Shown: piece by piece, positions 1 through 48,752 of the stretch | Numbering within the stretch: position 1 is the stretch's first letter | Layout: every line of letters begins with the position of its first letter | From: Marinifilaceae bacterium | GTDB taxonomy: Bacteria > Bacteroidota > Bacteroidia > Bacteroidales > Marinifilaceae | Assembly (NCBI GenBank): GCA_016936255.1 | Contig: JAFGYE010000094.1 | Span: 1 to 48,752, forward strand | Reading direction: 5' to 3' | Length of the DNA: 48,752 nucleotides | Translations under genes and position numbers: made by a program | Notes under the pieces: model-generated | Databases searched by the model: none | Told to the model about the DNA's origin: nothing | What the model saw: only the letters and a program-made list of their open reading frames with translations

Positions 1-133
1 ATAGAATCAAGTCATACCCTGACAAGAAAGGCTTGGATATAGTCAGAGCATGACAAGCTGATATTTTAAACAGGATTTTGAAATTAATTGGTATTACAAG
101 GATATAGTTGTGCCATAAAAATTAAAACAGTTC

Positions 134-2377
134 CTATTTCACTGCAAACTCAGCACCCAAATCGGCATTGGAATTTCCTCCAATCCAAAGCATAAATTTT
201 CCAGGCTCAACAACATTCATCATTTGCTGATTATGAAATGACAATTCGCTTGCCGGAATTGTGAAACTCACCCTTTTGGCTTCTCCTGCCTTCAGTTTCA
301 CCCGATCGAAAGCTTTTAGTTCTCTTACCGGTCTGGTAACATCTCCAACCAGATCACGAATGTAAACCTGCACAACTTCTTCGGCAGTACATTCGCCTTT
401 GTTGCTTAATAAAACGGATACTTTCAACTCTGCTGTACCTGCAATTACCGGTGTTTCAATCCGTAAGTCTGAATATTCAAAATCAGTATATGATAATCCA
501 AAACCAAAGGGATATAAGGGTTCAAAACCTTCATCCATGTAATGAGAAGTATTTCCCAATGATGTTTGATAGGCCTTTACGGGAATTTTATCAATTGAAG
601 GCCAGTTATTGGGATCAACAGGTCGTCCGCTGTTTTTATGATTGTAGTACATGGGAATCTGTCCAACCGATTTTGGCATTGTTACCGGCAATTTACCTGA
701 AGGTGATACTTTTCCAAACAAAATATTTGCCAATGCTGTTCCTCCCATAGTTCCCGGATGCCATGCATACAGTACTGCATCTGCATTTTCGTATACATCT
801 CCTATACTCAATGCTCTTCCTGCCATTACAATCAGAACGACTGGCTTGCCTGTTTCCGATATTTCCTGTATCAGTTCTTTTTGAATTCCAGGAAGATCAA
901 GTCTGGCCCGGCAATGAGCCTCTCCTGATAATATCGCTTCCTCGCCCACACATACAACAACAACATCAGAGGATTTTGCAGCCTTTATTGCTTGTTTGAA
1001 ACCATCTGAATTTTTGTCTCTTGTGTATTTTAATCCTTTTGCAAAATTCACCTTCGCATTTCCCAGTAAATTTCTAATTCCTTCGAGCGGCGTAATTGAT
1101 AATAAACTGTCGGCATCGAAGCTCCATGTTCCCAATTGCTCGTATTTTTCATGAGCCATCGGGCCAATAACTGCAACTGAATTTATTTTTGTGGAAAGAG
1201 GCAACAGCTTATTTTTATTCTTCAAAAGAACGATGCTCTGTTCGGCCGCTTCCAGAGCTGCTTTTTCTATGTCTTTTTCTCCAATTTCGCCCTGTCCGTT
1301 TTCATCTACATATGGGTGCTCAAATAAGCCCAGTTCAATTTTGATTCGCAGTATATTTCTTACTGCATCATCAACTAAATCTATATTTATAAGACCCTCA
1401 TCCAAAAGTTCCTTAATATGATTTTTGTAACAGGTGGAAGCCATTTCCATATCAACGCCTGCTATCAAAGCTTTTTTTGCTGCATCTTTTTCATCAGAAG
1501 AAAAACCATGACTGATCAATTCATGAATGGATGCCCAGTCGCTGACCACCATTCCATCAAATTGCCACTCCTCTCTTAAAACCTTACGAAACAAGAATTG
1601 ATTTCCCGAAGCCGGAACGCCATTCAAATCATTGAATCCTGTCATAAAAGTTCTGATACCGGCATCCTTGGCTGCTTTGAATGATTTAAAATAAACATCC
1701 CGCAATTCTCCTTCAGGAATAAGTGTTGTATTATAATCCCGGCCTCCTTCTGCGGCACCATAGCCGGCAAAGTGTTTTGCGCAAGCGGCTATTTTACCAT
1801 TTGAAAAAAGAGAACCATTGGTGCCCTGAAAACCTTCGGTAGAAGCAACAGCCATTTTTGAAACCAAGTATGGATCTTCTCCAAAACTTTCTGCAATTCT
1901 CCCCCATCGGGAGTCTCTGGCAATATCAATCATGGGTGCAAATGTCCAGTTAACACCAGCTAAAGAAGCCTCTTGTGCTGCAATACCTGCCCCTTTTTTT
2001 ACTATTTCAGGATTCCAGGCAGCTGCTTGCCCCAAAGGAATTGGGAATATGGTTTTAAAACCATGTACAACATCTCTGCCTATTAACAAAGGAATACCCA
2101 ACCGACTTTCTTCAATTGCTGTTTTTTGAATTTCATTTACTGTTTTTACGTCAACTTCGTTCAAAATAGAGCCAACATTTCCAGCCTTTATTTCTTCTTT
2201 TATCTTATCCGGAATTTGTCCGGAAAAGCCATTGATCTGACACATTTGTCCTATTTTTTCATCAATTGTCATTTGCGACAAAAGTTTCTCAATCTTCTGA
2301 TCATTCGTAGATAAAGAAGATACACAAGACTGTAAAAGGCAAAGACATATCCCTAATACGTAAAATCTATTTACCAT
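134..2377 (-). CDS. GH3 beta-glucosidase, BglX-like lipoprotein
   Basis: Exo-acting beta-glucosidase that should release glucose from beta-linked gluco-oligosaccharides in the periplasm. I chose the ATG at 2377 (747 aa) because it opens a lipoprotein signal ending LLQSC with the lipidated Cys at 18; a longer reading from a TTG at 2419 only adds 14 residues before it. Residues after the Cys are not acidic, which favours the periplasm over surface export. The order is GH3 N-terminal TIM-barrel (nucleophile Asp280 in VVSDW; KHFAGYG and GRDYN loops), GH3 C-terminal alpha/beta domain (ILSGEAHCRA with a candidate acid/base Glu) and a fibronectin-III-like end (FGFGLSYT onward). Length is normal for BglX-type enzymes. 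It lies last in locus 1, behind a terminator, so it may have its own expression control. Family assignment is secure; the exact linkage is inferred from neighbours. Confidence 0.95.
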   Translation of the reverse strand: MVNRFYVLGICLCLLQSCVSSLSTNDQKIEKLLSQMTIDEKIGQMCQINGFSGQIPDKIKEEIKAGNVGSILNEVDVKTVNEIQKTAIEESRLGIPLLIGRDVVHGFKTIFPIPLGQAAAWNPEIVKKGAGIAAQEASLAGVNWTFAPMIDIARDSRWGRIAESFGEDPYLVSKMAVASTEGFQGTNGSLFSNGKIAACAKHFAGYGAAEGGRDYNTTLIPEGELRDVYFKSFKAAKDAGIRTFMTGFNDLNGVPASGNQFLFRKVLREEWQFDGMVVSDWASIHELISHGFSSDEKDAAKKALIAGVDMEMASTCYKNHIKELLDEGLINIDLVDDAVRNILRIKIELGLFEHPYVDENGQGEIGEKDIEKAALEAAEQSIVLLKNKNKLLPLSTKINSVAVIGPMAHEKYEQLGTWSFDADSLLSITPLEGIRNLLGNAKVNFAKGLKYTRDKNSDGFKQAIKAAKSSDVVVVCVGEEAILSGEAHCRARLDLPGIQKELIQEISETGKPVVLIVMAGRALSIGDVYENADAVLYAWHPGTMGGTALANILFGKVSPSGKLPVTMPKSVGQIPMYYNHKNSGRPVDPNNWPSIDKIPVKAYQTSLGNTSHYMDEGFEPLYPFGFGLSYTDFEYSDLRIETPVIAGTAELKVSVLLSNKGECTAEEVVQVYIRDLVGDVTRPVRELKAFDRVKLKAGEAKRVSFTIPASELSFHNQQMMNVVEPGKFMLWIGGNSNADLGAEFAVK

Positions 2378-2420
2378 TTTTTCATTTTTAATCGTTCTTG
2401 AAAACCCAAACGGAATCAAC

Positions 2421-2436
2421 TTTCACCTGTGTGAAA
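2421..2436. promoter_or_regulatory. palindrome upstream of the GH3 gene
   Basis: TTTCAC-CTGT-GTGAAA is a perfect 6-bp inverted repeat with a 4-base centre, lying 44 bp upstream of the chosen GH3 start and after the preceding terminator. It could be an operator or a small 5'-leader hairpin. No clear -7 box was found beside it, so the role is open. Confidence 0.35.
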
Positions 2437-2491
2437 ATTGAATTAGTTTAGCCCAGAGTTTCTTTCTCAGTCCCTTCAACGGCAAACTTAA

Positions 2492-2543
2492 AAAAGGGGC
2501 GCTGCACAAAGAATTCCAATGCCTTCCGAATGCAACGCCCCAT
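2492..2543 (-). terminator. Rho-independent terminator between the PKD lipoprotein gene and GH3
   Basis: Arms GGGGCG-C-TGCA (2498-2508) and TGCA-A-CGCCCC (2533-2543) pair with one internal mismatch around a 24-base loop. On the minus strand the stem is followed by a T6 run (complement of 2492-2497). It separates the SusC/SusD/lipoprotein group from the GH3 gene and may act as a full stop or an attenuator. Confidence 0.75.
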
Positions 2544-2622
2544 AAACTATTCTAATTTATTATAATCATGAACTCTTCCAGATTTAAATCCATGAGTATA
2601 TAGCCCAAACCTGACAGAGGTG

Positions 2623-3489
2623 TTATTGAATTGAACGAATTTCCACATTATCAATAGTAATTCCTTCCTTCATATCACCACCGCCACCTCTTATAACAAG
2701 ATATACTGTTCCTGTAACAGCAGCGGTAAAGACCCCATTGGTTTCGGTTGAACTTCCTACCTTAGTAAATTTCCCTGCAAATGGAGTTGTTCCACTTCCA
2801 TCCCACGTATTTATGCTCAATAGTTTTTCTCCTTCATTGTAATCACCGGATACTGTTTCCGGATCACTATAACCACAATACACTTCGAACCATGTGTCAG
2901 AACAGCCTGTAGTAGAACTGATATACATATCGATTTGATAACTACGCCCTTCTTCTACCTGGATGGCTTGGTAAATTCCATTACCTCCCCAGCTGGGCGT
3001 TGTTAAGTTAGCATTACCGTCATTAAAATTCCAGGTGCCGTTACCTGCACCCGTGCCACCAATTGTCCATTCTGCTATATCATCTTCAGAAGTAAACTTA
3101 CCTCCTCTGATTAAATTTCCAGAAATTGGATCTGAAGTTTCAACATTCACCACGCTTGATGCTTCGCTGCTTAAAATTCCACCTGCTGCAATTACCTTAT
3201 GCTTTATTTCATATTCTCCTGCATCTGGTAAGAACAATTCAAATGAATTACCGCCAGTAGAAAAACCTGTTCCATCTCCTAGATCCCAATAATTACTAAT
3301 AACATATTTGTTACTATTGGTCGTAATTTGATATCTATTTGCAGAAATTTCATCCACTGAAAATCTTACGTCTATCATTTGTTCTGTTACATGTTCTTGA
3401 TCGTCGTAAGTATCCTGAGTACAGGAAACCATTCCTAAAGAAGTTAACAAGACGAATAATCCTATATATATTATTTCAATACGTTTCAT
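2623..3489 (-). CDS. PKD-domain surface glycan-binding lipoprotein (SusE/F position)
   Basis: Probable outer-membrane glycan-binding lipoprotein following SusD. From the ATG at 3489 (288 aa) the protein has a lipoprotein signal ending LGMVSC (Cys23). The following TQDTYDD is acidic, resembling the lipoprotein export signal that sends Bacteroidota lipoproteins to the cell surface. Residues about 40-110 form a PKD-like Ig fold (YWDLGDGTGF). The C-terminal half (about 120-288) starts NLIRGGKF and has the jelly-roll look of CBM4/9-like carbohydrate-binding modules. No catalytic motif is visible. An in-frame ATG at 3540 would add 17 residues and destroy the signal peptide. A near-exact copy of the start region lies about 89 bp upstream (see repeat). 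Glycan specificity is inferred from the locus. Confidence 0.8.
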   Translation of the reverse strand: MKRIEIIYIGLFVLLTSLGMVSCTQDTYDDQEHVTEQMIDVRFSVDEISANRYQITTNSNKYVISNYWDLGDGTGFSTGGNSFELFLPDAGEYEIKHKVIAAGGILSSEASSVVNVETSDPISGNLIRGGKFTSEDDIAEWTIGGTGAGNGTWNFNDGNANLTTPSWGGNGIYQAIQVEEGRSYQIDMYISSTTGCSDTWFEVYCGYSDPETVSGDYNEGEKLLSINTWDGSGTTPFAGKFTKVGSSTETNGVFTAAVTGTVYLVIRGGGGDMKEGITIDNVEIRSIQ

Positions 3490-3587
3490 ATGATTATAAT
3501 TTTGTGTGCTTGCCATATGGAACTCCCAAATTACACTCATCCTCCTGCGTGTAAGGCTTTTTATAGGGGTCGTTTCATATGATTATA
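3482..3587. repeat. direct repeat duplicating the lipoprotein start region
   Basis: CGTTTCATATGATTATA occurs at 3482-3498 and again at 3571-3587, with similar A/T-rich sequence continuing beyond (ATTTTGTG versus TTTTGT). On the minus strand both copies carry ATG AAA CG. The downstream copy (3489) starts the real lipoprotein; the upstream copy (ATG at 3578) reads M-K-R-P-L and stops. The roughly 70 bp between the copies also contain AGGAGG directly abutting an in-frame ATG at 3540. Confidence 0.8.
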
Positions 3588-3596
3588 TTTTGTTTT

Positions 3597-5105
3597 TTAA
3601 TAAGGATTTTGAGTTAAACCGCTATCTGAATCCATCTCGGCCTGCGGAATAGGCAGATGTTTTTTATTCTCTGTCCAAGTGTTTTTTCTGTATTCGTTTG
3701 GAGCAAGTACTGTTGATGCCATTCCGGTACGAACCAAATCCCAATAGCGCTTACCTTCGCCCACAAACTCAAGATGACGTTCCTTAATGATATTATCAAC
3801 AGTAGCAGTAATGCTACCTACACCTGCCCTATCCCGAACTTCATCTAAATAAGTTTGAGCACTTCCTGTTCCTGATACTCCACGTGCTAATAATTCAGCG
3901 GCGTTAAGTAGTGTTTCAGCATATCGATAAACCCTAAGGTTATTGTTGTAATTCATATCCGCAGAACCTGCATAACCGGCATTTCCGTTAGCTCTTGGAA
4001 GGTATTTTTTCAAAAAGTTTCCTGTGTCCTGATAACGTCCTTCGTAAGTAGCTCCAGATTGAGCTGCATAGGTTGCAAAATTTAAAATTCCACCATTTTT
4101 ACGTTGGTCATTATCCTCATACAAATCATATGCTTCCTGACGGACAGGTTCAAATCCCCAACCTCCATCAAAATCATCACTTCCTGATAAACTATTAATA
4201 CCAATCAATTTAGGATAAACAGTACCCCCATCACCGATGGCACTCCCCCAATCTTTTCCTCCATTAACACTAAAATAGTTCACTTCAAATATAGATTCCT
4301 TAGTCCATTCTCCACTTTCTTCCCAAATTCCTGCAAAATCATCATTCAAGATATATTGGTGACTTGCAATAATTTCATTCATGTAAGCCAATGCTGTTGA
4401 ATAGTGGCTTTCATCATTCTGATACATCACCACTTCAGTATATACCATATAAGTCATGGCCAAGGACACTCGTCCTGTATTTTCAGAAGTAGTTTTTATT
4501 GATAATCCACCATTGGCAATCACATCTTCTAATGTTGTGATTATACCTTCATAAACTTCATCGGCAGTTAACTGAGCTGCTATATATGGAAAATCGAGAT
4601 TAGTTTCATAATATGGAATATTGCCCCAAAGTTTCCATAACCACATATAATAGTAAGCCCTTAATGCTTTAGCTTCAGCAATGTAAAGCGCTTTGTTTGA
4701 TTCGGAAATATCCTGTACATTATCTATATATTCCAAAACAGCGTTAGCACGCTTTACTCCTGAATAAAAAGTGGTCCATAAATCGCTGCAAACAATTTCC
4801 GGTGTCGCTTCGTAATTGAACATCTTATGCAGAAAAGGCAAATCACCCTGGTCATTTCCTCCAACATACACATCATCTGACATTACATCTGACACTAAGT
4901 TAAGTTGAGTATATTGTCCCCAGGCATAATCTGTCCAGGATAATGGATCATAAGCAGCAACAAGTGCTTCAAATATACGATCCTCTGTTGTATAATAATC
5001 ATCTATCAATACGCTGCTTGCCGAATCTACTTCAAGGAACTCCTCTTTACAAGAACCCAAAAGGATAAAAAATAAGCTGCAAATTAAAATATATTTATTC
5101 TTCAT
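3597..5105 (-). CDS. SusD/RagB-family outer-membrane nutrient-binding lipoprotein (locus 1)
   Basis: Surface lipoprotein that caps the partner SusC transporter and binds glycan for import. The 502-aa product has a signal ending LLGSC (Cys19) followed by acidic KEEFLEVDS, as expected for surface export. The N-terminal SusD-like part contains the YYTTEDR and AEAKALRAYYYMWLWKLWG helices, and the C-terminal RagB/SusD part ends with RHLEFVGEGKRYWDLVR and IPQAEMDSD-type motifs. Length is typical. It lies 19 bp after susC, so the two are almost certainly co-transcribed. Substrate (beta-glucan) is inferred from flanking glycosidases. Confidence 0.95.
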   Translation of the reverse strand: MKNKYILICSLFFILLGSCKEEFLEVDSASSVLIDDYYTTEDRIFEALVAAYDPLSWTDYAWGQYTQLNLVSDVMSDDVYVGGNDQGDLPFLHKMFNYEATPEIVCSDLWTTFYSGVKRANAVLEYIDNVQDISESNKALYIAEAKALRAYYYMWLWKLWGNIPYYETNLDFPYIAAQLTADEVYEGIITTLEDVIANGGLSIKTTSENTGRVSLAMTYMVYTEVVMYQNDESHYSTALAYMNEIIASHQYILNDDFAGIWEESGEWTKESIFEVNYFSVNGGKDWGSAIGDGGTVYPKLIGINSLSGSDDFDGGWGFEPVRQEAYDLYEDNDQRKNGGILNFATYAAQSGATYEGRYQDTGNFLKKYLPRANGNAGYAGSADMNYNNNLRVYRYAETLLNAAELLARGVSGTGSAQTYLDEVRDRAGVGSITATVDNIIKERHLEFVGEGKRYWDLVRTGMASTVLAPNEYRKNTWTENKKHLPIPQAEMDSDSGLTQNPY

Positions 5106-5124
5106 TACTTTAAGTTTTTAATCG

Positions 5125-8100
5125 TTAAAAAGACAGGTTTAAACCAACTGTATATGTTCTTGCCTGAGGATATATTCCGCGATCAATACCAAGAGAAGTA
5201 CCTCCTGAAGAAATTTCAGGATCAAAACCGTCGTATTTTGTGAAAGTGAAAAGATTCTCTGCTGCAACATAAAAGCGCAAACTATTTACAAATGCCTTAT
5301 TGACAATATTTTTGGGTAGAGTGTAACCTAATGTTACATTTTTTATGCGCATATAATCGCCATCTTTAACATAGAGGTCAGATGATAACCAGTTGCCGTT
5401 ATTATCTGAAAATGAAAACCGCGGAATTGTATTGGAAGTTCCTTCTCCTATCCAACGATCTAACATATAGGCAGGCAAATTAATATAACGCAAGTCTGTA
5501 CGTCGGGTAGCATCATAAATATCGTTACCAACAGTTCCCTGCAGCATCATGCTAAAATCAAAGCCTTTAAAATCAATTCCAAAGTTTATACCGTATGTCC
5601 AGTCAGGCATACCCTTTCCAATCATTGTACGGTCATCATCTCCAATAGAGCCATCTCCATTCAAATCCACAAACCTTACATCTCCAGGAACTGCATTCGC
5701 CTGGATTAAGCCACCTTCATTATTCACATGTGAATTAATTTCTGCATAATTTTGGAAAATACCATCTGTTTTATATCCATAAAAATAGGGGAATGGCAAC
5801 CCATTTTGGGCTCTCGAAATAGTTCCTACATTAGCATAGCTATCGTAATTAGCAAAACCATCTGCATTTCCCAGATTAACCAATTCGTTTTCAAGATAAG
5901 AAGCGTTTCCTCTAATGCTAAAGTTGAAATCGCCAAGCTTGAATCTATAGCCTAAATCAAATTCAATACCCCAGTTTTTCATATCTCCAACATTACCAGT
6001 TGGTTTTGATTCTCCCACATAAGAAGGAATCGACATCGTCATCAACATTCCATTGGTTTTCTTCTCATAGTAATCAACTGTAAATGTCAATGCACTATTT
6101 AAGAATCCGAAATCAAGTCCTATGTCGGTTTGCTCCGATTCTTCCCATGCTAATGAAGTATTAGCCAGCCCAGATGCTTTTGTTCCATTTACTAATGTTC
6201 CATTCCCTGGTCCAAAAGCATAATTATTACCTGTTGAAGTAAGGGCGGTATAACCAAAAGCCCCGATATTTTCATTCCCGTTTTTACCCCATGAAGCTCT
6301 CAGTTTAGAAGAAGTTAACCACTCTGGACGCGATTCCATGAATGCCTCATTTGTAATATTCCATCCCAGTGAAATTGAGGAGAACACACCATATTTTTTC
6401 CCCGGACCAAAATTAGAAGAACCATCTCTACGAATAGTGGCCTGAAACATGTATCTCTCTGAAAAATTATAGCTTAACCGGGCAAACATTGACGCTAAAG
6501 TATGTGGGCTCCAAGCTCCTCCTCCAACTGTCTGGTCTCCATTTGCAGCTGTTCCGGTAGTAAAATCAATATTGGCTTTGTCTCCATTTTCTTCAACCAT
6601 AAATTTATTACTTCCGCCTAAACCACGACCTGTTACTTTTTTAGCTGATTGCCCTAACATTACGTTAAAATTATGCTTGTCGGCAATACTCTTTTCGTAT
6701 GATAAGATATTTTCCACCTGCCAGGTAAATCCACGATTCATACTCGACCAAACTTTTGAGTAATCAGAATAAGCAGATTTACCTAAATAATATTCAGGTG
6801 TCCAACCATCATTACCCCAAAATGCCAGATCAGTTCCAAATGAAGATCTAATCTTTAAATTGTCCCAGATCGTTAATTCGCCCCAAAATGACGACACTAA
6901 CTTGTCCGAGTTATTCTCTTCTCCCGGTAAAGCCAGCTGAGCGACCGGATTAGTGATTTCGTTATATTCATCACCAGCGATTGTATAAATTAACCCATTC
7001 TTTGGGTCACGAACCGCCGTTGGGTGAAGGGCTGCAGCCACTGCCTGATCCTCTTCATACAAACCTAACAATGGTGAGAATGAAATTGCACCTCCAAGTG
7101 CTGAACCATACTCCGAGTTTGTTCCAATACCTTTAGAGTTTATTCTTGAATAGGCAACATTAATTCCTACTGTTAATTTATTTAAAAAATTACGGTTCAT
7201 ATTATCCAAAAGATGGTATGTTGTATTTGACCTTAATGAGATCCTCTCATAATTAGAACGGTCAAAATTTCCACCAACGATTCCATCCTGCTTATAATAA
7301 CCTGCAGAGAAATAATATATAACTTTATCGGATCCGCCGCTAACACTCAATTGATGGTTTTCAACAGGGGCATTGTCATAAAAAACCATATCCTGCCAAT
7401 CTGTACCCTTACCCAATGCATAAGGATTATCATATCTTGCAGTTTCCCCTGAATTAACTAGACCTTCATTTATCAGTAAAGCATATTGTTGGGCATTTAA
7501 CACATCCCTTTTATTCCATTTGCTTTGCCAACCTCGCGAGAAATCATATTTTACAGATAATTTGCCTTTATCTCCACTTTTTGTAGTTATCAGAATAACT
7601 CCATTAGCAGCACGGGCACCATATACTGCTCCTGATGCAGCATCCTTTAGAACTTCAATAGACTGAATGTCACTTGGATTTAAATAATCTATTCCTCCAT
7701 CAATTGGCATACCATCAACAATATATAATGGATCACTATTATTAATTGTACCAATACCACGAATTCGTACTTGCGAAGAAGCTCCCGGCTGTCCGGAAGA
7801 TGATGTAACGGTTACTCCTGAGGCCAATCCTTTCAGAGCATTATCGATGCGAACAGGTGCAATATTTTCTAAATCATCTGCTGAAACTTTCGCAATTGAA
7901 GCAGTTAAAACACTCTTTTTCTGCACTCCGTAACCAACAACAATAACTTCGTCAAGTCCTGTTGTTTCCACATTTAAAACCACATTCATTTCTGAATTGT
8001 TCCCCACCACAATTTCCTGTGAGCTAAAACCAATCAGCGAAAATACCAGTATCCCATCATTTGAGATCTCAATCTGATATTTTCCATCCATATCGGTAGT

Positions 8101-8253
8101 AGTACCGATTGTAGTACCTTTAATCACTACCGAGGCAAACGGCAATGGTATACCATCCTCTGCTGAGGCCACTATACCTGTTACGGCATGCTTTTGTGCA
8201 AAGGATTGCAAGCAAAATAATGCCAAAACTAAAAACAAGACTGTTTTTTTCAT
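5125..8253 (-). CDS. SusC/RagA-family TonB-linked outer-membrane transporter (locus 1)
   Basis: TonB-dependent beta-barrel that imports oligosaccharides across the outer membrane with its SusD partner. The 1042-aa protein has a signal peptide (to about residue 19, SFAQ), a carboxypeptidase-regulatory-like domain (about 22-105, DGIPLPFASVVIKGT), the SusC-type LDEVIVVGYG segment, a plug domain (about 115-225, PLYIVDGMPI and GAVYGARAANGVILITTK) and a C-terminal barrel ending in LNLSF. Its first 90 residues closely resemble those of the second SusC at 33896-36937, and both genes share the leader string CTTAACTAA just before the start. Good evidence for family; transported glycan inferred. Confidence 0.96.
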   Translation of the reverse strand: MKKTVLFLVLALFCLQSFAQKHAVTGIVASAEDGIPLPFASVVIKGTTIGTTTDMDGKYQIEISNDGILVFSLIGFSSQEIVVGNNSEMNVVLNVETTGLDEVIVVGYGVQKKSVLTASIAKVSADDLENIAPVRIDNALKGLASGVTVTSSSGQPGASSQVRIRGIGTINNSDPLYIVDGMPIDGGIDYLNPSDIQSIEVLKDAASGAVYGARAANGVILITTKSGDKGKLSVKYDFSRGWQSKWNKRDVLNAQQYALLINEGLVNSGETARYDNPYALGKGTDWQDMVFYDNAPVENHQLSVSGGSDKVIYYFSAGYYKQDGIVGGNFDRSNYERISLRSNTTYHLLDNMNRNFLNKLTVGINVAYSRINSKGIGTNSEYGSALGGAISFSPLLGLYEEDQAVAAALHPTAVRDPKNGLIYTIAGDEYNEITNPVAQLALPGEENNSDKLVSSFWGELTIWDNLKIRSSFGTDLAFWGNDGWTPEYYLGKSAYSDYSKVWSSMNRGFTWQVENILSYEKSIADKHNFNVMLGQSAKKVTGRGLGGSNKFMVEENGDKANIDFTTGTAANGDQTVGGGAWSPHTLASMFARLSYNFSERYMFQATIRRDGSSNFGPGKKYGVFSSISLGWNITNEAFMESRPEWLTSSKLRASWGKNGNENIGAFGYTALTSTGNNYAFGPGNGTLVNGTKASGLANTSLAWEESEQTDIGLDFGFLNSALTFTVDYYEKKTNGMLMTMSIPSYVGESKPTGNVGDMKNWGIEFDLGYRFKLGDFNFSIRGNASYLENELVNLGNADGFANYDSYANVGTISRAQNGLPFPYFYGYKTDGIFQNYAEINSHVNNEGGLIQANAVPGDVRFVDLNGDGSIGDDDRTMIGKGMPDWTYGINFGIDFKGFDFSMMLQGTVGNDIYDATRRTDLRYINLPAYMLDRWIGEGTSNTIPRFSFSDNNGNWLSSDLYVKDGDYMRIKNVTLGYTLPKNIVNKAFVNSLRFYVAAENLFTFTKYDGFDPEISSGGTSLGIDRGIYPQARTYTVGLNLSF

Positions 8254-8331
8254 AGATAATTAGTTAAGATGATTAGTTAATTATTTTCAATAAATGGATC
8301 TGTTTGTTAGCTTCCGGATCCACCGTAATTA

Positions 8332-8526
8332 TATTCGGGTAATTGCAAACCCAATATGTTTTTCCTGCTGATTCCCAGCTTTGTAAGAAACAATAACAGT
8401 AAGAGAGCAGCTTCCCTCTTGTGCCTTTTTGGTGATGGCAATTCCGAAATTAAGTTTGACTTTTTTCCCTGAGATATTTGGTGAGGAATTGCCATTGAAA
8501 TCTGTATTACTATTGAAGCAAAACTC
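8332..8526 (-). pseudogene. open in-frame stretch after the GH5 stop, possible domain remnant
   Basis: The 273-bp gap between the GH5 gene and susC carries 64 sense codons directly in frame after the GH5 TAA, ending at a TAA at 8329-8331. The translation looks protein-like, with alternating beta-type segments such as VKLNFGIAITKK and SLTVIVSYKAGN, and resembles the end of an Ig-like or CARDB-like domain. It has no credible start of its own. The T9SS domain of GH5 ends normally before it, so this is either decayed coding sequence or chance. It also contains an 11-bp inverted repeat. Confidence 0.3.
8435..8495. repeat. perfect 11-bp inverted repeat
   Basis: ATGGCAATTCC (8435-8445) and GGAATTGCCAT (8485-8495) are exact reverse complements separated by 39 bases. 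No T-run follows on the minus strand, so a simple terminator is unlikely. It sits upstream of susC in locus 1 and could form a leader hairpin. Confidence 0.55.
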
Positions 8527-11232
8527 TTATTTAACAACCAGAACCTTCACGGTTTTGTTCATGTCTTTACCTGAAACTGTAAGCAGGTATGTACCTGTTG
8601 CATATCCATTTACATTAATGGAATGACTTTTTTCGGAACTCAACTGAGAAAACAACTGCGTTCCGCCCATCGTAAAAAGACTAATTTGTCTGCTGGAAGA
8701 AGATTCAAAATTGAGGTTTAAAATGTCGGACGTCGGATTGGGAAATACTTCAAATTTCGACTCATGAATTGGATTCTCAATTCCTGTAACAGTGCCGTCA
8801 TCAAAAGAAATCCAATTCAGATTGTGTTCTCCTGATTCAGACAATAAGCGTAAAATTGTTTTGCCTTTCGGGAGATCTATTGTTATGGATTTTGTTTGCC
8901 AGGATTGCCATCCATTGGTACTTCCAAAAGAAACAGATTCATTGGAAACCATTTCTCCGTTCACTGAGTTCAAAACAAGAATTTTTGCATTTTTTGCTGT
9001 AGCAAACCTGAAATTCATAGTGAAAGTTCCCGCTGCCGGCACATACAGCAGATATTCCAAATAATCACCGTCCGAAGCATAGGAAGTGTTTTTCCCTTTT
9101 CCTGTGTCGGTACAATCTTCCAACTCTAAGCCACTATTGATCATGAAATTTTCCGCTTCAATTTTTCCAGGAATTTCAAAATGCCTGTTGAAATTATTTT
9201 CGACAATTACATTTGCAAAAGACTCCAGTTCTTTAGAACCTGATTTTACACTATTTCCTGTATAGGAAAGTTTGATTTCATGATTATAAAACAAATCCTT
9301 CTCAGTCATTAGAATGATCTTCCGGCTGTTATTCGGATCCAAAATAAAATCTGAAATGGGAACTGATTCTCCATCAACCGTTAATTCAAATTCATTGATA
9401 TTAATATCGTTTTCAACCGATGTAATTGGCCGATTTACATCAAGAAATATTTCATTATCAATTTTTGCTGAACCGGCTTTTAACAGCTTAAAAGGAACAG
9501 CGCTTATTTCGACTGGTTCAATCAATGAAAAGTGGTTTACATTCAGCTCACCGCCATCAAACACAAGTTTAATTTTAACCATGCCTTTTGGCAGAATAAT
9601 GTTATTTATTGTGCTGGTTATATAGCTGGTCCAACTGCCTGTAGAAGGAAGTTCAAACGTTTCGGAAACTATCTGACCGTTTGCCTCAATATGCATAGAG
9701 GCTTTCCCGGTACCAGCTGTTCTGATTTCTAATTTATAGGCCGCATTAGCTTCCGAATTAACGGTATACTGTAACCACTCACCGCTTTTCACAAAACCAA
9801 CATTGTAACCATTGGTTTCCGTATCGTTACACTTCTCAATATCCACACCGTCATTACGGTATTCCCAACCCTGATTCCATGCCTTATATTCACCGGTATT
9901 TAGATGATAATTTGCAGTGTCTGTATCGAAGTAAGCACAGTTGTTTCTGCCCAGGTCATAATCGACGGCAAATATTTTCTGACTTGTTTTATGCGTTTTA
10001 AATGGTTTTGTTTCTGTTGTGTGAGGCTGACGAATAAGGGCATCAATTACATCGTACTGAATCGTACAATTTTCAAATTTGTGATTGTTGGCAAAGGTCA
10101 TAACCGCACTAAATGCTTCATCCGAAGTCATTGTACCATTGCCTTTCCACATCTCAATCATTTGTAAATAATCAGCATTCGTTTTAACCTTTAGTATGTT
10201 ATTAATGCCTGATTTTTTTACCGGCCACCAAGACCATCCCACATTGTTGCTTTCTGCTAATGCCGCCAAGTTTGTGAACCATGTATTGGAATTCTCACCT
10301 GTTTCACCCAACCAAACCGGACGATTTTGCTCATCTCTAAAATCTGTTATCCATTTTAATGCATTTGCATCATTGTATGTCCAATATTTATGAAAACTGT
10401 AAACCATGTTATCATCCCAGGCAGGAGTCAAACCAGAATAATCATTGGCAAACGAATTCCCCTCAATAAATAGGATGTGATTTTTATCAACTTCGCGAAT
10501 GGCATCAGTAATTTTGCCGTACAAATCACGAATTTGTGAATTGTTGCCTTCGGGAAACGTCCAATTGATTTCATTAATTAAATCATACCCGCCGATCCAT
10601 GGCTCGTTGCTGTATCTTTCAGCAATTTTTTTCCAGAGTGCAACTGTTTTGTCTTTGTTCAATTCACTTTCCCATAAGGATGGCTTCGAAGAATCGTAGT
10701 CAGAAATTGGAGCATCTTTCCCTTGTCCTCCTGGTGCTCCATGCAAATCAAGAATCAAATACATCTGATTATCGGCACACCACGAAAGCAAATCATCTAT
10801 CATGTCGAAGCCTTTGTTTGTCCATGTTATTTCGCCTTGTACAGGTTCATTTTCGATGGCAGGAGTAAACCATTTGTAATGCATTGCAACTCGTATACAA
10901 TTAAATCCCCATGCAGACATCGAGTCAACATCAATTTTTCTAAAATGATTTGAAAGCCAAACATCATAAAATTCGTTGGTGCGGGTCTCTCCTACTGTTT
11001 CAATTAATTTATTTCTGAACTCATGCTGAGTGTTAGCTACATCTGAAGACTGCATCATGTAACCTTCCTGAATCATCCAATTCCCGGTTCCGATACTTCT
11101 GATTATTAAATTGTTTCCATTTCCATCAACAATACTTGTTCCATTAACATGTGCAAATCCCTGCGAAAAAGCAGGAGCGGAAAAACTAAGGAACAAGAAT
11201 ATAAAAAAGGAGAGATTGAGAAAAATCTTCAT
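8527..11232 (-). CDS. multidomain GH5 glucanase with CBM6 modules and T9SS sorting domain
   Basis: Secreted endo- or exo-glucanase, 901 aa from the ATG at 11232, chosen because it opens a clean Sec signal (MKIFLNLSFF to AFSQ); longer readings run into the end of GH30. The GH5 barrel covers about 27-365: acid/base Glu221 in LINEINW, nucleophile Glu310 in WLGETGE, plus LDLHGAPGG and SFHKYW. A CBM6-like module follows (about 420-572, GEWLQYTV), then an Ig-like linker (about 575-665) and a second CBM6-like module (about 690-815, IPGKIEAENF, DYLEYLLYVP). The end (about 830-901) is a type A T9SS sorting domain with FPNPTSD and GTYLLTV, so the enzyme is exported through the outer membrane and anchored or released. 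Subfamily and linkage cannot be set by eye. It is the only T9SS cargo in the window. Confidence 0.92.
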   Translation of the reverse strand: MKIFLNLSFFIFLFLSFSAPAFSQGFAHVNGTSIVDGNGNNLIIRSIGTGNWMIQEGYMMQSSDVANTQHEFRNKLIETVGETRTNEFYDVWLSNHFRKIDVDSMSAWGFNCIRVAMHYKWFTPAIENEPVQGEITWTNKGFDMIDDLLSWCADNQMYLILDLHGAPGGQGKDAPISDYDSSKPSLWESELNKDKTVALWKKIAERYSNEPWIGGYDLINEINWTFPEGNNSQIRDLYGKITDAIREVDKNHILFIEGNSFANDYSGLTPAWDDNMVYSFHKYWTYNDANALKWITDFRDEQNRPVWLGETGENSNTWFTNLAALAESNNVGWSWWPVKKSGINNILKVKTNADYLQMIEMWKGNGTMTSDEAFSAVMTFANNHKFENCTIQYDVIDALIRQPHTTETKPFKTHKTSQKIFAVDYDLGRNNCAYFDTDTANYHLNTGEYKAWNQGWEYRNDGVDIEKCNDTETNGYNVGFVKSGEWLQYTVNSEANAAYKLEIRTAGTGKASMHIEANGQIVSETFELPSTGSWTSYITSTINNIILPKGMVKIKLVFDGGELNVNHFSLIEPVEISAVPFKLLKAGSAKIDNEIFLDVNRPITSVENDININEFELTVDGESVPISDFILDPNNSRKIILMTEKDLFYNHEIKLSYTGNSVKSGSKELESFANVIVENNFNRHFEIPGKIEAENFMINSGLELEDCTDTGKGKNTSYASDGDYLEYLLYVPAAGTFTMNFRFATAKNAKILVLNSVNGEMVSNESVSFGSTNGWQSWQTKSITIDLPKGKTILRLLSESGEHNLNWISFDDGTVTGIENPIHESKFEVFPNPTSDILNLNFESSSSRQISLFTMGGTQLFSQLSSEKSHSINVNGYATGTYLLTVSGKDMNKTVKVLVVK

Positions 11233-11341
11233 TTTACAATTCCCGTATTTTCCTTCTGATTGATATTCAAGTCGTCGTAACATATTTTTACTATTTAGCA
11301 GCAGTTTCATTGGTATAGATTTATTCCTGTTGGATTTGTGG

Positions 11342-12844
11342 TTATTCGTTAATAACAATTGTTGCAATTGAATGAGCAGGAAGAAGAGACAGTGCACCTC
11401 TTCCTTCTAACCATATTTTAAATTCAAGTTGCTGATCAGTTTGATTCATGGCTACAACAGCAATGCTATTGTCTTTATTTACAAAAGCTGTTGCCAGAAT
11501 ATTGTCATCATTCGAAGAACAAATGATACGTTGTGCACCCGGACGGATGTATTTTGAGAAATGCCCCAGGTAGTAATAGGAATTCATGTAAACAATTTCA
11601 CCCGTTTTTGTATTTCCGATTATTGGCGCGTAACAATAATTGGCAACATGATTTGGACCTCCATTTTCATCGAGTAAAACATTCCAATCCACCCAACCCG
11701 AAGCCGAATTATTTAGGTCATGAATAAGAGACTCTCCATATCTTTCTCCCCAACACCATTCACGAACCTTGCTGTAATCAAATGGAAATACACATCCTTC
11801 AGTGAAAATGGTTTTCTTGTCAGGGAATGCCTCAGACACAAGTTTCACGTTCTCAAAATGATCTCCGGTATACCAATGAAAACCAGTGCCCCAAATGTAT
11901 TTCGATGCTTCAATGTCATCAAAGACCACTTGAGCACGCTGGTACATTAATCCTCGGTTGTGATCCCAGATAATAATTTTCTTGTCCCCCATTAAACTAT
12001 TTTCAAGAGTTGGCCCCAGATAGTTTTTTACAAAATCTCTCTCTTCCTCTGCAGAAAAAATACAGGATTCCCAGCGTTGAACTGCCAATGGCTCATTTTG
12101 AACGGTAAGCCCCCAGAAATCAATCCCCTGCTTTTTATAAGCATCAAAGAATTTAACGAAATAATCAGCCCAAGTCTGAAAATATTCCGGTTTCAAACTT
12201 CCTCCTTCCAACATGTTGTTGTTGGTTTTCATCCACGCAGGAGGACTCCAGGGAGAAGCGAAAAGTTTCATTTCATTCCCTGATTTGGCTAAGGCTTCTT
12301 TGATAAAAGGAATTTTATACTTTTTATCGTGATTAATCGAAAAATTCTCTAAACTTGTGTCGCCGCTTACTTCTGCATAGGAATAGCTTTCACTTGAAAA
12401 ATCACAACTATGAATATGAGTGCGGCACAAACTATAGCCAATCCCTTTCTCCCGATCGAAATAAGCCTCTAAAATTTCGCTTTGTTTGTTTTTGGGAAGC
12501 TTATAAAAAGTTTCTGCTGCGGCATCAGTAAGCGCACCACCAAAACCTTCAATAATTTGAAAACGCTTTTTTGCATCTAATATAAGAGTGGAAAAATGTT
12601 CTTCCGGCTGATTAAAATCCCCAACCAACAGGTCATCAGATTTTGAGAATCTTAAATCCCCTTCTTTTGCGGTAGTATATTGAATTGCTTTTTCAAGAGT
12701 AATCTTATTACTGCTTCGACTATTCGTCTGCAAATTTTCATTTCTATTCTGTTGATTGCTTTGTCCGGCAATTAGATTGCATGCATTAAGAATGCCTGTG
12801 CTAATAACTGCAAATAAAAAATATTTCAATATTGTGCTTGTCAT
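11342..12844 (-). CDS. GH30 glucosylceramidase-like glucosidase/glucanase lipoprotein
   Basis: Retaining glycosidase of family GH30. Within a beta-1,3-glucan locus the best-supported role is removal of beta-1,6-linked glucose branches or cleavage of beta-1,6-glucan, as known for GH30 members of laminarin loci. The 500-aa product has a lipoprotein signal ending ILNAC (Cys22) with a non-acidic tail, favouring the periplasm. Motifs: IEGFGGALTDAAA (about 98-110), ASPWSPPAWMKTN (about 196-208), acid/base Glu251 in TVQNEPLAVQ, nucleophile Glu349 in IFTEGC, and a C-terminal beta-sandwich (GHFSKYIRPGAQRI). It is the first gene after the phased CTCAAA array, with the GH5 gene 109 bp downstream. Subfamily (GH30_1 versus GH30_3) not resolved. 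Confidence 0.93.
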   Translation of the reverse strand: MTSTILKYFLFAVISTGILNACNLIAGQSNQQNRNENLQTNSRSSNKITLEKAIQYTTAKEGDLRFSKSDDLLVGDFNQPEEHFSTLILDAKKRFQIIEGFGGALTDAAAETFYKLPKNKQSEILEAYFDREKGIGYSLCRTHIHSCDFSSESYSYAEVSGDTSLENFSINHDKKYKIPFIKEALAKSGNEMKLFASPWSPPAWMKTNNNMLEGGSLKPEYFQTWADYFVKFFDAYKKQGIDFWGLTVQNEPLAVQRWESCIFSAEEERDFVKNYLGPTLENSLMGDKKIIIWDHNRGLMYQRAQVVFDDIEASKYIWGTGFHWYTGDHFENVKLVSEAFPDKKTIFTEGCVFPFDYSKVREWCWGERYGESLIHDLNNSASGWVDWNVLLDENGGPNHVANYCYAPIIGNTKTGEIVYMNSYYYLGHFSKYIRPGAQRIICSSNDDNILATAFVNKDNSIAVVAMNQTDQQLEFKIWLEGRGALSLLPAHSIATIVINE

Positions 12845-12869
12845 TTATCTGTTTGTTTGATTTTCAAAA

Positions 12870-12877
12870 CAAATATA
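12870..12877 (-). promoter_or_regulatory. candidate -7 promoter box for GH30
   Basis: The minus strand reads TATATTTG, a full match to the Bacteroidota TAnnTTTG -7 consensus, 25 bp before the GH30 ATG. No TTG was found at the -33 spacing, as expected if an activator is needed. The phased array begins 31 bp upstream of it. Confidence 0.5.
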
Positions 12878-12907
12878 TATGCACACAATATGGTAACATG
12901 AGTTTAA

Positions 12908-12960
12908 TACCTCTCAAATACTCCTCAAACGTTTACAGATACTACTCAAAACCTCTCAAA
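12908..12960. promoter_or_regulatory. phased 11-bp direct-repeat array, likely regulator operator
   Basis: Four copies of an 11-bp unit: TACCTCTCAAA (12908), TACTCCTCAAA (12919), TACTACTCAAA (12940) and AACCTCTCAAA (12950). The CTCAAA cores start at 12913, 12924, 12945 and 12955, i.e. spaced 11, 21 and 10 bp, placing every core on the same DNA face. It lies between the regulator gene and its first downstream enzyme gene, at about -45 to -97 relative to the predicted GH30 start point. This suggests cooperative binding by the adjacent LuxR-type regulator; the binding itself is inference. Confidence 0.65.
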
Positions 12961-13048
12961 AAACAATATAAGCCTTATTTACTGATGTTTACATTTGAAA
13001 TTAATTTCGTTTACTTGACCGTTTACTGGATCGGAAACTAGCGAAAAA

Positions 13049-16009
13049 TTACAAATCCATAAGGTATTTCTGCAAAGATTTATTAGAATCAAGTTCTAAT
13101 TTTTTTCGAAGGCGATAGCGGTCGTTTTCAATAGCACGTGTGGTTTTGTGCATAAATTCCGCAATCTCTTTTGAAGAAAGATTCATTCTAACGTACGAAG
13201 CAACCTTTACCTCAGACAAAGTTAAAGTCGGATGTTCGTTACGTAACTTACTTATAAATTCATTATACATTTTGTCCAATCGAGGCTCGAGGTATTTCCA
13301 TTCCTTATCATCGTTGATTTCGTTATCGATCTCATCAATTACAATTTGCAAACCATTTTTTACTGCTGGCAGTGCTTTAGAAGCGAGTCCCAGCATACGA
13401 TTTTTATAATTGATTAAAACCCGATTTCGATTTACGGTGTAAAAAGTTAGTTTTTCCAGTTCCGATTCAATATTTTCCTTTTCAAGTTCGGCAATTCTTT
13501 TTTCCTTAAAAGCCTGTTCCTGCAGGAATTTAATTTTTAAAAGTCGCAATCGATAATTGTAAACACCCAGTATAACACCTGCAATAAGGCTAACAACCAG
13601 CAAAATAAACCACTCCGTTTTCCAGAATGGAGGAAGAATATTAATACTCAATTCAGCAATATTATCCCCCCATTTGTCATCATTATTTGAGGCCTGAACT
13701 TTAAATGTATAACTTCCATTCTTTAAATTTGAATAAGATGCAAAGCGATGTTCTGAATTGGAATCGTACCAATTTTCATCGAATCCTTCCAATTTATATT
13801 TGTACTGACACTTTTTAGGATGAGTATAATTTAAGGCGGCAAATTCAATTGAAAAAACCTTATCGGAATAAGTTAACTCAATCTCCTGAGTGTAGGTGAT
13901 ATCATTTTTCAATTTAATGTTCTGATTGATTGAATCGCCTGGTAATACTTCCTGATTTAAAATTTTTAGTTTCGTAAAATAAATTTTGGGAATACTAAGA
14001 TTTAAAGACAATTCAGAAGGATTGAAGATGTCCAGACCATTTTTAGAACCGGCAATAAAAGTACCATCTTGTAATTTAATAAAAACCTGAGAATTAAACT
14101 CATTCGACGATAATCCATCTGATTTGTCAAAAGACATAAATTTGCTTGAATCTTTTTTTAACCAGGCAATTCCATCATAAGTAGTTACCCAAATTCCCCC
14201 TGCTGCATCTTCTTCTATTCCAAGGATAATCATTCCTGGCAAACCATTTTTTATTGTATACTGAATGGCTTCTTTTTCTTTTTTATTGTATTTAAACAAA
14301 CCGTAGCCTTCGGTACCTATCCATACGTTTCCCCAACTATCCTGAAACAAATCCTTAATTACTCCCTCTGTAGTAATATTTGAATTTGTGTTTATTCTCA
14401 ATACATTATTCACTTGCTTATCATATACATATATGCCATTTCCTTCGGTACCAAACCATATGTCACCATCGGAATCCTCCATAACAGACATTACATTAGA
14501 ATGATTAATTTTGATCAATTCATTAGAGGATGGTCCAATATTTTTAAATATCTCTGTATCTGAATTAAAAATATCAACACCATTGCCCAAAAGTCCCAGC
14601 CAATTTTTTCCCTGACTATCCACCAAAATGGTCCAAACATTTTCGGAATGTAAACTTGAATTATTTTGAGAATTCTGATGAAAACGCTTAAAAGAATTCG
14701 TATTGTAATTATATATATTTAAACCAGCATTGTAAGTACCTACCAAAATATTGCCATTTACATCCTCTGCCAAACTAGTAATAACATTGCCTGATATACT
14801 TGATTCATCTATAATCTCAGAATAAAAATGAGTCAATTTATATTCTTTGTCAATTACGTGTAAACCCGATCCATCAGTTCCTATCCAAACATTTCCTTTG
14901 CTGTCCTGTAAAATACTAAGAACCGATTTACCTTTAAAAAAGGAACGAATATTATCAGGCAATCGTTTGTTTGCAAATTTCCTCGCAAGAGGATCATAAT
15001 AGGCTACGCCTTTATCATATGTTCCTACCCAAACTCTGTTGGCATGGTCTTTATATAAGGTATAAACCTGATTGCTTGGCAAGCAATTAAAATCAGCATC
15101 ATTAAAATTCACATAATCAAATGTTTCTTTTCGGGTATCCAATATGTTAATTCCTCCCCCATCTGAAGCAATCCAAATTTTACCATCCGAATTTACAATC
15201 ATATCTCCAGTCAGAACTTCAGAACTCAACCCATTTTCTTTAAAATAGAATTTTGATTTTTCCGATTCAAGATTGTATTTGCATAAGCCATGCTTGTCAG
15301 CAGATATCCATAAATTCCCCTCTCCGTCATCGAGAAGCCGCTTTCGGTAATTCCCTGAATTTAATTTTAAATTGTTGCAGGATATCGTAAAAAACTTACC
15401 AGTCATTCTATCCAAACGCTGTATATCTTTTTCAAAAGTTGCAATAAATAATTGTCCATCGTTGGTTTCCACAATATCACTTACCACATAAGAATTTATG
15501 CTTTGAGGCTCTTTATTAGGACGATAAACCTTAAAAGAATCAGTGCTTTTATTAAAAAAAGCAAGACCATTGTTACTACCTATGCATACTGTTCCATCTT
15601 TCAGAACTTTTATCCGATTAACCTGATTTCCTATGCCATAACCGGAACCGTATTTTTTAAATTGATTTGTTTTTGGATTGAATCTATTCATTCCATTTTG
15701 ATAGGTTCCCACCCAAATATATCCATCTTTATCTTCAGCCATTGATAATATTCTATTGCCCGAAATAGAATTGGTATCTTGAGTATTTCGATAAACTTTT
15801 ACCTCATAACCGTCAAAACGGCAAAAACCATCCCGGGTACCAAACCACATAAATCCTGTACTGCTCTGTAAAATGCATTCTACATTATTATGTGGCAGTC
15901 CTTGTTCTTTTGTGATTTTATTAAAACAGTATTGTCCAAACGAAAAATTAAGACAAAAAATTAACAGAATGCTTGAAAAAAGCTTTTTATTTTTTATAAT
16001 TTTTATCAT
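13049..16009 (-). CDS. membrane propeller / Y_Y_Y / LuxR-HTH regulator without kinase (locus 1)
   Basis: Likely one-component transmembrane activator of locus 1. The 986-aa protein has a signal peptide (to FGQ, about 26), two seven-bladed-type sensor propellers built from repeats such as GYIWVGTYQNGMNRF and GNVWIGTDGSGLHVI (about 30-700), a Y_Y_Y domain (about 720-795, CQYKYKLEGFDENW), one TM helix (about 798-820), a coiled coil (about 825-860) and a C-terminal LuxR-like helix-turn-helix (about 926-986, LTLSEVKVASYVRMNLSSKEIAEFM). Unlike hybrid two-component systems it shows no HisKA, HATPase or receiver domain. A periplasmic glycan ligand is expected from the architecture. It lies just upstream of the phased array and GH30. 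Confidence 0.9.
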   Translation of the reverse strand: MIKIIKNKKLFSSILLIFCLNFSFGQYCFNKITKEQGLPHNNVECILQSSTGFMWFGTRDGFCRFDGYEVKVYRNTQDTNSISGNRILSMAEDKDGYIWVGTYQNGMNRFNPKTNQFKKYGSGYGIGNQVNRIKVLKDGTVCIGSNNGLAFFNKSTDSFKVYRPNKEPQSINSYVVSDIVETNDGQLFIATFEKDIQRLDRMTGKFFTISCNNLKLNSGNYRKRLLDDGEGNLWISADKHGLCKYNLESEKSKFYFKENGLSSEVLTGDMIVNSDGKIWIASDGGGINILDTRKETFDYVNFNDADFNCLPSNQVYTLYKDHANRVWVGTYDKGVAYYDPLARKFANKRLPDNIRSFFKGKSVLSILQDSKGNVWIGTDGSGLHVIDKEYKLTHFYSEIIDESSISGNVITSLAEDVNGNILVGTYNAGLNIYNYNTNSFKRFHQNSQNNSSLHSENVWTILVDSQGKNWLGLLGNGVDIFNSDTEIFKNIGPSSNELIKINHSNVMSVMEDSDGDIWFGTEGNGIYVYDKQVNNVLRINTNSNITTEGVIKDLFQDSWGNVWIGTEGYGLFKYNKKEKEAIQYTIKNGLPGMIILGIEEDAAGGIWVTTYDGIAWLKKDSSKFMSFDKSDGLSSNEFNSQVFIKLQDGTFIAGSKNGLDIFNPSELSLNLSIPKIYFTKLKILNQEVLPGDSINQNIKLKNDITYTQEIELTYSDKVFSIEFAALNYTHPKKCQYKYKLEGFDENWYDSNSEHRFASYSNLKNGSYTFKVQASNNDDKWGDNIAELSINILPPFWKTEWFILLVVSLIAGVILGVYNYRLRLLKIKFLQEQAFKEKRIAELEKENIESELEKLTFYTVNRNRVLINYKNRMLGLASKALPAVKNGLQIVIDEIDNEINDDKEWKYLEPRLDKMYNEFISKLRNEHPTLTLSEVKVASYVRMNLSSKEIAEFMHKTTRAIENDRYRLRKKLELDSNKSLQKYLMDL

Positions 16010-16029
16010 CGGCAGTGACTATGAATCCT

Positions 16030-16037
16030 CAAATATA
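16030..16037 (-). promoter_or_regulatory. candidate -7 box of the locus 1 regulator
   Basis: The minus strand reads TATATTTG, matching TAnnTTTG, 20 bp before the ATG at 16009. It overlaps TCCTCAAA (16026-16033), the same 8-mer found in the second unit of the array at 12908-12960, which hints at autoregulation; an 8-mer can recur by chance. The rest of 16038-16230 is A+T-rich with no gene seen. Confidence 0.4.
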
Positions 16038-16230
16038 CAATAAATCATATACTTTAAAAGCAGACTTAATATCGATTGCTTTCAATACATATTCTTGTAG
16101 AAAAAAGAAGATAAAATAAGTTTTATAATAAATATAAACATAGGGAACAAAAACATCACTATTCTTAAAAAAACAAGTGCAGATACTATTTCAAAAGACA
16201 ATTAATAGATCATTAGTTTTACAAAACATA

Positions 16231-16254
16231 AAAAATCATCCCTTTCGGGATGAT
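16231..16254 (-). terminator. Rho-independent terminator closing locus 2
   Basis: ATCATCCC (16235-16242) and GGGATGAT (16247-16254) form an 8-bp perfect stem with loop TTTC. On the minus strand it is followed by a run of T (complement of 16231-16235). It lies about 57 bp after the stop of the last locus 2 gene. Confidence 0.8.
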
Positions 16255-16310
16255 CTTTACCAAAATGAATGAAGGCAATACTTCTATTTCCTTCGCTAAC
16301 CAAAAACAAT

Positions 16311-17672
16311 TTAAGTCGTTGTTTCAGCCAATCTGCGCTGATCCAAATCAGATTTCATGACCACACAGGTTTCGTGATCGATGGTATAGAAATACAGTAG
16401 AATTGCGCATGACATGTATAGTATTCCGGGAATCACGGATATCATGAGTTTAATGCCTGTTATGGCTGTTTCTGTTTGCTCCACATTGGGTGTAAAGTTG
16501 AATATGGCAAGCATCCATCCGGCCAAGGCGCCACCAATTCCCCATCCTGCCTTTTGAGCAAAAGTAGCTGCTGAAAAGACCAATCCGGTTGAACGACGTC
16601 CGGTTTTCCATTCCGAATAATCGGCCGTATCGGCCAGCATTGTCCATAGTAATGGTACAGCAGGAGCATATGACATTTTTGCAAGAATATTAAATGCATA
16701 AATCATGGTCAGATTATTGGCTGCAGGAAGATACAGGCAGATGAAGAAAAAACCCGATAACAATGAACTAGCCAAAAACACATTGCGTTTACCGAATCGT
16801 TTTGCCAATGGTTTTGAAAATGGAATGGCAACAATCAGTGCCACAGTACCAATTACATTAAACAATTGAACATTTTCTTCCTTGCCTATATAGTATTTAA
16901 AATAGTATGCAATGGACAAATTTTGCATTGCAAACATGATAAACGAAATAATGCCAACAAAAAACAGAATCAGCCAGGGTTTGTTCTTAAATAAATTTTG
17001 GAAATCTTCTTTCAGTGATTCTTTCTGTTCTTTAGGAGGCTGCACTCTCTCTTTCGTTGTTTTAAAAGTAATCATGAACAAAACAAAACTGATAACAGAA
17101 AACAAAATCAGTGTGTACTGATAACCTTTTGCATTATCACCTCCGCCAAAATACAGAGCTAGTGAAAGTGCCGTACCCGAAACAATAAATTGCCCGACAA
17201 ATGCAAAAATAAAACGATACGAATTAAGGCCGGCTCTTTCGTAAGAATCAGAAGTCATTACCGCTCCTAGTGAAGAATAAGGAAGATTTATTGCAGTAAA
17301 TACACTCATTAATAAAATATAGGTAACACCAGCATAAATTACTTTACCAGTTGGTCCCAAATCGGGCGTTGTAAAAGTTAATACTGCCAACACACTATAC
17401 GGTAAAGCCATCCATAAAATGTAAGGCCGGAATTTCCCCCAGCGTGTATTTGTTCTGTCAGCAATGATTCCCATGATAGGATCACTTATCATGTCCCAAA
17501 AACGGGCTATCAGCATGATAGTACCTGCGGCAGCCGCGGAAATTCCAAAAGTATCGGTATAAAAAATCAGTATCCAAAACCCAACCATATCCCATACAAA
17601 ATGGGAGGCGGTATCGCCTAAGCTGTAACCTACTTTTTCTTTTAATGATAGTTTTGATTCTATTTCAGTCAT
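16311..17672 (-). CDS. GPH-family (MelB-like) sugar:cation symporter
   Basis: Inner-membrane symporter of the glycoside-pentoside-hexuronide family, expected to import glucosides or short oligosaccharides into the cytosol. The 453-aa protein has about 12 hydrophobic helices and the family signature near the N-terminus: ARFWDMISDPIMGIIADRT (about 52-70) followed by WGKFRPYILW. A second signature half, MLADTADYSEWKTGRRSTG, lies around 345-363. It is the last gene of locus 2 before the terminator and sits 120 bp after the mutarotase-like gene, a larger gap than most in the operon. It is a distant paralogue of the symporter at 18801-20303. Exact substrate and coupling ion are not visible. Confidence 0.93.
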   Translation of the reverse strand: MTEIESKLSLKEKVGYSLGDTASHFVWDMVGFWILIFYTDTFGISAAAAGTIMLIARFWDMISDPIMGIIADRTNTRWGKFRPYILWMALPYSVLAVLTFTTPDLGPTGKVIYAGVTYILLMSVFTAINLPYSSLGAVMTSDSYERAGLNSYRFIFAFVGQFIVSGTALSLALYFGGGDNAKGYQYTLILFSVISFVLFMITFKTTKERVQPPKEQKESLKEDFQNLFKNKPWLILFFVGIISFIMFAMQNLSIAYYFKYYIGKEENVQLFNVIGTVALIVAIPFSKPLAKRFGKRNVFLASSLLSGFFFICLYLPAANNLTMIYAFNILAKMSYAPAVPLLWTMLADTADYSEWKTGRRSTGLVFSAATFAQKAGWGIGGALAGWMLAIFNFTPNVEQTETAITGIKLMISVIPGILYMSCAILLYFYTIDHETCVVMKSDLDQRRLAETTT

Positions 17673-17792
17673 TGCTGTGTATTTTTTAATTATTATTTTT
17701 AAACCCGAGCCTTAATTCTCCTCTTCTAGTTAGGAGCGAATACGCACTAGCGCTAATGATTTTTTTTATAATGAATTTTAAGCGGACACTGG

Positions 17793-18752
17793 TTATCTTA
17801 TTTCAAACAAATTATAGGTTCTGAACCATTCAATTGTCTGACCAGGTTTTAAGTTTATATCAAAGAACAACTCAGGACTAATAACATGTTTCCATCCCCA
17901 AAGATTTATTTTGTTGGTTGCAAAACTGCCCGTTTCGCTAATCCCGATTTTGGTTTTTGTGTTGATTAATTCCCAGCGAGCATCCACAGTCTTGCTTCCT
18001 GAAAGATTACTGAAAAAAAATTGCTCATTTGGAGTACTTTTAAACGTAATTTCGCGTTGTTCAAGCACCACTTTCTCTTCAGGATTAACTGTTGCCCGGA
18101 ATAATTCCGGTTTGATATCAAATGGAAATTTTAAGATGTACTGACTGCCGATTAATTCTTTATTAATGGCTAAAAAATTGTGGCAGTATTCATTCGTAGA
18201 AATGATTTTCACGCCCGTGTTATGCAGGTGATACCTGATAACAAAACTACTTTCCAATAATTCGATTTCCTTTTTCAGTACATACGAATATCCGTTAATA
18301 ATCTGAGAAACACATTCAATGATGAGTTTGTTCGTATTAATACCGATTTTAAAATCGGCAGGTTCAGTTTCATAAGCTTTACTGAAACTGTATTCCTGTC
18401 CCTCTTTTTTTAATGCTCCTACTCCTATTTTAGGAAAGTATTCTCCTGCTTTTATCTCATCAAAGCCGATAGGAGTCTCTATTCCAAATTCATTGTAAAA
18501 ACCTTTTCCAAAATTGTTAGCATCTTCTGCATCTGTTCGTTCCTCACCCGATACCGGAATACCCTTAAATTTTACAGCTGTAATTTTACCAGTCCAGTCA
18601 AATCTCGAAAGAGAATAGTTTTTTAATGGCAGATCGATGTGAATTTCCAGGTTCTTATTTTTTAAGATGTGTGTCATGCTGTTATCTTTTTTACGCTGAC
18701 CAATAGTTACCAATGGTAAGATTATCATTAAAAACAATGCTGCTTTTTTCAT
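17793..18752 (-). CDS. aldose 1-epimerase/mutarotase-like protein
   Basis: Protein of 319 aa with the look of the galactose-mutarotase-like beta-sandwich fold: EFGIETPIGFDEI near 88-100, KKEIELLESSFVIRYHLHNTG near 160-180, NEYCHNFLAIN near 187-197, and a WGWKHVISPELFF stretch near the C-terminus. The usual paired His/Glu of classical aldose 1-epimerases is not confidently seen, so activity is uncertain. The ATG at 18752 begins a signal-peptide-like segment (KKAALFLMIILPLVTIGQ), suggesting the periplasm; starting at the internal Met26 would make it cytosolic. It lies between the two GPH symporters (48 and 120 bp gaps), consistent with interconverting anomers of the released sugar before or after transport. 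Confidence 0.65.
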   Translation of the reverse strand: MKKAALFLMIILPLVTIGQRKKDNSMTHILKNKNLEIHIDLPLKNYSLSRFDWTGKITAVKFKGIPVSGEERTDAEDANNFGKGFYNEFGIETPIGFDEIKAGEYFPKIGVGALKKEGQEYSFSKAYETEPADFKIGINTNKLIIECVSQIINGYSYVLKKEIELLESSFVIRYHLHNTGVKIISTNEYCHNFLAINKELIGSQYILKFPFDIKPELFRATVNPEEKVVLEQREITFKSTPNEQFFFSNLSGSKTVDARWELINTKTKIGISETGSFATNKINLWGWKHVISPELFFDINLKPGQTIEWFRTYNLFEIR

Positions 18753-18800
18753 TCTTATTGATATTGAATTAAATGGTCATTCCCACAAATGCATTCGCAG

Positions 18801-20303
18801 CTATTTTAGCAAATGTATTTTATCAGGTATAATTTCTCCTGGAACTTCCTCACTACTGAACACCTTACCTTCATGCTGCACCTTTCCCCGTCGTGCGATT
18901 AATGCTTCTCTTATTTCATGAGATTTCTTTTCAGTAATATCATATTTCCATATCAATACAATGGCCAGAAATGCAGTGGCGATCGGAATCAGTATATCCG
19001 CCAATCTGAGATTTACAAGCGTCTCTAAAGATTGAACGTCAACACTTTCATCGAATCCGATATAATGCAAAACAACACCACTGGTTAGCATGGCAATGGC
19101 CGTTCCCAGTTTTACCATCCACCAGTAAATAGCTCCGAATGTAGCCTCCCTCCGTTCCCCATTGTTCAGTTCATCCAAATCGCAAACATCAGCAGTCATC
19201 GACATCATTAAAGTAAACAAGCCACCTATCCCGAATGACAAAAACGGAATTGGCATGAACATCAGCCAAGGGTATTCAGGATTAAATCCCCACCATTTTA
19301 ATGCATATCCCACCACTGAAAGAAGAGTAGCTATGATAAAAGCATTCTTTTTTCCAAAGTTCTCGGAAAGCTTAGTAACAATAGGGATTACAAGAAATGC
19401 TGTAGCCATAGCACTTATAGTTCCAAACCATGCCGGCCAACCTCCTGCTGCCACCTTATCCCCTTGAAAAAGATAATAGACAATAATAAAGAAGGCAAAT
19501 TGAGCAATAGTCTGAAAGCCATTAAAAATGAGAAAGGTAGACCCGCAAAGCTTCATGAATGGCTTGTTTTGAATGGTTAACTTTATCCCTTTTATAAATT
19601 CCTTTGTGTTGGCAGCCAATTCTTTTGTCGACAAATTTTTCATTTTATCCTGATCGGGAACAATCATTTCTTTGTTAAAAAGGGCTGGAAGAACACCCAA
19701 AACCATGCACAAACCACCTACCCAAATAGAAAGAATTCGTGCACCCTCTGGTGCAGAATCAAAAATAGAAGGATTATAAATTATTACCCAAAACCATGGG
19801 GCTATCATCCATGCTATTTGTCCCATAAACTGAGAAACAGCCATCAATCTGGTTCTTTCATTGTAATCGGGAGTCATTTCGTACCCCAAACCAATTAATG
19901 GTGTTGCAAAAATGGTATAACCAATGTAAAAAAATATGGATATTACTAAGAAATAAAAGAAATTATAAACCTCAGAATTTTCAGGATTCAGTTGCCACAT
20001 GATCATAAAAGCAACTCCAGAAATAACACTCCCCATTAAAATATAAGGTTTTCTTCGCCCCCATTTCGATTTCGTATTGTCTGAAATAAATCCCATAACA
20101 GGATCTGTTAAAGCATCAATAAGTCTGGGCAGTGCACCCAATACTCCGGCCAGAATAGGATCCATCCCCAAAGACATTACCAATACAACCATAAACACAC
20201 CCAGAGCCGCAGGAAATAACTGATTTGCCAGATGTCCTGATCCAAATGCCAGTTTTTGCCCAAATGGGACGATATCTTCCTTTGCTGTTTTATAATGTGT
20301 CAT
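18801..20303 (-). CDS. GPH-family (MelB-like) sugar:cation symporter
   Basis: Inner-membrane GPH symporter of 500 aa with about 12 helices. The N-terminal signature is PRLIDALTDPVMGFISDNTKS (about 61-80) and WGRRKPYILMG. A MTADVCDLDELNNGERREATFG segment around 370-391 is the second conserved loop. It is longer than its paralogue at 16311-17672, with an extended charged C-terminus (about 460-500) of unknown role. It follows the lipoprotein GH17 gene by 45 bp, and the intervening spacer holds a heptad-type repeat. Import of beta-1,3-linked di- or oligosaccharides is inferred from the neighbouring GH17 and phosphorylase-like genes. Confidence 0.93.
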   Translation of the reverse strand: MTHYKTAKEDIVPFGQKLAFGSGHLANQLFPAALGVFMVVLVMSLGMDPILAGVLGALPRLIDALTDPVMGFISDNTKSKWGRRKPYILMGSVISGVAFMIMWQLNPENSEVYNFFYFLVISIFFYIGYTIFATPLIGLGYEMTPDYNERTRLMAVSQFMGQIAWMIAPWFWVIIYNPSIFDSAPEGARILSIWVGGLCMVLGVLPALFNKEMIVPDQDKMKNLSTKELAANTKEFIKGIKLTIQNKPFMKLCGSTFLIFNGFQTIAQFAFFIIVYYLFQGDKVAAGGWPAWFGTISAMATAFLVIPIVTKLSENFGKKNAFIIATLLSVVGYALKWWGFNPEYPWLMFMPIPFLSFGIGGLFTLMMSMTADVCDLDELNNGERREATFGAIYWWMVKLGTAIAMLTSGVVLHYIGFDESVDVQSLETLVNLRLADILIPIATAFLAIVLIWKYDITEKKSHEIREALIARRGKVQHEGKVFSSEEVPGEIIPDKIHLLK

Positions 20304-20311
20304 GTTTTATC

Positions 20312-20343
20312 GGTTATGAGATGTGAAATGCTAAATGTGAGAA
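20312..20343. repeat. degenerate 7-nt tandem repeat in spacer
   Basis: On the minus strand the spacer reads TCACATT TAGCATT TCACATC TCATAAC, about four imperfect 7-base units directly upstream of the GPH symporter start. A related element lies at 21434-21463 and a weaker one at 23316-23337. Confidence 0.5.
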
Positions 20344-20348
20344 AATAA

Positions 20349-21422
20349 TTACTGCATTACTTTTTTCGGTTTTCGGTCCACAGTATATAATCCCCAGTGT
20401 TTTTCTGCACCTAAAGGATTTGCTGTTTCACCTTTCCAATCTTCATCGAAAGCTTCAAAAAAGAAGGTTGTAATGTTCATTTCTGAAGACCATTTAATCA
20501 GATCATTATAGTATTGTTTCTGTTTTTCTTCGCTTGCTCTCTCACTAAATTCGGAGGCTACAGTCGCCCACCCTGCTTCTGTAATTACAATTTTACTATC
20601 AGGAAGAGCATTCCGGACTTTTTGTACATTTTCGATGGTATAAGACATTGCTTCTTCGATGTCTTTGCCTTCCCAAACCGGATAAACATGAATCGAAATA
20701 AAATCGACTGCCTTCGCTAATTTTTCGCCTTTAGCAGCCCACCACTCATAATTATCGGCAACAGTAACAGGTTGCTTGATTGCCATCTGAACTTTCTGAA
20801 CGTAAGAAATAATTGAATCTGTATCTACCTTATGATCATTCCATTCAACCAAAGCTTCGTTGCCAACATTAACCGCAATTACTGTTTCAGAATATTTTGC
20901 AGCCAGACGAATACCTTCTTGTATTTCCTTCTGGTTTGCAATGGTATTTTGAGCTAAAACTTCGGCAGGAATCGGTTCAGTTAACCATTCACAAGTTTCA
21001 TGAGCACTTAATTCTGCTTTCAGCCAAATACCCAGCATTACTTTAATATCAAGCTTATTTTCTTCAATTATTCTAAGAACAGCTTCAGAATTTTCACCCG
21101 AATCGTACAGACGAATTAAATTGAAAAGAGAATCATGGGAGATCATCTGAAGATCTTCCAGAATCTGTTCATCACTTGGATTAATTGCTCCTTCTCCTCT
21201 ATCAGGATGTTGGCCTGTTCTAAATCCTGAATAGCAAACCGCTTTCGAAACTCCATTTAATAAATCTTCACTTGTTTGCTTAATTTCTATGGCAGTTGTT
21301 TGTGGCAAATCTGAATCTTTTGGGGACACTTTCTTATCATTTTTACAGGAGATCAGAATGATTGAAATCACCAAAGTGATCATCATGCCAGTGCTTCTGC
21401 TATTTTTTACTAAGTTTTTCAT
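20349..21422 (-). CDS. GH17 endo-beta-1,3-glucanase, lipoprotein
   Basis: Retaining beta-1,3-glucanase of family GH17. The 357-aa product starts with a lipoprotein signal ending IILISC (Cys26), so it is membrane-anchored, probably facing the periplasm or surface. The GH17 barrel covers about 58-350: VCYSGFR (about 62-68), acid/base Glu189 in VGNEALVEW, ISIHVYPVW (about 242-250), nucleophile Glu282 in VITEAGWAT, and FFFEAFDEDWKG (about 320-331). It shares the VDRKPKKVM ending with the next GH17 (21451-22386), so the two are recent paralogues that differ in location. Only 28 bp separate them. Confidence 0.94.
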   Translation of the reverse strand: MKNLVKNSRSTGMMITLVISIILISCKNDKKVSPKDSDLPQTTAIEIKQTSEDLLNGVSKAVCYSGFRTGQHPDRGEGAINPSDEQILEDLQMISHDSLFNLIRLYDSGENSEAVLRIIEENKLDIKVMLGIWLKAELSAHETCEWLTEPIPAEVLAQNTIANQKEIQEGIRLAAKYSETVIAVNVGNEALVEWNDHKVDTDSIISYVQKVQMAIKQPVTVADNYEWWAAKGEKLAKAVDFISIHVYPVWEGKDIEEAMSYTIENVQKVRNALPDSKIVITEAGWATVASEFSERASEEKQKQYYNDLIKWSSEMNITTFFFEAFDEDWKGETANPLGAEKHWGLYTVDRKPKKVMQ

Positions 21423-21433
21423 AATTGTTTAGA

Positions 21434-21463
21434 TTATAAGATATGAGATGCTAGATGTTAGAA
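21434..21463. repeat. degenerate 7-nt tandem repeat overlapping a stop codon
   Basis: The minus strand reads ACATCTA GCATCTC ATATCTT ATAATCT, four 7-base units covering the stop of one GH17 gene and the spacer before the next. Related to the element at 20312-20343. Confidence 0.5.
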
Positions 21464-22386
21464 AAAAGTTTCTTCATTACCTTTTTGGGTTTTCGATCAA
21501 CCGTAAAAAGGCCCCAATGTTTTTCCGGTTCCAATGGTTCATGAGATCCTTTCCAAGGCTCATCAAAAGCCTCAAAAACAAAGGTTAAAACCTCTTCTTT
21601 CTCACTCCAATCAATCAAATCATTGTAATAAATTTCCTGCAAATCCTGACTTACATTTCCAGGAGAAATGCCTCTTCCGTTGGACTTGGTAGCCCAACCG
21701 GCTTCTGTAATTACAACAGGTTTGTGAGGATACTTATCAGCAACACTGTAATAATTTTGCTTGGTGTATTCCATCGCCTCATGAATATTTTTATATTCCC
21801 ACACCGGATAAGTGTGAATGGATATGAAATCAACTTCCTCAACCAGATCTTTCAATTTATCCAACCATGGCACATAGTTTTCGCAAAATGTTACAGGCTG
21901 TTTTGCTCCTTTTTTAATCAATTGAACGTAAGCAATCACATTTTCTATCGAAACGTAATGATCCGTCCAGTGCACCAATGCCTCATTCCCTGCTGATAAA
22001 GAAAAAATGATATCAGGAAATTCATTGGCCAATTGAATCAGCTTTTGAATCTGATTCAAATTTCTTTGCTTATTTTCATTCAATTCTTCTTCCGAATAGG
22101 AACCTCCCCAAGGGCATCCAAAATTGTTCATTTCAGCACCTATGTAGGCACCCAGCATGACTTTAAAATCCAGATTCTCTTTGCGAATCACTTCTAAAAC
22201 AAGATCTGTTTGTTCATCGCAATCGTATAACCGAAGATATTTCCAATGATTATTCAATATTAAAAGATCTTCTTTAATCTGCTCATAAGTTGGATAAACC
22301 CCTGATTCCGGGCTTTGTCCTTCTCTGAAACCCGAATAACAAATCGCTTTTCCTGGTTCTATATTTAATGGTTCGTTTCGATTCAT
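21451..22386 (-). CDS. GH17 beta-1,3-glucanase, no signal peptide
   Basis: GH17 enzyme of 311 aa from the ATG at 22386; a TTG at 22416 would add ten residues but gives no signal either. It begins almost directly with the barrel (ICYSGFREGQ), has the acid/base Glu in SAGNEALVHW and the nucleophile Glu in VITEAGWAT, FISIHTYPVW, and FEAFDEPWKG near the end. Lack of any signal predicts a cytosolic enzyme, unusual for GH17 and consistent with the adjacent phosphorylase-like gene and inner-membrane symporters: imported laminari-oligosaccharides may be shortened inside the cell. Similar throughout to the lipoprotein GH17 next to it, pointing to duplication with loss or gain of export. Confidence 0.9.
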   Translation of the reverse strand: MNRNEPLNIEPGKAICYSGFREGQSPESGVYPTYEQIKEDLLILNNHWKYLRLYDCDEQTDLVLEVIRKENLDFKVMLGAYIGAEMNNFGCPWGGSYSEEELNENKQRNLNQIQKLIQLANEFPDIIFSLSAGNEALVHWTDHYVSIENVIAYVQLIKKGAKQPVTFCENYVPWLDKLKDLVEEVDFISIHTYPVWEYKNIHEAMEYTKQNYYSVADKYPHKPVVITEAGWATKSNGRGISPGNVSQDLQEIYYNDLIDWSEKEEVLTFVFEAFDEPWKGSHEPLEPEKHWGLFTVDRKPKKVMKKLFSNI

Positions 22387-22424
22387 TCTGCAGTGGTTAA
22401 TGTTGTCCCGATTCAATACATCGA

Positions 22425-23315
22425 CTATTTCGAAAATTTTAATTTCTCATCCTTATCCCAAATTCCCCAATATGCTCCAACATCACCTTCATCAGAGGTT
22501 TTCCATGCTTCATCGAATGATGAAAAATAGAAAATATCGATATCCTCTTCCTTAGACCACATTTGCGTGTTTATAAAATATTTTAGCGCATTTACTTTGG
22601 AGGGTTCAGCACCATGAAATTTTTCACCAACATTTGGCCAGCCGGTTTCAGTAATAATTACTTTTTTCCCATTTCCGGCTTTCAGTGCACGATTGTACAT
22701 GTCTTTCATATACAGATACGAATGATCAAGGCTGCAGCCTTCCCAAAATGGATAACAATTGGCCAATATCACATCACAAGCTGTCGTTATTCTCGGACGG
22801 TTACCAAATTCATAATAGGCATCAACATATCCGACAGGAATTCCCGGAAGTGCTTTTTTCACCCTATAGATGTAATCCAACAATTCATCTTCGGTTAAAT
22901 CCTCACGATACAGCACCTCATTTCCAACAGCAACAATATCTGCATGTCCGGCCTTAGCAACTTTAATCAAATTATTGATTTCCTGTTCGTTAATACTTTT
23001 GTATTTTCCCAACCAAGCTCCAACCATGGTTTTCAGTCCATTTTCCTTGGCAATTTTAGGTATTAACTCATTGCCCTCGGTGCACGAAAATGACCTTACC
23101 CATTTGGTGTGAGATTTGATAATCTCAATTCTTCTCCTAATTTGCTCTTCACTAATTTCTGTGCCTGGTTCCTGGTCCTCCATATATGGACTAAAACACA
23201 ATCCGTGCATTCCGGAATTCAACAATCGATTGTAGAGAGATACTAATTCAGCTTCTGTTTTACCAGAAAGATCCATTCCGGCAAGAGACATTAAATATTC
23301 ACTTCTTACTGACAT
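22425..23315 (-). CDS. divergent GH17-like enzyme, no signal peptide
   Basis: A 296-aa GH17-like barrel with no signal peptide, so probably cytosolic. It keeps the core: LCFSPYMEDQ (about 38-47), VRSFSCTEGNELI, acid/base Glu in AVGNEVLYRED (about 130-140), ILANCYPFWEG (about 185-195), nucleophile Glu in VIITETGWPNVG (about 220-231), and IFYFSSFDEAWK near the end with GAYWGIWD. It is clearly more diverged than the other two GH17 genes and uses TETGWP rather than TEAGWA, so it may have a different product profile, for instance exo action or transglycosylation (inference). It follows the phosphorylase-like gene by 82 bp with an intercistronic hairpin between them. Confidence 0.88.
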   Translation of the reverse strand: MSVRSEYLMSLAGMDLSGKTEAELVSLYNRLLNSGMHGLCFSPYMEDQEPGTEISEEQIRRRIEIIKSHTKWVRSFSCTEGNELIPKIAKENGLKTMVGAWLGKYKSINEQEINNLIKVAKAGHADIVAVGNEVLYREDLTEDELLDYIYRVKKALPGIPVGYVDAYYEFGNRPRITTACDVILANCYPFWEGCSLDHSYLYMKDMYNRALKAGNGKKVIITETGWPNVGEKFHGAEPSKVNALKYFINTQMWSKEEDIDIFYFSSFDEAWKTSDEGDVGAYWGIWDKDEKLKFSK

Positions 23316-23347
23316 AGGTTATAGATTAATAGGTTAGAGTTTTAAGG

Positions 23348-23387
23348 AAACAGTACAATCACAAAACAAATTGCAATCGTACTGTTT
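23348..23387 (-). other. intercistronic hairpin
   Basis: AAACAGTAC (23348-23356) pairs perfectly with GTACTGTTT (23379-23387) around a 22-base A/T-rich loop, between the phosphorylase-like gene and the GH17 gene. Only a short weak T stretch follows on the minus strand, so mRNA stabilisation or processing is as likely as termination. Confidence 0.5.
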
Positions 23388-23397
23388 GTTTCAATTA

Positions 23398-26300
23398 TTA
23401 TTTTCTCCCGATTGAAAAATCGATTCTCTCCACTTCTCCACTTCGGTTAAATATCAAAGAACTTGTCTCCCCATCTATTGTATTGTTTGGAATCACTTTC
23501 GTTTCTCCGGTATTAAATACAATTGTAATTTGATTTTTTTCTGCGGAAGTATAGATCACAGGAACCTTGCAGTAAGTAAAGGCTATTTGACCGCTATGAA
23601 CAGCAATTTGTTTCTCCTGTCCATTAACGTCATAGTAAACAAATAGCTCATCATGATTCAATATCTCCTGATCGTTAAACAAAGAGGTACCAAAAACGAT
23701 CTCACCCTTTCGAACCTGGATTCCCAGCTCCGCCATTCTTGAAATAAAATCTTCTTTTACCTGACCGGTCATACCTGGTTGTTGAGCACCAGCATGAGAA
23801 GGTGTGTGAGAATAAGCATCTGTTGGGAAGGCTCCGTATAATTTCGGTGATTTATACAATCCAATGCCTGCTTTAATTTCGTAGTAATGATCCTTTATTT
23901 TACCAATCACTGCTGGATCAGCTTTCTGTTCTATAGAATTAAAATAGCTTTCCTGTGTGGCAAGCAAAAGCTTCGAAACCATGTGCCAATAGATACTACC
24001 CAAACCTTCAAATCCATAAAAAGTACCCGACCGGCCTGTAAATGACTGATGATCAAACATCTTTTCGAAAATATCAAGCACCTTCTTTTTTTCCTCTTTA
24101 ACAAGCTGTCCGTACTTATTTGTGTTCAGATTGTTGATGGCAGTTTCCAAAACCTGAGCATTCCTAAATGTGCCATTAAAATGATAGCCACCTAAATCAT
24201 CTACGTTTAGAATTGAAGAATCCTGATCAGCAATTAACTGAGATAATAATTTGGATTCTTTCACTTCTTCGGCAGGGATGTTGTTCTTTTCTGCAAACAG
24301 AGGTAATTGTCTGTTTGGATAAAGAAAGTAACTGTACTGATCTTCGCGGAACAATGCACTTGCTTTTAAAGCATCCAGAATATCCAGACTTTCCTCCGCA
24401 TTTAAATAACCAGAGCTTAAAACAGCAACCTGTCCTTCCAGCATTTGGTATAAATAACGAACCGAAACACTTTCCTCTGTAAACGAAATCAGATTATAAG
24501 CATGATAGAGTCCATCTTCACGTTTATTTACTTCAATGGATTGATCCATATAAACCAATGCTAAATTGGTGAATTCGAGCAATTGGCTTACCGTCACTGT
24601 TTTTTTCAATCCTGAAAAAGAATTGGCATAAATTCCATTTCGGTAAGTAGTTCCAGCTTCTCCAAGAACATCGGCGAAACGTCGTCTGTCTTCATCCGAA
24701 AATCCATTTTCCAATAGAGATGCATTTTCAGTAAACAAATTAAAAATGCTATCCAGTAAAGTTTTCACCTCTTCAGAAATGCGGATCTCTTCTACAGAAA
24801 CAGCAGCAAATTTTTCAGACCAAAACTTCAGGAATCTTCTTAGGTAACACAAAGTAACCATCGAAACGCCATTCCCCACCAAGGCATTGTTCGCGTCGTT
24901 CCACTCCGGACGTTGAGTATTTAACCAGATACCCGCTTCAGGAATAAAATTGCTCAATTTAGCCAGTAGTGTTACCAAAATTTTTTCGGTAAGATTCACC
25001 TGATACAACTGATCGCCTCCATTTGTCAGCATTCGCGCATCAGCTCCTATCAGTGCTACCCTGCTTCTAATCTGATCATTTAAAGCGTAATCAAACTCAA
25101 TTGTGTCTTGTGGATTTTTTACTATATCCTGATAAGATTTAATTCGATACGGAACATTTGCGTAAACAAAATTCTCTTGCGAAAGCATCTCATCTAACTT
25201 TTGCGGATGATATTCATTGGATAACTCCAGAAATTTTTGAAGATAGATAATCTGATGATCTCCCCAGTACCCAATATAAGCCCATGGATCATGCGGATCC
25301 GGACATTCCCAATCAATTCCTTCACGCGTTATTCGGTATGGATTGTAACCATCAGGAGTAGATGCATTTACAAATTTGCCAATCATTCCCTCGATAAATT
25401 CAGGATACGACAAACCCAGAGCTTCCCAGTTTTGAAAGATATCACGCCAGTTTCCCTGATAATTCAATTTTGGTGAGCCATCGTCATTTTTTGTTTCGAT
25501 AGAAAACTGATTCCAAGGACGACTTGGATCTCCATGTCTTCTGCTAAATGTTAGCGGAAGATATTCATAACAGATTCTAATCAAATCAGAATTTCCCGTC
25601 TTTTCAGCCAGTTGATTTAATTCGGTATAAGTAATTTTCGCTGGCAATTGATCAATCCACAATTCAAATTCTTTAGCGATCAATTTATTTGTTTGCTGAA
25701 CGAACAATTTAAAATCATCTGATCCCACAAAGTAATTATCAATAAAAACACCTCCCCGCATCACATTAAAAAGTGTATTTGAAAAATGACGGGCGCAAGC
25801 CAAATCATCATTTCCTATTTGCAAACCATCGGCGTCTGCAACAATTTGAATCAAATTTTTTGTGCCTAAAGCGATATCATTGGATACTAATTCTGATATG
25901 TTCTTTTCAGTATTGATAAAGTTATTTAGATTGGCAACAGCTGCACTGTTCTGATTTACTTCTGCAACAATTATCCATTCTCGCGAAGCTTTTGCTCCCA
26001 ATTCCAATTCTGCATTTAAAATATAAGCTCCTTTTGTTGCTCTAACATCAAATTCAGCCTCTACGGGAAAACCTTCCTTAAATCGATCGCATTGTTTGCT
26101 TGACAAAAGAATTTTCCTTTTGTCATTTAATCCATGCGACCATACAGTAGTTGCATTTAACGATTCACTTGGTTCAGCTCTGTCAACAGGTATTGAACTC
26201 AACATATACAATCCCAGTCCACTTTCTGCAAGCAATTCACTTTTCTTGTATGCGTCTAACAGATTACTGTATTCATTCTGAAAATTGTAATCTATACCGC

Positions 26301-26859
26301 AAGGAAGAATATTTTCAATCCCGTCAAGAATCTCAAATTTTACGGATTCATCGCTTAAATTACTAACGATCGATTTTTTTACCCAACCAAATTTTTCACT
26401 GTTGCTCCAGCCGTATTGGAAACTCATTCCCAAATCGAAATTCACCTCTTCAAAAATGACTTTGTTGCCATAAATACTCTTATACAAATTCCGTTCAATC
26501 TTGTATATTTTTCTCAGACCATCAGAGAAAGGTTTCCATAGAAAGGTTTTTTCATTCTTTTCAACCAGCACAATTGTCTTACTGCCTGTTTTATCTCTGT
26601 AATCGTGAATCTTATCAACGGTATAATAAGGGAACAATGCATTGTTCCTGTCTTTTCTTCCTGCCGACAAAGAACCATTGCTCGATATGAACATCCAGTG
26701 ATCGGAATCACTGACTATACTCATAAAGAAGTCTGACATTTGATCAGAATTGCTGATCTTGTAAAACTTTTCATTATGTAGTTCTACGAATTCCCCCTCA
26801 ACGTCAGCCTTACTGCAATTCAAACTCGTGTCTCCCAAATAAATGCTATTCTTCTTCAT
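23398..26859 (-). CDS. putative beta-1,3-glucan phosphorylase (GH94/GH149/GH161-type)
   Basis: Large cytosolic protein of 1153 aa with no signal peptide. Its build is that of inverting GH94-superfamily phosphorylases: an N-terminal beta-sandwich (about 1-320, with SNGSLSAGR near 60-68), a helical (alpha/alpha)6 catalytic barrel (about 360-1010) and a C-terminal beta domain. Motifs supporting this are RRHGDPSRPWNQF (440-452), YQGNWRDIFQNWEAL (467-481) and RPEWNDANNALVG (650-662); the EWND Asp655 aligns by eye with the DWND general-acid region of GH94. Length well above GH94 enzymes matches the beta-1,3-glucan phosphorylase families GH149 and GH161. The reaction would be oligosaccharide plus phosphate to glucose-1-phosphate and a shortened chain. 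Context (GH16, GH17, sugar porters) fits. Which family, or whether a new one, cannot be decided without a search. Confidence 0.68.
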   Translation of the reverse strand: MKKNSIYLGDTSLNCSKADVEGEFVELHNEKFYKISNSDQMSDFFMSIVSDSDHWMFISSNGSLSAGRKDRNNALFPYYTVDKIHDYRDKTGSKTIVLVEKNEKTFLWKPFSDGLRKIYKIERNLYKSIYGNKVIFEEVNFDLGMSFQYGWSNSEKFGWVKKSIVSNLSDESVKFEILDGIENILPCGIDYNFQNEYSNLLDAYKKSELLAESGLGLYMLSSIPVDRAEPSESLNATTVWSHGLNDKRKILLSSKQCDRFKEGFPVEAEFDVRATKGAYILNAELELGAKASREWIIVAEVNQNSAAVANLNNFINTEKNISELVSNDIALGTKNLIQIVADADGLQIGNDDLACARHFSNTLFNVMRGGVFIDNYFVGSDDFKLFVQQTNKLIAKEFELWIDQLPAKITYTELNQLAEKTGNSDLIRICYEYLPLTFSRRHGDPSRPWNQFSIETKNDDGSPKLNYQGNWRDIFQNWEALGLSYPEFIEGMIGKFVNASTPDGYNPYRITREGIDWECPDPHDPWAYIGYWGDHQIIYLQKFLELSNEYHPQKLDEMLSQENFVYANVPYRIKSYQDIVKNPQDTIEFDYALNDQIRSRVALIGADARMLTNGGDQLYQVNLTEKILVTLLAKLSNFIPEAGIWLNTQRPEWNDANNALVGNGVSMVTLCYLRRFLKFWSEKFAAVSVEEIRISEEVKTLLDSIFNLFTENASLLENGFSDEDRRRFADVLGEAGTTYRNGIYANSFSGLKKTVTVSQLLEFTNLALVYMDQSIEVNKREDGLYHAYNLISFTEESVSVRYLYQMLEGQVAVLSSGYLNAEESLDILDALKASALFREDQYSYFLYPNRQLPLFAEKNNIPAEEVKESKLLSQLIADQDSSILNVDDLGGYHFNGTFRNAQVLETAINNLNTNKYGQLVKEEKKKVLDIFEKMFDHQSFTGRSGTFYGFEGLGSIYWHMVSKLLLATQESYFNSIEQKADPAVIGKIKDHYYEIKAGIGLYKSPKLYGAFPTDAYSHTPSHAGAQQPGMTGQVKEDFISRMAELGIQVRKGEIVFGTSLFNDQEILNHDELFVYYDVNGQEKQIAVHSGQIAFTYCKVPVIYTSAEKNQITIVFNTGETKVIPNNTIDGETSSLIFNRSGEVERIDFSIGRK

Positions 26860-26937
26860 TTTAAATTTAATTGATTCTACTTCAATTACTTTTTATAGTA
26901 AAAACTTATACTTTTTTATATTTTAAAGCTCACAATC

Positions 26938-26960
26938 GAATTCTTCCGATGGAAGCATTC
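26938..26960 (-). other. intercistronic hairpin
   Basis: GAATTCTTCC (26938-26947) pairs with GGAAGCATTC (26951-26960) with one mismatch and a 3-base loop. It directly precedes the phosphorylase-like gene's 5' spacer and follows the sugar-porter stop; there is no T-run. Confidence 0.5.
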
Positions 26961-26961
26961 A

Positions 26962-28518
26962 TTATTCTTTTACAAGGATCAGTTCCAACTCCTCCAAAGA
27001 TTTTCCTTTGGTTTCGGGCAACATGAAAAAAACAAATACAAGTCCTATCGCACCAAAAATTCCATAAATCAGAAATGTTGTGGCATTGCCGAAATTTATC
27101 TGCTCCCAAGGGAAGACCAACTGAACCAAAAAACTGATTCCCGAGTTTATTAAACCAACAAATGAAATGGCTAATCCCCGAACCCGATTCGGAAATAATT
27201 CTGAAAACAAAACCCACATAACCGGTCCCAATGAAATAGCAAAAGAGGCCACAAAACCAAGGATACCAATTAAAACCAACCATGGATTGATACTAATTGC
27301 TTTGGAGATAAAATCGGTTTGGTGTTCTTTAAAAGTTTGTTCGCCAACACAAGCTTTTAGAGCTTTATTAAATTCTACATCGCTATTATACAGAACATTC
27401 TGCATGGATGTAATATCCTCTGAACCGGCAATTAATGAGCATTCTTGAATACTTTTTTCGGTCAATTGATAAGTTGCCTGCCCAAATCCTGCAGACAGGA
27501 TAAACATCGAAATTGCAATGCCAGTTAATCCGAAAATCAAAAGTGGTTTTCTTCCCACACGATCGACCAACCATATTGCAAAAAGCGTAAATACCAGATT
27601 GATCAGACCAACCAAAATCGCCTGAGAAAAGGAAGCGTCGGTGCCAATTCCCGTTTGTTCAAAAATCATTGGAGCGTAAAAGAATACTGAATTGATTCCG
27701 GTAATTTGTTGCGTAACAGCAATCACAATACCAATCAGCAACACCAATTTCATGGAAGGTTTAAACAGCTCTTTAAAAGATACTTTTTCCTTTTGTGGTG
27801 ATGTTTTAATACTCTCAGTAATAGATTTTAGTTGAATTTCTGCTTCTTCGACTCCCAGAGATCTCTCCATTACGACTAAAGCTTCATCATGAAACCCTTT
27901 CATAGCCAACCATCTCGGACTGCGTGGCACAAAGAATAGAAATACAAAATAAATTATTGCAGGCAAGGCTTCCAGACCTAACATCCAACGCCAATTGTAA
28001 TTATTAAACTGTAATATTTCAGCCCAGCCTGCATTTGATTTTCCCAATTGTAAAATCAAGTAATTCGTAAAAAAGGCAACGGATATACCTAAAACAATAT
28101 TCAATTGGTTAAAAGATACCATTGTTCCTCTTAGTTTAGGAGGAGCAATTTCGGCAATGTAAACCGGTGCAATAATTAAAGAAGCTCCAACGCCAAAACC
28201 GCCAAGCATTCGCGCCATAACCAAAAACAAAAAATTCGGTGCAAATGCCGATCCTAACGCAGAAATAAAATAGAGAACAGCAGCATATTTAAGAATCGTT
28301 CTTCTTCCGAACTTATCGCTTAGCGGACCTGCCAATAACATAGCCAAAGTTGCGGTTAGCGTTAAACAGCTTACCGACCAACCCAATTCAATTTTTGTTA
28401 AATTAAATTGAGGTTCGATAAATTTCACAACACCTGAAATCACCGAGGCATCAAATCCCATTAGAAAGCCACCTAATGCAACTATAAGCGAAACAAAAAC
28501 GGTATATCTTAAATTCAT
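26962..28518 (-). CDS. MFS sugar porter (SP family, XylE/GLUT-like)
   Basis: Inner-membrane sugar transporter of 518 aa from the ATG at 28518; an upstream TTG at 28533 adds five residues without benefit. It shows the SP hallmarks: GFDASVISGV in helix 1, DKFGRR loop, RMLGGFGVGA with PVYIAEIAP, QQITGIN in helix 7, DRVGRK, and PETKGKSLEELE after helix 12. Between helices 9 and 10 (about residues 348-407) there is an extra extracytoplasmic loop of about 60 residues with two cysteines (near 360 and 390) that could form a disulfide. It lies 37 bp after a GH16 gene and likely takes up glucose produced in the periplasm (inference). Confidence 0.93.
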   Translation of the reverse strand: MNLRYTVFVSLIVALGGFLMGFDASVISGVVKFIEPQFNLTKIELGWSVSCLTLTATLAMLLAGPLSDKFGRRTILKYAAVLYFISALGSAFAPNFLFLVMARMLGGFGVGASLIIAPVYIAEIAPPKLRGTMVSFNQLNIVLGISVAFFTNYLILQLGKSNAGWAEILQFNNYNWRWMLGLEALPAIIYFVFLFFVPRSPRWLAMKGFHDEALVVMERSLGVEEAEIQLKSITESIKTSPQKEKVSFKELFKPSMKLVLLIGIVIAVTQQITGINSVFFYAPMIFEQTGIGTDASFSQAILVGLINLVFTLFAIWLVDRVGRKPLLIFGLTGIAISMFILSAGFGQATYQLTEKSIQECSLIAGSEDITSMQNVLYNSDVEFNKALKACVGEQTFKEHQTDFISKAISINPWLVLIGILGFVASFAISLGPVMWVLFSELFPNRVRGLAISFVGLINSGISFLVQLVFPWEQINFGNATTFLIYGIFGAIGLVFVFFMLPETKGKSLEELELILVKE

Positions 28519-28555
28519 AGAGTCTGTTTTCAATTACGATTCTAACACCAAACGA

Positions 28556-29389
28556 TTATTTTTTCTGATAAATCCTTACAAAGTCAACCTGCATAGTTTG
28601 AGGAAATGCTTCAGCATCTATTCCTTCCACACTACCCCAGGCTCCGCCCACAGCAACATTTAATATCAGGTAGAAAGGTTTTACATAAGGCCATTTAGAT
28701 TCGCCTAAACCTTCGTTTTTGTATTCAAAATAAAGTTGATCGTCTACATAGGCTCTCATAACTTCAGGTGTCCACTCCCAGATGTAGGAATGAAATTTTT
28801 CAGCTACATCAGATATATGTATTGTATCAGTTTGTTGTGTATTAATTTGCCATTGGTAATCTTTAGAGTGAGCAGAAGCATGAATGGTTCCTAGATTGTG
28901 TCCCACATGCTCCATAATATCTATTTCGCCAACAGCTGGCCAGTTTCCATCTTTAAAAGTCCAATCTTTTGGCATCATCCAAATCGCTGACCAAGTACCT
29001 CTTCCCTTGGAAAGTTTGGCATTCACCTCAATTTTTCCGCACAACCAATTTGCTTTTGAATTTAAACGCGCAGATGTATACTCTTTGCCTTCGTATTGCT
29101 CTTTTAAGGCTTTGATGCTGAGAACACCATCTTCAACCCAGGCGTTTTCTTTTTTTGCTATTGTATAATGTTGAGCTTCATTATTTCCCCAACCTTCCGA
29201 ATTCCCAACTGTATCGTACATCCATTTTGTTGAATCAGGTAAACCGGTATAATCAAATTCATCGCTCCAGACCAACTGATAGTTGTCAGCATCTCCTGCA
29301 ATTTTTGCAGAGCTTTCTGATTTCTTCCAATTGCAGGAAGACAGCAGAAATATTGTTCCCAATAATAGGATGGTATTTTTAAGTGGCAT
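28556..29389 (-). CDS. GH16 laminarinase-like lipoprotein
   Basis: Endo-beta-1,3(4)-glucanase of family GH16, 277 aa. The signal ends LLSSC (Cys19); the following NWKKSES is basic rather than acidic, which argues for a periplasmic-facing lipoprotein. The GH16 jelly roll runs from about 38 to 277 with the catalytic string GEIDIMEHVG (nucleophile Glu155, Asp157, acid/base Glu160), preceded by RGTWSAIWMMP. The conserved WSDEFD start and the DFVRIYQK end are present, so the domain is complete. Together with the longer GH16 next door (26 bp away) it forms a surface/periplasm pair acting on chains of different length (inference). Confidence 0.95.
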   Translation of the reverse strand: MPLKNTILLLGTIFLLSSCNWKKSESSAKIAGDADNYQLVWSDEFDYTGLPDSTKWMYDTVGNSEGWGNNEAQHYTIAKKENAWVEDGVLSIKALKEQYEGKEYTSARLNSKANWLCGKIEVNAKLSKGRGTWSAIWMMPKDWTFKDGNWPAVGEIDIMEHVGHNLGTIHASAHSKDYQWQINTQQTDTIHISDVAEKFHSYIWEWTPEVMRAYVDDQLYFEYKNEGLGESKWPYVKPFYLILNVAVGGAWGSVEGIDAEAFPQTMQVDFVRIYQKK

Positions 29390-29415
29390 ATTGTGTGTTT
29401 TATATAATTCTTCGT

Positions 29416-30756
29416 TTACTGGTATACCCGAACGTAATCAACCTCCATGCTTTGAGGGAAAATTGAATTGTCGACTCCCTGAGCACCTCCCCAGTTTCCA
29501 CCTACAGCTACATTTAATATGAAGAATTGAGCTTCGTTAAATGGCCAATTAGCTGCCGTTTTAGCAGATGGTGCATAGGTGTGAGTGATATTATCAGGAG
29601 TGTCGATGTAAAATACCATCTCTGTTTCATCCCATAACAAACCATAAATGTGGAATTCTTCTTCGGCGGTTGATAGAGATACACTACTACCATCACCATT
29701 AGAACCTGAACCGGCAGTTGTGTGAACTGTTGCATGAACTACATCAGGTTGATAACCTACATATTCCATAATATCAATTTCTCCGCATGCAGGCCATCCA
29801 GCTGTGTTAATATTGCTTCCCAGCATCCATATGGCAGGCCATATTCCTGTGCCGGAAGGTAATTTGGCGCGAATTTCATATCTTCCATATGTAAATTCTT
29901 TTTTACCTTTTGAGATCATGCGTGCGGAGGTGTACGAACCAGCAGCTTTATCATCATTCACTTTACGTGCCGTGATGATCAGCTTGCCATCCACAACTTC
30001 GGCATTATCCCCATTGGTGTAATTTTGTAATTCGTTGTTGCCCCATCCACCTGAGCCGGTTTCGAAGGTCCAATAATCTGTATTTACCGCAGATCCATCA
30101 AATTCATCAGACCATACCAATGTCATATTATTCAAATAGTCCGGATCGTCTTGAGCGATACTTATCTGTTTTGTCAAAACTTTTTCAAAATCATCTTTAT
30201 AAACATGTAATTCCACATCATAAATACCTGCCTTTGAAAAATATATTTCAGTTTCATCGATATTATCTCCAGTGATCTCATTGTGATTGTATGTCCATGA
30301 AATACGATCATAATCGCCCTTGGTTGTATTATTTAGTGTGACAAAATTTGGCTTCGTACTATTTATTAGATAAGTAAAATCAGCAACAAAAACATCATTT
30401 ACAATACTAACAGTCTTACTTGCACTCTTATTATTCGACAGCTTATTATCCAGCCCCCAAAGAGTCAGCTTCGCATTATAATCTCCTTTTTCGGAGTAGA
30501 AAACGGTATAATCTTTTGTATTTGCACGTTCCTTTTCAGAAACCTCTCCATTTCCAAAATCCCACTGCATAAAAAGATACGCTCCTGTACTTGTATTTGT
30601 AAACACGATTTTATTTGCATCATTCGCATCTTCACTAAAAGTGAAATCGGGAGTATAGGTTTCTTCATCATCATTTTTACTGCAGGACAGTAATGCAGAC
30701 ACAAATAGTATAGACAGGAATATCTTAACGTGTGTAAGTGAACGTAATATTTTCAT
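29416..30756 (-). CDS. GH16 laminarinase-like lipoprotein with two PKD-like domains
   Basis: GH16 endo-glucanase of 446 aa. The lipoprotein signal ends LLSC (Cys25) and is followed by SKNDDEE, an acidic tail like the surface export signal of Bacteroidota lipoproteins, so this enzyme probably acts on polymer outside the cell. Two PKD-like Ig domains cover about 35-120 (MQWDFGNGEV) and 124-202 (ISWTYNHNEI), then the GH16 domain about 210-446 with GEIDIMEYVG (Glu326, Asp328, Glu331), SGTGIWPAIWM before it, and VDYVRVYQ at the end. It is the first enzyme gene after the SusCD-lipoprotein group and probably makes the initial cuts. Confidence 0.95.
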   Translation of the reverse strand: MKILRSLTHVKIFLSILFVSALLSCSKNDDEETYTPDFTFSEDANDANKIVFTNTSTGAYLFMQWDFGNGEVSEKERANTKDYTVFYSEKGDYNAKLTLWGLDNKLSNNKSASKTVSIVNDVFVADFTYLINSTKPNFVTLNNTTKGDYDRISWTYNHNEITGDNIDETEIYFSKAGIYDVELHVYKDDFEKVLTKQISIAQDDPDYLNNMTLVWSDEFDGSAVNTDYWTFETGSGGWGNNELQNYTNGDNAEVVDGKLIITARKVNDDKAAGSYTSARMISKGKKEFTYGRYEIRAKLPSGTGIWPAIWMLGSNINTAGWPACGEIDIMEYVGYQPDVVHATVHTTAGSGSNGDGSSVSLSTAEEEFHIYGLLWDETEMVFYIDTPDNITHTYAPSAKTAANWPFNEAQFFILNVAVGGNWGGAQGVDNSIFPQSMEVDYVRVYQ

Positions 30757-30792
30757 AGGGACAATTTGTACAGAAAAGTGAGTTTATAATTT

Positions 30793-30819
30793 TGCCGGAG
30801 CAACAAAAGTGCTCCGGCA
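30793..30819 (-). other. GC-rich intercistronic hairpin after the glycan-binding lipoprotein gene
   Basis: TGCCGGAGCA (30793-30802) and TGCTCCGGCA (30810-30819) form a perfect 10-bp stem with a 7-base loop, 9 bp after the lipoprotein stop. No T-run follows, so it is more likely a 3'-stabilising or processing element between the uptake genes and the enzyme genes than a terminator. Confidence 0.65.
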
Positions 30820-30827
30820 TTATTTAA

Positions 30828-32231
30828 TTAGGGTAATAATTTAAAATCGTCGATATAAAATAGTCCTGCATTGCAATGACCTTCAGCTCCAAGCTGAATT
30901 ACAATCTGGTCAAAATCAACACGATCAGAAACATCGCTAAAATCGAAGGTTAATTCTACCCATTTTCCAAACTGATCTTCAGTTAAAGTATGGCTGCGAA
31001 CCTGTTGAGTTTGCCAAGCATTTCCGCCAAGAGAACTATCCTGTAGTTTCACATCCACCTGAGGCTTAAGTACCCACTCAGAAAGCCAATCTGTACCCGG
31101 ATTACACATTGTAACATAGTCGTTAAAAGAAGGGATAAATACCTGCATGGTAAATATATTTCTAACCGATAAATCAATCTTATAATCCAATACGGTAAGC
31201 ACATTTGTCCACTCGCCAGCACCTTTCTTATATCTTGCAACCTTCTCCGATAAATTTACATCTGAAGGAGCAAAATTGTCAATGATATCGAATCCTTCAA
31301 TGTCTTTAGTCTCCCAAACAACATTTCCATTTCCTTCAAAATCATCTGCGATATCATTACTTTCCAACTCTTTTACTACTGGTGGTGCAGGTTGTGTCAA
31401 TTTATCAACCGGTCTAAATCGGGTAAACCAATAGAAATTAGACTTTGTATCCCAAAATGCCACTTCCAGCAGATCATCAGTAAGAGTCATGATTTCATAT
31501 TCCGACGCACCAGCATAGTATCCTAAAAATCCACCACCTGTAACATTGATCTTTTCACCAGCAACAACACAAACAAAATCACCACCGGCAAATGGCATGA
31601 TAAAATCATTGCCACTTGGCTCTTCATTCCCTGCTGTAGTGCCTAAATCTGAGGCCCAGGCTCCATTGGCATATACAAAACCATTTGTCTCCTGAGTTAC
31701 TGTTAGACCTGAAGAAGTAATTTTAAAGGTAAATCTGTCATCGTAAAAATTTCTTTCCGCTTTATCGTTTATAGCGGCACCATACCATTCCGTAGGATTA
31801 GCCAAGGTAGGTCCTAATCCAAAATGAGCTTGAGAGTAGGCATCGACAGCCCAAACCTGTTCCCCTGAACCAATTAACTGATCGTAAGGATATCCGGAAA
31901 GAAAAGCAGGATTATCCACATCTGTTGTGATCTCATCTTCAACAACAGTAACACCACCTTGAGAAATTACAGTTAATGTAACTGTATAAGTTCCAGCAAA
32001 AGTATATTGAGCAGTAACTGAACTTCCTTTTTGTGTAACCCCATTCCCAAAATCCCAAATTGAGCTTACGCCTGGAGTATTGTTATAAAGAGTATATTCA
32101 TTGGTTACATTGGTTGGAGTATATCCCCAATCAATCTGTTCTGCCATTAAGTTTTCCGGCGTGCTGTACTCCTCAGGAGAACAGGACACAACAACAACTA
32201 AAAGCAAAATAAAATATAATATTTTTTTCAT
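30828..32231 (-). CDS. PKD-domain surface glycan-binding lipoprotein (SusE/F position, locus 2)
   Basis: Predicted outer-membrane glycan-binding lipoprotein, 467 aa, third in the SusC-SusD order. The signal ends VVVSC (Cys17), followed by SPEEY. Residues about 35-105 form a PKD-like domain (SSIWDFGNGV, YTFAGTYTVTLTV). The middle (about 110-290) is a beta-rich region with many aromatics (QVWAVDAYSQAHFG, NPTEWYGA, FYWFTRFRPVD) typical of glycan platforms. The C-terminal part (about 300-467) is a jelly-roll-like module ending GLFYIDDFKLLP. No catalytic residues recognised. The two glycan-binding lipoproteins in the window share only the PKD idea, not overall sequence. Confidence 0.82.
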   Translation of the reverse strand: MKKILYFILLLVVVVSCSPEEYSTPENLMAEQIDWGYTPTNVTNEYTLYNNTPGVSSIWDFGNGVTQKGSSVTAQYTFAGTYTVTLTVISQGGVTVVEDEITTDVDNPAFLSGYPYDQLIGSGEQVWAVDAYSQAHFGLGPTLANPTEWYGAAINDKAERNFYDDRFTFKITSSGLTVTQETNGFVYANGAWASDLGTTAGNEEPSGNDFIMPFAGGDFVCVVAGEKINVTGGGFLGYYAGASEYEIMTLTDDLLEVAFWDTKSNFYWFTRFRPVDKLTQPAPPVVKELESNDIADDFEGNGNVVWETKDIEGFDIIDNFAPSDVNLSEKVARYKKGAGEWTNVLTVLDYKIDLSVRNIFTMQVFIPSFNDYVTMCNPGTDWLSEWVLKPQVDVKLQDSSLGGNAWQTQQVRSHTLTEDQFGKWVELTFDFSDVSDRVDFDQIVIQLGAEGHCNAGLFYIDDFKLLP

Positions 32232-32305
32232 AATTTGAATTTTAAATAATCATTTGATAGGTTATGAAAATTGTGAATCACCGAAGATAATTCGAACACA
32301 ACCTT

Positions 32306-33868
32306 CTAATAACCATCGTTTTGCTCTAAAACAAAATTCGAAAGTGCAATTTCTGTTGAAGGAATTGGCCAAAACCCTTTGGCTGCGGAATTAACAGCTG
32401 AATCATAAATACCACCTAAATTTGTTGCATTAACAGCACTTTCAAGTACAGGCATACCTCTTCTAAGTAAATCCCAATATCTGATTCCTTCCAATGCAAA
32501 CTCTAACTTTCTTTCTTCAAAAATTTGATCAAGTGTTACTGAACTAACAGGAGAATAAGACTCAAAAGCACGTCCTCTAACCTTATTGTAGTGAATTGCA
32601 GCTGTTGCATTCGATCCGATATGAAATTCCATTTCAGCAGCCATCAGTAAAACATCAGCATAACGTATTGAAATGTAATTCTGAGGAAAATTCAGTTGCT
32701 CTTGTCCAACATCAGGAACCTGGCTTTTAAGGCCTGCATACTTTTTATTCAAATAGCCTGTATACTGATCAGCTTCTTCAAAATTACCTGCGCCCAATTC
32801 TTCTACCATATCAAGGAGTGTGAAATCACGTCGAAGATCACCATCTTGGTAAGAATCGTAAAGTTGCTGTGTTGCCGGAGAGAATCCCCATCCAGAATAA
32901 TATTCAGAATCAGCATTAGTTCCTCGAGGACCTACAAATACAACCATTTTATTACCAATATCAAAAGGAGCGTTATACCATTGCCATCCTTCACCTTGGT
33001 TTGAGAATTGTACCTCAAAAATACCTTCTATGGAATTTTCAACCCATGAATTAGTGACATCAGCATGTCCCCAAAGATTTCCAAAGTCAGGTAAAAGATC
33101 AGCACCGCTATTCGTGATAATTTCATTTAAATAGTTTAAAACATCCGAACCGGTAACATCACCAGGCATTGTAGAACTTGCATTACCACTACCATATACG
33201 CCATCATAAAAAAGGTACATCCTGGCTAATAAAGCTCTTGGAGCCCACTCTGTAACTCTACCTTTTTCGTCATTACTGTAAGTAACATCTTTTAAATAAG
33301 TGATTGAAGTTTCCAAATCGTTTGCGATTTGAGCATACACTTCATCTACAGGAGCCGCAACTTGTGAATATTCCGAAGTTGCAAGAGTTTTGGTTATTAA
33401 AGGAATATTCTCAAACAGACGAACTAAATTGGAATAGTAGTAAGCTCTCAAGAAAAGAGCCTCGCCTTTGAATTGTATCTTTAATTCTTCCGACATTTCC
33501 GAAGCATCAACCTTTTCCAAAAAGATATTTGCGCCGTAAACACCAGCGTAATGATCGTTCCACATAGCACTCCACATACCCTCTGAAGAGGTGGTCAATC
33601 CTCTGTCTGCTCTCTTTCCGGAAACACCATCAGTTGCAGAACCACCTCCGCCATAAGCATCATCCGAAACAATATCCATGGTTATTTGCAGGCTCTCGCC
33701 CCAGTTTCTTTGCAATGGTTCATATGCTGCAATTAATGCTCTATACATATCGTCTTCCGTACGATAGAAACTTTCTTCTGTCTGTTCGGTTACAGGGCTC
33801 TTATCGAGATAGTTTTCACAGCCCATTAAAGTAACAGCAAAAAGAAGGATATAAATTATCTTTTTCAT
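32306..33868 (-). CDS. SusD/RagB-family outer-membrane nutrient-binding lipoprotein (locus 2)
   Basis: SusD-like lipoprotein of 520 aa; signal ends TLMGC (Cys17), followed by ENYLDKSPV. The N-terminal domain has FYRTEDDMYRALIAAYEPLQ and FKGEALFLRAYYYSNLVRLF, and the C-terminal RagB/SusD domain has IRYADVLLMAAEMEFHIG and RKLEFALEGIRYWDLLRRG. The gene lies 27 bp after its susC. It is only moderately similar to the SusD of locus 1, so the two uptake systems may prefer different chain lengths or branching (inference). Confidence 0.95.
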   Translation of the reverse strand: MKKIIYILLFAVTLMGCENYLDKSPVTEQTEESFYRTEDDMYRALIAAYEPLQRNWGESLQITMDIVSDDAYGGGGSATDGVSGKRADRGLTTSSEGMWSAMWNDHYAGVYGANIFLEKVDASEMSEELKIQFKGEALFLRAYYYSNLVRLFENIPLITKTLATSEYSQVAAPVDEVYAQIANDLETSITYLKDVTYSNDEKGRVTEWAPRALLARMYLFYDGVYGSGNASSTMPGDVTGSDVLNYLNEIITNSGADLLPDFGNLWGHADVTNSWVENSIEGIFEVQFSNQGEGWQWYNAPFDIGNKMVVFVGPRGTNADSEYYSGWGFSPATQQLYDSYQDGDLRRDFTLLDMVEELGAGNFEEADQYTGYLNKKYAGLKSQVPDVGQEQLNFPQNYISIRYADVLLMAAEMEFHIGSNATAAIHYNKVRGRAFESYSPVSSVTLDQIFEERKLEFALEGIRYWDLLRRGMPVLESAVNATNLGGIYDSAVNSAAKGFWPIPSTEIALSNFVLEQNDGY

Positions 33869-33895
33869 TGTTTTTGTTTTATCTGTTAAAATATC

Positions 33896-36800
33896 TTAGA
33901 AAGTAATATTAGCACCTATTGAAAAAACTCTGGCTTGAGGATAAATACCCTGATCTACACCTGTATAGAATACATTTTCGTTATTTCCAATTTCAGGTTC
34001 CAATCCGGAATACTCAGTAAATGTTAATAAATTATCACCTGAAACATAAATTCTAAATTTCTCAATATGCAATTTGTCTAATACCGATTTTGGTAAAGAG
34101 TATCCAATCTGAAGATTTTTAAGTCTTAAATAATCTGCATCTTCAACCATGTAGTCGGAGAAATTACCTTGATTATTGTTATTATCGCTCCAAGACACTT
34201 TAGGTGTCGAATTTGTAGAACCCTCTCCAGTCCAGCGGTCCAATACTGATGTTTGGTAATTCGCATTCGGCAAATCGTAACGACGGGTAGCGTCAATAAT
34301 CTGATTTCCAAAAACACCATACCAAAACATACTTAAATCGAAATTCTTATAGGCGAAATTTAGATTTAAACCAACAGTGAAATCAGGATGTGGATCCCCT
34401 AAATTGATTCTATCAGCATCATCCATTTTACCATCCTTGTTTTGATCAACATAAATTAAATCACCAGGAGTAGCACTTGGTTGATGGGTTCCATTTGCAT
34501 CAATTTGAGCTTGATTTTGGTAGATCCCATTTGTTTCCCATCCCCAGAAGTAACCAATAGGCTCGCCTTCTTTTGCAATGGTCAGATTTTTCATTCCTGA
34601 AGGACCAATATTTACATTACCGTAAATAATCCCTTCATCATTATTGATCTTCAACATTTTGTTTTTGTTCGCCGAAAAGTTAAGAGTTGCTCCATAAGAA
34701 AAATCATTGGATTTACCATTGTATCCTAATAATGCTTCGAAACCTCTGTTTTGAACAGTTCCTCCGTTAACGGTTGGAGCACTATTTCCAACATATCCTG
34801 GAATTGGCGCATCAATCAAAAGGTCTTTTGTTCTTTTATCGTAGTAATCCAAATTCATGTAAAAATTAGAACCAAAACGGATATCAAGACCTATGTCAGT
34901 TTGTTCTGAAGTTTCCCACTTAAGGTCTGGATTGGCAATCTTGGAAGGAGAAGAACCATTAACAACAGTACCTGCATTAAAATTATAATTGTGATTGTTC
35001 GCTATTGAAGATAAATACCTGAAATTACCGATATTTTCGTTTCCATTTTGCCCCCAACTTGCTCTTATTTTGACAAAAGTGACCGGACCTAATTTTTCCT
35101 TTAAAAAATCCTCTTCAGACATGATCCAACCAGTAGAAATTGAAGGGAAAATAGCATAACGATCATTTGGTCCGAATCGAGATGAACCATCACGACGAAC
35201 AGTAATCGATGCCATATATCGATCTTTGAAACTATAATTGGCACGCCCGAACAAAGACAATAAAGAATTTGAGTCAAAGGTTCCTCCCGACGATTTACTT
35301 TCTATATTTCCAACATTATCAATGTAAGCATAATCAAGACCACCAATAATCAATTCGCTTCCACTACCACTTAGATTCTCATAATTGCTTGTCATTGCTG
35401 TAGTTCCTGCAATTACATCAATCTCGTGCTCTCCGAAAGTATTGTTGTAATTGATTGTTGTTTCCCAGTTGGTGCTGTACCAGTTGTTCATGGTTTTACT
35501 CACCATGGTTTTATCGTTCTTGGTGATTGTACTCAATTCGTAAATTGGAGTATAAACATCATGCCATTGGTATGCGTAATCAATACCTAATGATGTTTTC
35601 ACTTTTACATGATCAACAACTTTGTATTCTGCATAAAGATTACCTACAATTTTGTCCGTTTTGTATTCATCATTTAAATAGTACATTCCGGCAACAGGAT
35701 TAACAATTTCCTGCATGTTACGAATAGGTCTTCCAAATTCTCCATTCTCATTCTTAACCACAGCGATAGGATCAATATTTATAGCCCGAGCCAATGGCGA
35801 ATTATAAACATTGTTAGGATCTACTCCTTGAGAAGTATAATGAGAATACACCATTGATGTTCCGACTTTTAACTTCTTATCGTAAGAGGTATAATCACCC
35901 TTTACACGGAAGTTAACACGTTCATAGCTCGATTTATCTTCTGATACAATACCATCCTGACTAAAGTAAGATAGAGCAGTTGAATACAAAATTTTATCAG
36001 TACCACCGTTCAAAGACAAGGTATGACTTTGTATTGGCGCATTTTTTCTGAATATTTGATCTTGCCAGTCTGTTCCTGAACCAATACCTGCAATTTCAGA
36101 ATCCTGAATCCAATCAGGTGAAGAACTGTTTTTACCAGCATTCAATAATGATTCATTAATAATCATGGCGTAATCCTGTGCATTCAAAACATCCATTTGT
36201 CTCCATGCATTCTGAATACCATAGTAACCATCGTAAGAAAGCTTTGCAGCTCCTTGAGTTCCTTGTTTTGTGGTAATAATTACAACTCCATTCGCACCCC
36301 TTGCACCATAAATAGCTGAAGCCGAAGCATCTTTCAAAACCTCCATACTTCCAATATCGGTAGAAGCCAAGTAAGAAATATCGCCTACTGGATTGCCATC
36401 AATAATATAAAGCGGCTGTGAATTCCCGGTGGTACCAATTCCTCTAATATTGACAGACAAGCTTGCACCTGGCTGACCTGAATCCATTGTTACCTGTACA
36501 CCTGAAACCTGTCCTTGCAGAGCTTGCTCCGCACGTTGAATTGGCATCTTTTGAATATCCTCTGCCTTTACCGATGATATAGAACCTGTTACAGAGCTCT
36601 TTTTCTGAACACCATAACCAATAACAACTACTTCATCCAAGCCCATATTATCTGTGACCATTATAACATTGATCACTTCTTGTGTTCCCACACGAAACTC
36701 CTGCGTGGAAAAACCAACCATCGAAAACACAATTATATCGTCTTCATCAACTTCAATAGAGTATTTTCCATCAAAATCTGTTGAAGTTCCAATAGTTGTT

Positions 36801-36937
36801 CCTTTTACCACTACCGAAGCAAATGGTATGGGTGTACCATCCTCTGCCGAGGAAACGACACCAGTCACAGCATGCCCTTGCGCGAACGTTGTCATGCAAA
36901 AGAATGTGAGAAATAAAAACAAAACCGTTTTTTTCAT
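33896..36937 (-). CDS. SusC/RagA-family TonB-linked outer-membrane transporter (locus 2)
   Basis: TonB-dependent transporter of 1013 aa. It has a signal peptide (to TTFAQ, about 19), a carboxypeptidase-regulatory-like domain (about 22-105), LDEVVVIGYGVQKKSS, a plug (about 115-225, PLYIIDGNPVG and ASAIYGARGANGVVIITTK) and a barrel ending GANITF. The start ATGAAAAAAAC is shared with the other susC, and so is the CTTAACTAA leader. It is the first gene after the terminator and phased TACATCA array that follow the locus 2 regulator, so it probably begins the main operon transcript. Confidence 0.96.
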   Translation of the reverse strand: MKKTVLFLFLTFFCMTTFAQGHAVTGVVSSAEDGTPIPFASVVVKGTTIGTSTDFDGKYSIEVDEDDIIVFSMVGFSTQEFRVGTQEVINVIMVTDNMGLDEVVVIGYGVQKKSSVTGSISSVKAEDIQKMPIQRAEQALQGQVSGVQVTMDSGQPGASLSVNIRGIGTTGNSQPLYIIDGNPVGDISYLASTDIGSMEVLKDASASAIYGARGANGVVIITTKQGTQGAAKLSYDGYYGIQNAWRQMDVLNAQDYAMIINESLLNAGKNSSSPDWIQDSEIAGIGSGTDWQDQIFRKNAPIQSHTLSLNGGTDKILYSTALSYFSQDGIVSEDKSSYERVNFRVKGDYTSYDKKLKVGTSMVYSHYTSQGVDPNNVYNSPLARAINIDPIAVVKNENGEFGRPIRNMQEIVNPVAGMYYLNDEYKTDKIVGNLYAEYKVVDHVKVKTSLGIDYAYQWHDVYTPIYELSTITKNDKTMVSKTMNNWYSTNWETTINYNNTFGEHEIDVIAGTTAMTSNYENLSGSGSELIIGGLDYAYIDNVGNIESKSSGGTFDSNSLLSLFGRANYSFKDRYMASITVRRDGSSRFGPNDRYAIFPSISTGWIMSEEDFLKEKLGPVTFVKIRASWGQNGNENIGNFRYLSSIANNHNYNFNAGTVVNGSSPSKIANPDLKWETSEQTDIGLDIRFGSNFYMNLDYYDKRTKDLLIDAPIPGYVGNSAPTVNGGTVQNRGFEALLGYNGKSNDFSYGATLNFSANKNKMLKINNDEGIIYGNVNIGPSGMKNLTIAKEGEPIGYFWGWETNGIYQNQAQIDANGTHQPSATPGDLIYVDQNKDGKMDDADRINLGDPHPDFTVGLNLNFAYKNFDLSMFWYGVFGNQIIDATRRYDLPNANYQTSVLDRWTGEGSTNSTPKVSWSDNNNNQGNFSDYMVEDADYLRLKNLQIGYSLPKSVLDKLHIEKFRIYVSGDNLLTFTEYSGLEPEIGNNENVFYTGVDQGIYPQARVFSIGANITF

Positions 36938-37045
36938 AAATTAGTTAGTTAAGATTAGAAATTAGTTGGATGCTCTATTTGCACAGTCTGCACCTACAAC
37001 GATTGCAATGTAAGGCCAACAATCCTACTTAATCAAAAAAATGGA

Positions 37046-37184
37046 TACATCACAAACTCAACAGCTCTAAAACACCAATACATCATTACTACATCACAGC
37101 ACAATTACATCCTTATAAAATATTGATTTTTAAATATTTAACTTTTATTAACAATTTAATATTTTTTAAATACACCATACATCA
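37046..37184. promoter_or_regulatory. TACATCA repeat array upstream of susC (locus 2)
   Basis: TACATCA or TACATCC occurs at 37046, 37079, 37090, 37106 and 37178, with TACACCA directly before the last copy (37171). Start spacings among the first four are 33, 11 and 16 bp, i.e. about 3, 1 and 1.5 helical turns; TACATCACA is exact at 37046 and 37090. The minus strand just downstream reads TTACATTG (37006-37013), a poor -7-like match, at a distance similar to that between array and box at GH30. Likely operator for the adjacent regulator; no binding evidence exists here. Confidence 0.55.
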
Positions 37185-37190
37185 AATTTA

Positions 37191-37224
37191 AAAAGGGCTA
37201 ATGATTTTCATCATTAGCCCTTTT
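37191..37224. terminator. bidirectional terminator after the locus 2 regulator
   Basis: AAAAGGGCTAATGA (37191-37204) and TCATTAGCCCTTTT (37211-37224) form a perfect 14-bp stem with a 6-base loop and T-runs on both strands, 23 bp past the regulator stop. It separates regulator transcription from the susC operon. Confidence 0.9.
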
Positions 37225-37247
37225 TAAAACAGAATTATTTTGGTTGC

Positions 37248-40178
37248 TTATACTTTCAAAATAAAATCAATTAAATTTTCTTCCCGTGCAATATTAAATT
37301 TTTTCCGCAAACGATACCGGCTTATTTCTACTCCACGAACAGAAATATTCATTAGCGGAGCAATTTCTTTTGACGATAGGTTCATTCTTAAATAAGCACA
37401 AATTCGTAAATCTTTTGGTGTTAATTGCGGATGCAACACACGTAATCTTTTCAGGAAATCTTCGTGTACCTGATCAAAATGTACTTCGAACTGCTCCCAA
37501 TCCTGCTCGCTATTGAATTCAGCATCTATAGTTTTCATTAATTGCCTTACTTGAACAAGTGCTGTTGGATCTTTAATCTTTTTCAGAGCCTTTTTTAGTT
37601 CTCCTACCGAATAGGAAAGCACCTCGTTTTTATGAATGATATTCATAGTTGAACCGGCTAATTCACGGGTTTTAAATTCAACTTCGCTATGCAATTTATC
37701 ATTCCGTAGTTGTACAATCTCCTTTTCGGCAATTAGTGCCTCTTCCCTAAACTTTTGTTCCTTTAATCTCAGCTCTTCTTCCTGCTTCTTTTTTAACTGA
37801 TTTTGCAAATACTTAATTCGATATCTTATAATAATAATGATAGCGTAAATGCAGAACAGTGCAAATAGAATATAAATAGCAAATGCTGTATGAGAGCGAT
37901 ACCAAGGAGGAAGAATGGTAAAATAAAATGTATCCTTGGCTGATTTAACTCCATATTGATTCTCGGAAACTACTTCAAATACATATTCTCCCTCGGGAAG
38001 ATTAGTATACTCTTTTTGAGAATTATTTACCCATAATGATGGAATTTCATCAAATCCAATTAATTGACATTGATATTGAACTAATTCCGGGTTGCTAAAT
38101 TGAGGCGCAGAATATTTGAATCGAATGGCATTGCTTTTATAAGGTAATTCAATTCTATTTTCATTATCCGAGTCAAATTGAATTGCATTGGCATTGGAAT
38201 AAGTTCCATAATAAATAACAGAATCTGTTTTCCCACTTATACGAACTTCTCTAATGATAGTCTGAAATGGATCATTGTATTTTTTCACAACTGTAGGATC
38301 ATAATGAACAAATCCATCCTCATTCCCAAATAATACATTTTCCTTATCAACAACCGTAACATTCTCAAAAGCTCCAATAAAAGATGATTTTAAGGGAGCG
38401 AATGGCTTTTTCAGCATTTCATATGAGTTGTCTACTTGTGATTTTAATAAACCTACATTTTCAGCTTGAAAAAACCAGACATCACCATTTTTTTGCTCAA
38501 ATAATTTATTCACTGGTTCTTCGCTGTCAAATATATTATTTAAAGACTGATACACTTCAAATTGATCAGATTCTGCAACATATTTATAAAAACCATTGCT
38601 GGTTGAAAAAACAATATCATCACGAAGTTTGTGGACATCAATACCCAGGTTTGACTTAAAGCCATCTTCTACTCCATAAAATCTGTACTTTGTACATTTA
38701 TCCAAATCTTCATTTAAGACCAAACGATACACGCCTTTGTAACCATGACACATCCAAATCGTATTGTCATCATTCCAAACCATTTCTCTGCATGATTCAT
38801 TGAAACCTTCAATTCTTTTAACAAATTTCCATTTATTATTCGTTTGTTTCGATTTCTGATAAAGTACTAAACCTTTATAGGTTCCACCAATCATTACATT
38901 CGGAAACTCTTTTTTATAAATGTAATTCCACCCTCCGGCTATATCAGAAATCAATTTTCCTACCTTTTTATCAATACTAAATGTTCCTTTATTATGTCCG
39001 CAAATAAGCTCCCCGTCAACTACTTGCAAATGCCATACTTGTCCCGAGGTATTCTTAACCAATTCGAAAGCCTCTTCTCCATTGCTTAAGCCCCTCGAAA
39101 AATCATATTTCCGGGCAAATAATCCAGTGTTGGTTCCCAGATACAAATACCCATCATGATATATTGATGCATAACCTGCTCCAAGATCTTTATCTTTTGG
39201 AAAAATGGTAAGAGGAGAACTAATTTCCAAATAATCGATTCCATTATCCAATCCAACCCATAAATTTTCTTTTTGATCCAAAAACAGACTTAAAACGGTA
39301 TTGTTCTGTAACCCTTTTTCAGTATTGATATTTTGTATTATTTGTCCTTCCTTGTTAATGATATAAACACCATTCCGAACCGTTCCAAAAGCAAATTTTG
39401 AATTCCCAAGTGACATTCCTGTATATACCTGATCAGTTTTTAATTTTTGACTAAGCTCATTGTTCCATGAAGTCATCTGAGTACCATCATACAGAAACAA
39501 ACCGTCTAATGCCGTAGCAATTAAAATCAGATTATTCGAAAAGGGAAGCAAACTAACAACCTCCTTATCAACGAATAACTCACCTCCTTTCACTACATCT
39601 AAAGATCTTCCATCGAGCACACAAAGTCCTTTTTTTTGATCTCTTACAAAAAACTGATCCCCAACAAGAAAACTAAAATGAAATTCATTTTCATTCTGAA
39701 TTTGTGAAATTGCACCATCTCTATAATAGAATATTTTTTGAAACGAATGAAATAGAATACCTTTTTTATAGGGGAAGATCTGCCAAACTTCATCAAATTT
39801 CCGATCATTATCAGGCAAAAGATCAACGAGAGAATGATAGCTCAACTTCCCTTGATTATCGGGCTTTAAATATCCAAATTCGTTATATGCACCAACAAAT
39901 ACCTGCCCCAAACTATCTACTGCCAACGAACGAACAACTGAATTATTGGGCATTGGAATCACACGCCAATTGTTTCCATCAAATTCCAATACTCCCTCAT
40001 TATTAGCAAAATAAAGCAACCCATTGGGTGTTTGTGCAATGTCCCAGTTCTGAGTTCCTCCTTTGTAATGACTTCGGGAGAAATTTTTTATAAAAGGAAT
40101 CCCATTGTTCTTCACTCCTGAAAAAGCGAAAAAACCGGTAAGGGAAATTAAAAGGAAAATAATTGAAATTCTTTTCAA
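37248..40178 (-). CDS. membrane propeller / Y_Y_Y / LuxR-HTH regulator without kinase (locus 2)
   Basis: Likely one-component transmembrane activator of locus 2, 976 aa. The only workable start is TTG at 40178: it opens a signal peptide (KRISIIFLLISLTGFFAFSG) and no in-frame ATG exists between the upstream stop (TAG at 40218-40220) and Met76. Then come propeller repeats (about 30-660; GLLYFANNEGVLEFDG, ENLWVGLDNGIDYLE), a Y_Y_Y domain (about 690-762, VQYQCQLIGFDEIPSLWVN), one TM helix (768-785), a long coiled coil (about 790-835) and a LuxR-like HTH (about 918-976, LTPKDLRICAYLRMNLSSKEIAPLM). No histidine kinase or receiver domain. The HTH shares LRMNLSSKEIA-type sequence with the locus 1 regulator. 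Confidence 0.9.
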   Translation of the reverse strand: MKRISIIFLLISLTGFFAFSGVKNNGIPFIKNFSRSHYKGGTQNWDIAQTPNGLLYFANNEGVLEFDGNNWRVIPMPNNSVVRSLAVDSLGQVFVGAYNEFGYLKPDNQGKLSYHSLVDLLPDNDRKFDEVWQIFPYKKGILFHSFQKIFYYRDGAISQIQNENEFHFSFLVGDQFFVRDQKKGLCVLDGRSLDVVKGGELFVDKEVVSLLPFSNNLILIATALDGLFLYDGTQMTSWNNELSQKLKTDQVYTGMSLGNSKFAFGTVRNGVYIINKEGQIIQNINTEKGLQNNTVLSLFLDQKENLWVGLDNGIDYLEISSPLTIFPKDKDLGAGYASIYHDGYLYLGTNTGLFARKYDFSRGLSNGEEAFELVKNTSGQVWHLQVVDGELICGHNKGTFSIDKKVGKLISDIAGGWNYIYKKEFPNVMIGGTYKGLVLYQKSKQTNNKWKFVKRIEGFNESCREMVWNDDNTIWMCHGYKGVYRLVLNEDLDKCTKYRFYGVEDGFKSNLGIDVHKLRDDIVFSTSNGFYKYVAESDQFEVYQSLNNIFDSEEPVNKLFEQKNGDVWFFQAENVGLLKSQVDNSYEMLKKPFAPLKSSFIGAFENVTVVDKENVLFGNEDGFVHYDPTVVKKYNDPFQTIIREVRISGKTDSVIYYGTYSNANAIQFDSDNENRIELPYKSNAIRFKYSAPQFSNPELVQYQCQLIGFDEIPSLWVNNSQKEYTNLPEGEYVFEVVSENQYGVKSAKDTFYFTILPPWYRSHTAFAIYILFALFCIYAIIIIIRYRIKYLQNQLKKKQEEELRLKEQKFREEALIAEKEIVQLRNDKLHSEVEFKTRELAGSTMNIIHKNEVLSYSVGELKKALKKIKDPTALVQVRQLMKTIDAEFNSEQDWEQFEVHFDQVHEDFLKRLRVLHPQLTPKDLRICAYLRMNLSSKEIAPLMNISVRGVEISRYRLRKKFNIAREENLIDFILKV

Positions 40179-40340
40179 GATAGGATCTGTTTTGTTTCGC
40201 TGAAATTTAAGAGGTTTCTAAGAATAATCCAAACTAAAAGAATATTGGTTCTTTTATTCTATATTAAATCTTCTCAATTTTAAAGCTTCAACAAAAAAAT
40301 ATCATGCACTAGGTCACTTATTTGCGTTTGTTTAATGATA

Positions 40341-40372
40341 AAAACGCCCATCAAACAAATATTTGATGAGCG
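40341..40372 (-). terminator. probable terminator downstream of trxB
   Basis: CGCCCATCAAA (40345-40355) pairs with TTTGATGAGCG (40362-40372) with one mismatch and a 6-base loop, followed on the minus strand by TTTT (complement of 40341-40344). The 358-bp space between trxB and the regulator (40179-40536) holds nothing else I can support apart from A+T-rich DNA that should contain the regulator promoter. Confidence 0.6.
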
Positions 40373-40536
40373 AATGAATTATTTTAACTTTTATTGTTTA
40401 CAAAAAAGAGGCAATCCCAACCATTGACTTAAAACGAATACATGTCTGAAATATACGGATTTGCCTGCCTTACTGAAAATTTACAACATAAAGAAAACTA
40501 TTTAGTAAGTCGGGATGCAGAAAGCTAACTCATAAG

Positions 40537-41490
40537 CTAGTTCATTCCAGCCAGATATCTTTCTGCCTCAATAGCAGCCTGACATCCTGATGCTGCTGAT
40601 GTTATTGCCTGCCGGTAATTTGGGTCTTGTACGTCGCCACAGGCAAAAACTCCTTTAATGTTTGTCATTGGAGTGCCTGGCTGAGTTAGAATATAACCTT
40701 GTTCATTTGTATCAATATAATCAGAGAATACATCTGAATTGGGATGATGACCAATAGCCAAAAAGAATCCATCAATAGCAATTTTCACTTCTTTTTCCAT
40801 TGGAGTACCGGATTTACTAATTAATATACAGCCTTCTACCCCATTTTGTCCTGTTAACTCCTTAGTAGAGTGTTCGAATAAAATTTCAATGTTCGCTGTT
40901 TTAAATACTCTTTCCTGCATTGCTTTCGATGCTCTTAAAAAATCTTTGCGGACAATTAGGTAAACCTTTCTGCACAAGCCAGCTAAGTAAGAAGCCTCTT
41001 CGCAGGCTGTATCGCCACCGCCTACAACTGCAACATCTTTTCCTCTGTAGAAAAAACCATCGCAGGTAGCACAGGCTGAAACACCCGAACCTCTAAATTT
41101 TTCTTCGCTCTCTAAACCCAAATATTTAGCCGTAGCTCCTGTAGCTATAATTACCGAATCGGCTTCAATATCTTTATTCCCATCTACTTTTAATTTAAAC
41201 GGCCGTTCGTTCAAATTTACTTGAGTAACAATACCCCAGCGGCAATCGCAGCCAAATCGTTCGGCTTGTTTTTTTAGTTCGCCCATCATTACAGTTCCAG
41301 TTACTCCTTCTGGATATCCCGGGAAATTATCAATTTCAGTAGTTGTGGTTAATTGTCCGCCTGGCTGCAAACCTTCATAAACAACAGGATTTAAATTTGC
41401 TCTTGATGCGTAAATTCCGGCAGTATAGCCTGCTGGTCCCGAACCAATTATCAAACACTTTACTCTTTCTATATTCTCTTTACTTTCCAT
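40537..41490 (-). CDS. trxB: thioredoxin reductase
   Basis: NADPH-dependent flavoprotein that reduces thioredoxin in the cytosol. The 317-aa product has the FAD Rossmann motif GSGPAGYTAGIYASRA (about 16-31), GGQLTTTTEIDNFPG, the redox pair Cys140 and Cys143 in ACATCDGFF, the NADPH motif VVGGGDTACEEASYLA (about 155-170) and the late FAD motif GVFACGDVQD. Complete, normal length. It starts 21 bp after the cysteine desulfidase gene, probably sharing a transcript. Confidence 0.97.
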   Translation of the reverse strand: MESKENIERVKCLIIGSGPAGYTAGIYASRANLNPVVYEGLQPGGQLTTTTEIDNFPGYPEGVTGTVMMGELKKQAERFGCDCRWGIVTQVNLNERPFKLKVDGNKDIEADSVIIATGATAKYLGLESEEKFRGSGVSACATCDGFFYRGKDVAVVGGGDTACEEASYLAGLCRKVYLIVRKDFLRASKAMQERVFKTANIEILFEHSTKELTGQNGVEGCILISKSGTPMEKEVKIAIDGFFLAIGHHPNSDVFSDYIDTNEQGYILTQPGTPMTNIKGVFACGDVQDPNYRQAITSAASGCQAAIEAERYLAGMN

Positions 41491-41511
41491 CTTTTTCTTC
41501 TTTCTATATTC

Positions 41512-42792
41512 TTAAGAAACTTTCTTCATCTTTTCCAACATGGTCTTAAGAATCACCTCGTCGGTTACTTCCATTCCCTCATTTGCCAAACGACCAATAT
41601 TCCGAATAGTAGCTTCCACATTATCATCAACAATACCATTCATTCCATTCAAACAATTGTGATTCATAGCTAATAATGATGATTGAATTGCGGCACTTAC
41701 GCTTGCCGCAATTTTATGCGAACAACCATACTTTGCGCCATCACAAATCATACCGGTTACACCCCCTGTCATATTCTGTAATGTCATCCCCATTTGTTTA
41801 AAATCACCTCCCATAATGTAAGTAATTCCACATCCTGCACCGGCAGTAGACAATAATACGCCACAAAGTGCCGATAACTGACCTACAAAAGATTTCATGT
41901 AAATGGTAACCAATAATGCCAAAGCCAAAGCTCTTAGTAATTTCTCATGACTCACTTTAAATTCCTCTGCGGCAACAACCACAGGCAGGGTAACACTTAT
42001 TCCCTGGTTTCCGCTGCCACAATTAGACATCACAGGCATTGCACTGCCTGCCATTCTTGCATCTGAAGCGGCGGCTGTAAGCATTATGGACCGGCTCATT
42101 AAATCCTCCTTAAGGATTCCTTTCCGGATATTAATCATCATCGATTTACCCACCTGAAGTCCGTAATTTCCCTTTAAACCTTCCTCTGCGATGGACTTAT
42201 TAAGCTTTACTCCTTTTTCAATGAAAGCGATATCGGCTATGTCAACGGTATTGATAAACTCATAAATACTACTAAAGTTCCAGTCTTTCATACTAATACC
42301 GGTATCTTTTACCGATTCAGAAGTACTGCTGTAAATAATACTTCCATTTCGTTCAGCTAAAACCACATTTGTGTGTCGATCCTGAATCACAACACGACCT
42401 GTATTTTCACCCTTAAAGCAGATGCATTCGATGTACAGTTTAGCCACACCATATTTTACATCTACCTGAACTTTTCCTTGGCTCACAAAGGTTTGCGCCA
42501 ATTCAACAATGTCAGGACTAATTCTATCCAGAACTTCTAATCCTGCCATAGGATTTCCTCCCAAAGCACCCAAAGCCCCTGCAATCGTTAAACCAACCAT
42601 ACCCGAACCTGGAATTCCAACTCCCATTCCATTCTTAAAAATGTTTCCACTTACGTGAAATTCAATTCGCTCGGGAATTTGGTTCAAGATCTCTCGTGCT
42701 TTTGCTGCAGCATAAGCCACCGCTACCGGTTCCGTACACCCAAGTGCCGGAACAAACTCTTCTTTTAGTTTTTGTAGGTAAACTTCCTTCAT
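41512..42792 (-). CDS. cyuA: L-cysteine desulfidase (CyuA/YhaM-type, serine dehydratase alpha-like)
   Basis: Iron-sulfur enzyme that degrades L-cysteine to pyruvate, ammonia and hydrogen sulfide; some family members were annotated as serine dehydratase alpha-like (UPF0597). The 426-aa product has the family opening PALGCTEPVAVAYA (about 16-29) and the conserved cysteine clusters MSNCGSGNQG, GAGCGITYIMGG and MICDGAKYGCSHKIA that bind the [4Fe-4S] cluster. Length is normal. It heads the trxB transcript; linking cysteine breakdown and thiol reduction makes sense but joint control is inference. Confidence 0.88.
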   Translation of the reverse strand: MKEVYLQKLKEEFVPALGCTEPVAVAYAAAKAREILNQIPERIEFHVSGNIFKNGMGVGIPGSGMVGLTIAGALGALGGNPMAGLEVLDRISPDIVELAQTFVSQGKVQVDVKYGVAKLYIECICFKGENTGRVVIQDRHTNVVLAERNGSIIYSSTSESVKDTGISMKDWNFSSIYEFINTVDIADIAFIEKGVKLNKSIAEEGLKGNYGLQVGKSMMINIRKGILKEDLMSRSIMLTAAASDARMAGSAMPVMSNCGSGNQGISVTLPVVVAAEEFKVSHEKLLRALALALLVTIYMKSFVGQLSALCGVLLSTAGAGCGITYIMGGDFKQMGMTLQNMTGGVTGMICDGAKYGCSHKIAASVSAAIQSSLLAMNHNCLNGMNGIVDDNVEATIRNIGRLANEGMEVTDEVILKTMLEKMKKVS

Positions 42793-42872
42793 TACTGATT
42801 TTTCAAGAAAAACACACTTTATGTTTTTCGATAATTTACTTGTGGTTGGTTAATAGTTTAAGACAAAAGAGC

Positions 42873-42903
42873 GGACCGGTCAATCATTCTTACCAACCGG
42901 TCC
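42873..42903 (-). terminator. hairpin after the M16 peptidase gene, probable terminator
   Basis: GGACCGGT (42873-42880) and ACCGGTCC (42896-42903) are perfect arms around a 15-base loop, 36 bp after the peptidase stop. The minus strand continues GCTCTTTTGT, a weak T-run. Confidence 0.5.
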
Positions 42904-42938
42904 TAACTAAATCAAAACAGACTAATGATTTTGTTGTA

Positions 42939-45737
42939 CTACTTTTTAGGATTCATGATTACTTCAACAGTATTCACGTTCTTTAATATTTCTTTTACAA
43001 ATTTCTGAATCGAGTCTGCATCGATATTTTCAATCAATTTTATGTAATCTTCCTTAGAAGTCAGTTTTGAACCTAACATTAGATTGTTTTGGATACTGCT
43101 CATCCAGAAAGAGTTTTGCAATTCAGCTTCTTCTCTGCTTTTAATGAAATTGTTCTTAATCTCATTTAAGTCAACAGCATCACAAGCTTCATTTTGAATT
43201 TTAACAATTTCCTCCTTGACAATTTCAACCAAACGATCACGCTTTTCAGGATTACAATCGAAACTGATATTCAATGAGAATTCCGGTGTTGGTAGTTTAG
43301 ATGATGATGGACTAACTCCAACACCATAAGATCCACCTTCCTCTTCACGAATCGTTGTCATATATCTTTTAGACAGAAGCTGAGACACTACGTTAAGCAT
43401 CACTCTGTTCTCTAAAGTATAATCGAAATCGCCCTGCAAGGCATAATTCACAGTTGTTTTAGGAACTGCCATTTCACGATCAAAAATTCTGCTTGTTTTT
43501 CCTTTGGCAGGACCCACTTTATGATCTAAATATGTTTCTTTTTTGTTCGTAGAGCTAATGTTACCAATATACTTTCGAATCATTGGTAAATGTTCCTTCT
43601 CGTTAATATTACCAACAAAAATGAAGGTAAAATCACTGGCATCAGAGAAACGCTCACGGTAAATTTCCGAGGCTCTGTTAAAGTCGATCTTATTAATAAA
43701 ATCTTCTCCAAAAAGCAAAGTGCGTGGAGAATAATTTGTCGATAATAAAGCTATAGTATCCTGAAGTGCTTTATTATTGTCTACTTTTATGTTTGCAACA
43801 TAATCTCTCATACGTGCCATCTGTGCACTAAAAGGAGCTTCTTCGAAACGAGGTGCTTCAAAATTCAGGTAAAGCAATTGTAGTAAAGTCTCAAAATCCT
43901 GAGGAGAAGCAGAACCTGAAAATCCTTCTGTCAATTCTCCTAAACTTGCATTCAAACTAACAATTTTACCTGCTAATTTTTTCTGTAACTGAGTTGCATC
44001 AAACTCCCCAACACCTGACATTTCAACAATACTTGTCGCCATATCAGCGGAAGTAAGATCTTTATCAGCAATTAATGATGTTCCTCCAAAACTGAAAGAA
44101 GACATTGAAATTTCATCCTTACTGTATTCAGTAGGAAGAATAACTACTTTTGCTCCATTCTCAAGAACATAACCTTTAGCATCAGTTCCCTCAACTCCGA
44201 ATTGGCTTAAAATCTTAACCGGCTTCAACTTCTTAGCAACAAGAGGCTGATTGCCTGCTTCATCAATATAAGCTTCCACATTCGAAGATTTCACTTTAGC
44301 TGCAACAGCTAATAATTCTTCTTTAGTTGGGTAAACTTGTGTTTCGTTATCAGGACCTTGTAATATTAATGCTGAATTATCAACATTAGAATAAGACTTT
44401 ACAAACGCATTCACCTCATCGAGTGTGATGGCTGGAATTGTTTTAGCTGCAAATTCCATTTCCCACTCCAACGAAGGAAATGGTTCTGCTTTTAAGAATA
44501 AGTCTGCTAATTGCTCCGCCCACTTATCATTTGTAATTTTGCTGTAATTTGCAGCATATGACTCATATGATCTCATGTATTGCACCTTGGTTCTCTCAAG
44601 CTCCGAAGCAGTAAAACCATAACGTTTAACACGTTCCAACTCTGTTAATGCTTCAGTAAAAGCTTCCAGTTCTTTACCAGATTTTGGCACAAGGTAAATA
44701 TAGTCAGCACCTTTGGTACGCGCTAAATCATATCCTCCAAACTCAATACCCATAGCCGAACATTCCAATTTCTTGGTTTTTTCAGAGATACGGGCAGCAA
44801 GCATCTGATTGAACATACCCTTGGCTAAATCGTTTCTTTGAGTGGTTTCATTCTTAACAGCATCCAAATCGCGGCGGAATAGCCACATAATACTAAGATT
44901 TTTAGCTTCCTTGTCTTTAGCGGCAACATAACCAACTTCTTTTGAATCCTCAATCTTAGTATAAGTGCGCTCTGCAGCATTTTTTTTCATTGGAATTTTT
45001 GAAAATAAATCCTTTACTTTCTTCTCAATATCTTCTGCATCTACATCTCCAACAATAACTACAGCTTGTAAATCCGGACGATACCACTTGTCGTAATATT
45101 CGCGAAGTGCTGAATGTTCAAAATGATCAATCACATCCAAAGAACCGATCACATCACGCTCTGCATACTTCGAATTATTATACATCACCGATGATGTTTG
45201 ATCTCCCAAACGCTTACGAACATTTCTTCTGGTACGCCACTCTTCATGAATAACACCACGCTCCGACTCAATTTCTTTGCCTTCCAGCAATAATCCACCA
45301 GACCAGTCATGCAAAACCAATAAAGCGGAATCTACTAATCTTTCATTTCCTGTAGGAATATTACTGATATTGTAAACCGTTTCGTCCTGAGCTGTGTAAG
45401 CATTAATGTCACGACCGAAAAGAATACCATTCTTCTCCAGATAATCCAGCATGTTTTTACCCGGAAAATTCTGAATACCATTAAAAGCCATGTGCTCCAG
45501 AAAATGCGCCAATCCATTTTGAGGTTCTTCTTCAAGGATGGCACCAACGTTTTGTACAAAATAAAAACTGGCACGATCTTTTGGTTCCTCATTATGCATC
45601 ACATAATAGCTTAAACCATTAGATAACTTACCGTGTTTTACCTTCGAATCCAAAGGTATTGTTGTAGTGTTCTGAGCTTGCGTTATCAAACCTGAAAATA
45701 AAATACTCACAAGGAGTAGAGTAACAATTTTGTTCAT
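42939..45737 (-). CDS. M16-family zinc metallopeptidase (pitrilysin-like)
   Basis: Large exported zinc peptidase of 932 aa with a Sec signal (to about TQAQ, residue 22). The inverted zinc motif HFLEH lies at 78-82, with the downstream Glu in IESERGVIHEEW (about 155-166). The protein contains the usual two halves, each with an active-type and inactive-type M16 domain (second half about 520-932, with LNASLGELTEGFSG and RFSDASDFTFIFVGN), so it is a complete double-unit enzyme. It probably degrades peptides in the periplasm. Monocistronic by its flanking hairpins; unrelated to the glucan loci. Confidence 0.93.
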   Translation of the reverse strand: MNKIVTLLLVSILFSGLITQAQNTTTIPLDSKVKHGKLSNGLSYYVMHNEEPKDRASFYFVQNVGAILEEEPQNGLAHFLEHMAFNGIQNFPGKNMLDYLEKNGILFGRDINAYTAQDETVYNISNIPTGNERLVDSALLVLHDWSGGLLLEGKEIESERGVIHEEWRTRRNVRKRLGDQTSSVMYNNSKYAERDVIGSLDVIDHFEHSALREYYDKWYRPDLQAVVIVGDVDAEDIEKKVKDLFSKIPMKKNAAERTYTKIEDSKEVGYVAAKDKEAKNLSIMWLFRRDLDAVKNETTQRNDLAKGMFNQMLAARISEKTKKLECSAMGIEFGGYDLARTKGADYIYLVPKSGKELEAFTEALTELERVKRYGFTASELERTKVQYMRSYESYAANYSKITNDKWAEQLADLFLKAEPFPSLEWEMEFAAKTIPAITLDEVNAFVKSYSNVDNSALILQGPDNETQVYPTKEELLAVAAKVKSSNVEAYIDEAGNQPLVAKKLKPVKILSQFGVEGTDAKGYVLENGAKVVILPTEYSKDEISMSSFSFGGTSLIADKDLTSADMATSIVEMSGVGEFDATQLQKKLAGKIVSLNASLGELTEGFSGSASPQDFETLLQLLYLNFEAPRFEEAPFSAQMARMRDYVANIKVDNNKALQDTIALLSTNYSPRTLLFGEDFINKIDFNRASEIYRERFSDASDFTFIFVGNINEKEHLPMIRKYIGNISSTNKKETYLDHKVGPAKGKTSRIFDREMAVPKTTVNYALQGDFDYTLENRVMLNVVSQLLSKRYMTTIREEEGGSYGVGVSPSSSKLPTPEFSLNISFDCNPEKRDRLVEIVKEEIVKIQNEACDAVDLNEIKNNFIKSREEAELQNSFWMSSIQNNLMLGSKLTSKEDYIKLIENIDADSIQKFVKEILKNVNTVEVIMNPKK

Positions 45738-46173
45738 ACTTTAAATTTTACGTTATAAGTTCTTCTCATTAAAAATCCGAGAGAAAAGTGTTCTCAGGTT
45801 GCCATTAATTCCTAATTGATAAAACTTGTGGTGTTCAATTGGGAATCGATGGGTGGTCTTCATAGCATAAAATTAAATTTCGAAAAAAAGAGCAGGGAGT
45901 TTCTTAGATCAGATATTGGGGTAAATAACTTAACGTCCCTGCCCTTTTCACCACTAACTACTGTTTGTTGTTGTTTATCTTGATTTTGTTTTATCAGCTT
46001 TAGAATCTATTCAAGTTTGATGATGAGATGACAGGGATTGCCGGCCCTGCCATCTGCATCAACCCTACTAACCACGTTTTCATTCTTTACCTATGAAAAC
46101 TCACTAACTAATATTGATTCTTAAATGCCTTTTTATTGTCCTGTTAAAACAAAATAATTTCTCTTTTAATCAA
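45738..46173. other. 436-bp gap with two hairpins between dsbD and the peptidase gene
   Basis: No gene is supported. AAAAGAGCAGGGA (45886-45898) pairs with TCCCTGCCCTTTT (45936-45948), one mismatch and a 37-base loop, followed on the minus strand by T7: a likely dsbD terminator. A second hairpin, ATGACAGGG (46028-46036) with CCCTGCCAT (46045-46053), one G-U pair, lies closer to dsbD. The gap should also contain the peptidase promoter, which I could not pinpoint. Confidence 0.5.
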
Positions 46174-48174
46174 CTACTTAATTGCCGCTGCCGTTTTTTT
46201 TTGCTTGAAATTTTTAATTCCTTCATCCAGAAATCTTACAAAATTGTTTACATCTAAATCGTAAGCTCTTGGTGTAGCTACATCTTTACCGTCCGAATCA
46301 AGCAGGCAGTAATATGGCTGAGCATTTATATTATATCTTGTAATTTGAAAATCTGCATTTTTCTTTCCTAAAGTCTTCTTCTTTTTACCATCATAATTGG
46401 AAACAATCCACTCTTCTTTAGGCAATTCTGTTTTATCATCAACATACATGGCAATAACAATGTAGTCTTCCTGCAAACGCTTCAACACTTGTGGGTCAGA
46501 CCATACATTCGCTTCCATTTCGCGGCAGTTAACACAACCGTGACCTGTGAAATCCATAAATACAGGTTTGTTTTGCTGTTTTGCTGCTGCCATTCCTTCC
46601 TTGTAATCGAAATATCCGTTTAAGCCATGAGGTAAATGTAAAAAGTCAGAATACTTAGCGCTATGGGCTTCCTGATGAACTGCTCCGCTATTGCCCGCAT
46701 TATTTCGTACAATCTGATTGATATCAAAATCCTGAGTTGCTTGTGGTGGAATATATCCTGAAAGAGCTTTTAAAGGGGCTCCGAACATTCCTGGAATCAT
46801 GTAAACGACAAACGAGAAGGTTACAACCGCCAATAATAAACGAGGAACACTAACAAATTTCAGTTCACTGTCATGAGAAAATTTCAATTTACCTAATAAA
46901 TACAATCCCAATAAGGCAAACACTACAATCCAAACTGCAAGATAAATTTCACGATCTAAAATTCCCCAATGGTAAGTTTGATCAGCAATACTTAAGAATT
47001 TTAAACCTAAAGCCAATTCTATAAAGCCTAAAACAACTTTTACTGAATTTAACCATCCACCCGACTTCGGCATTTTATTCAACCATCCCGGAAAAATGGC
47101 AAACAATGTAAATGGCATAGCAAATGCTGTTGAAAATCCTAACATTCCAACAATTGGCATTAAAACTTCACCTCCTGCCGAGGCAACTAAAATGGCGCCC
47201 ACAATAGGTCCTGTACATGAGAACGAAACCAAAACCAAAGTAAATGCCATAAAGAAAGCACCCAATAATCCACCTTTATCTTCGTTTGATACAGACTTAT
47301 TCACCATCCAGCTTGGCATGGTAATTTCGAACATTCCAAAAAAGGATGCCGCAAATACCATAAAAATTAAAAAGAAGAAAACATTAGGAACCCAATGCGT
47401 TGATAGAAAGTTGGCAAAACCCGGCCCCATAACAACAGCGAGTAAAGTACCAATAAAAGTATATATCGCAATAATAGAAAATCCATAGAAGAAAGCCTGC
47501 ATTCTACCTTTGGCCTTGTTTTCACTGCTGTGCATAAAAAAACTAACCGTCATAGGAATCATAGGGAATACACAGGGAGTAAAAATTGCGGCTAAACCAC
47601 CTAAAAAGGCAAAAATAAATACTGCCCAAAGTCCTTTCTTGTCTTTAGATTCTTTTACCGGTGCCGGTGCTTCAGCTTTCACTTTTTGTGCTGCTGTTGC
47701 AGCTCCACCTTTAATTTGCAAATCAAAATCATTATCCCCCATTACACATTGTCCCGAAACATCGGAACAAGTCTGATATTCGAAGGTTCCTTTTACATGC
47801 AGCGGCAATTCCTTCACCAAAATACTTTGGCGCATCTCAGCTTCATTCTCGAAATAGCTTACTTCACCACCCCAAACTTCATCCTGATGCTTATGGGCAT
47901 TGATTGGTTTTACTTCACCTATTCGTTCGTAGCTTGAATTTTCGGTAAAATCAAATTTAATGACTATTGGTCCCAACTCTGGGTCGAAATCGTTTGAGTA
48001 TACATGCCACGATTTATCAATCGATGCCTTAAAAACAACATCCAGCTGATCACCTACTTTTACCTCTTTATTCGAAAACTCAACTTTCCACTTGGCAGGT
48101 TGCAAGACTTGTCCAAACGAAAATCCGCTAAACATTACCATCAGAATGGCAAAAACTGTAAATTTCAATTTCAT
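46174..48174 (-). CDS. dsbD: DsbD-type thiol:disulfide interchange protein
   Basis: Inner-membrane electron carrier that passes reducing power from cytosolic thioredoxin to periplasmic proteins. The 666-aa protein has a signal peptide (to FSFGQ, about 21), an N-terminal DsbD-alpha domain with Cys136 and Cys143 (TCSDVSGQC), a hydrophobic CcdA-like core of about eight helices with TPCVFPMIPMTV (about 199-210) and SFSCTGPIVG, and a C-terminal thioredoxin-like domain with CVNC (in GHGCVNCREMEA). All three redox pairs are present. Its natural electron donor system would include the trxB product encoded about 5 kb downstream. Confidence 0.95.
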   Translation of the reverse strand: MKLKFTVFAILMVMFSGFSFGQVLQPAKWKVEFSNKEVKVGDQLDVVFKASIDKSWHVYSNDFDPELGPIVIKFDFTENSSYERIGEVKPINAHKHQDEVWGGEVSYFENEAEMRQSILVKELPLHVKGTFEYQTCSDVSGQCVMGDNDFDLQIKGGAATAAQKVKAEAPAPVKESKDKKGLWAVFIFAFLGGLAAIFTPCVFPMIPMTVSFFMHSSENKAKGRMQAFFYGFSIIAIYTFIGTLLAVVMGPGFANFLSTHWVPNVFFFLIFMVFAASFFGMFEITMPSWMVNKSVSNEDKGGLLGAFFMAFTLVLVSFSCTGPIVGAILVASAGGEVLMPIVGMLGFSTAFAMPFTLFAIFPGWLNKMPKSGGWLNSVKVVLGFIELALGLKFLSIADQTYHWGILDREIYLAVWIVVFALLGLYLLGKLKFSHDSELKFVSVPRLLLAVVTFSFVVYMIPGMFGAPLKALSGYIPPQATQDFDINQIVRNNAGNSGAVHQEAHSAKYSDFLHLPHGLNGYFDYKEGMAAAKQQNKPVFMDFTGHGCVNCREMEANVWSDPQVLKRLQEDYIVIAMYVDDKTELPKEEWIVSNYDGKKKKTLGKKNADFQITRYNINAQPYYCLLDSDGKDVATPRAYDLDVNNFVRFLDEGIKNFKQKKTAAAIK

Positions 48175-48670
48175 TATTTAATTATTTTATAAATTGGATA
48201 TTGCTCATTTAGGTATTATCCAATGCAATTGAGTTGAATTGGTTTTTTTGATTCTTCTTTTACTTCTGTCTTGTTACTGTAGAGACAACCAAAACCAGTA
48301 ATAGGGTGAAAACTAAAATGAAAAAAAAGCTAATATTTGTTAATTACTAAGCTATTACAAGCACCTCAATTATCATTCACTCCATTATTTTGTTTATTCA
48401 AACTAATGTAATTACACTGATAATCTATACAAATCAAAAATGCTTTCAATCCAGATTAGATAAAAATTACGATTCTATAAAAGTTCACGTTTTTAGTAAT
48501 ATTTTTTATCGGATCAGAACAAAAAGCTGTGTTTTGGTTCGTTTTAATTAAATATGCCTGCGCTTTGCTTGTGAAACTAACTTCTTCCTGATTTTAAAAT
48601 GATCATCTCTGTTTTTACCAAAAAAAAATAATTTCCTACTGGATTCCATATTCAAGCTTATGTGCAAAAG
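48175..48670. other. upstream region of dsbD, no gene seen
   Basis: About 500 bp of A+T-rich DNA with frequent stops in all frames. It must hold the dsbD promoter, but I find no strict TAnnTTTG box on the minus strand and no RNA gene. Confidence 0.5.
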
Positions 48671-48709
48671 AAAAGAGGATGTCTCATAGCAAAGTAGACA
48701 TCCTCTTTT
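48671..48709. terminator. bidirectional terminator
   Basis: AAAAGAGGATGTCT (48671-48684) and AGACATCCTCTTTT (48696-48709) form a perfect 14-bp stem with an 11-base loop and T-runs on both strands. It probably ends a gene lying beyond the right edge. Confidence 0.85.
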
Positions 48710-48752
48710 TCATGATCTTTTGTTTTTTTGAGATTAAACTGCCTTATACTGC

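Follow-up and report, generated by a model that had tools for sequence, protein, structure and literature searches.

Phased direct repeats beside a kinase-less propeller regulator: a predicted activator operator in Bacteroidota

The locus and its repeat array

The window, by which we mean the whole stretch of 48,752 nucleotides analysed (Marinifilaceae bacterium, assembly GCA_016936255.1, contig JAFGYE010000094.1), holds a locus in which a regulator gene, reg1, is followed by genes for glycoside hydrolases and a SusC-like receptor. The array under study lies between reg1 and the first enzyme gene. In the direction of transcription the features are:

13049–16009, minus strand: reg1, with Reg_prop propellers and Y_Y_Y, a long helix and a LuxR/NarL-type HTH; the presumed reader of the array
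12951–12960, minus strand: unit 1, TTTGAGAGGT; -83 from the -7 box; within the genus the least conserved unit
12940–12950, minus strand: unit 2, TTTGAGTAGTA; -73 from the -7 box
12930–12939, minus strand: spacer between the tandem pairs, TCTGTAAACG; well conserved within the genus
12919–12929, minus strand: unit 3, TTTGAGGAGTA; -52 from the -7 box; degenerate in two of the nine loci compared below (G476 and G569)
12908–12918, minus strand: unit 4, promoter-proximal, TTTGAGAGGTA; at exactly -41 from the -7 box in all nine loci
12870–12877, minus strand: putative Bacteroidota -7 promoter box, TATATTTG; invariant in a six-genome alignment
11342–12844, minus strand: GH30 glycoside hydrolase, first gene after the array
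8527–11397, minus strand: GH5 with CBM6/CBM35 and a secretion tail, second gene
5125–8253, minus strand: SusC-like TonB-dependent receptor, preceded by a 273-bp gap
134–2419, minus strand: GH3, end of the locus

The GH30, GH5, SusC-like and GH3 genes probably form one operon, and the substrate of the locus is likely to be a beta-1,3/1,6-glucan. CTCAAA, the hexamer of the array, is absent from both strands of the 273-bp gap before the SusC-like gene.

The 986-residue reg1 protein gave no Pfam match to histidine kinase, receiver or AraC domains at an E-value of 0.001. The best PDB sequence matches of its sensor part are HTCS-type sensor structures (4a2l and 3v9f). AlphaFold modelled the last 195 residues with a mean pLDDT of 92.3 and a pTM of 0.68, as a long helix (likely a membrane span and a coiled coil) followed by a small helical domain. 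Foldseek aligned this small domain with DosR, LiaR, VraR, DNA-bound NarL and ComA, at target TM-scores of 0.72–0.81 and probabilities of 0.99–1.00, none of them with an E-value below 0.001. The GerE Pfam match of the C-terminus is weak, at 18.3 bits against a curated cut-off of 23.5; judged by its predicted fold, the C-terminus is a LuxR/NarL-type HTH.

The array occupies part of the 204-bp gap between reg1 and GH30. CTCAAA starts on the plus strand of the window at 12913, 12924, 12945 and 12955; read on the minus strand, the TTTGAG units start at 12960, 12950, 12929 and 12918, with spacings of 10, 21 and 11 bp and a total span of 53 bp (12908–12960). Along the direction of transcription the order is TTTGAGAGGT TTTGAGTAGTA TCTGTAAACG TTTGAGGAGTA TTTGAGAGGTA, then 30 bp, TATATTTG, a short leader and the GH30 start. 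We take TATATTTG to be the Bacteroidota -7 box by its fit to the consensus TAnnTTTG. The four units start at -83, -73, -52 and -41 from this box; the start of the box is 31 bp from the end of the array (30 bp between) and 41 bp from the start of the proximal unit. An earlier note on this DNA had described CTCAAA units 11, 21 and 10 bp apart on one face of the helix, an array start 31 bp from a box in front of GH30, and a kinase-less propeller regulator as the neighbour. All three descriptions were borne out, the regulator by its Reg_prop and Y_Y_Y domains, the lack of a kinase match and the fold of its HTH.

The hexamer as such is not enriched in the window, where 38 copies were found and 47.7 expected. 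In none of 5000 shuffles of the 204-bp gap did any one hexamer occur in at least four non-overlapping copies within 53 bp, and the score for the phased four-unit layout was likewise reached in none of 1000 gap shuffles (z 6.1). When the whole window was shuffled, however, 4 of 40 shuffles contained some four-fold hexamer cluster within 53 bp, so that the cluster by itself is modest evidence; the array is secure because it is conserved in related loci. Across the window's own genome, CTCAAA-N3-6-CTCAAA has 11 matches, as against 4 in a reversed control. Three of the 11 have a spacing of 10 or 11 bp, namely the window's two pairs and a match at C58:47121; the latter was rejected as a further copy of the array as it lies inside a coding ORF.

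By eye, a second motif, GTTTAC, occurs four times in the same gap (12931, 12987, 13009 and 13021). Its last two copies lie within a 12-bp direct repeat, and the copy at 12931, which falls in the array spacer, is retained by five of the six aligned genomes.

Conservation of the array with its regulator

Orthologues of reg1 are present in four genomes of the same genus (85–89% identity), in another genus of the family (66%) and in one genome labelled as the same species, giving a total of 7 of 56 family genomes; an order-wide search found them in 2 of 392 further genomes, both belonging to other families. The earlier note had proposed a search of homologous loci for the same array. Run on the nine loci in which reg1 or an orthologue precedes GH30 or GH5 (G000, G366, G007, G002, G005, G004, G027, G476 and G569, from three families), this search found the array in every one, with the proximal unit always at -41; the lack of conservation that the note had named as refuting did not occur. 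Two of the loci, G476 and G569, were retrieved with the pattern already defined and serve as an out-of-sample test. The first enzymes of these two loci and of G027 were named by eye from sequence.

Within the six-genome alignment, 81% of positions are invariant across units 2–4 and the spacer, 50% in unit 1 and 100% in the box. The corresponding figures for the flanks are 18% from the regulator stop codon to the array, 37% from the array to the box and 36% from the box to the ATG. The units of G569 stand at -83, -73 and -41, the same positions as in the window, and those of G476 at -82 (with one mismatch), -72 and -41; both loci have a degenerate unit 3. Unit 1 is degenerate, reading TTAGAG or TCAGAG, in G007, G002, G005, G004 and G366. 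The G027 locus has five TTTGAG units, and its first gene after the array is GH5-like rather than GH30; the array therefore goes with the regulator and the promoter. Two more distant regulators with a near-identical recognition helix, L048 and L049 (51% and 48% identity to reg1), showed no tandem TTGAG array in their downstream DNA, which comprised only ∼60 bp 3′ of the L049 regulator and, for L048, lay before a different next gene; the neighbours of both differ from those of reg1, and the result counts neither for nor against the reading.

The proximal pair, TTTGAGGAGTATTTGAGAGG, was used to scan 14 genomes. At up to two mismatches it was found at the reg1 locus only, in all six genomes with reg1 and in none of the eight without (one of the eight, G006, being 63% complete). 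The window's own genome has no second match at this threshold; at three mismatches, matches outside the reg1 locus appear in six of the 14 genomes. Judged by its proximal pair, reg1 looks like a single-site regulator.

A paralogous regulator with an array of other letters

A second regulator of the same architecture lies elsewhere in the window, with an array of its own:

37248–40178, minus strand: reg2, a paralogous kinase-less Reg_prop/Y_Y_Y/GerE regulator, which precedes the SusC-like gene of the second locus
37042–37096, minus strand: reg2 array of TGATGTA units; unit starts 37096, 37085, 37063 (degenerate) and 37052, at spacings of 11, 22 and 11 bp

The GerE match of reg2, at 24.6 bits, is above the curated cut-off of 23.5. 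Taken by itself, the reg2 gap of the window scores z 3.7 (1 of 1000 shuffles), and some relatives score lower. Among the 13 aligned genomes, the window included, exact copies at 11 and 33 bp are present in 11, and one genome, G003, has one mismatch in the first TGATGTA copy. The third unit is degenerate in all the aligned genomes except G023, where all four TGATGTA units are intact at 11, 22 and 11 bp. At up to two mismatches the reg2 pair was found at the reg2 locus in 14 of 14 genomes, with one extra match elsewhere, in G015. The promoter also differs in its letters from TAnnTTTG, a conserved TACATTG or ATATTGC standing at 39–40 bp. The reg1 and reg2 arrays therefore represent two regulators of one family, with a common two-pair layout and different letters.

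An extra TGATGTA copy lies at 37178–37184 (minus strand), after a hairpin-like stretch behind reg2 and 88 bp upstream of the first array unit; most of the 13 aligned genomes have a copy at 87–88 bp. The second locus, also a glucan locus, encodes in addition a 1153-residue protein (23398–26859, minus strand) for which there was no Pfam match at an E-value of 0.001, with a GH17 gene two genes on. This protein may belong to a recent family of beta-1,3-glucan phosphorylases.

Direct repeats downstream of kinase-less regulators across the phylum

Kinase-less regulators were collected from 32 of 89 listed relatives and 78 of 123 listed phylum entries, together with those of G366 and G027; in the phylum list six entries above the cut were passed over, substitutes were taken for two planned entries, and lower entries were left out. 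Of the 80 phylum-set loci, 52 have a co-directed next gene at a distance of at least 120 bp. These were joined by 24 of the 32 relatives' loci (eight being left out as convergent, short or about 620 residues long) and the two gaps of the window, to give 78 regions, of which 57 are non-redundant.

Direct repeats at a lag of 11 bp were found in 35 of the 57 non-redundant gaps between regulator and target, against 10.4 expected (z 8.7). When the repeated unit was required to contain at least two G or C, the count was 27 of 57 against 3.3 expected (z 12.2). The reg1 gap of the window has no qualifying lag-11 pair and is outside these 27, and for this reason the phylum count is independent of the reg1 array. 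Weaker excesses over shuffles appear at lags of 33 and 44 bp, and also at 8, 16, 18, 19 and 32 bp.

Two controls show how much of this signal is general. Regions upstream of the regulators (64 of 77, in part fixed 250-bp stretches that may include coding DNA) have lag-11 repeats in 11 of 64 cases (z 4.7), and the target gaps are higher (Fisher p 0.0004). In gaps beside HTCS-length ORFs (40 of 43 gaps next to ORFs of at least 1200 residues, chosen by length and not by kinase or AraC domains or kinship) the lag-11 count is 10 of 40 (z 4.7), and the target gaps are again higher (Fisher p 0.034). The HTCS-adjacent gaps peak instead at lag 21, with 12 of 40 (z 6.3); the target gaps have 11 of 57 at this lag (z 4.7), with no separation between the two sets (p 0.24), nor were they separated at lags of 22, 33 and 44 bp (p 0.56, 0.14 and 0.55). 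Ten gaps with a convergent next gene gave one lag-11 repeat where 0.5 was expected. Lag 11 is the distinguishing signal of the target gaps, but part of it is general. The excess upstream of the regulators could be a sign of autoregulation or of helical phasing in general. Across the phylum set no common distance to TAnnTTTG was found; most gaps lack the box.

In five gaps downstream of regulators (L262, L266, L268, L325 and L331) two 11-bp tandem pairs face each other, 95–102 bp apart, with the TACATCA-type pair 185–211 bp and the TGATGTA-type pair 89–109 bp before the next gene. The second pair of L262 is weaker and fails the repeat filter. Such facing pairs form a second layout, possibly one for looping.

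Unit spelling and the recognition helix

The recognition helix of these regulators can be aligned with that of EsrB, and alignment A3 covers 63 of the 99 sequences prepared. We grouped the regulators by the two residues that precede RYR in this helix, the first of which we take, by the NarL–DNA complex, to be a base-contacting position; the groups were drawn after the motifs had been seen. Five regulators with TH or TI at these residues (L271, L273, L321, L328 and L301) carry TGACGTA or TACGTCA in their gaps instead of TGATGTA, in most cases as 11-bp tandem repeats. Four genera of one family supplied the TH regulators, and the window's own order the TI regulator. In the non-redundant set, TGACGTA was found with all five TH/TI regulators and with none of the 52 others (p 2e-7), and TGATGTA with 14 of 16 regulators having I or L followed by S, H, Q or R and with 3 of 41 others (p 9e-9); these p values, like those for the repeats, are inflated because the genomes are related and the grouping was post hoc. 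In the full set of 78, TGACGTA accompanies 5 of 5 TH/TI regulators and 1 of the other 73, the exception being an IS regulator. The corresponding residues of reg1 are ND, and its unit is TTTGAG. No clear 11-bp unit was seen for the classes VK, IK, VS (the 952-residue regulators L181 and L183–L185), NK and ER. That unit spelling follows the recognition-helix residues is supported by these sequence comparisons, for groups drawn post hoc.

Interpretation of the array

Position and covariation together point to the array as the operator of reg1, and we consider it highly probable that it is an activator site for this adjacent, membrane-anchored one-component regulator. Sites of this kind, spelled differently, seem to serve related regulators of the Bacteroidota as well. 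On balance we also favour, with much less assurance, a wider proposal, namely that the kinase-less propeller/Y_Y_Y/LuxR regulators of Bacteroidota would share a common grammar. Their sites would be tandem 10–11-bp direct repeats on a single face, one HTH per turn, arranged pairwise: in this bacterial family as two pairs with three turns between them, in some relatives as two facing pairs at a distance of ∼100 bp. The residues just before RYR would determine the letters, such that target sites could be read from protein sequence.

The following mechanism would fit. A periplasmic beta-glucan oligosaccharide would be sensed by the propeller and Y_Y_Y domains of reg1, bringing its cytoplasmic LuxR/NarL-type HTH domains together; ligand-driven pairing of the coiled coils is a natural guess for how a signal might pass without a kinase. 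The HTH domains would then bind head-to-tail in successive major grooves on one face of the DNA, one per 10–11-bp unit; the occupied units would make up two tandem pairs (-83/-73 and -52/-41), separated by roughly three turns of the helix. With the proximal unit 41 bp from the -7 box, the complex would sit just upstream of the -33 region, within reach of RNA polymerase, and would activate GH30, GH5 and probably the SusC-to-GH3 genes behind them. Binding, the ligand, the sign of regulation, the stoichiometry, the cooperativity and the extent of the operon are the conjectural parts of this scheme; cooperative loading of several membrane-held reg1 molecules is a hypothesis that fits the two-pair geometry.

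The operator reading of the earlier note gains from the conservation of the array, its absence from eight of eight relatives without reg1, the geometry beside reg2 and the link to the recognition helix, but four equal units was too strong a description: five loci have a degenerate unit 1, and two a degenerate unit 3. It is possible, if doubtful, that one tandem pair or three units are functional and that a single reg1 dimer binds them, the remaining unit having decayed, with no cooperative array. The degenerate third unit beside reg2 would suit such a variant, as would the family-wide signal, which is strongest for simple 11-bp pairs. Against this, the degenerate copies remain in phase and retain some of the unit's letters; in G023 the reg2 array is complete with four units, in G027 the reg1 array numbers five, and lags 33 and 44 are also above shuffles.

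Sequence alone does not fix the direction of control. Placed between the stop codon of reg1 and the GH30 gene, the array might be read by reg1 as a repressor site, or might serve the 3′ end of reg1 itself. We regard this as improbable: in nine loci the array lies upstream of the promoter box without overlapping it, at a constant 41 bp, a placement to be expected for an activator site, and SusR and HTCS regulators are activators according to the available text of PMC3878776 and PMC6874557.

Slightly more improbable still is an operator for another transcription factor that lies near reg1 by chance. The array was assigned to reg1 by position and covariation, which leaves some room for this. However, the proximal pair is absent from the eight relatives without reg1 and has no other match with up to two mismatches in its own genome, and its confinement to the reg1 locus makes a global regulator unlikely; the same geometry recurs beside reg2, and the spelling in the family tracks the recognition helix. 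A chance cluster, or AT-rich curvature of no regulatory meaning, carries negligible weight despite the four-fold clusters in shuffled windows, with the array conserved in three families at an invariant distance from the promoter.

If the array is the operator of reg1, as we favour, the conserved operator, the fixed promoter distance and the link from helix to letters together would make transcription by a transmembrane protein without a phosphorelay directly testable. Operators of the reg1 type could also serve for regulon prediction and as parts for glycan-inducible expression.

Comparison with known systems

Several known regulators share parts of this arrangement. The MalT boxes of enterobacteria are asymmetric tandem boxes bound by a sugar-sensing activator with a LuxR-type HTH, and the HTH type and the tandem boxes are points in common with reg1; MalT is cytosolic and ATP-dependent, whereas reg1 is membrane-anchored. 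The SARPs of Streptomyces use a type of DNA-binding domain different from the NarL-type HTH and are unrelated to reg1, which has one. In operator layout they are nevertheless similar: as described in the accessible part of PMC5930380, SARP operators consist of heptamers repeated directly every 11 bp on one face, with cooperative binding by monomers presumed, and mediate activation; the reg1 array consists of 10–11-bp direct repeats within its pairs, on one face and near a promoter. NarL-type HTH proteins are themselves able to bind direct repeats, DegU, a member of the NarL family, being an example in the text available from PMC2245950; unlike reg1, DegU and NarL are response regulators that also bind inverted repeats and have no membrane anchor, on the same partial source.

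Among regulators of Bacteroidota, the HTCS proteins are, like reg1, membrane sugar sensors with a related propeller sensor, and their operators are direct repeats before PUL genes; in Bacteroides these have a period of 20–21 bp, made up of sites of 12–16 bp and a spacer, as far as the available text of Ravcheev et al. 2013 (PMC3878776) describes them. The lag-21 peak of our HTCS-adjacent gaps agrees with that period as given there. By comparison with the same account, reg1 lacks the kinase, receiver and AraC domains, and its array, at 10/21/11, has one unit per turn in two pairs in place of a period of ∼21 bp. SusR-like regulators resemble reg1 as membrane-anchored PUL regulators without a phosphorelay that use direct repeats on one DNA face. 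The published spacing sets them apart: the centres of SusR sites are separated by 67 or 77 bp in the sections of PMC3878776 at hand, and the reg1 array has four boxes within 53 bp.

In the open-licence literature searched, as far as its available text extends, no operator was found for kinase-less propeller/Y_Y_Y/LuxR regulators, and the accessible parts of PMC12125979 and PMC5698469 contain nothing on the operators of this family. 11-bp tandem direct-repeat operators are already known from the Streptomyces SARPs; by this comparison, what appears to be new is their probable use by a kinase-less propeller regulator.
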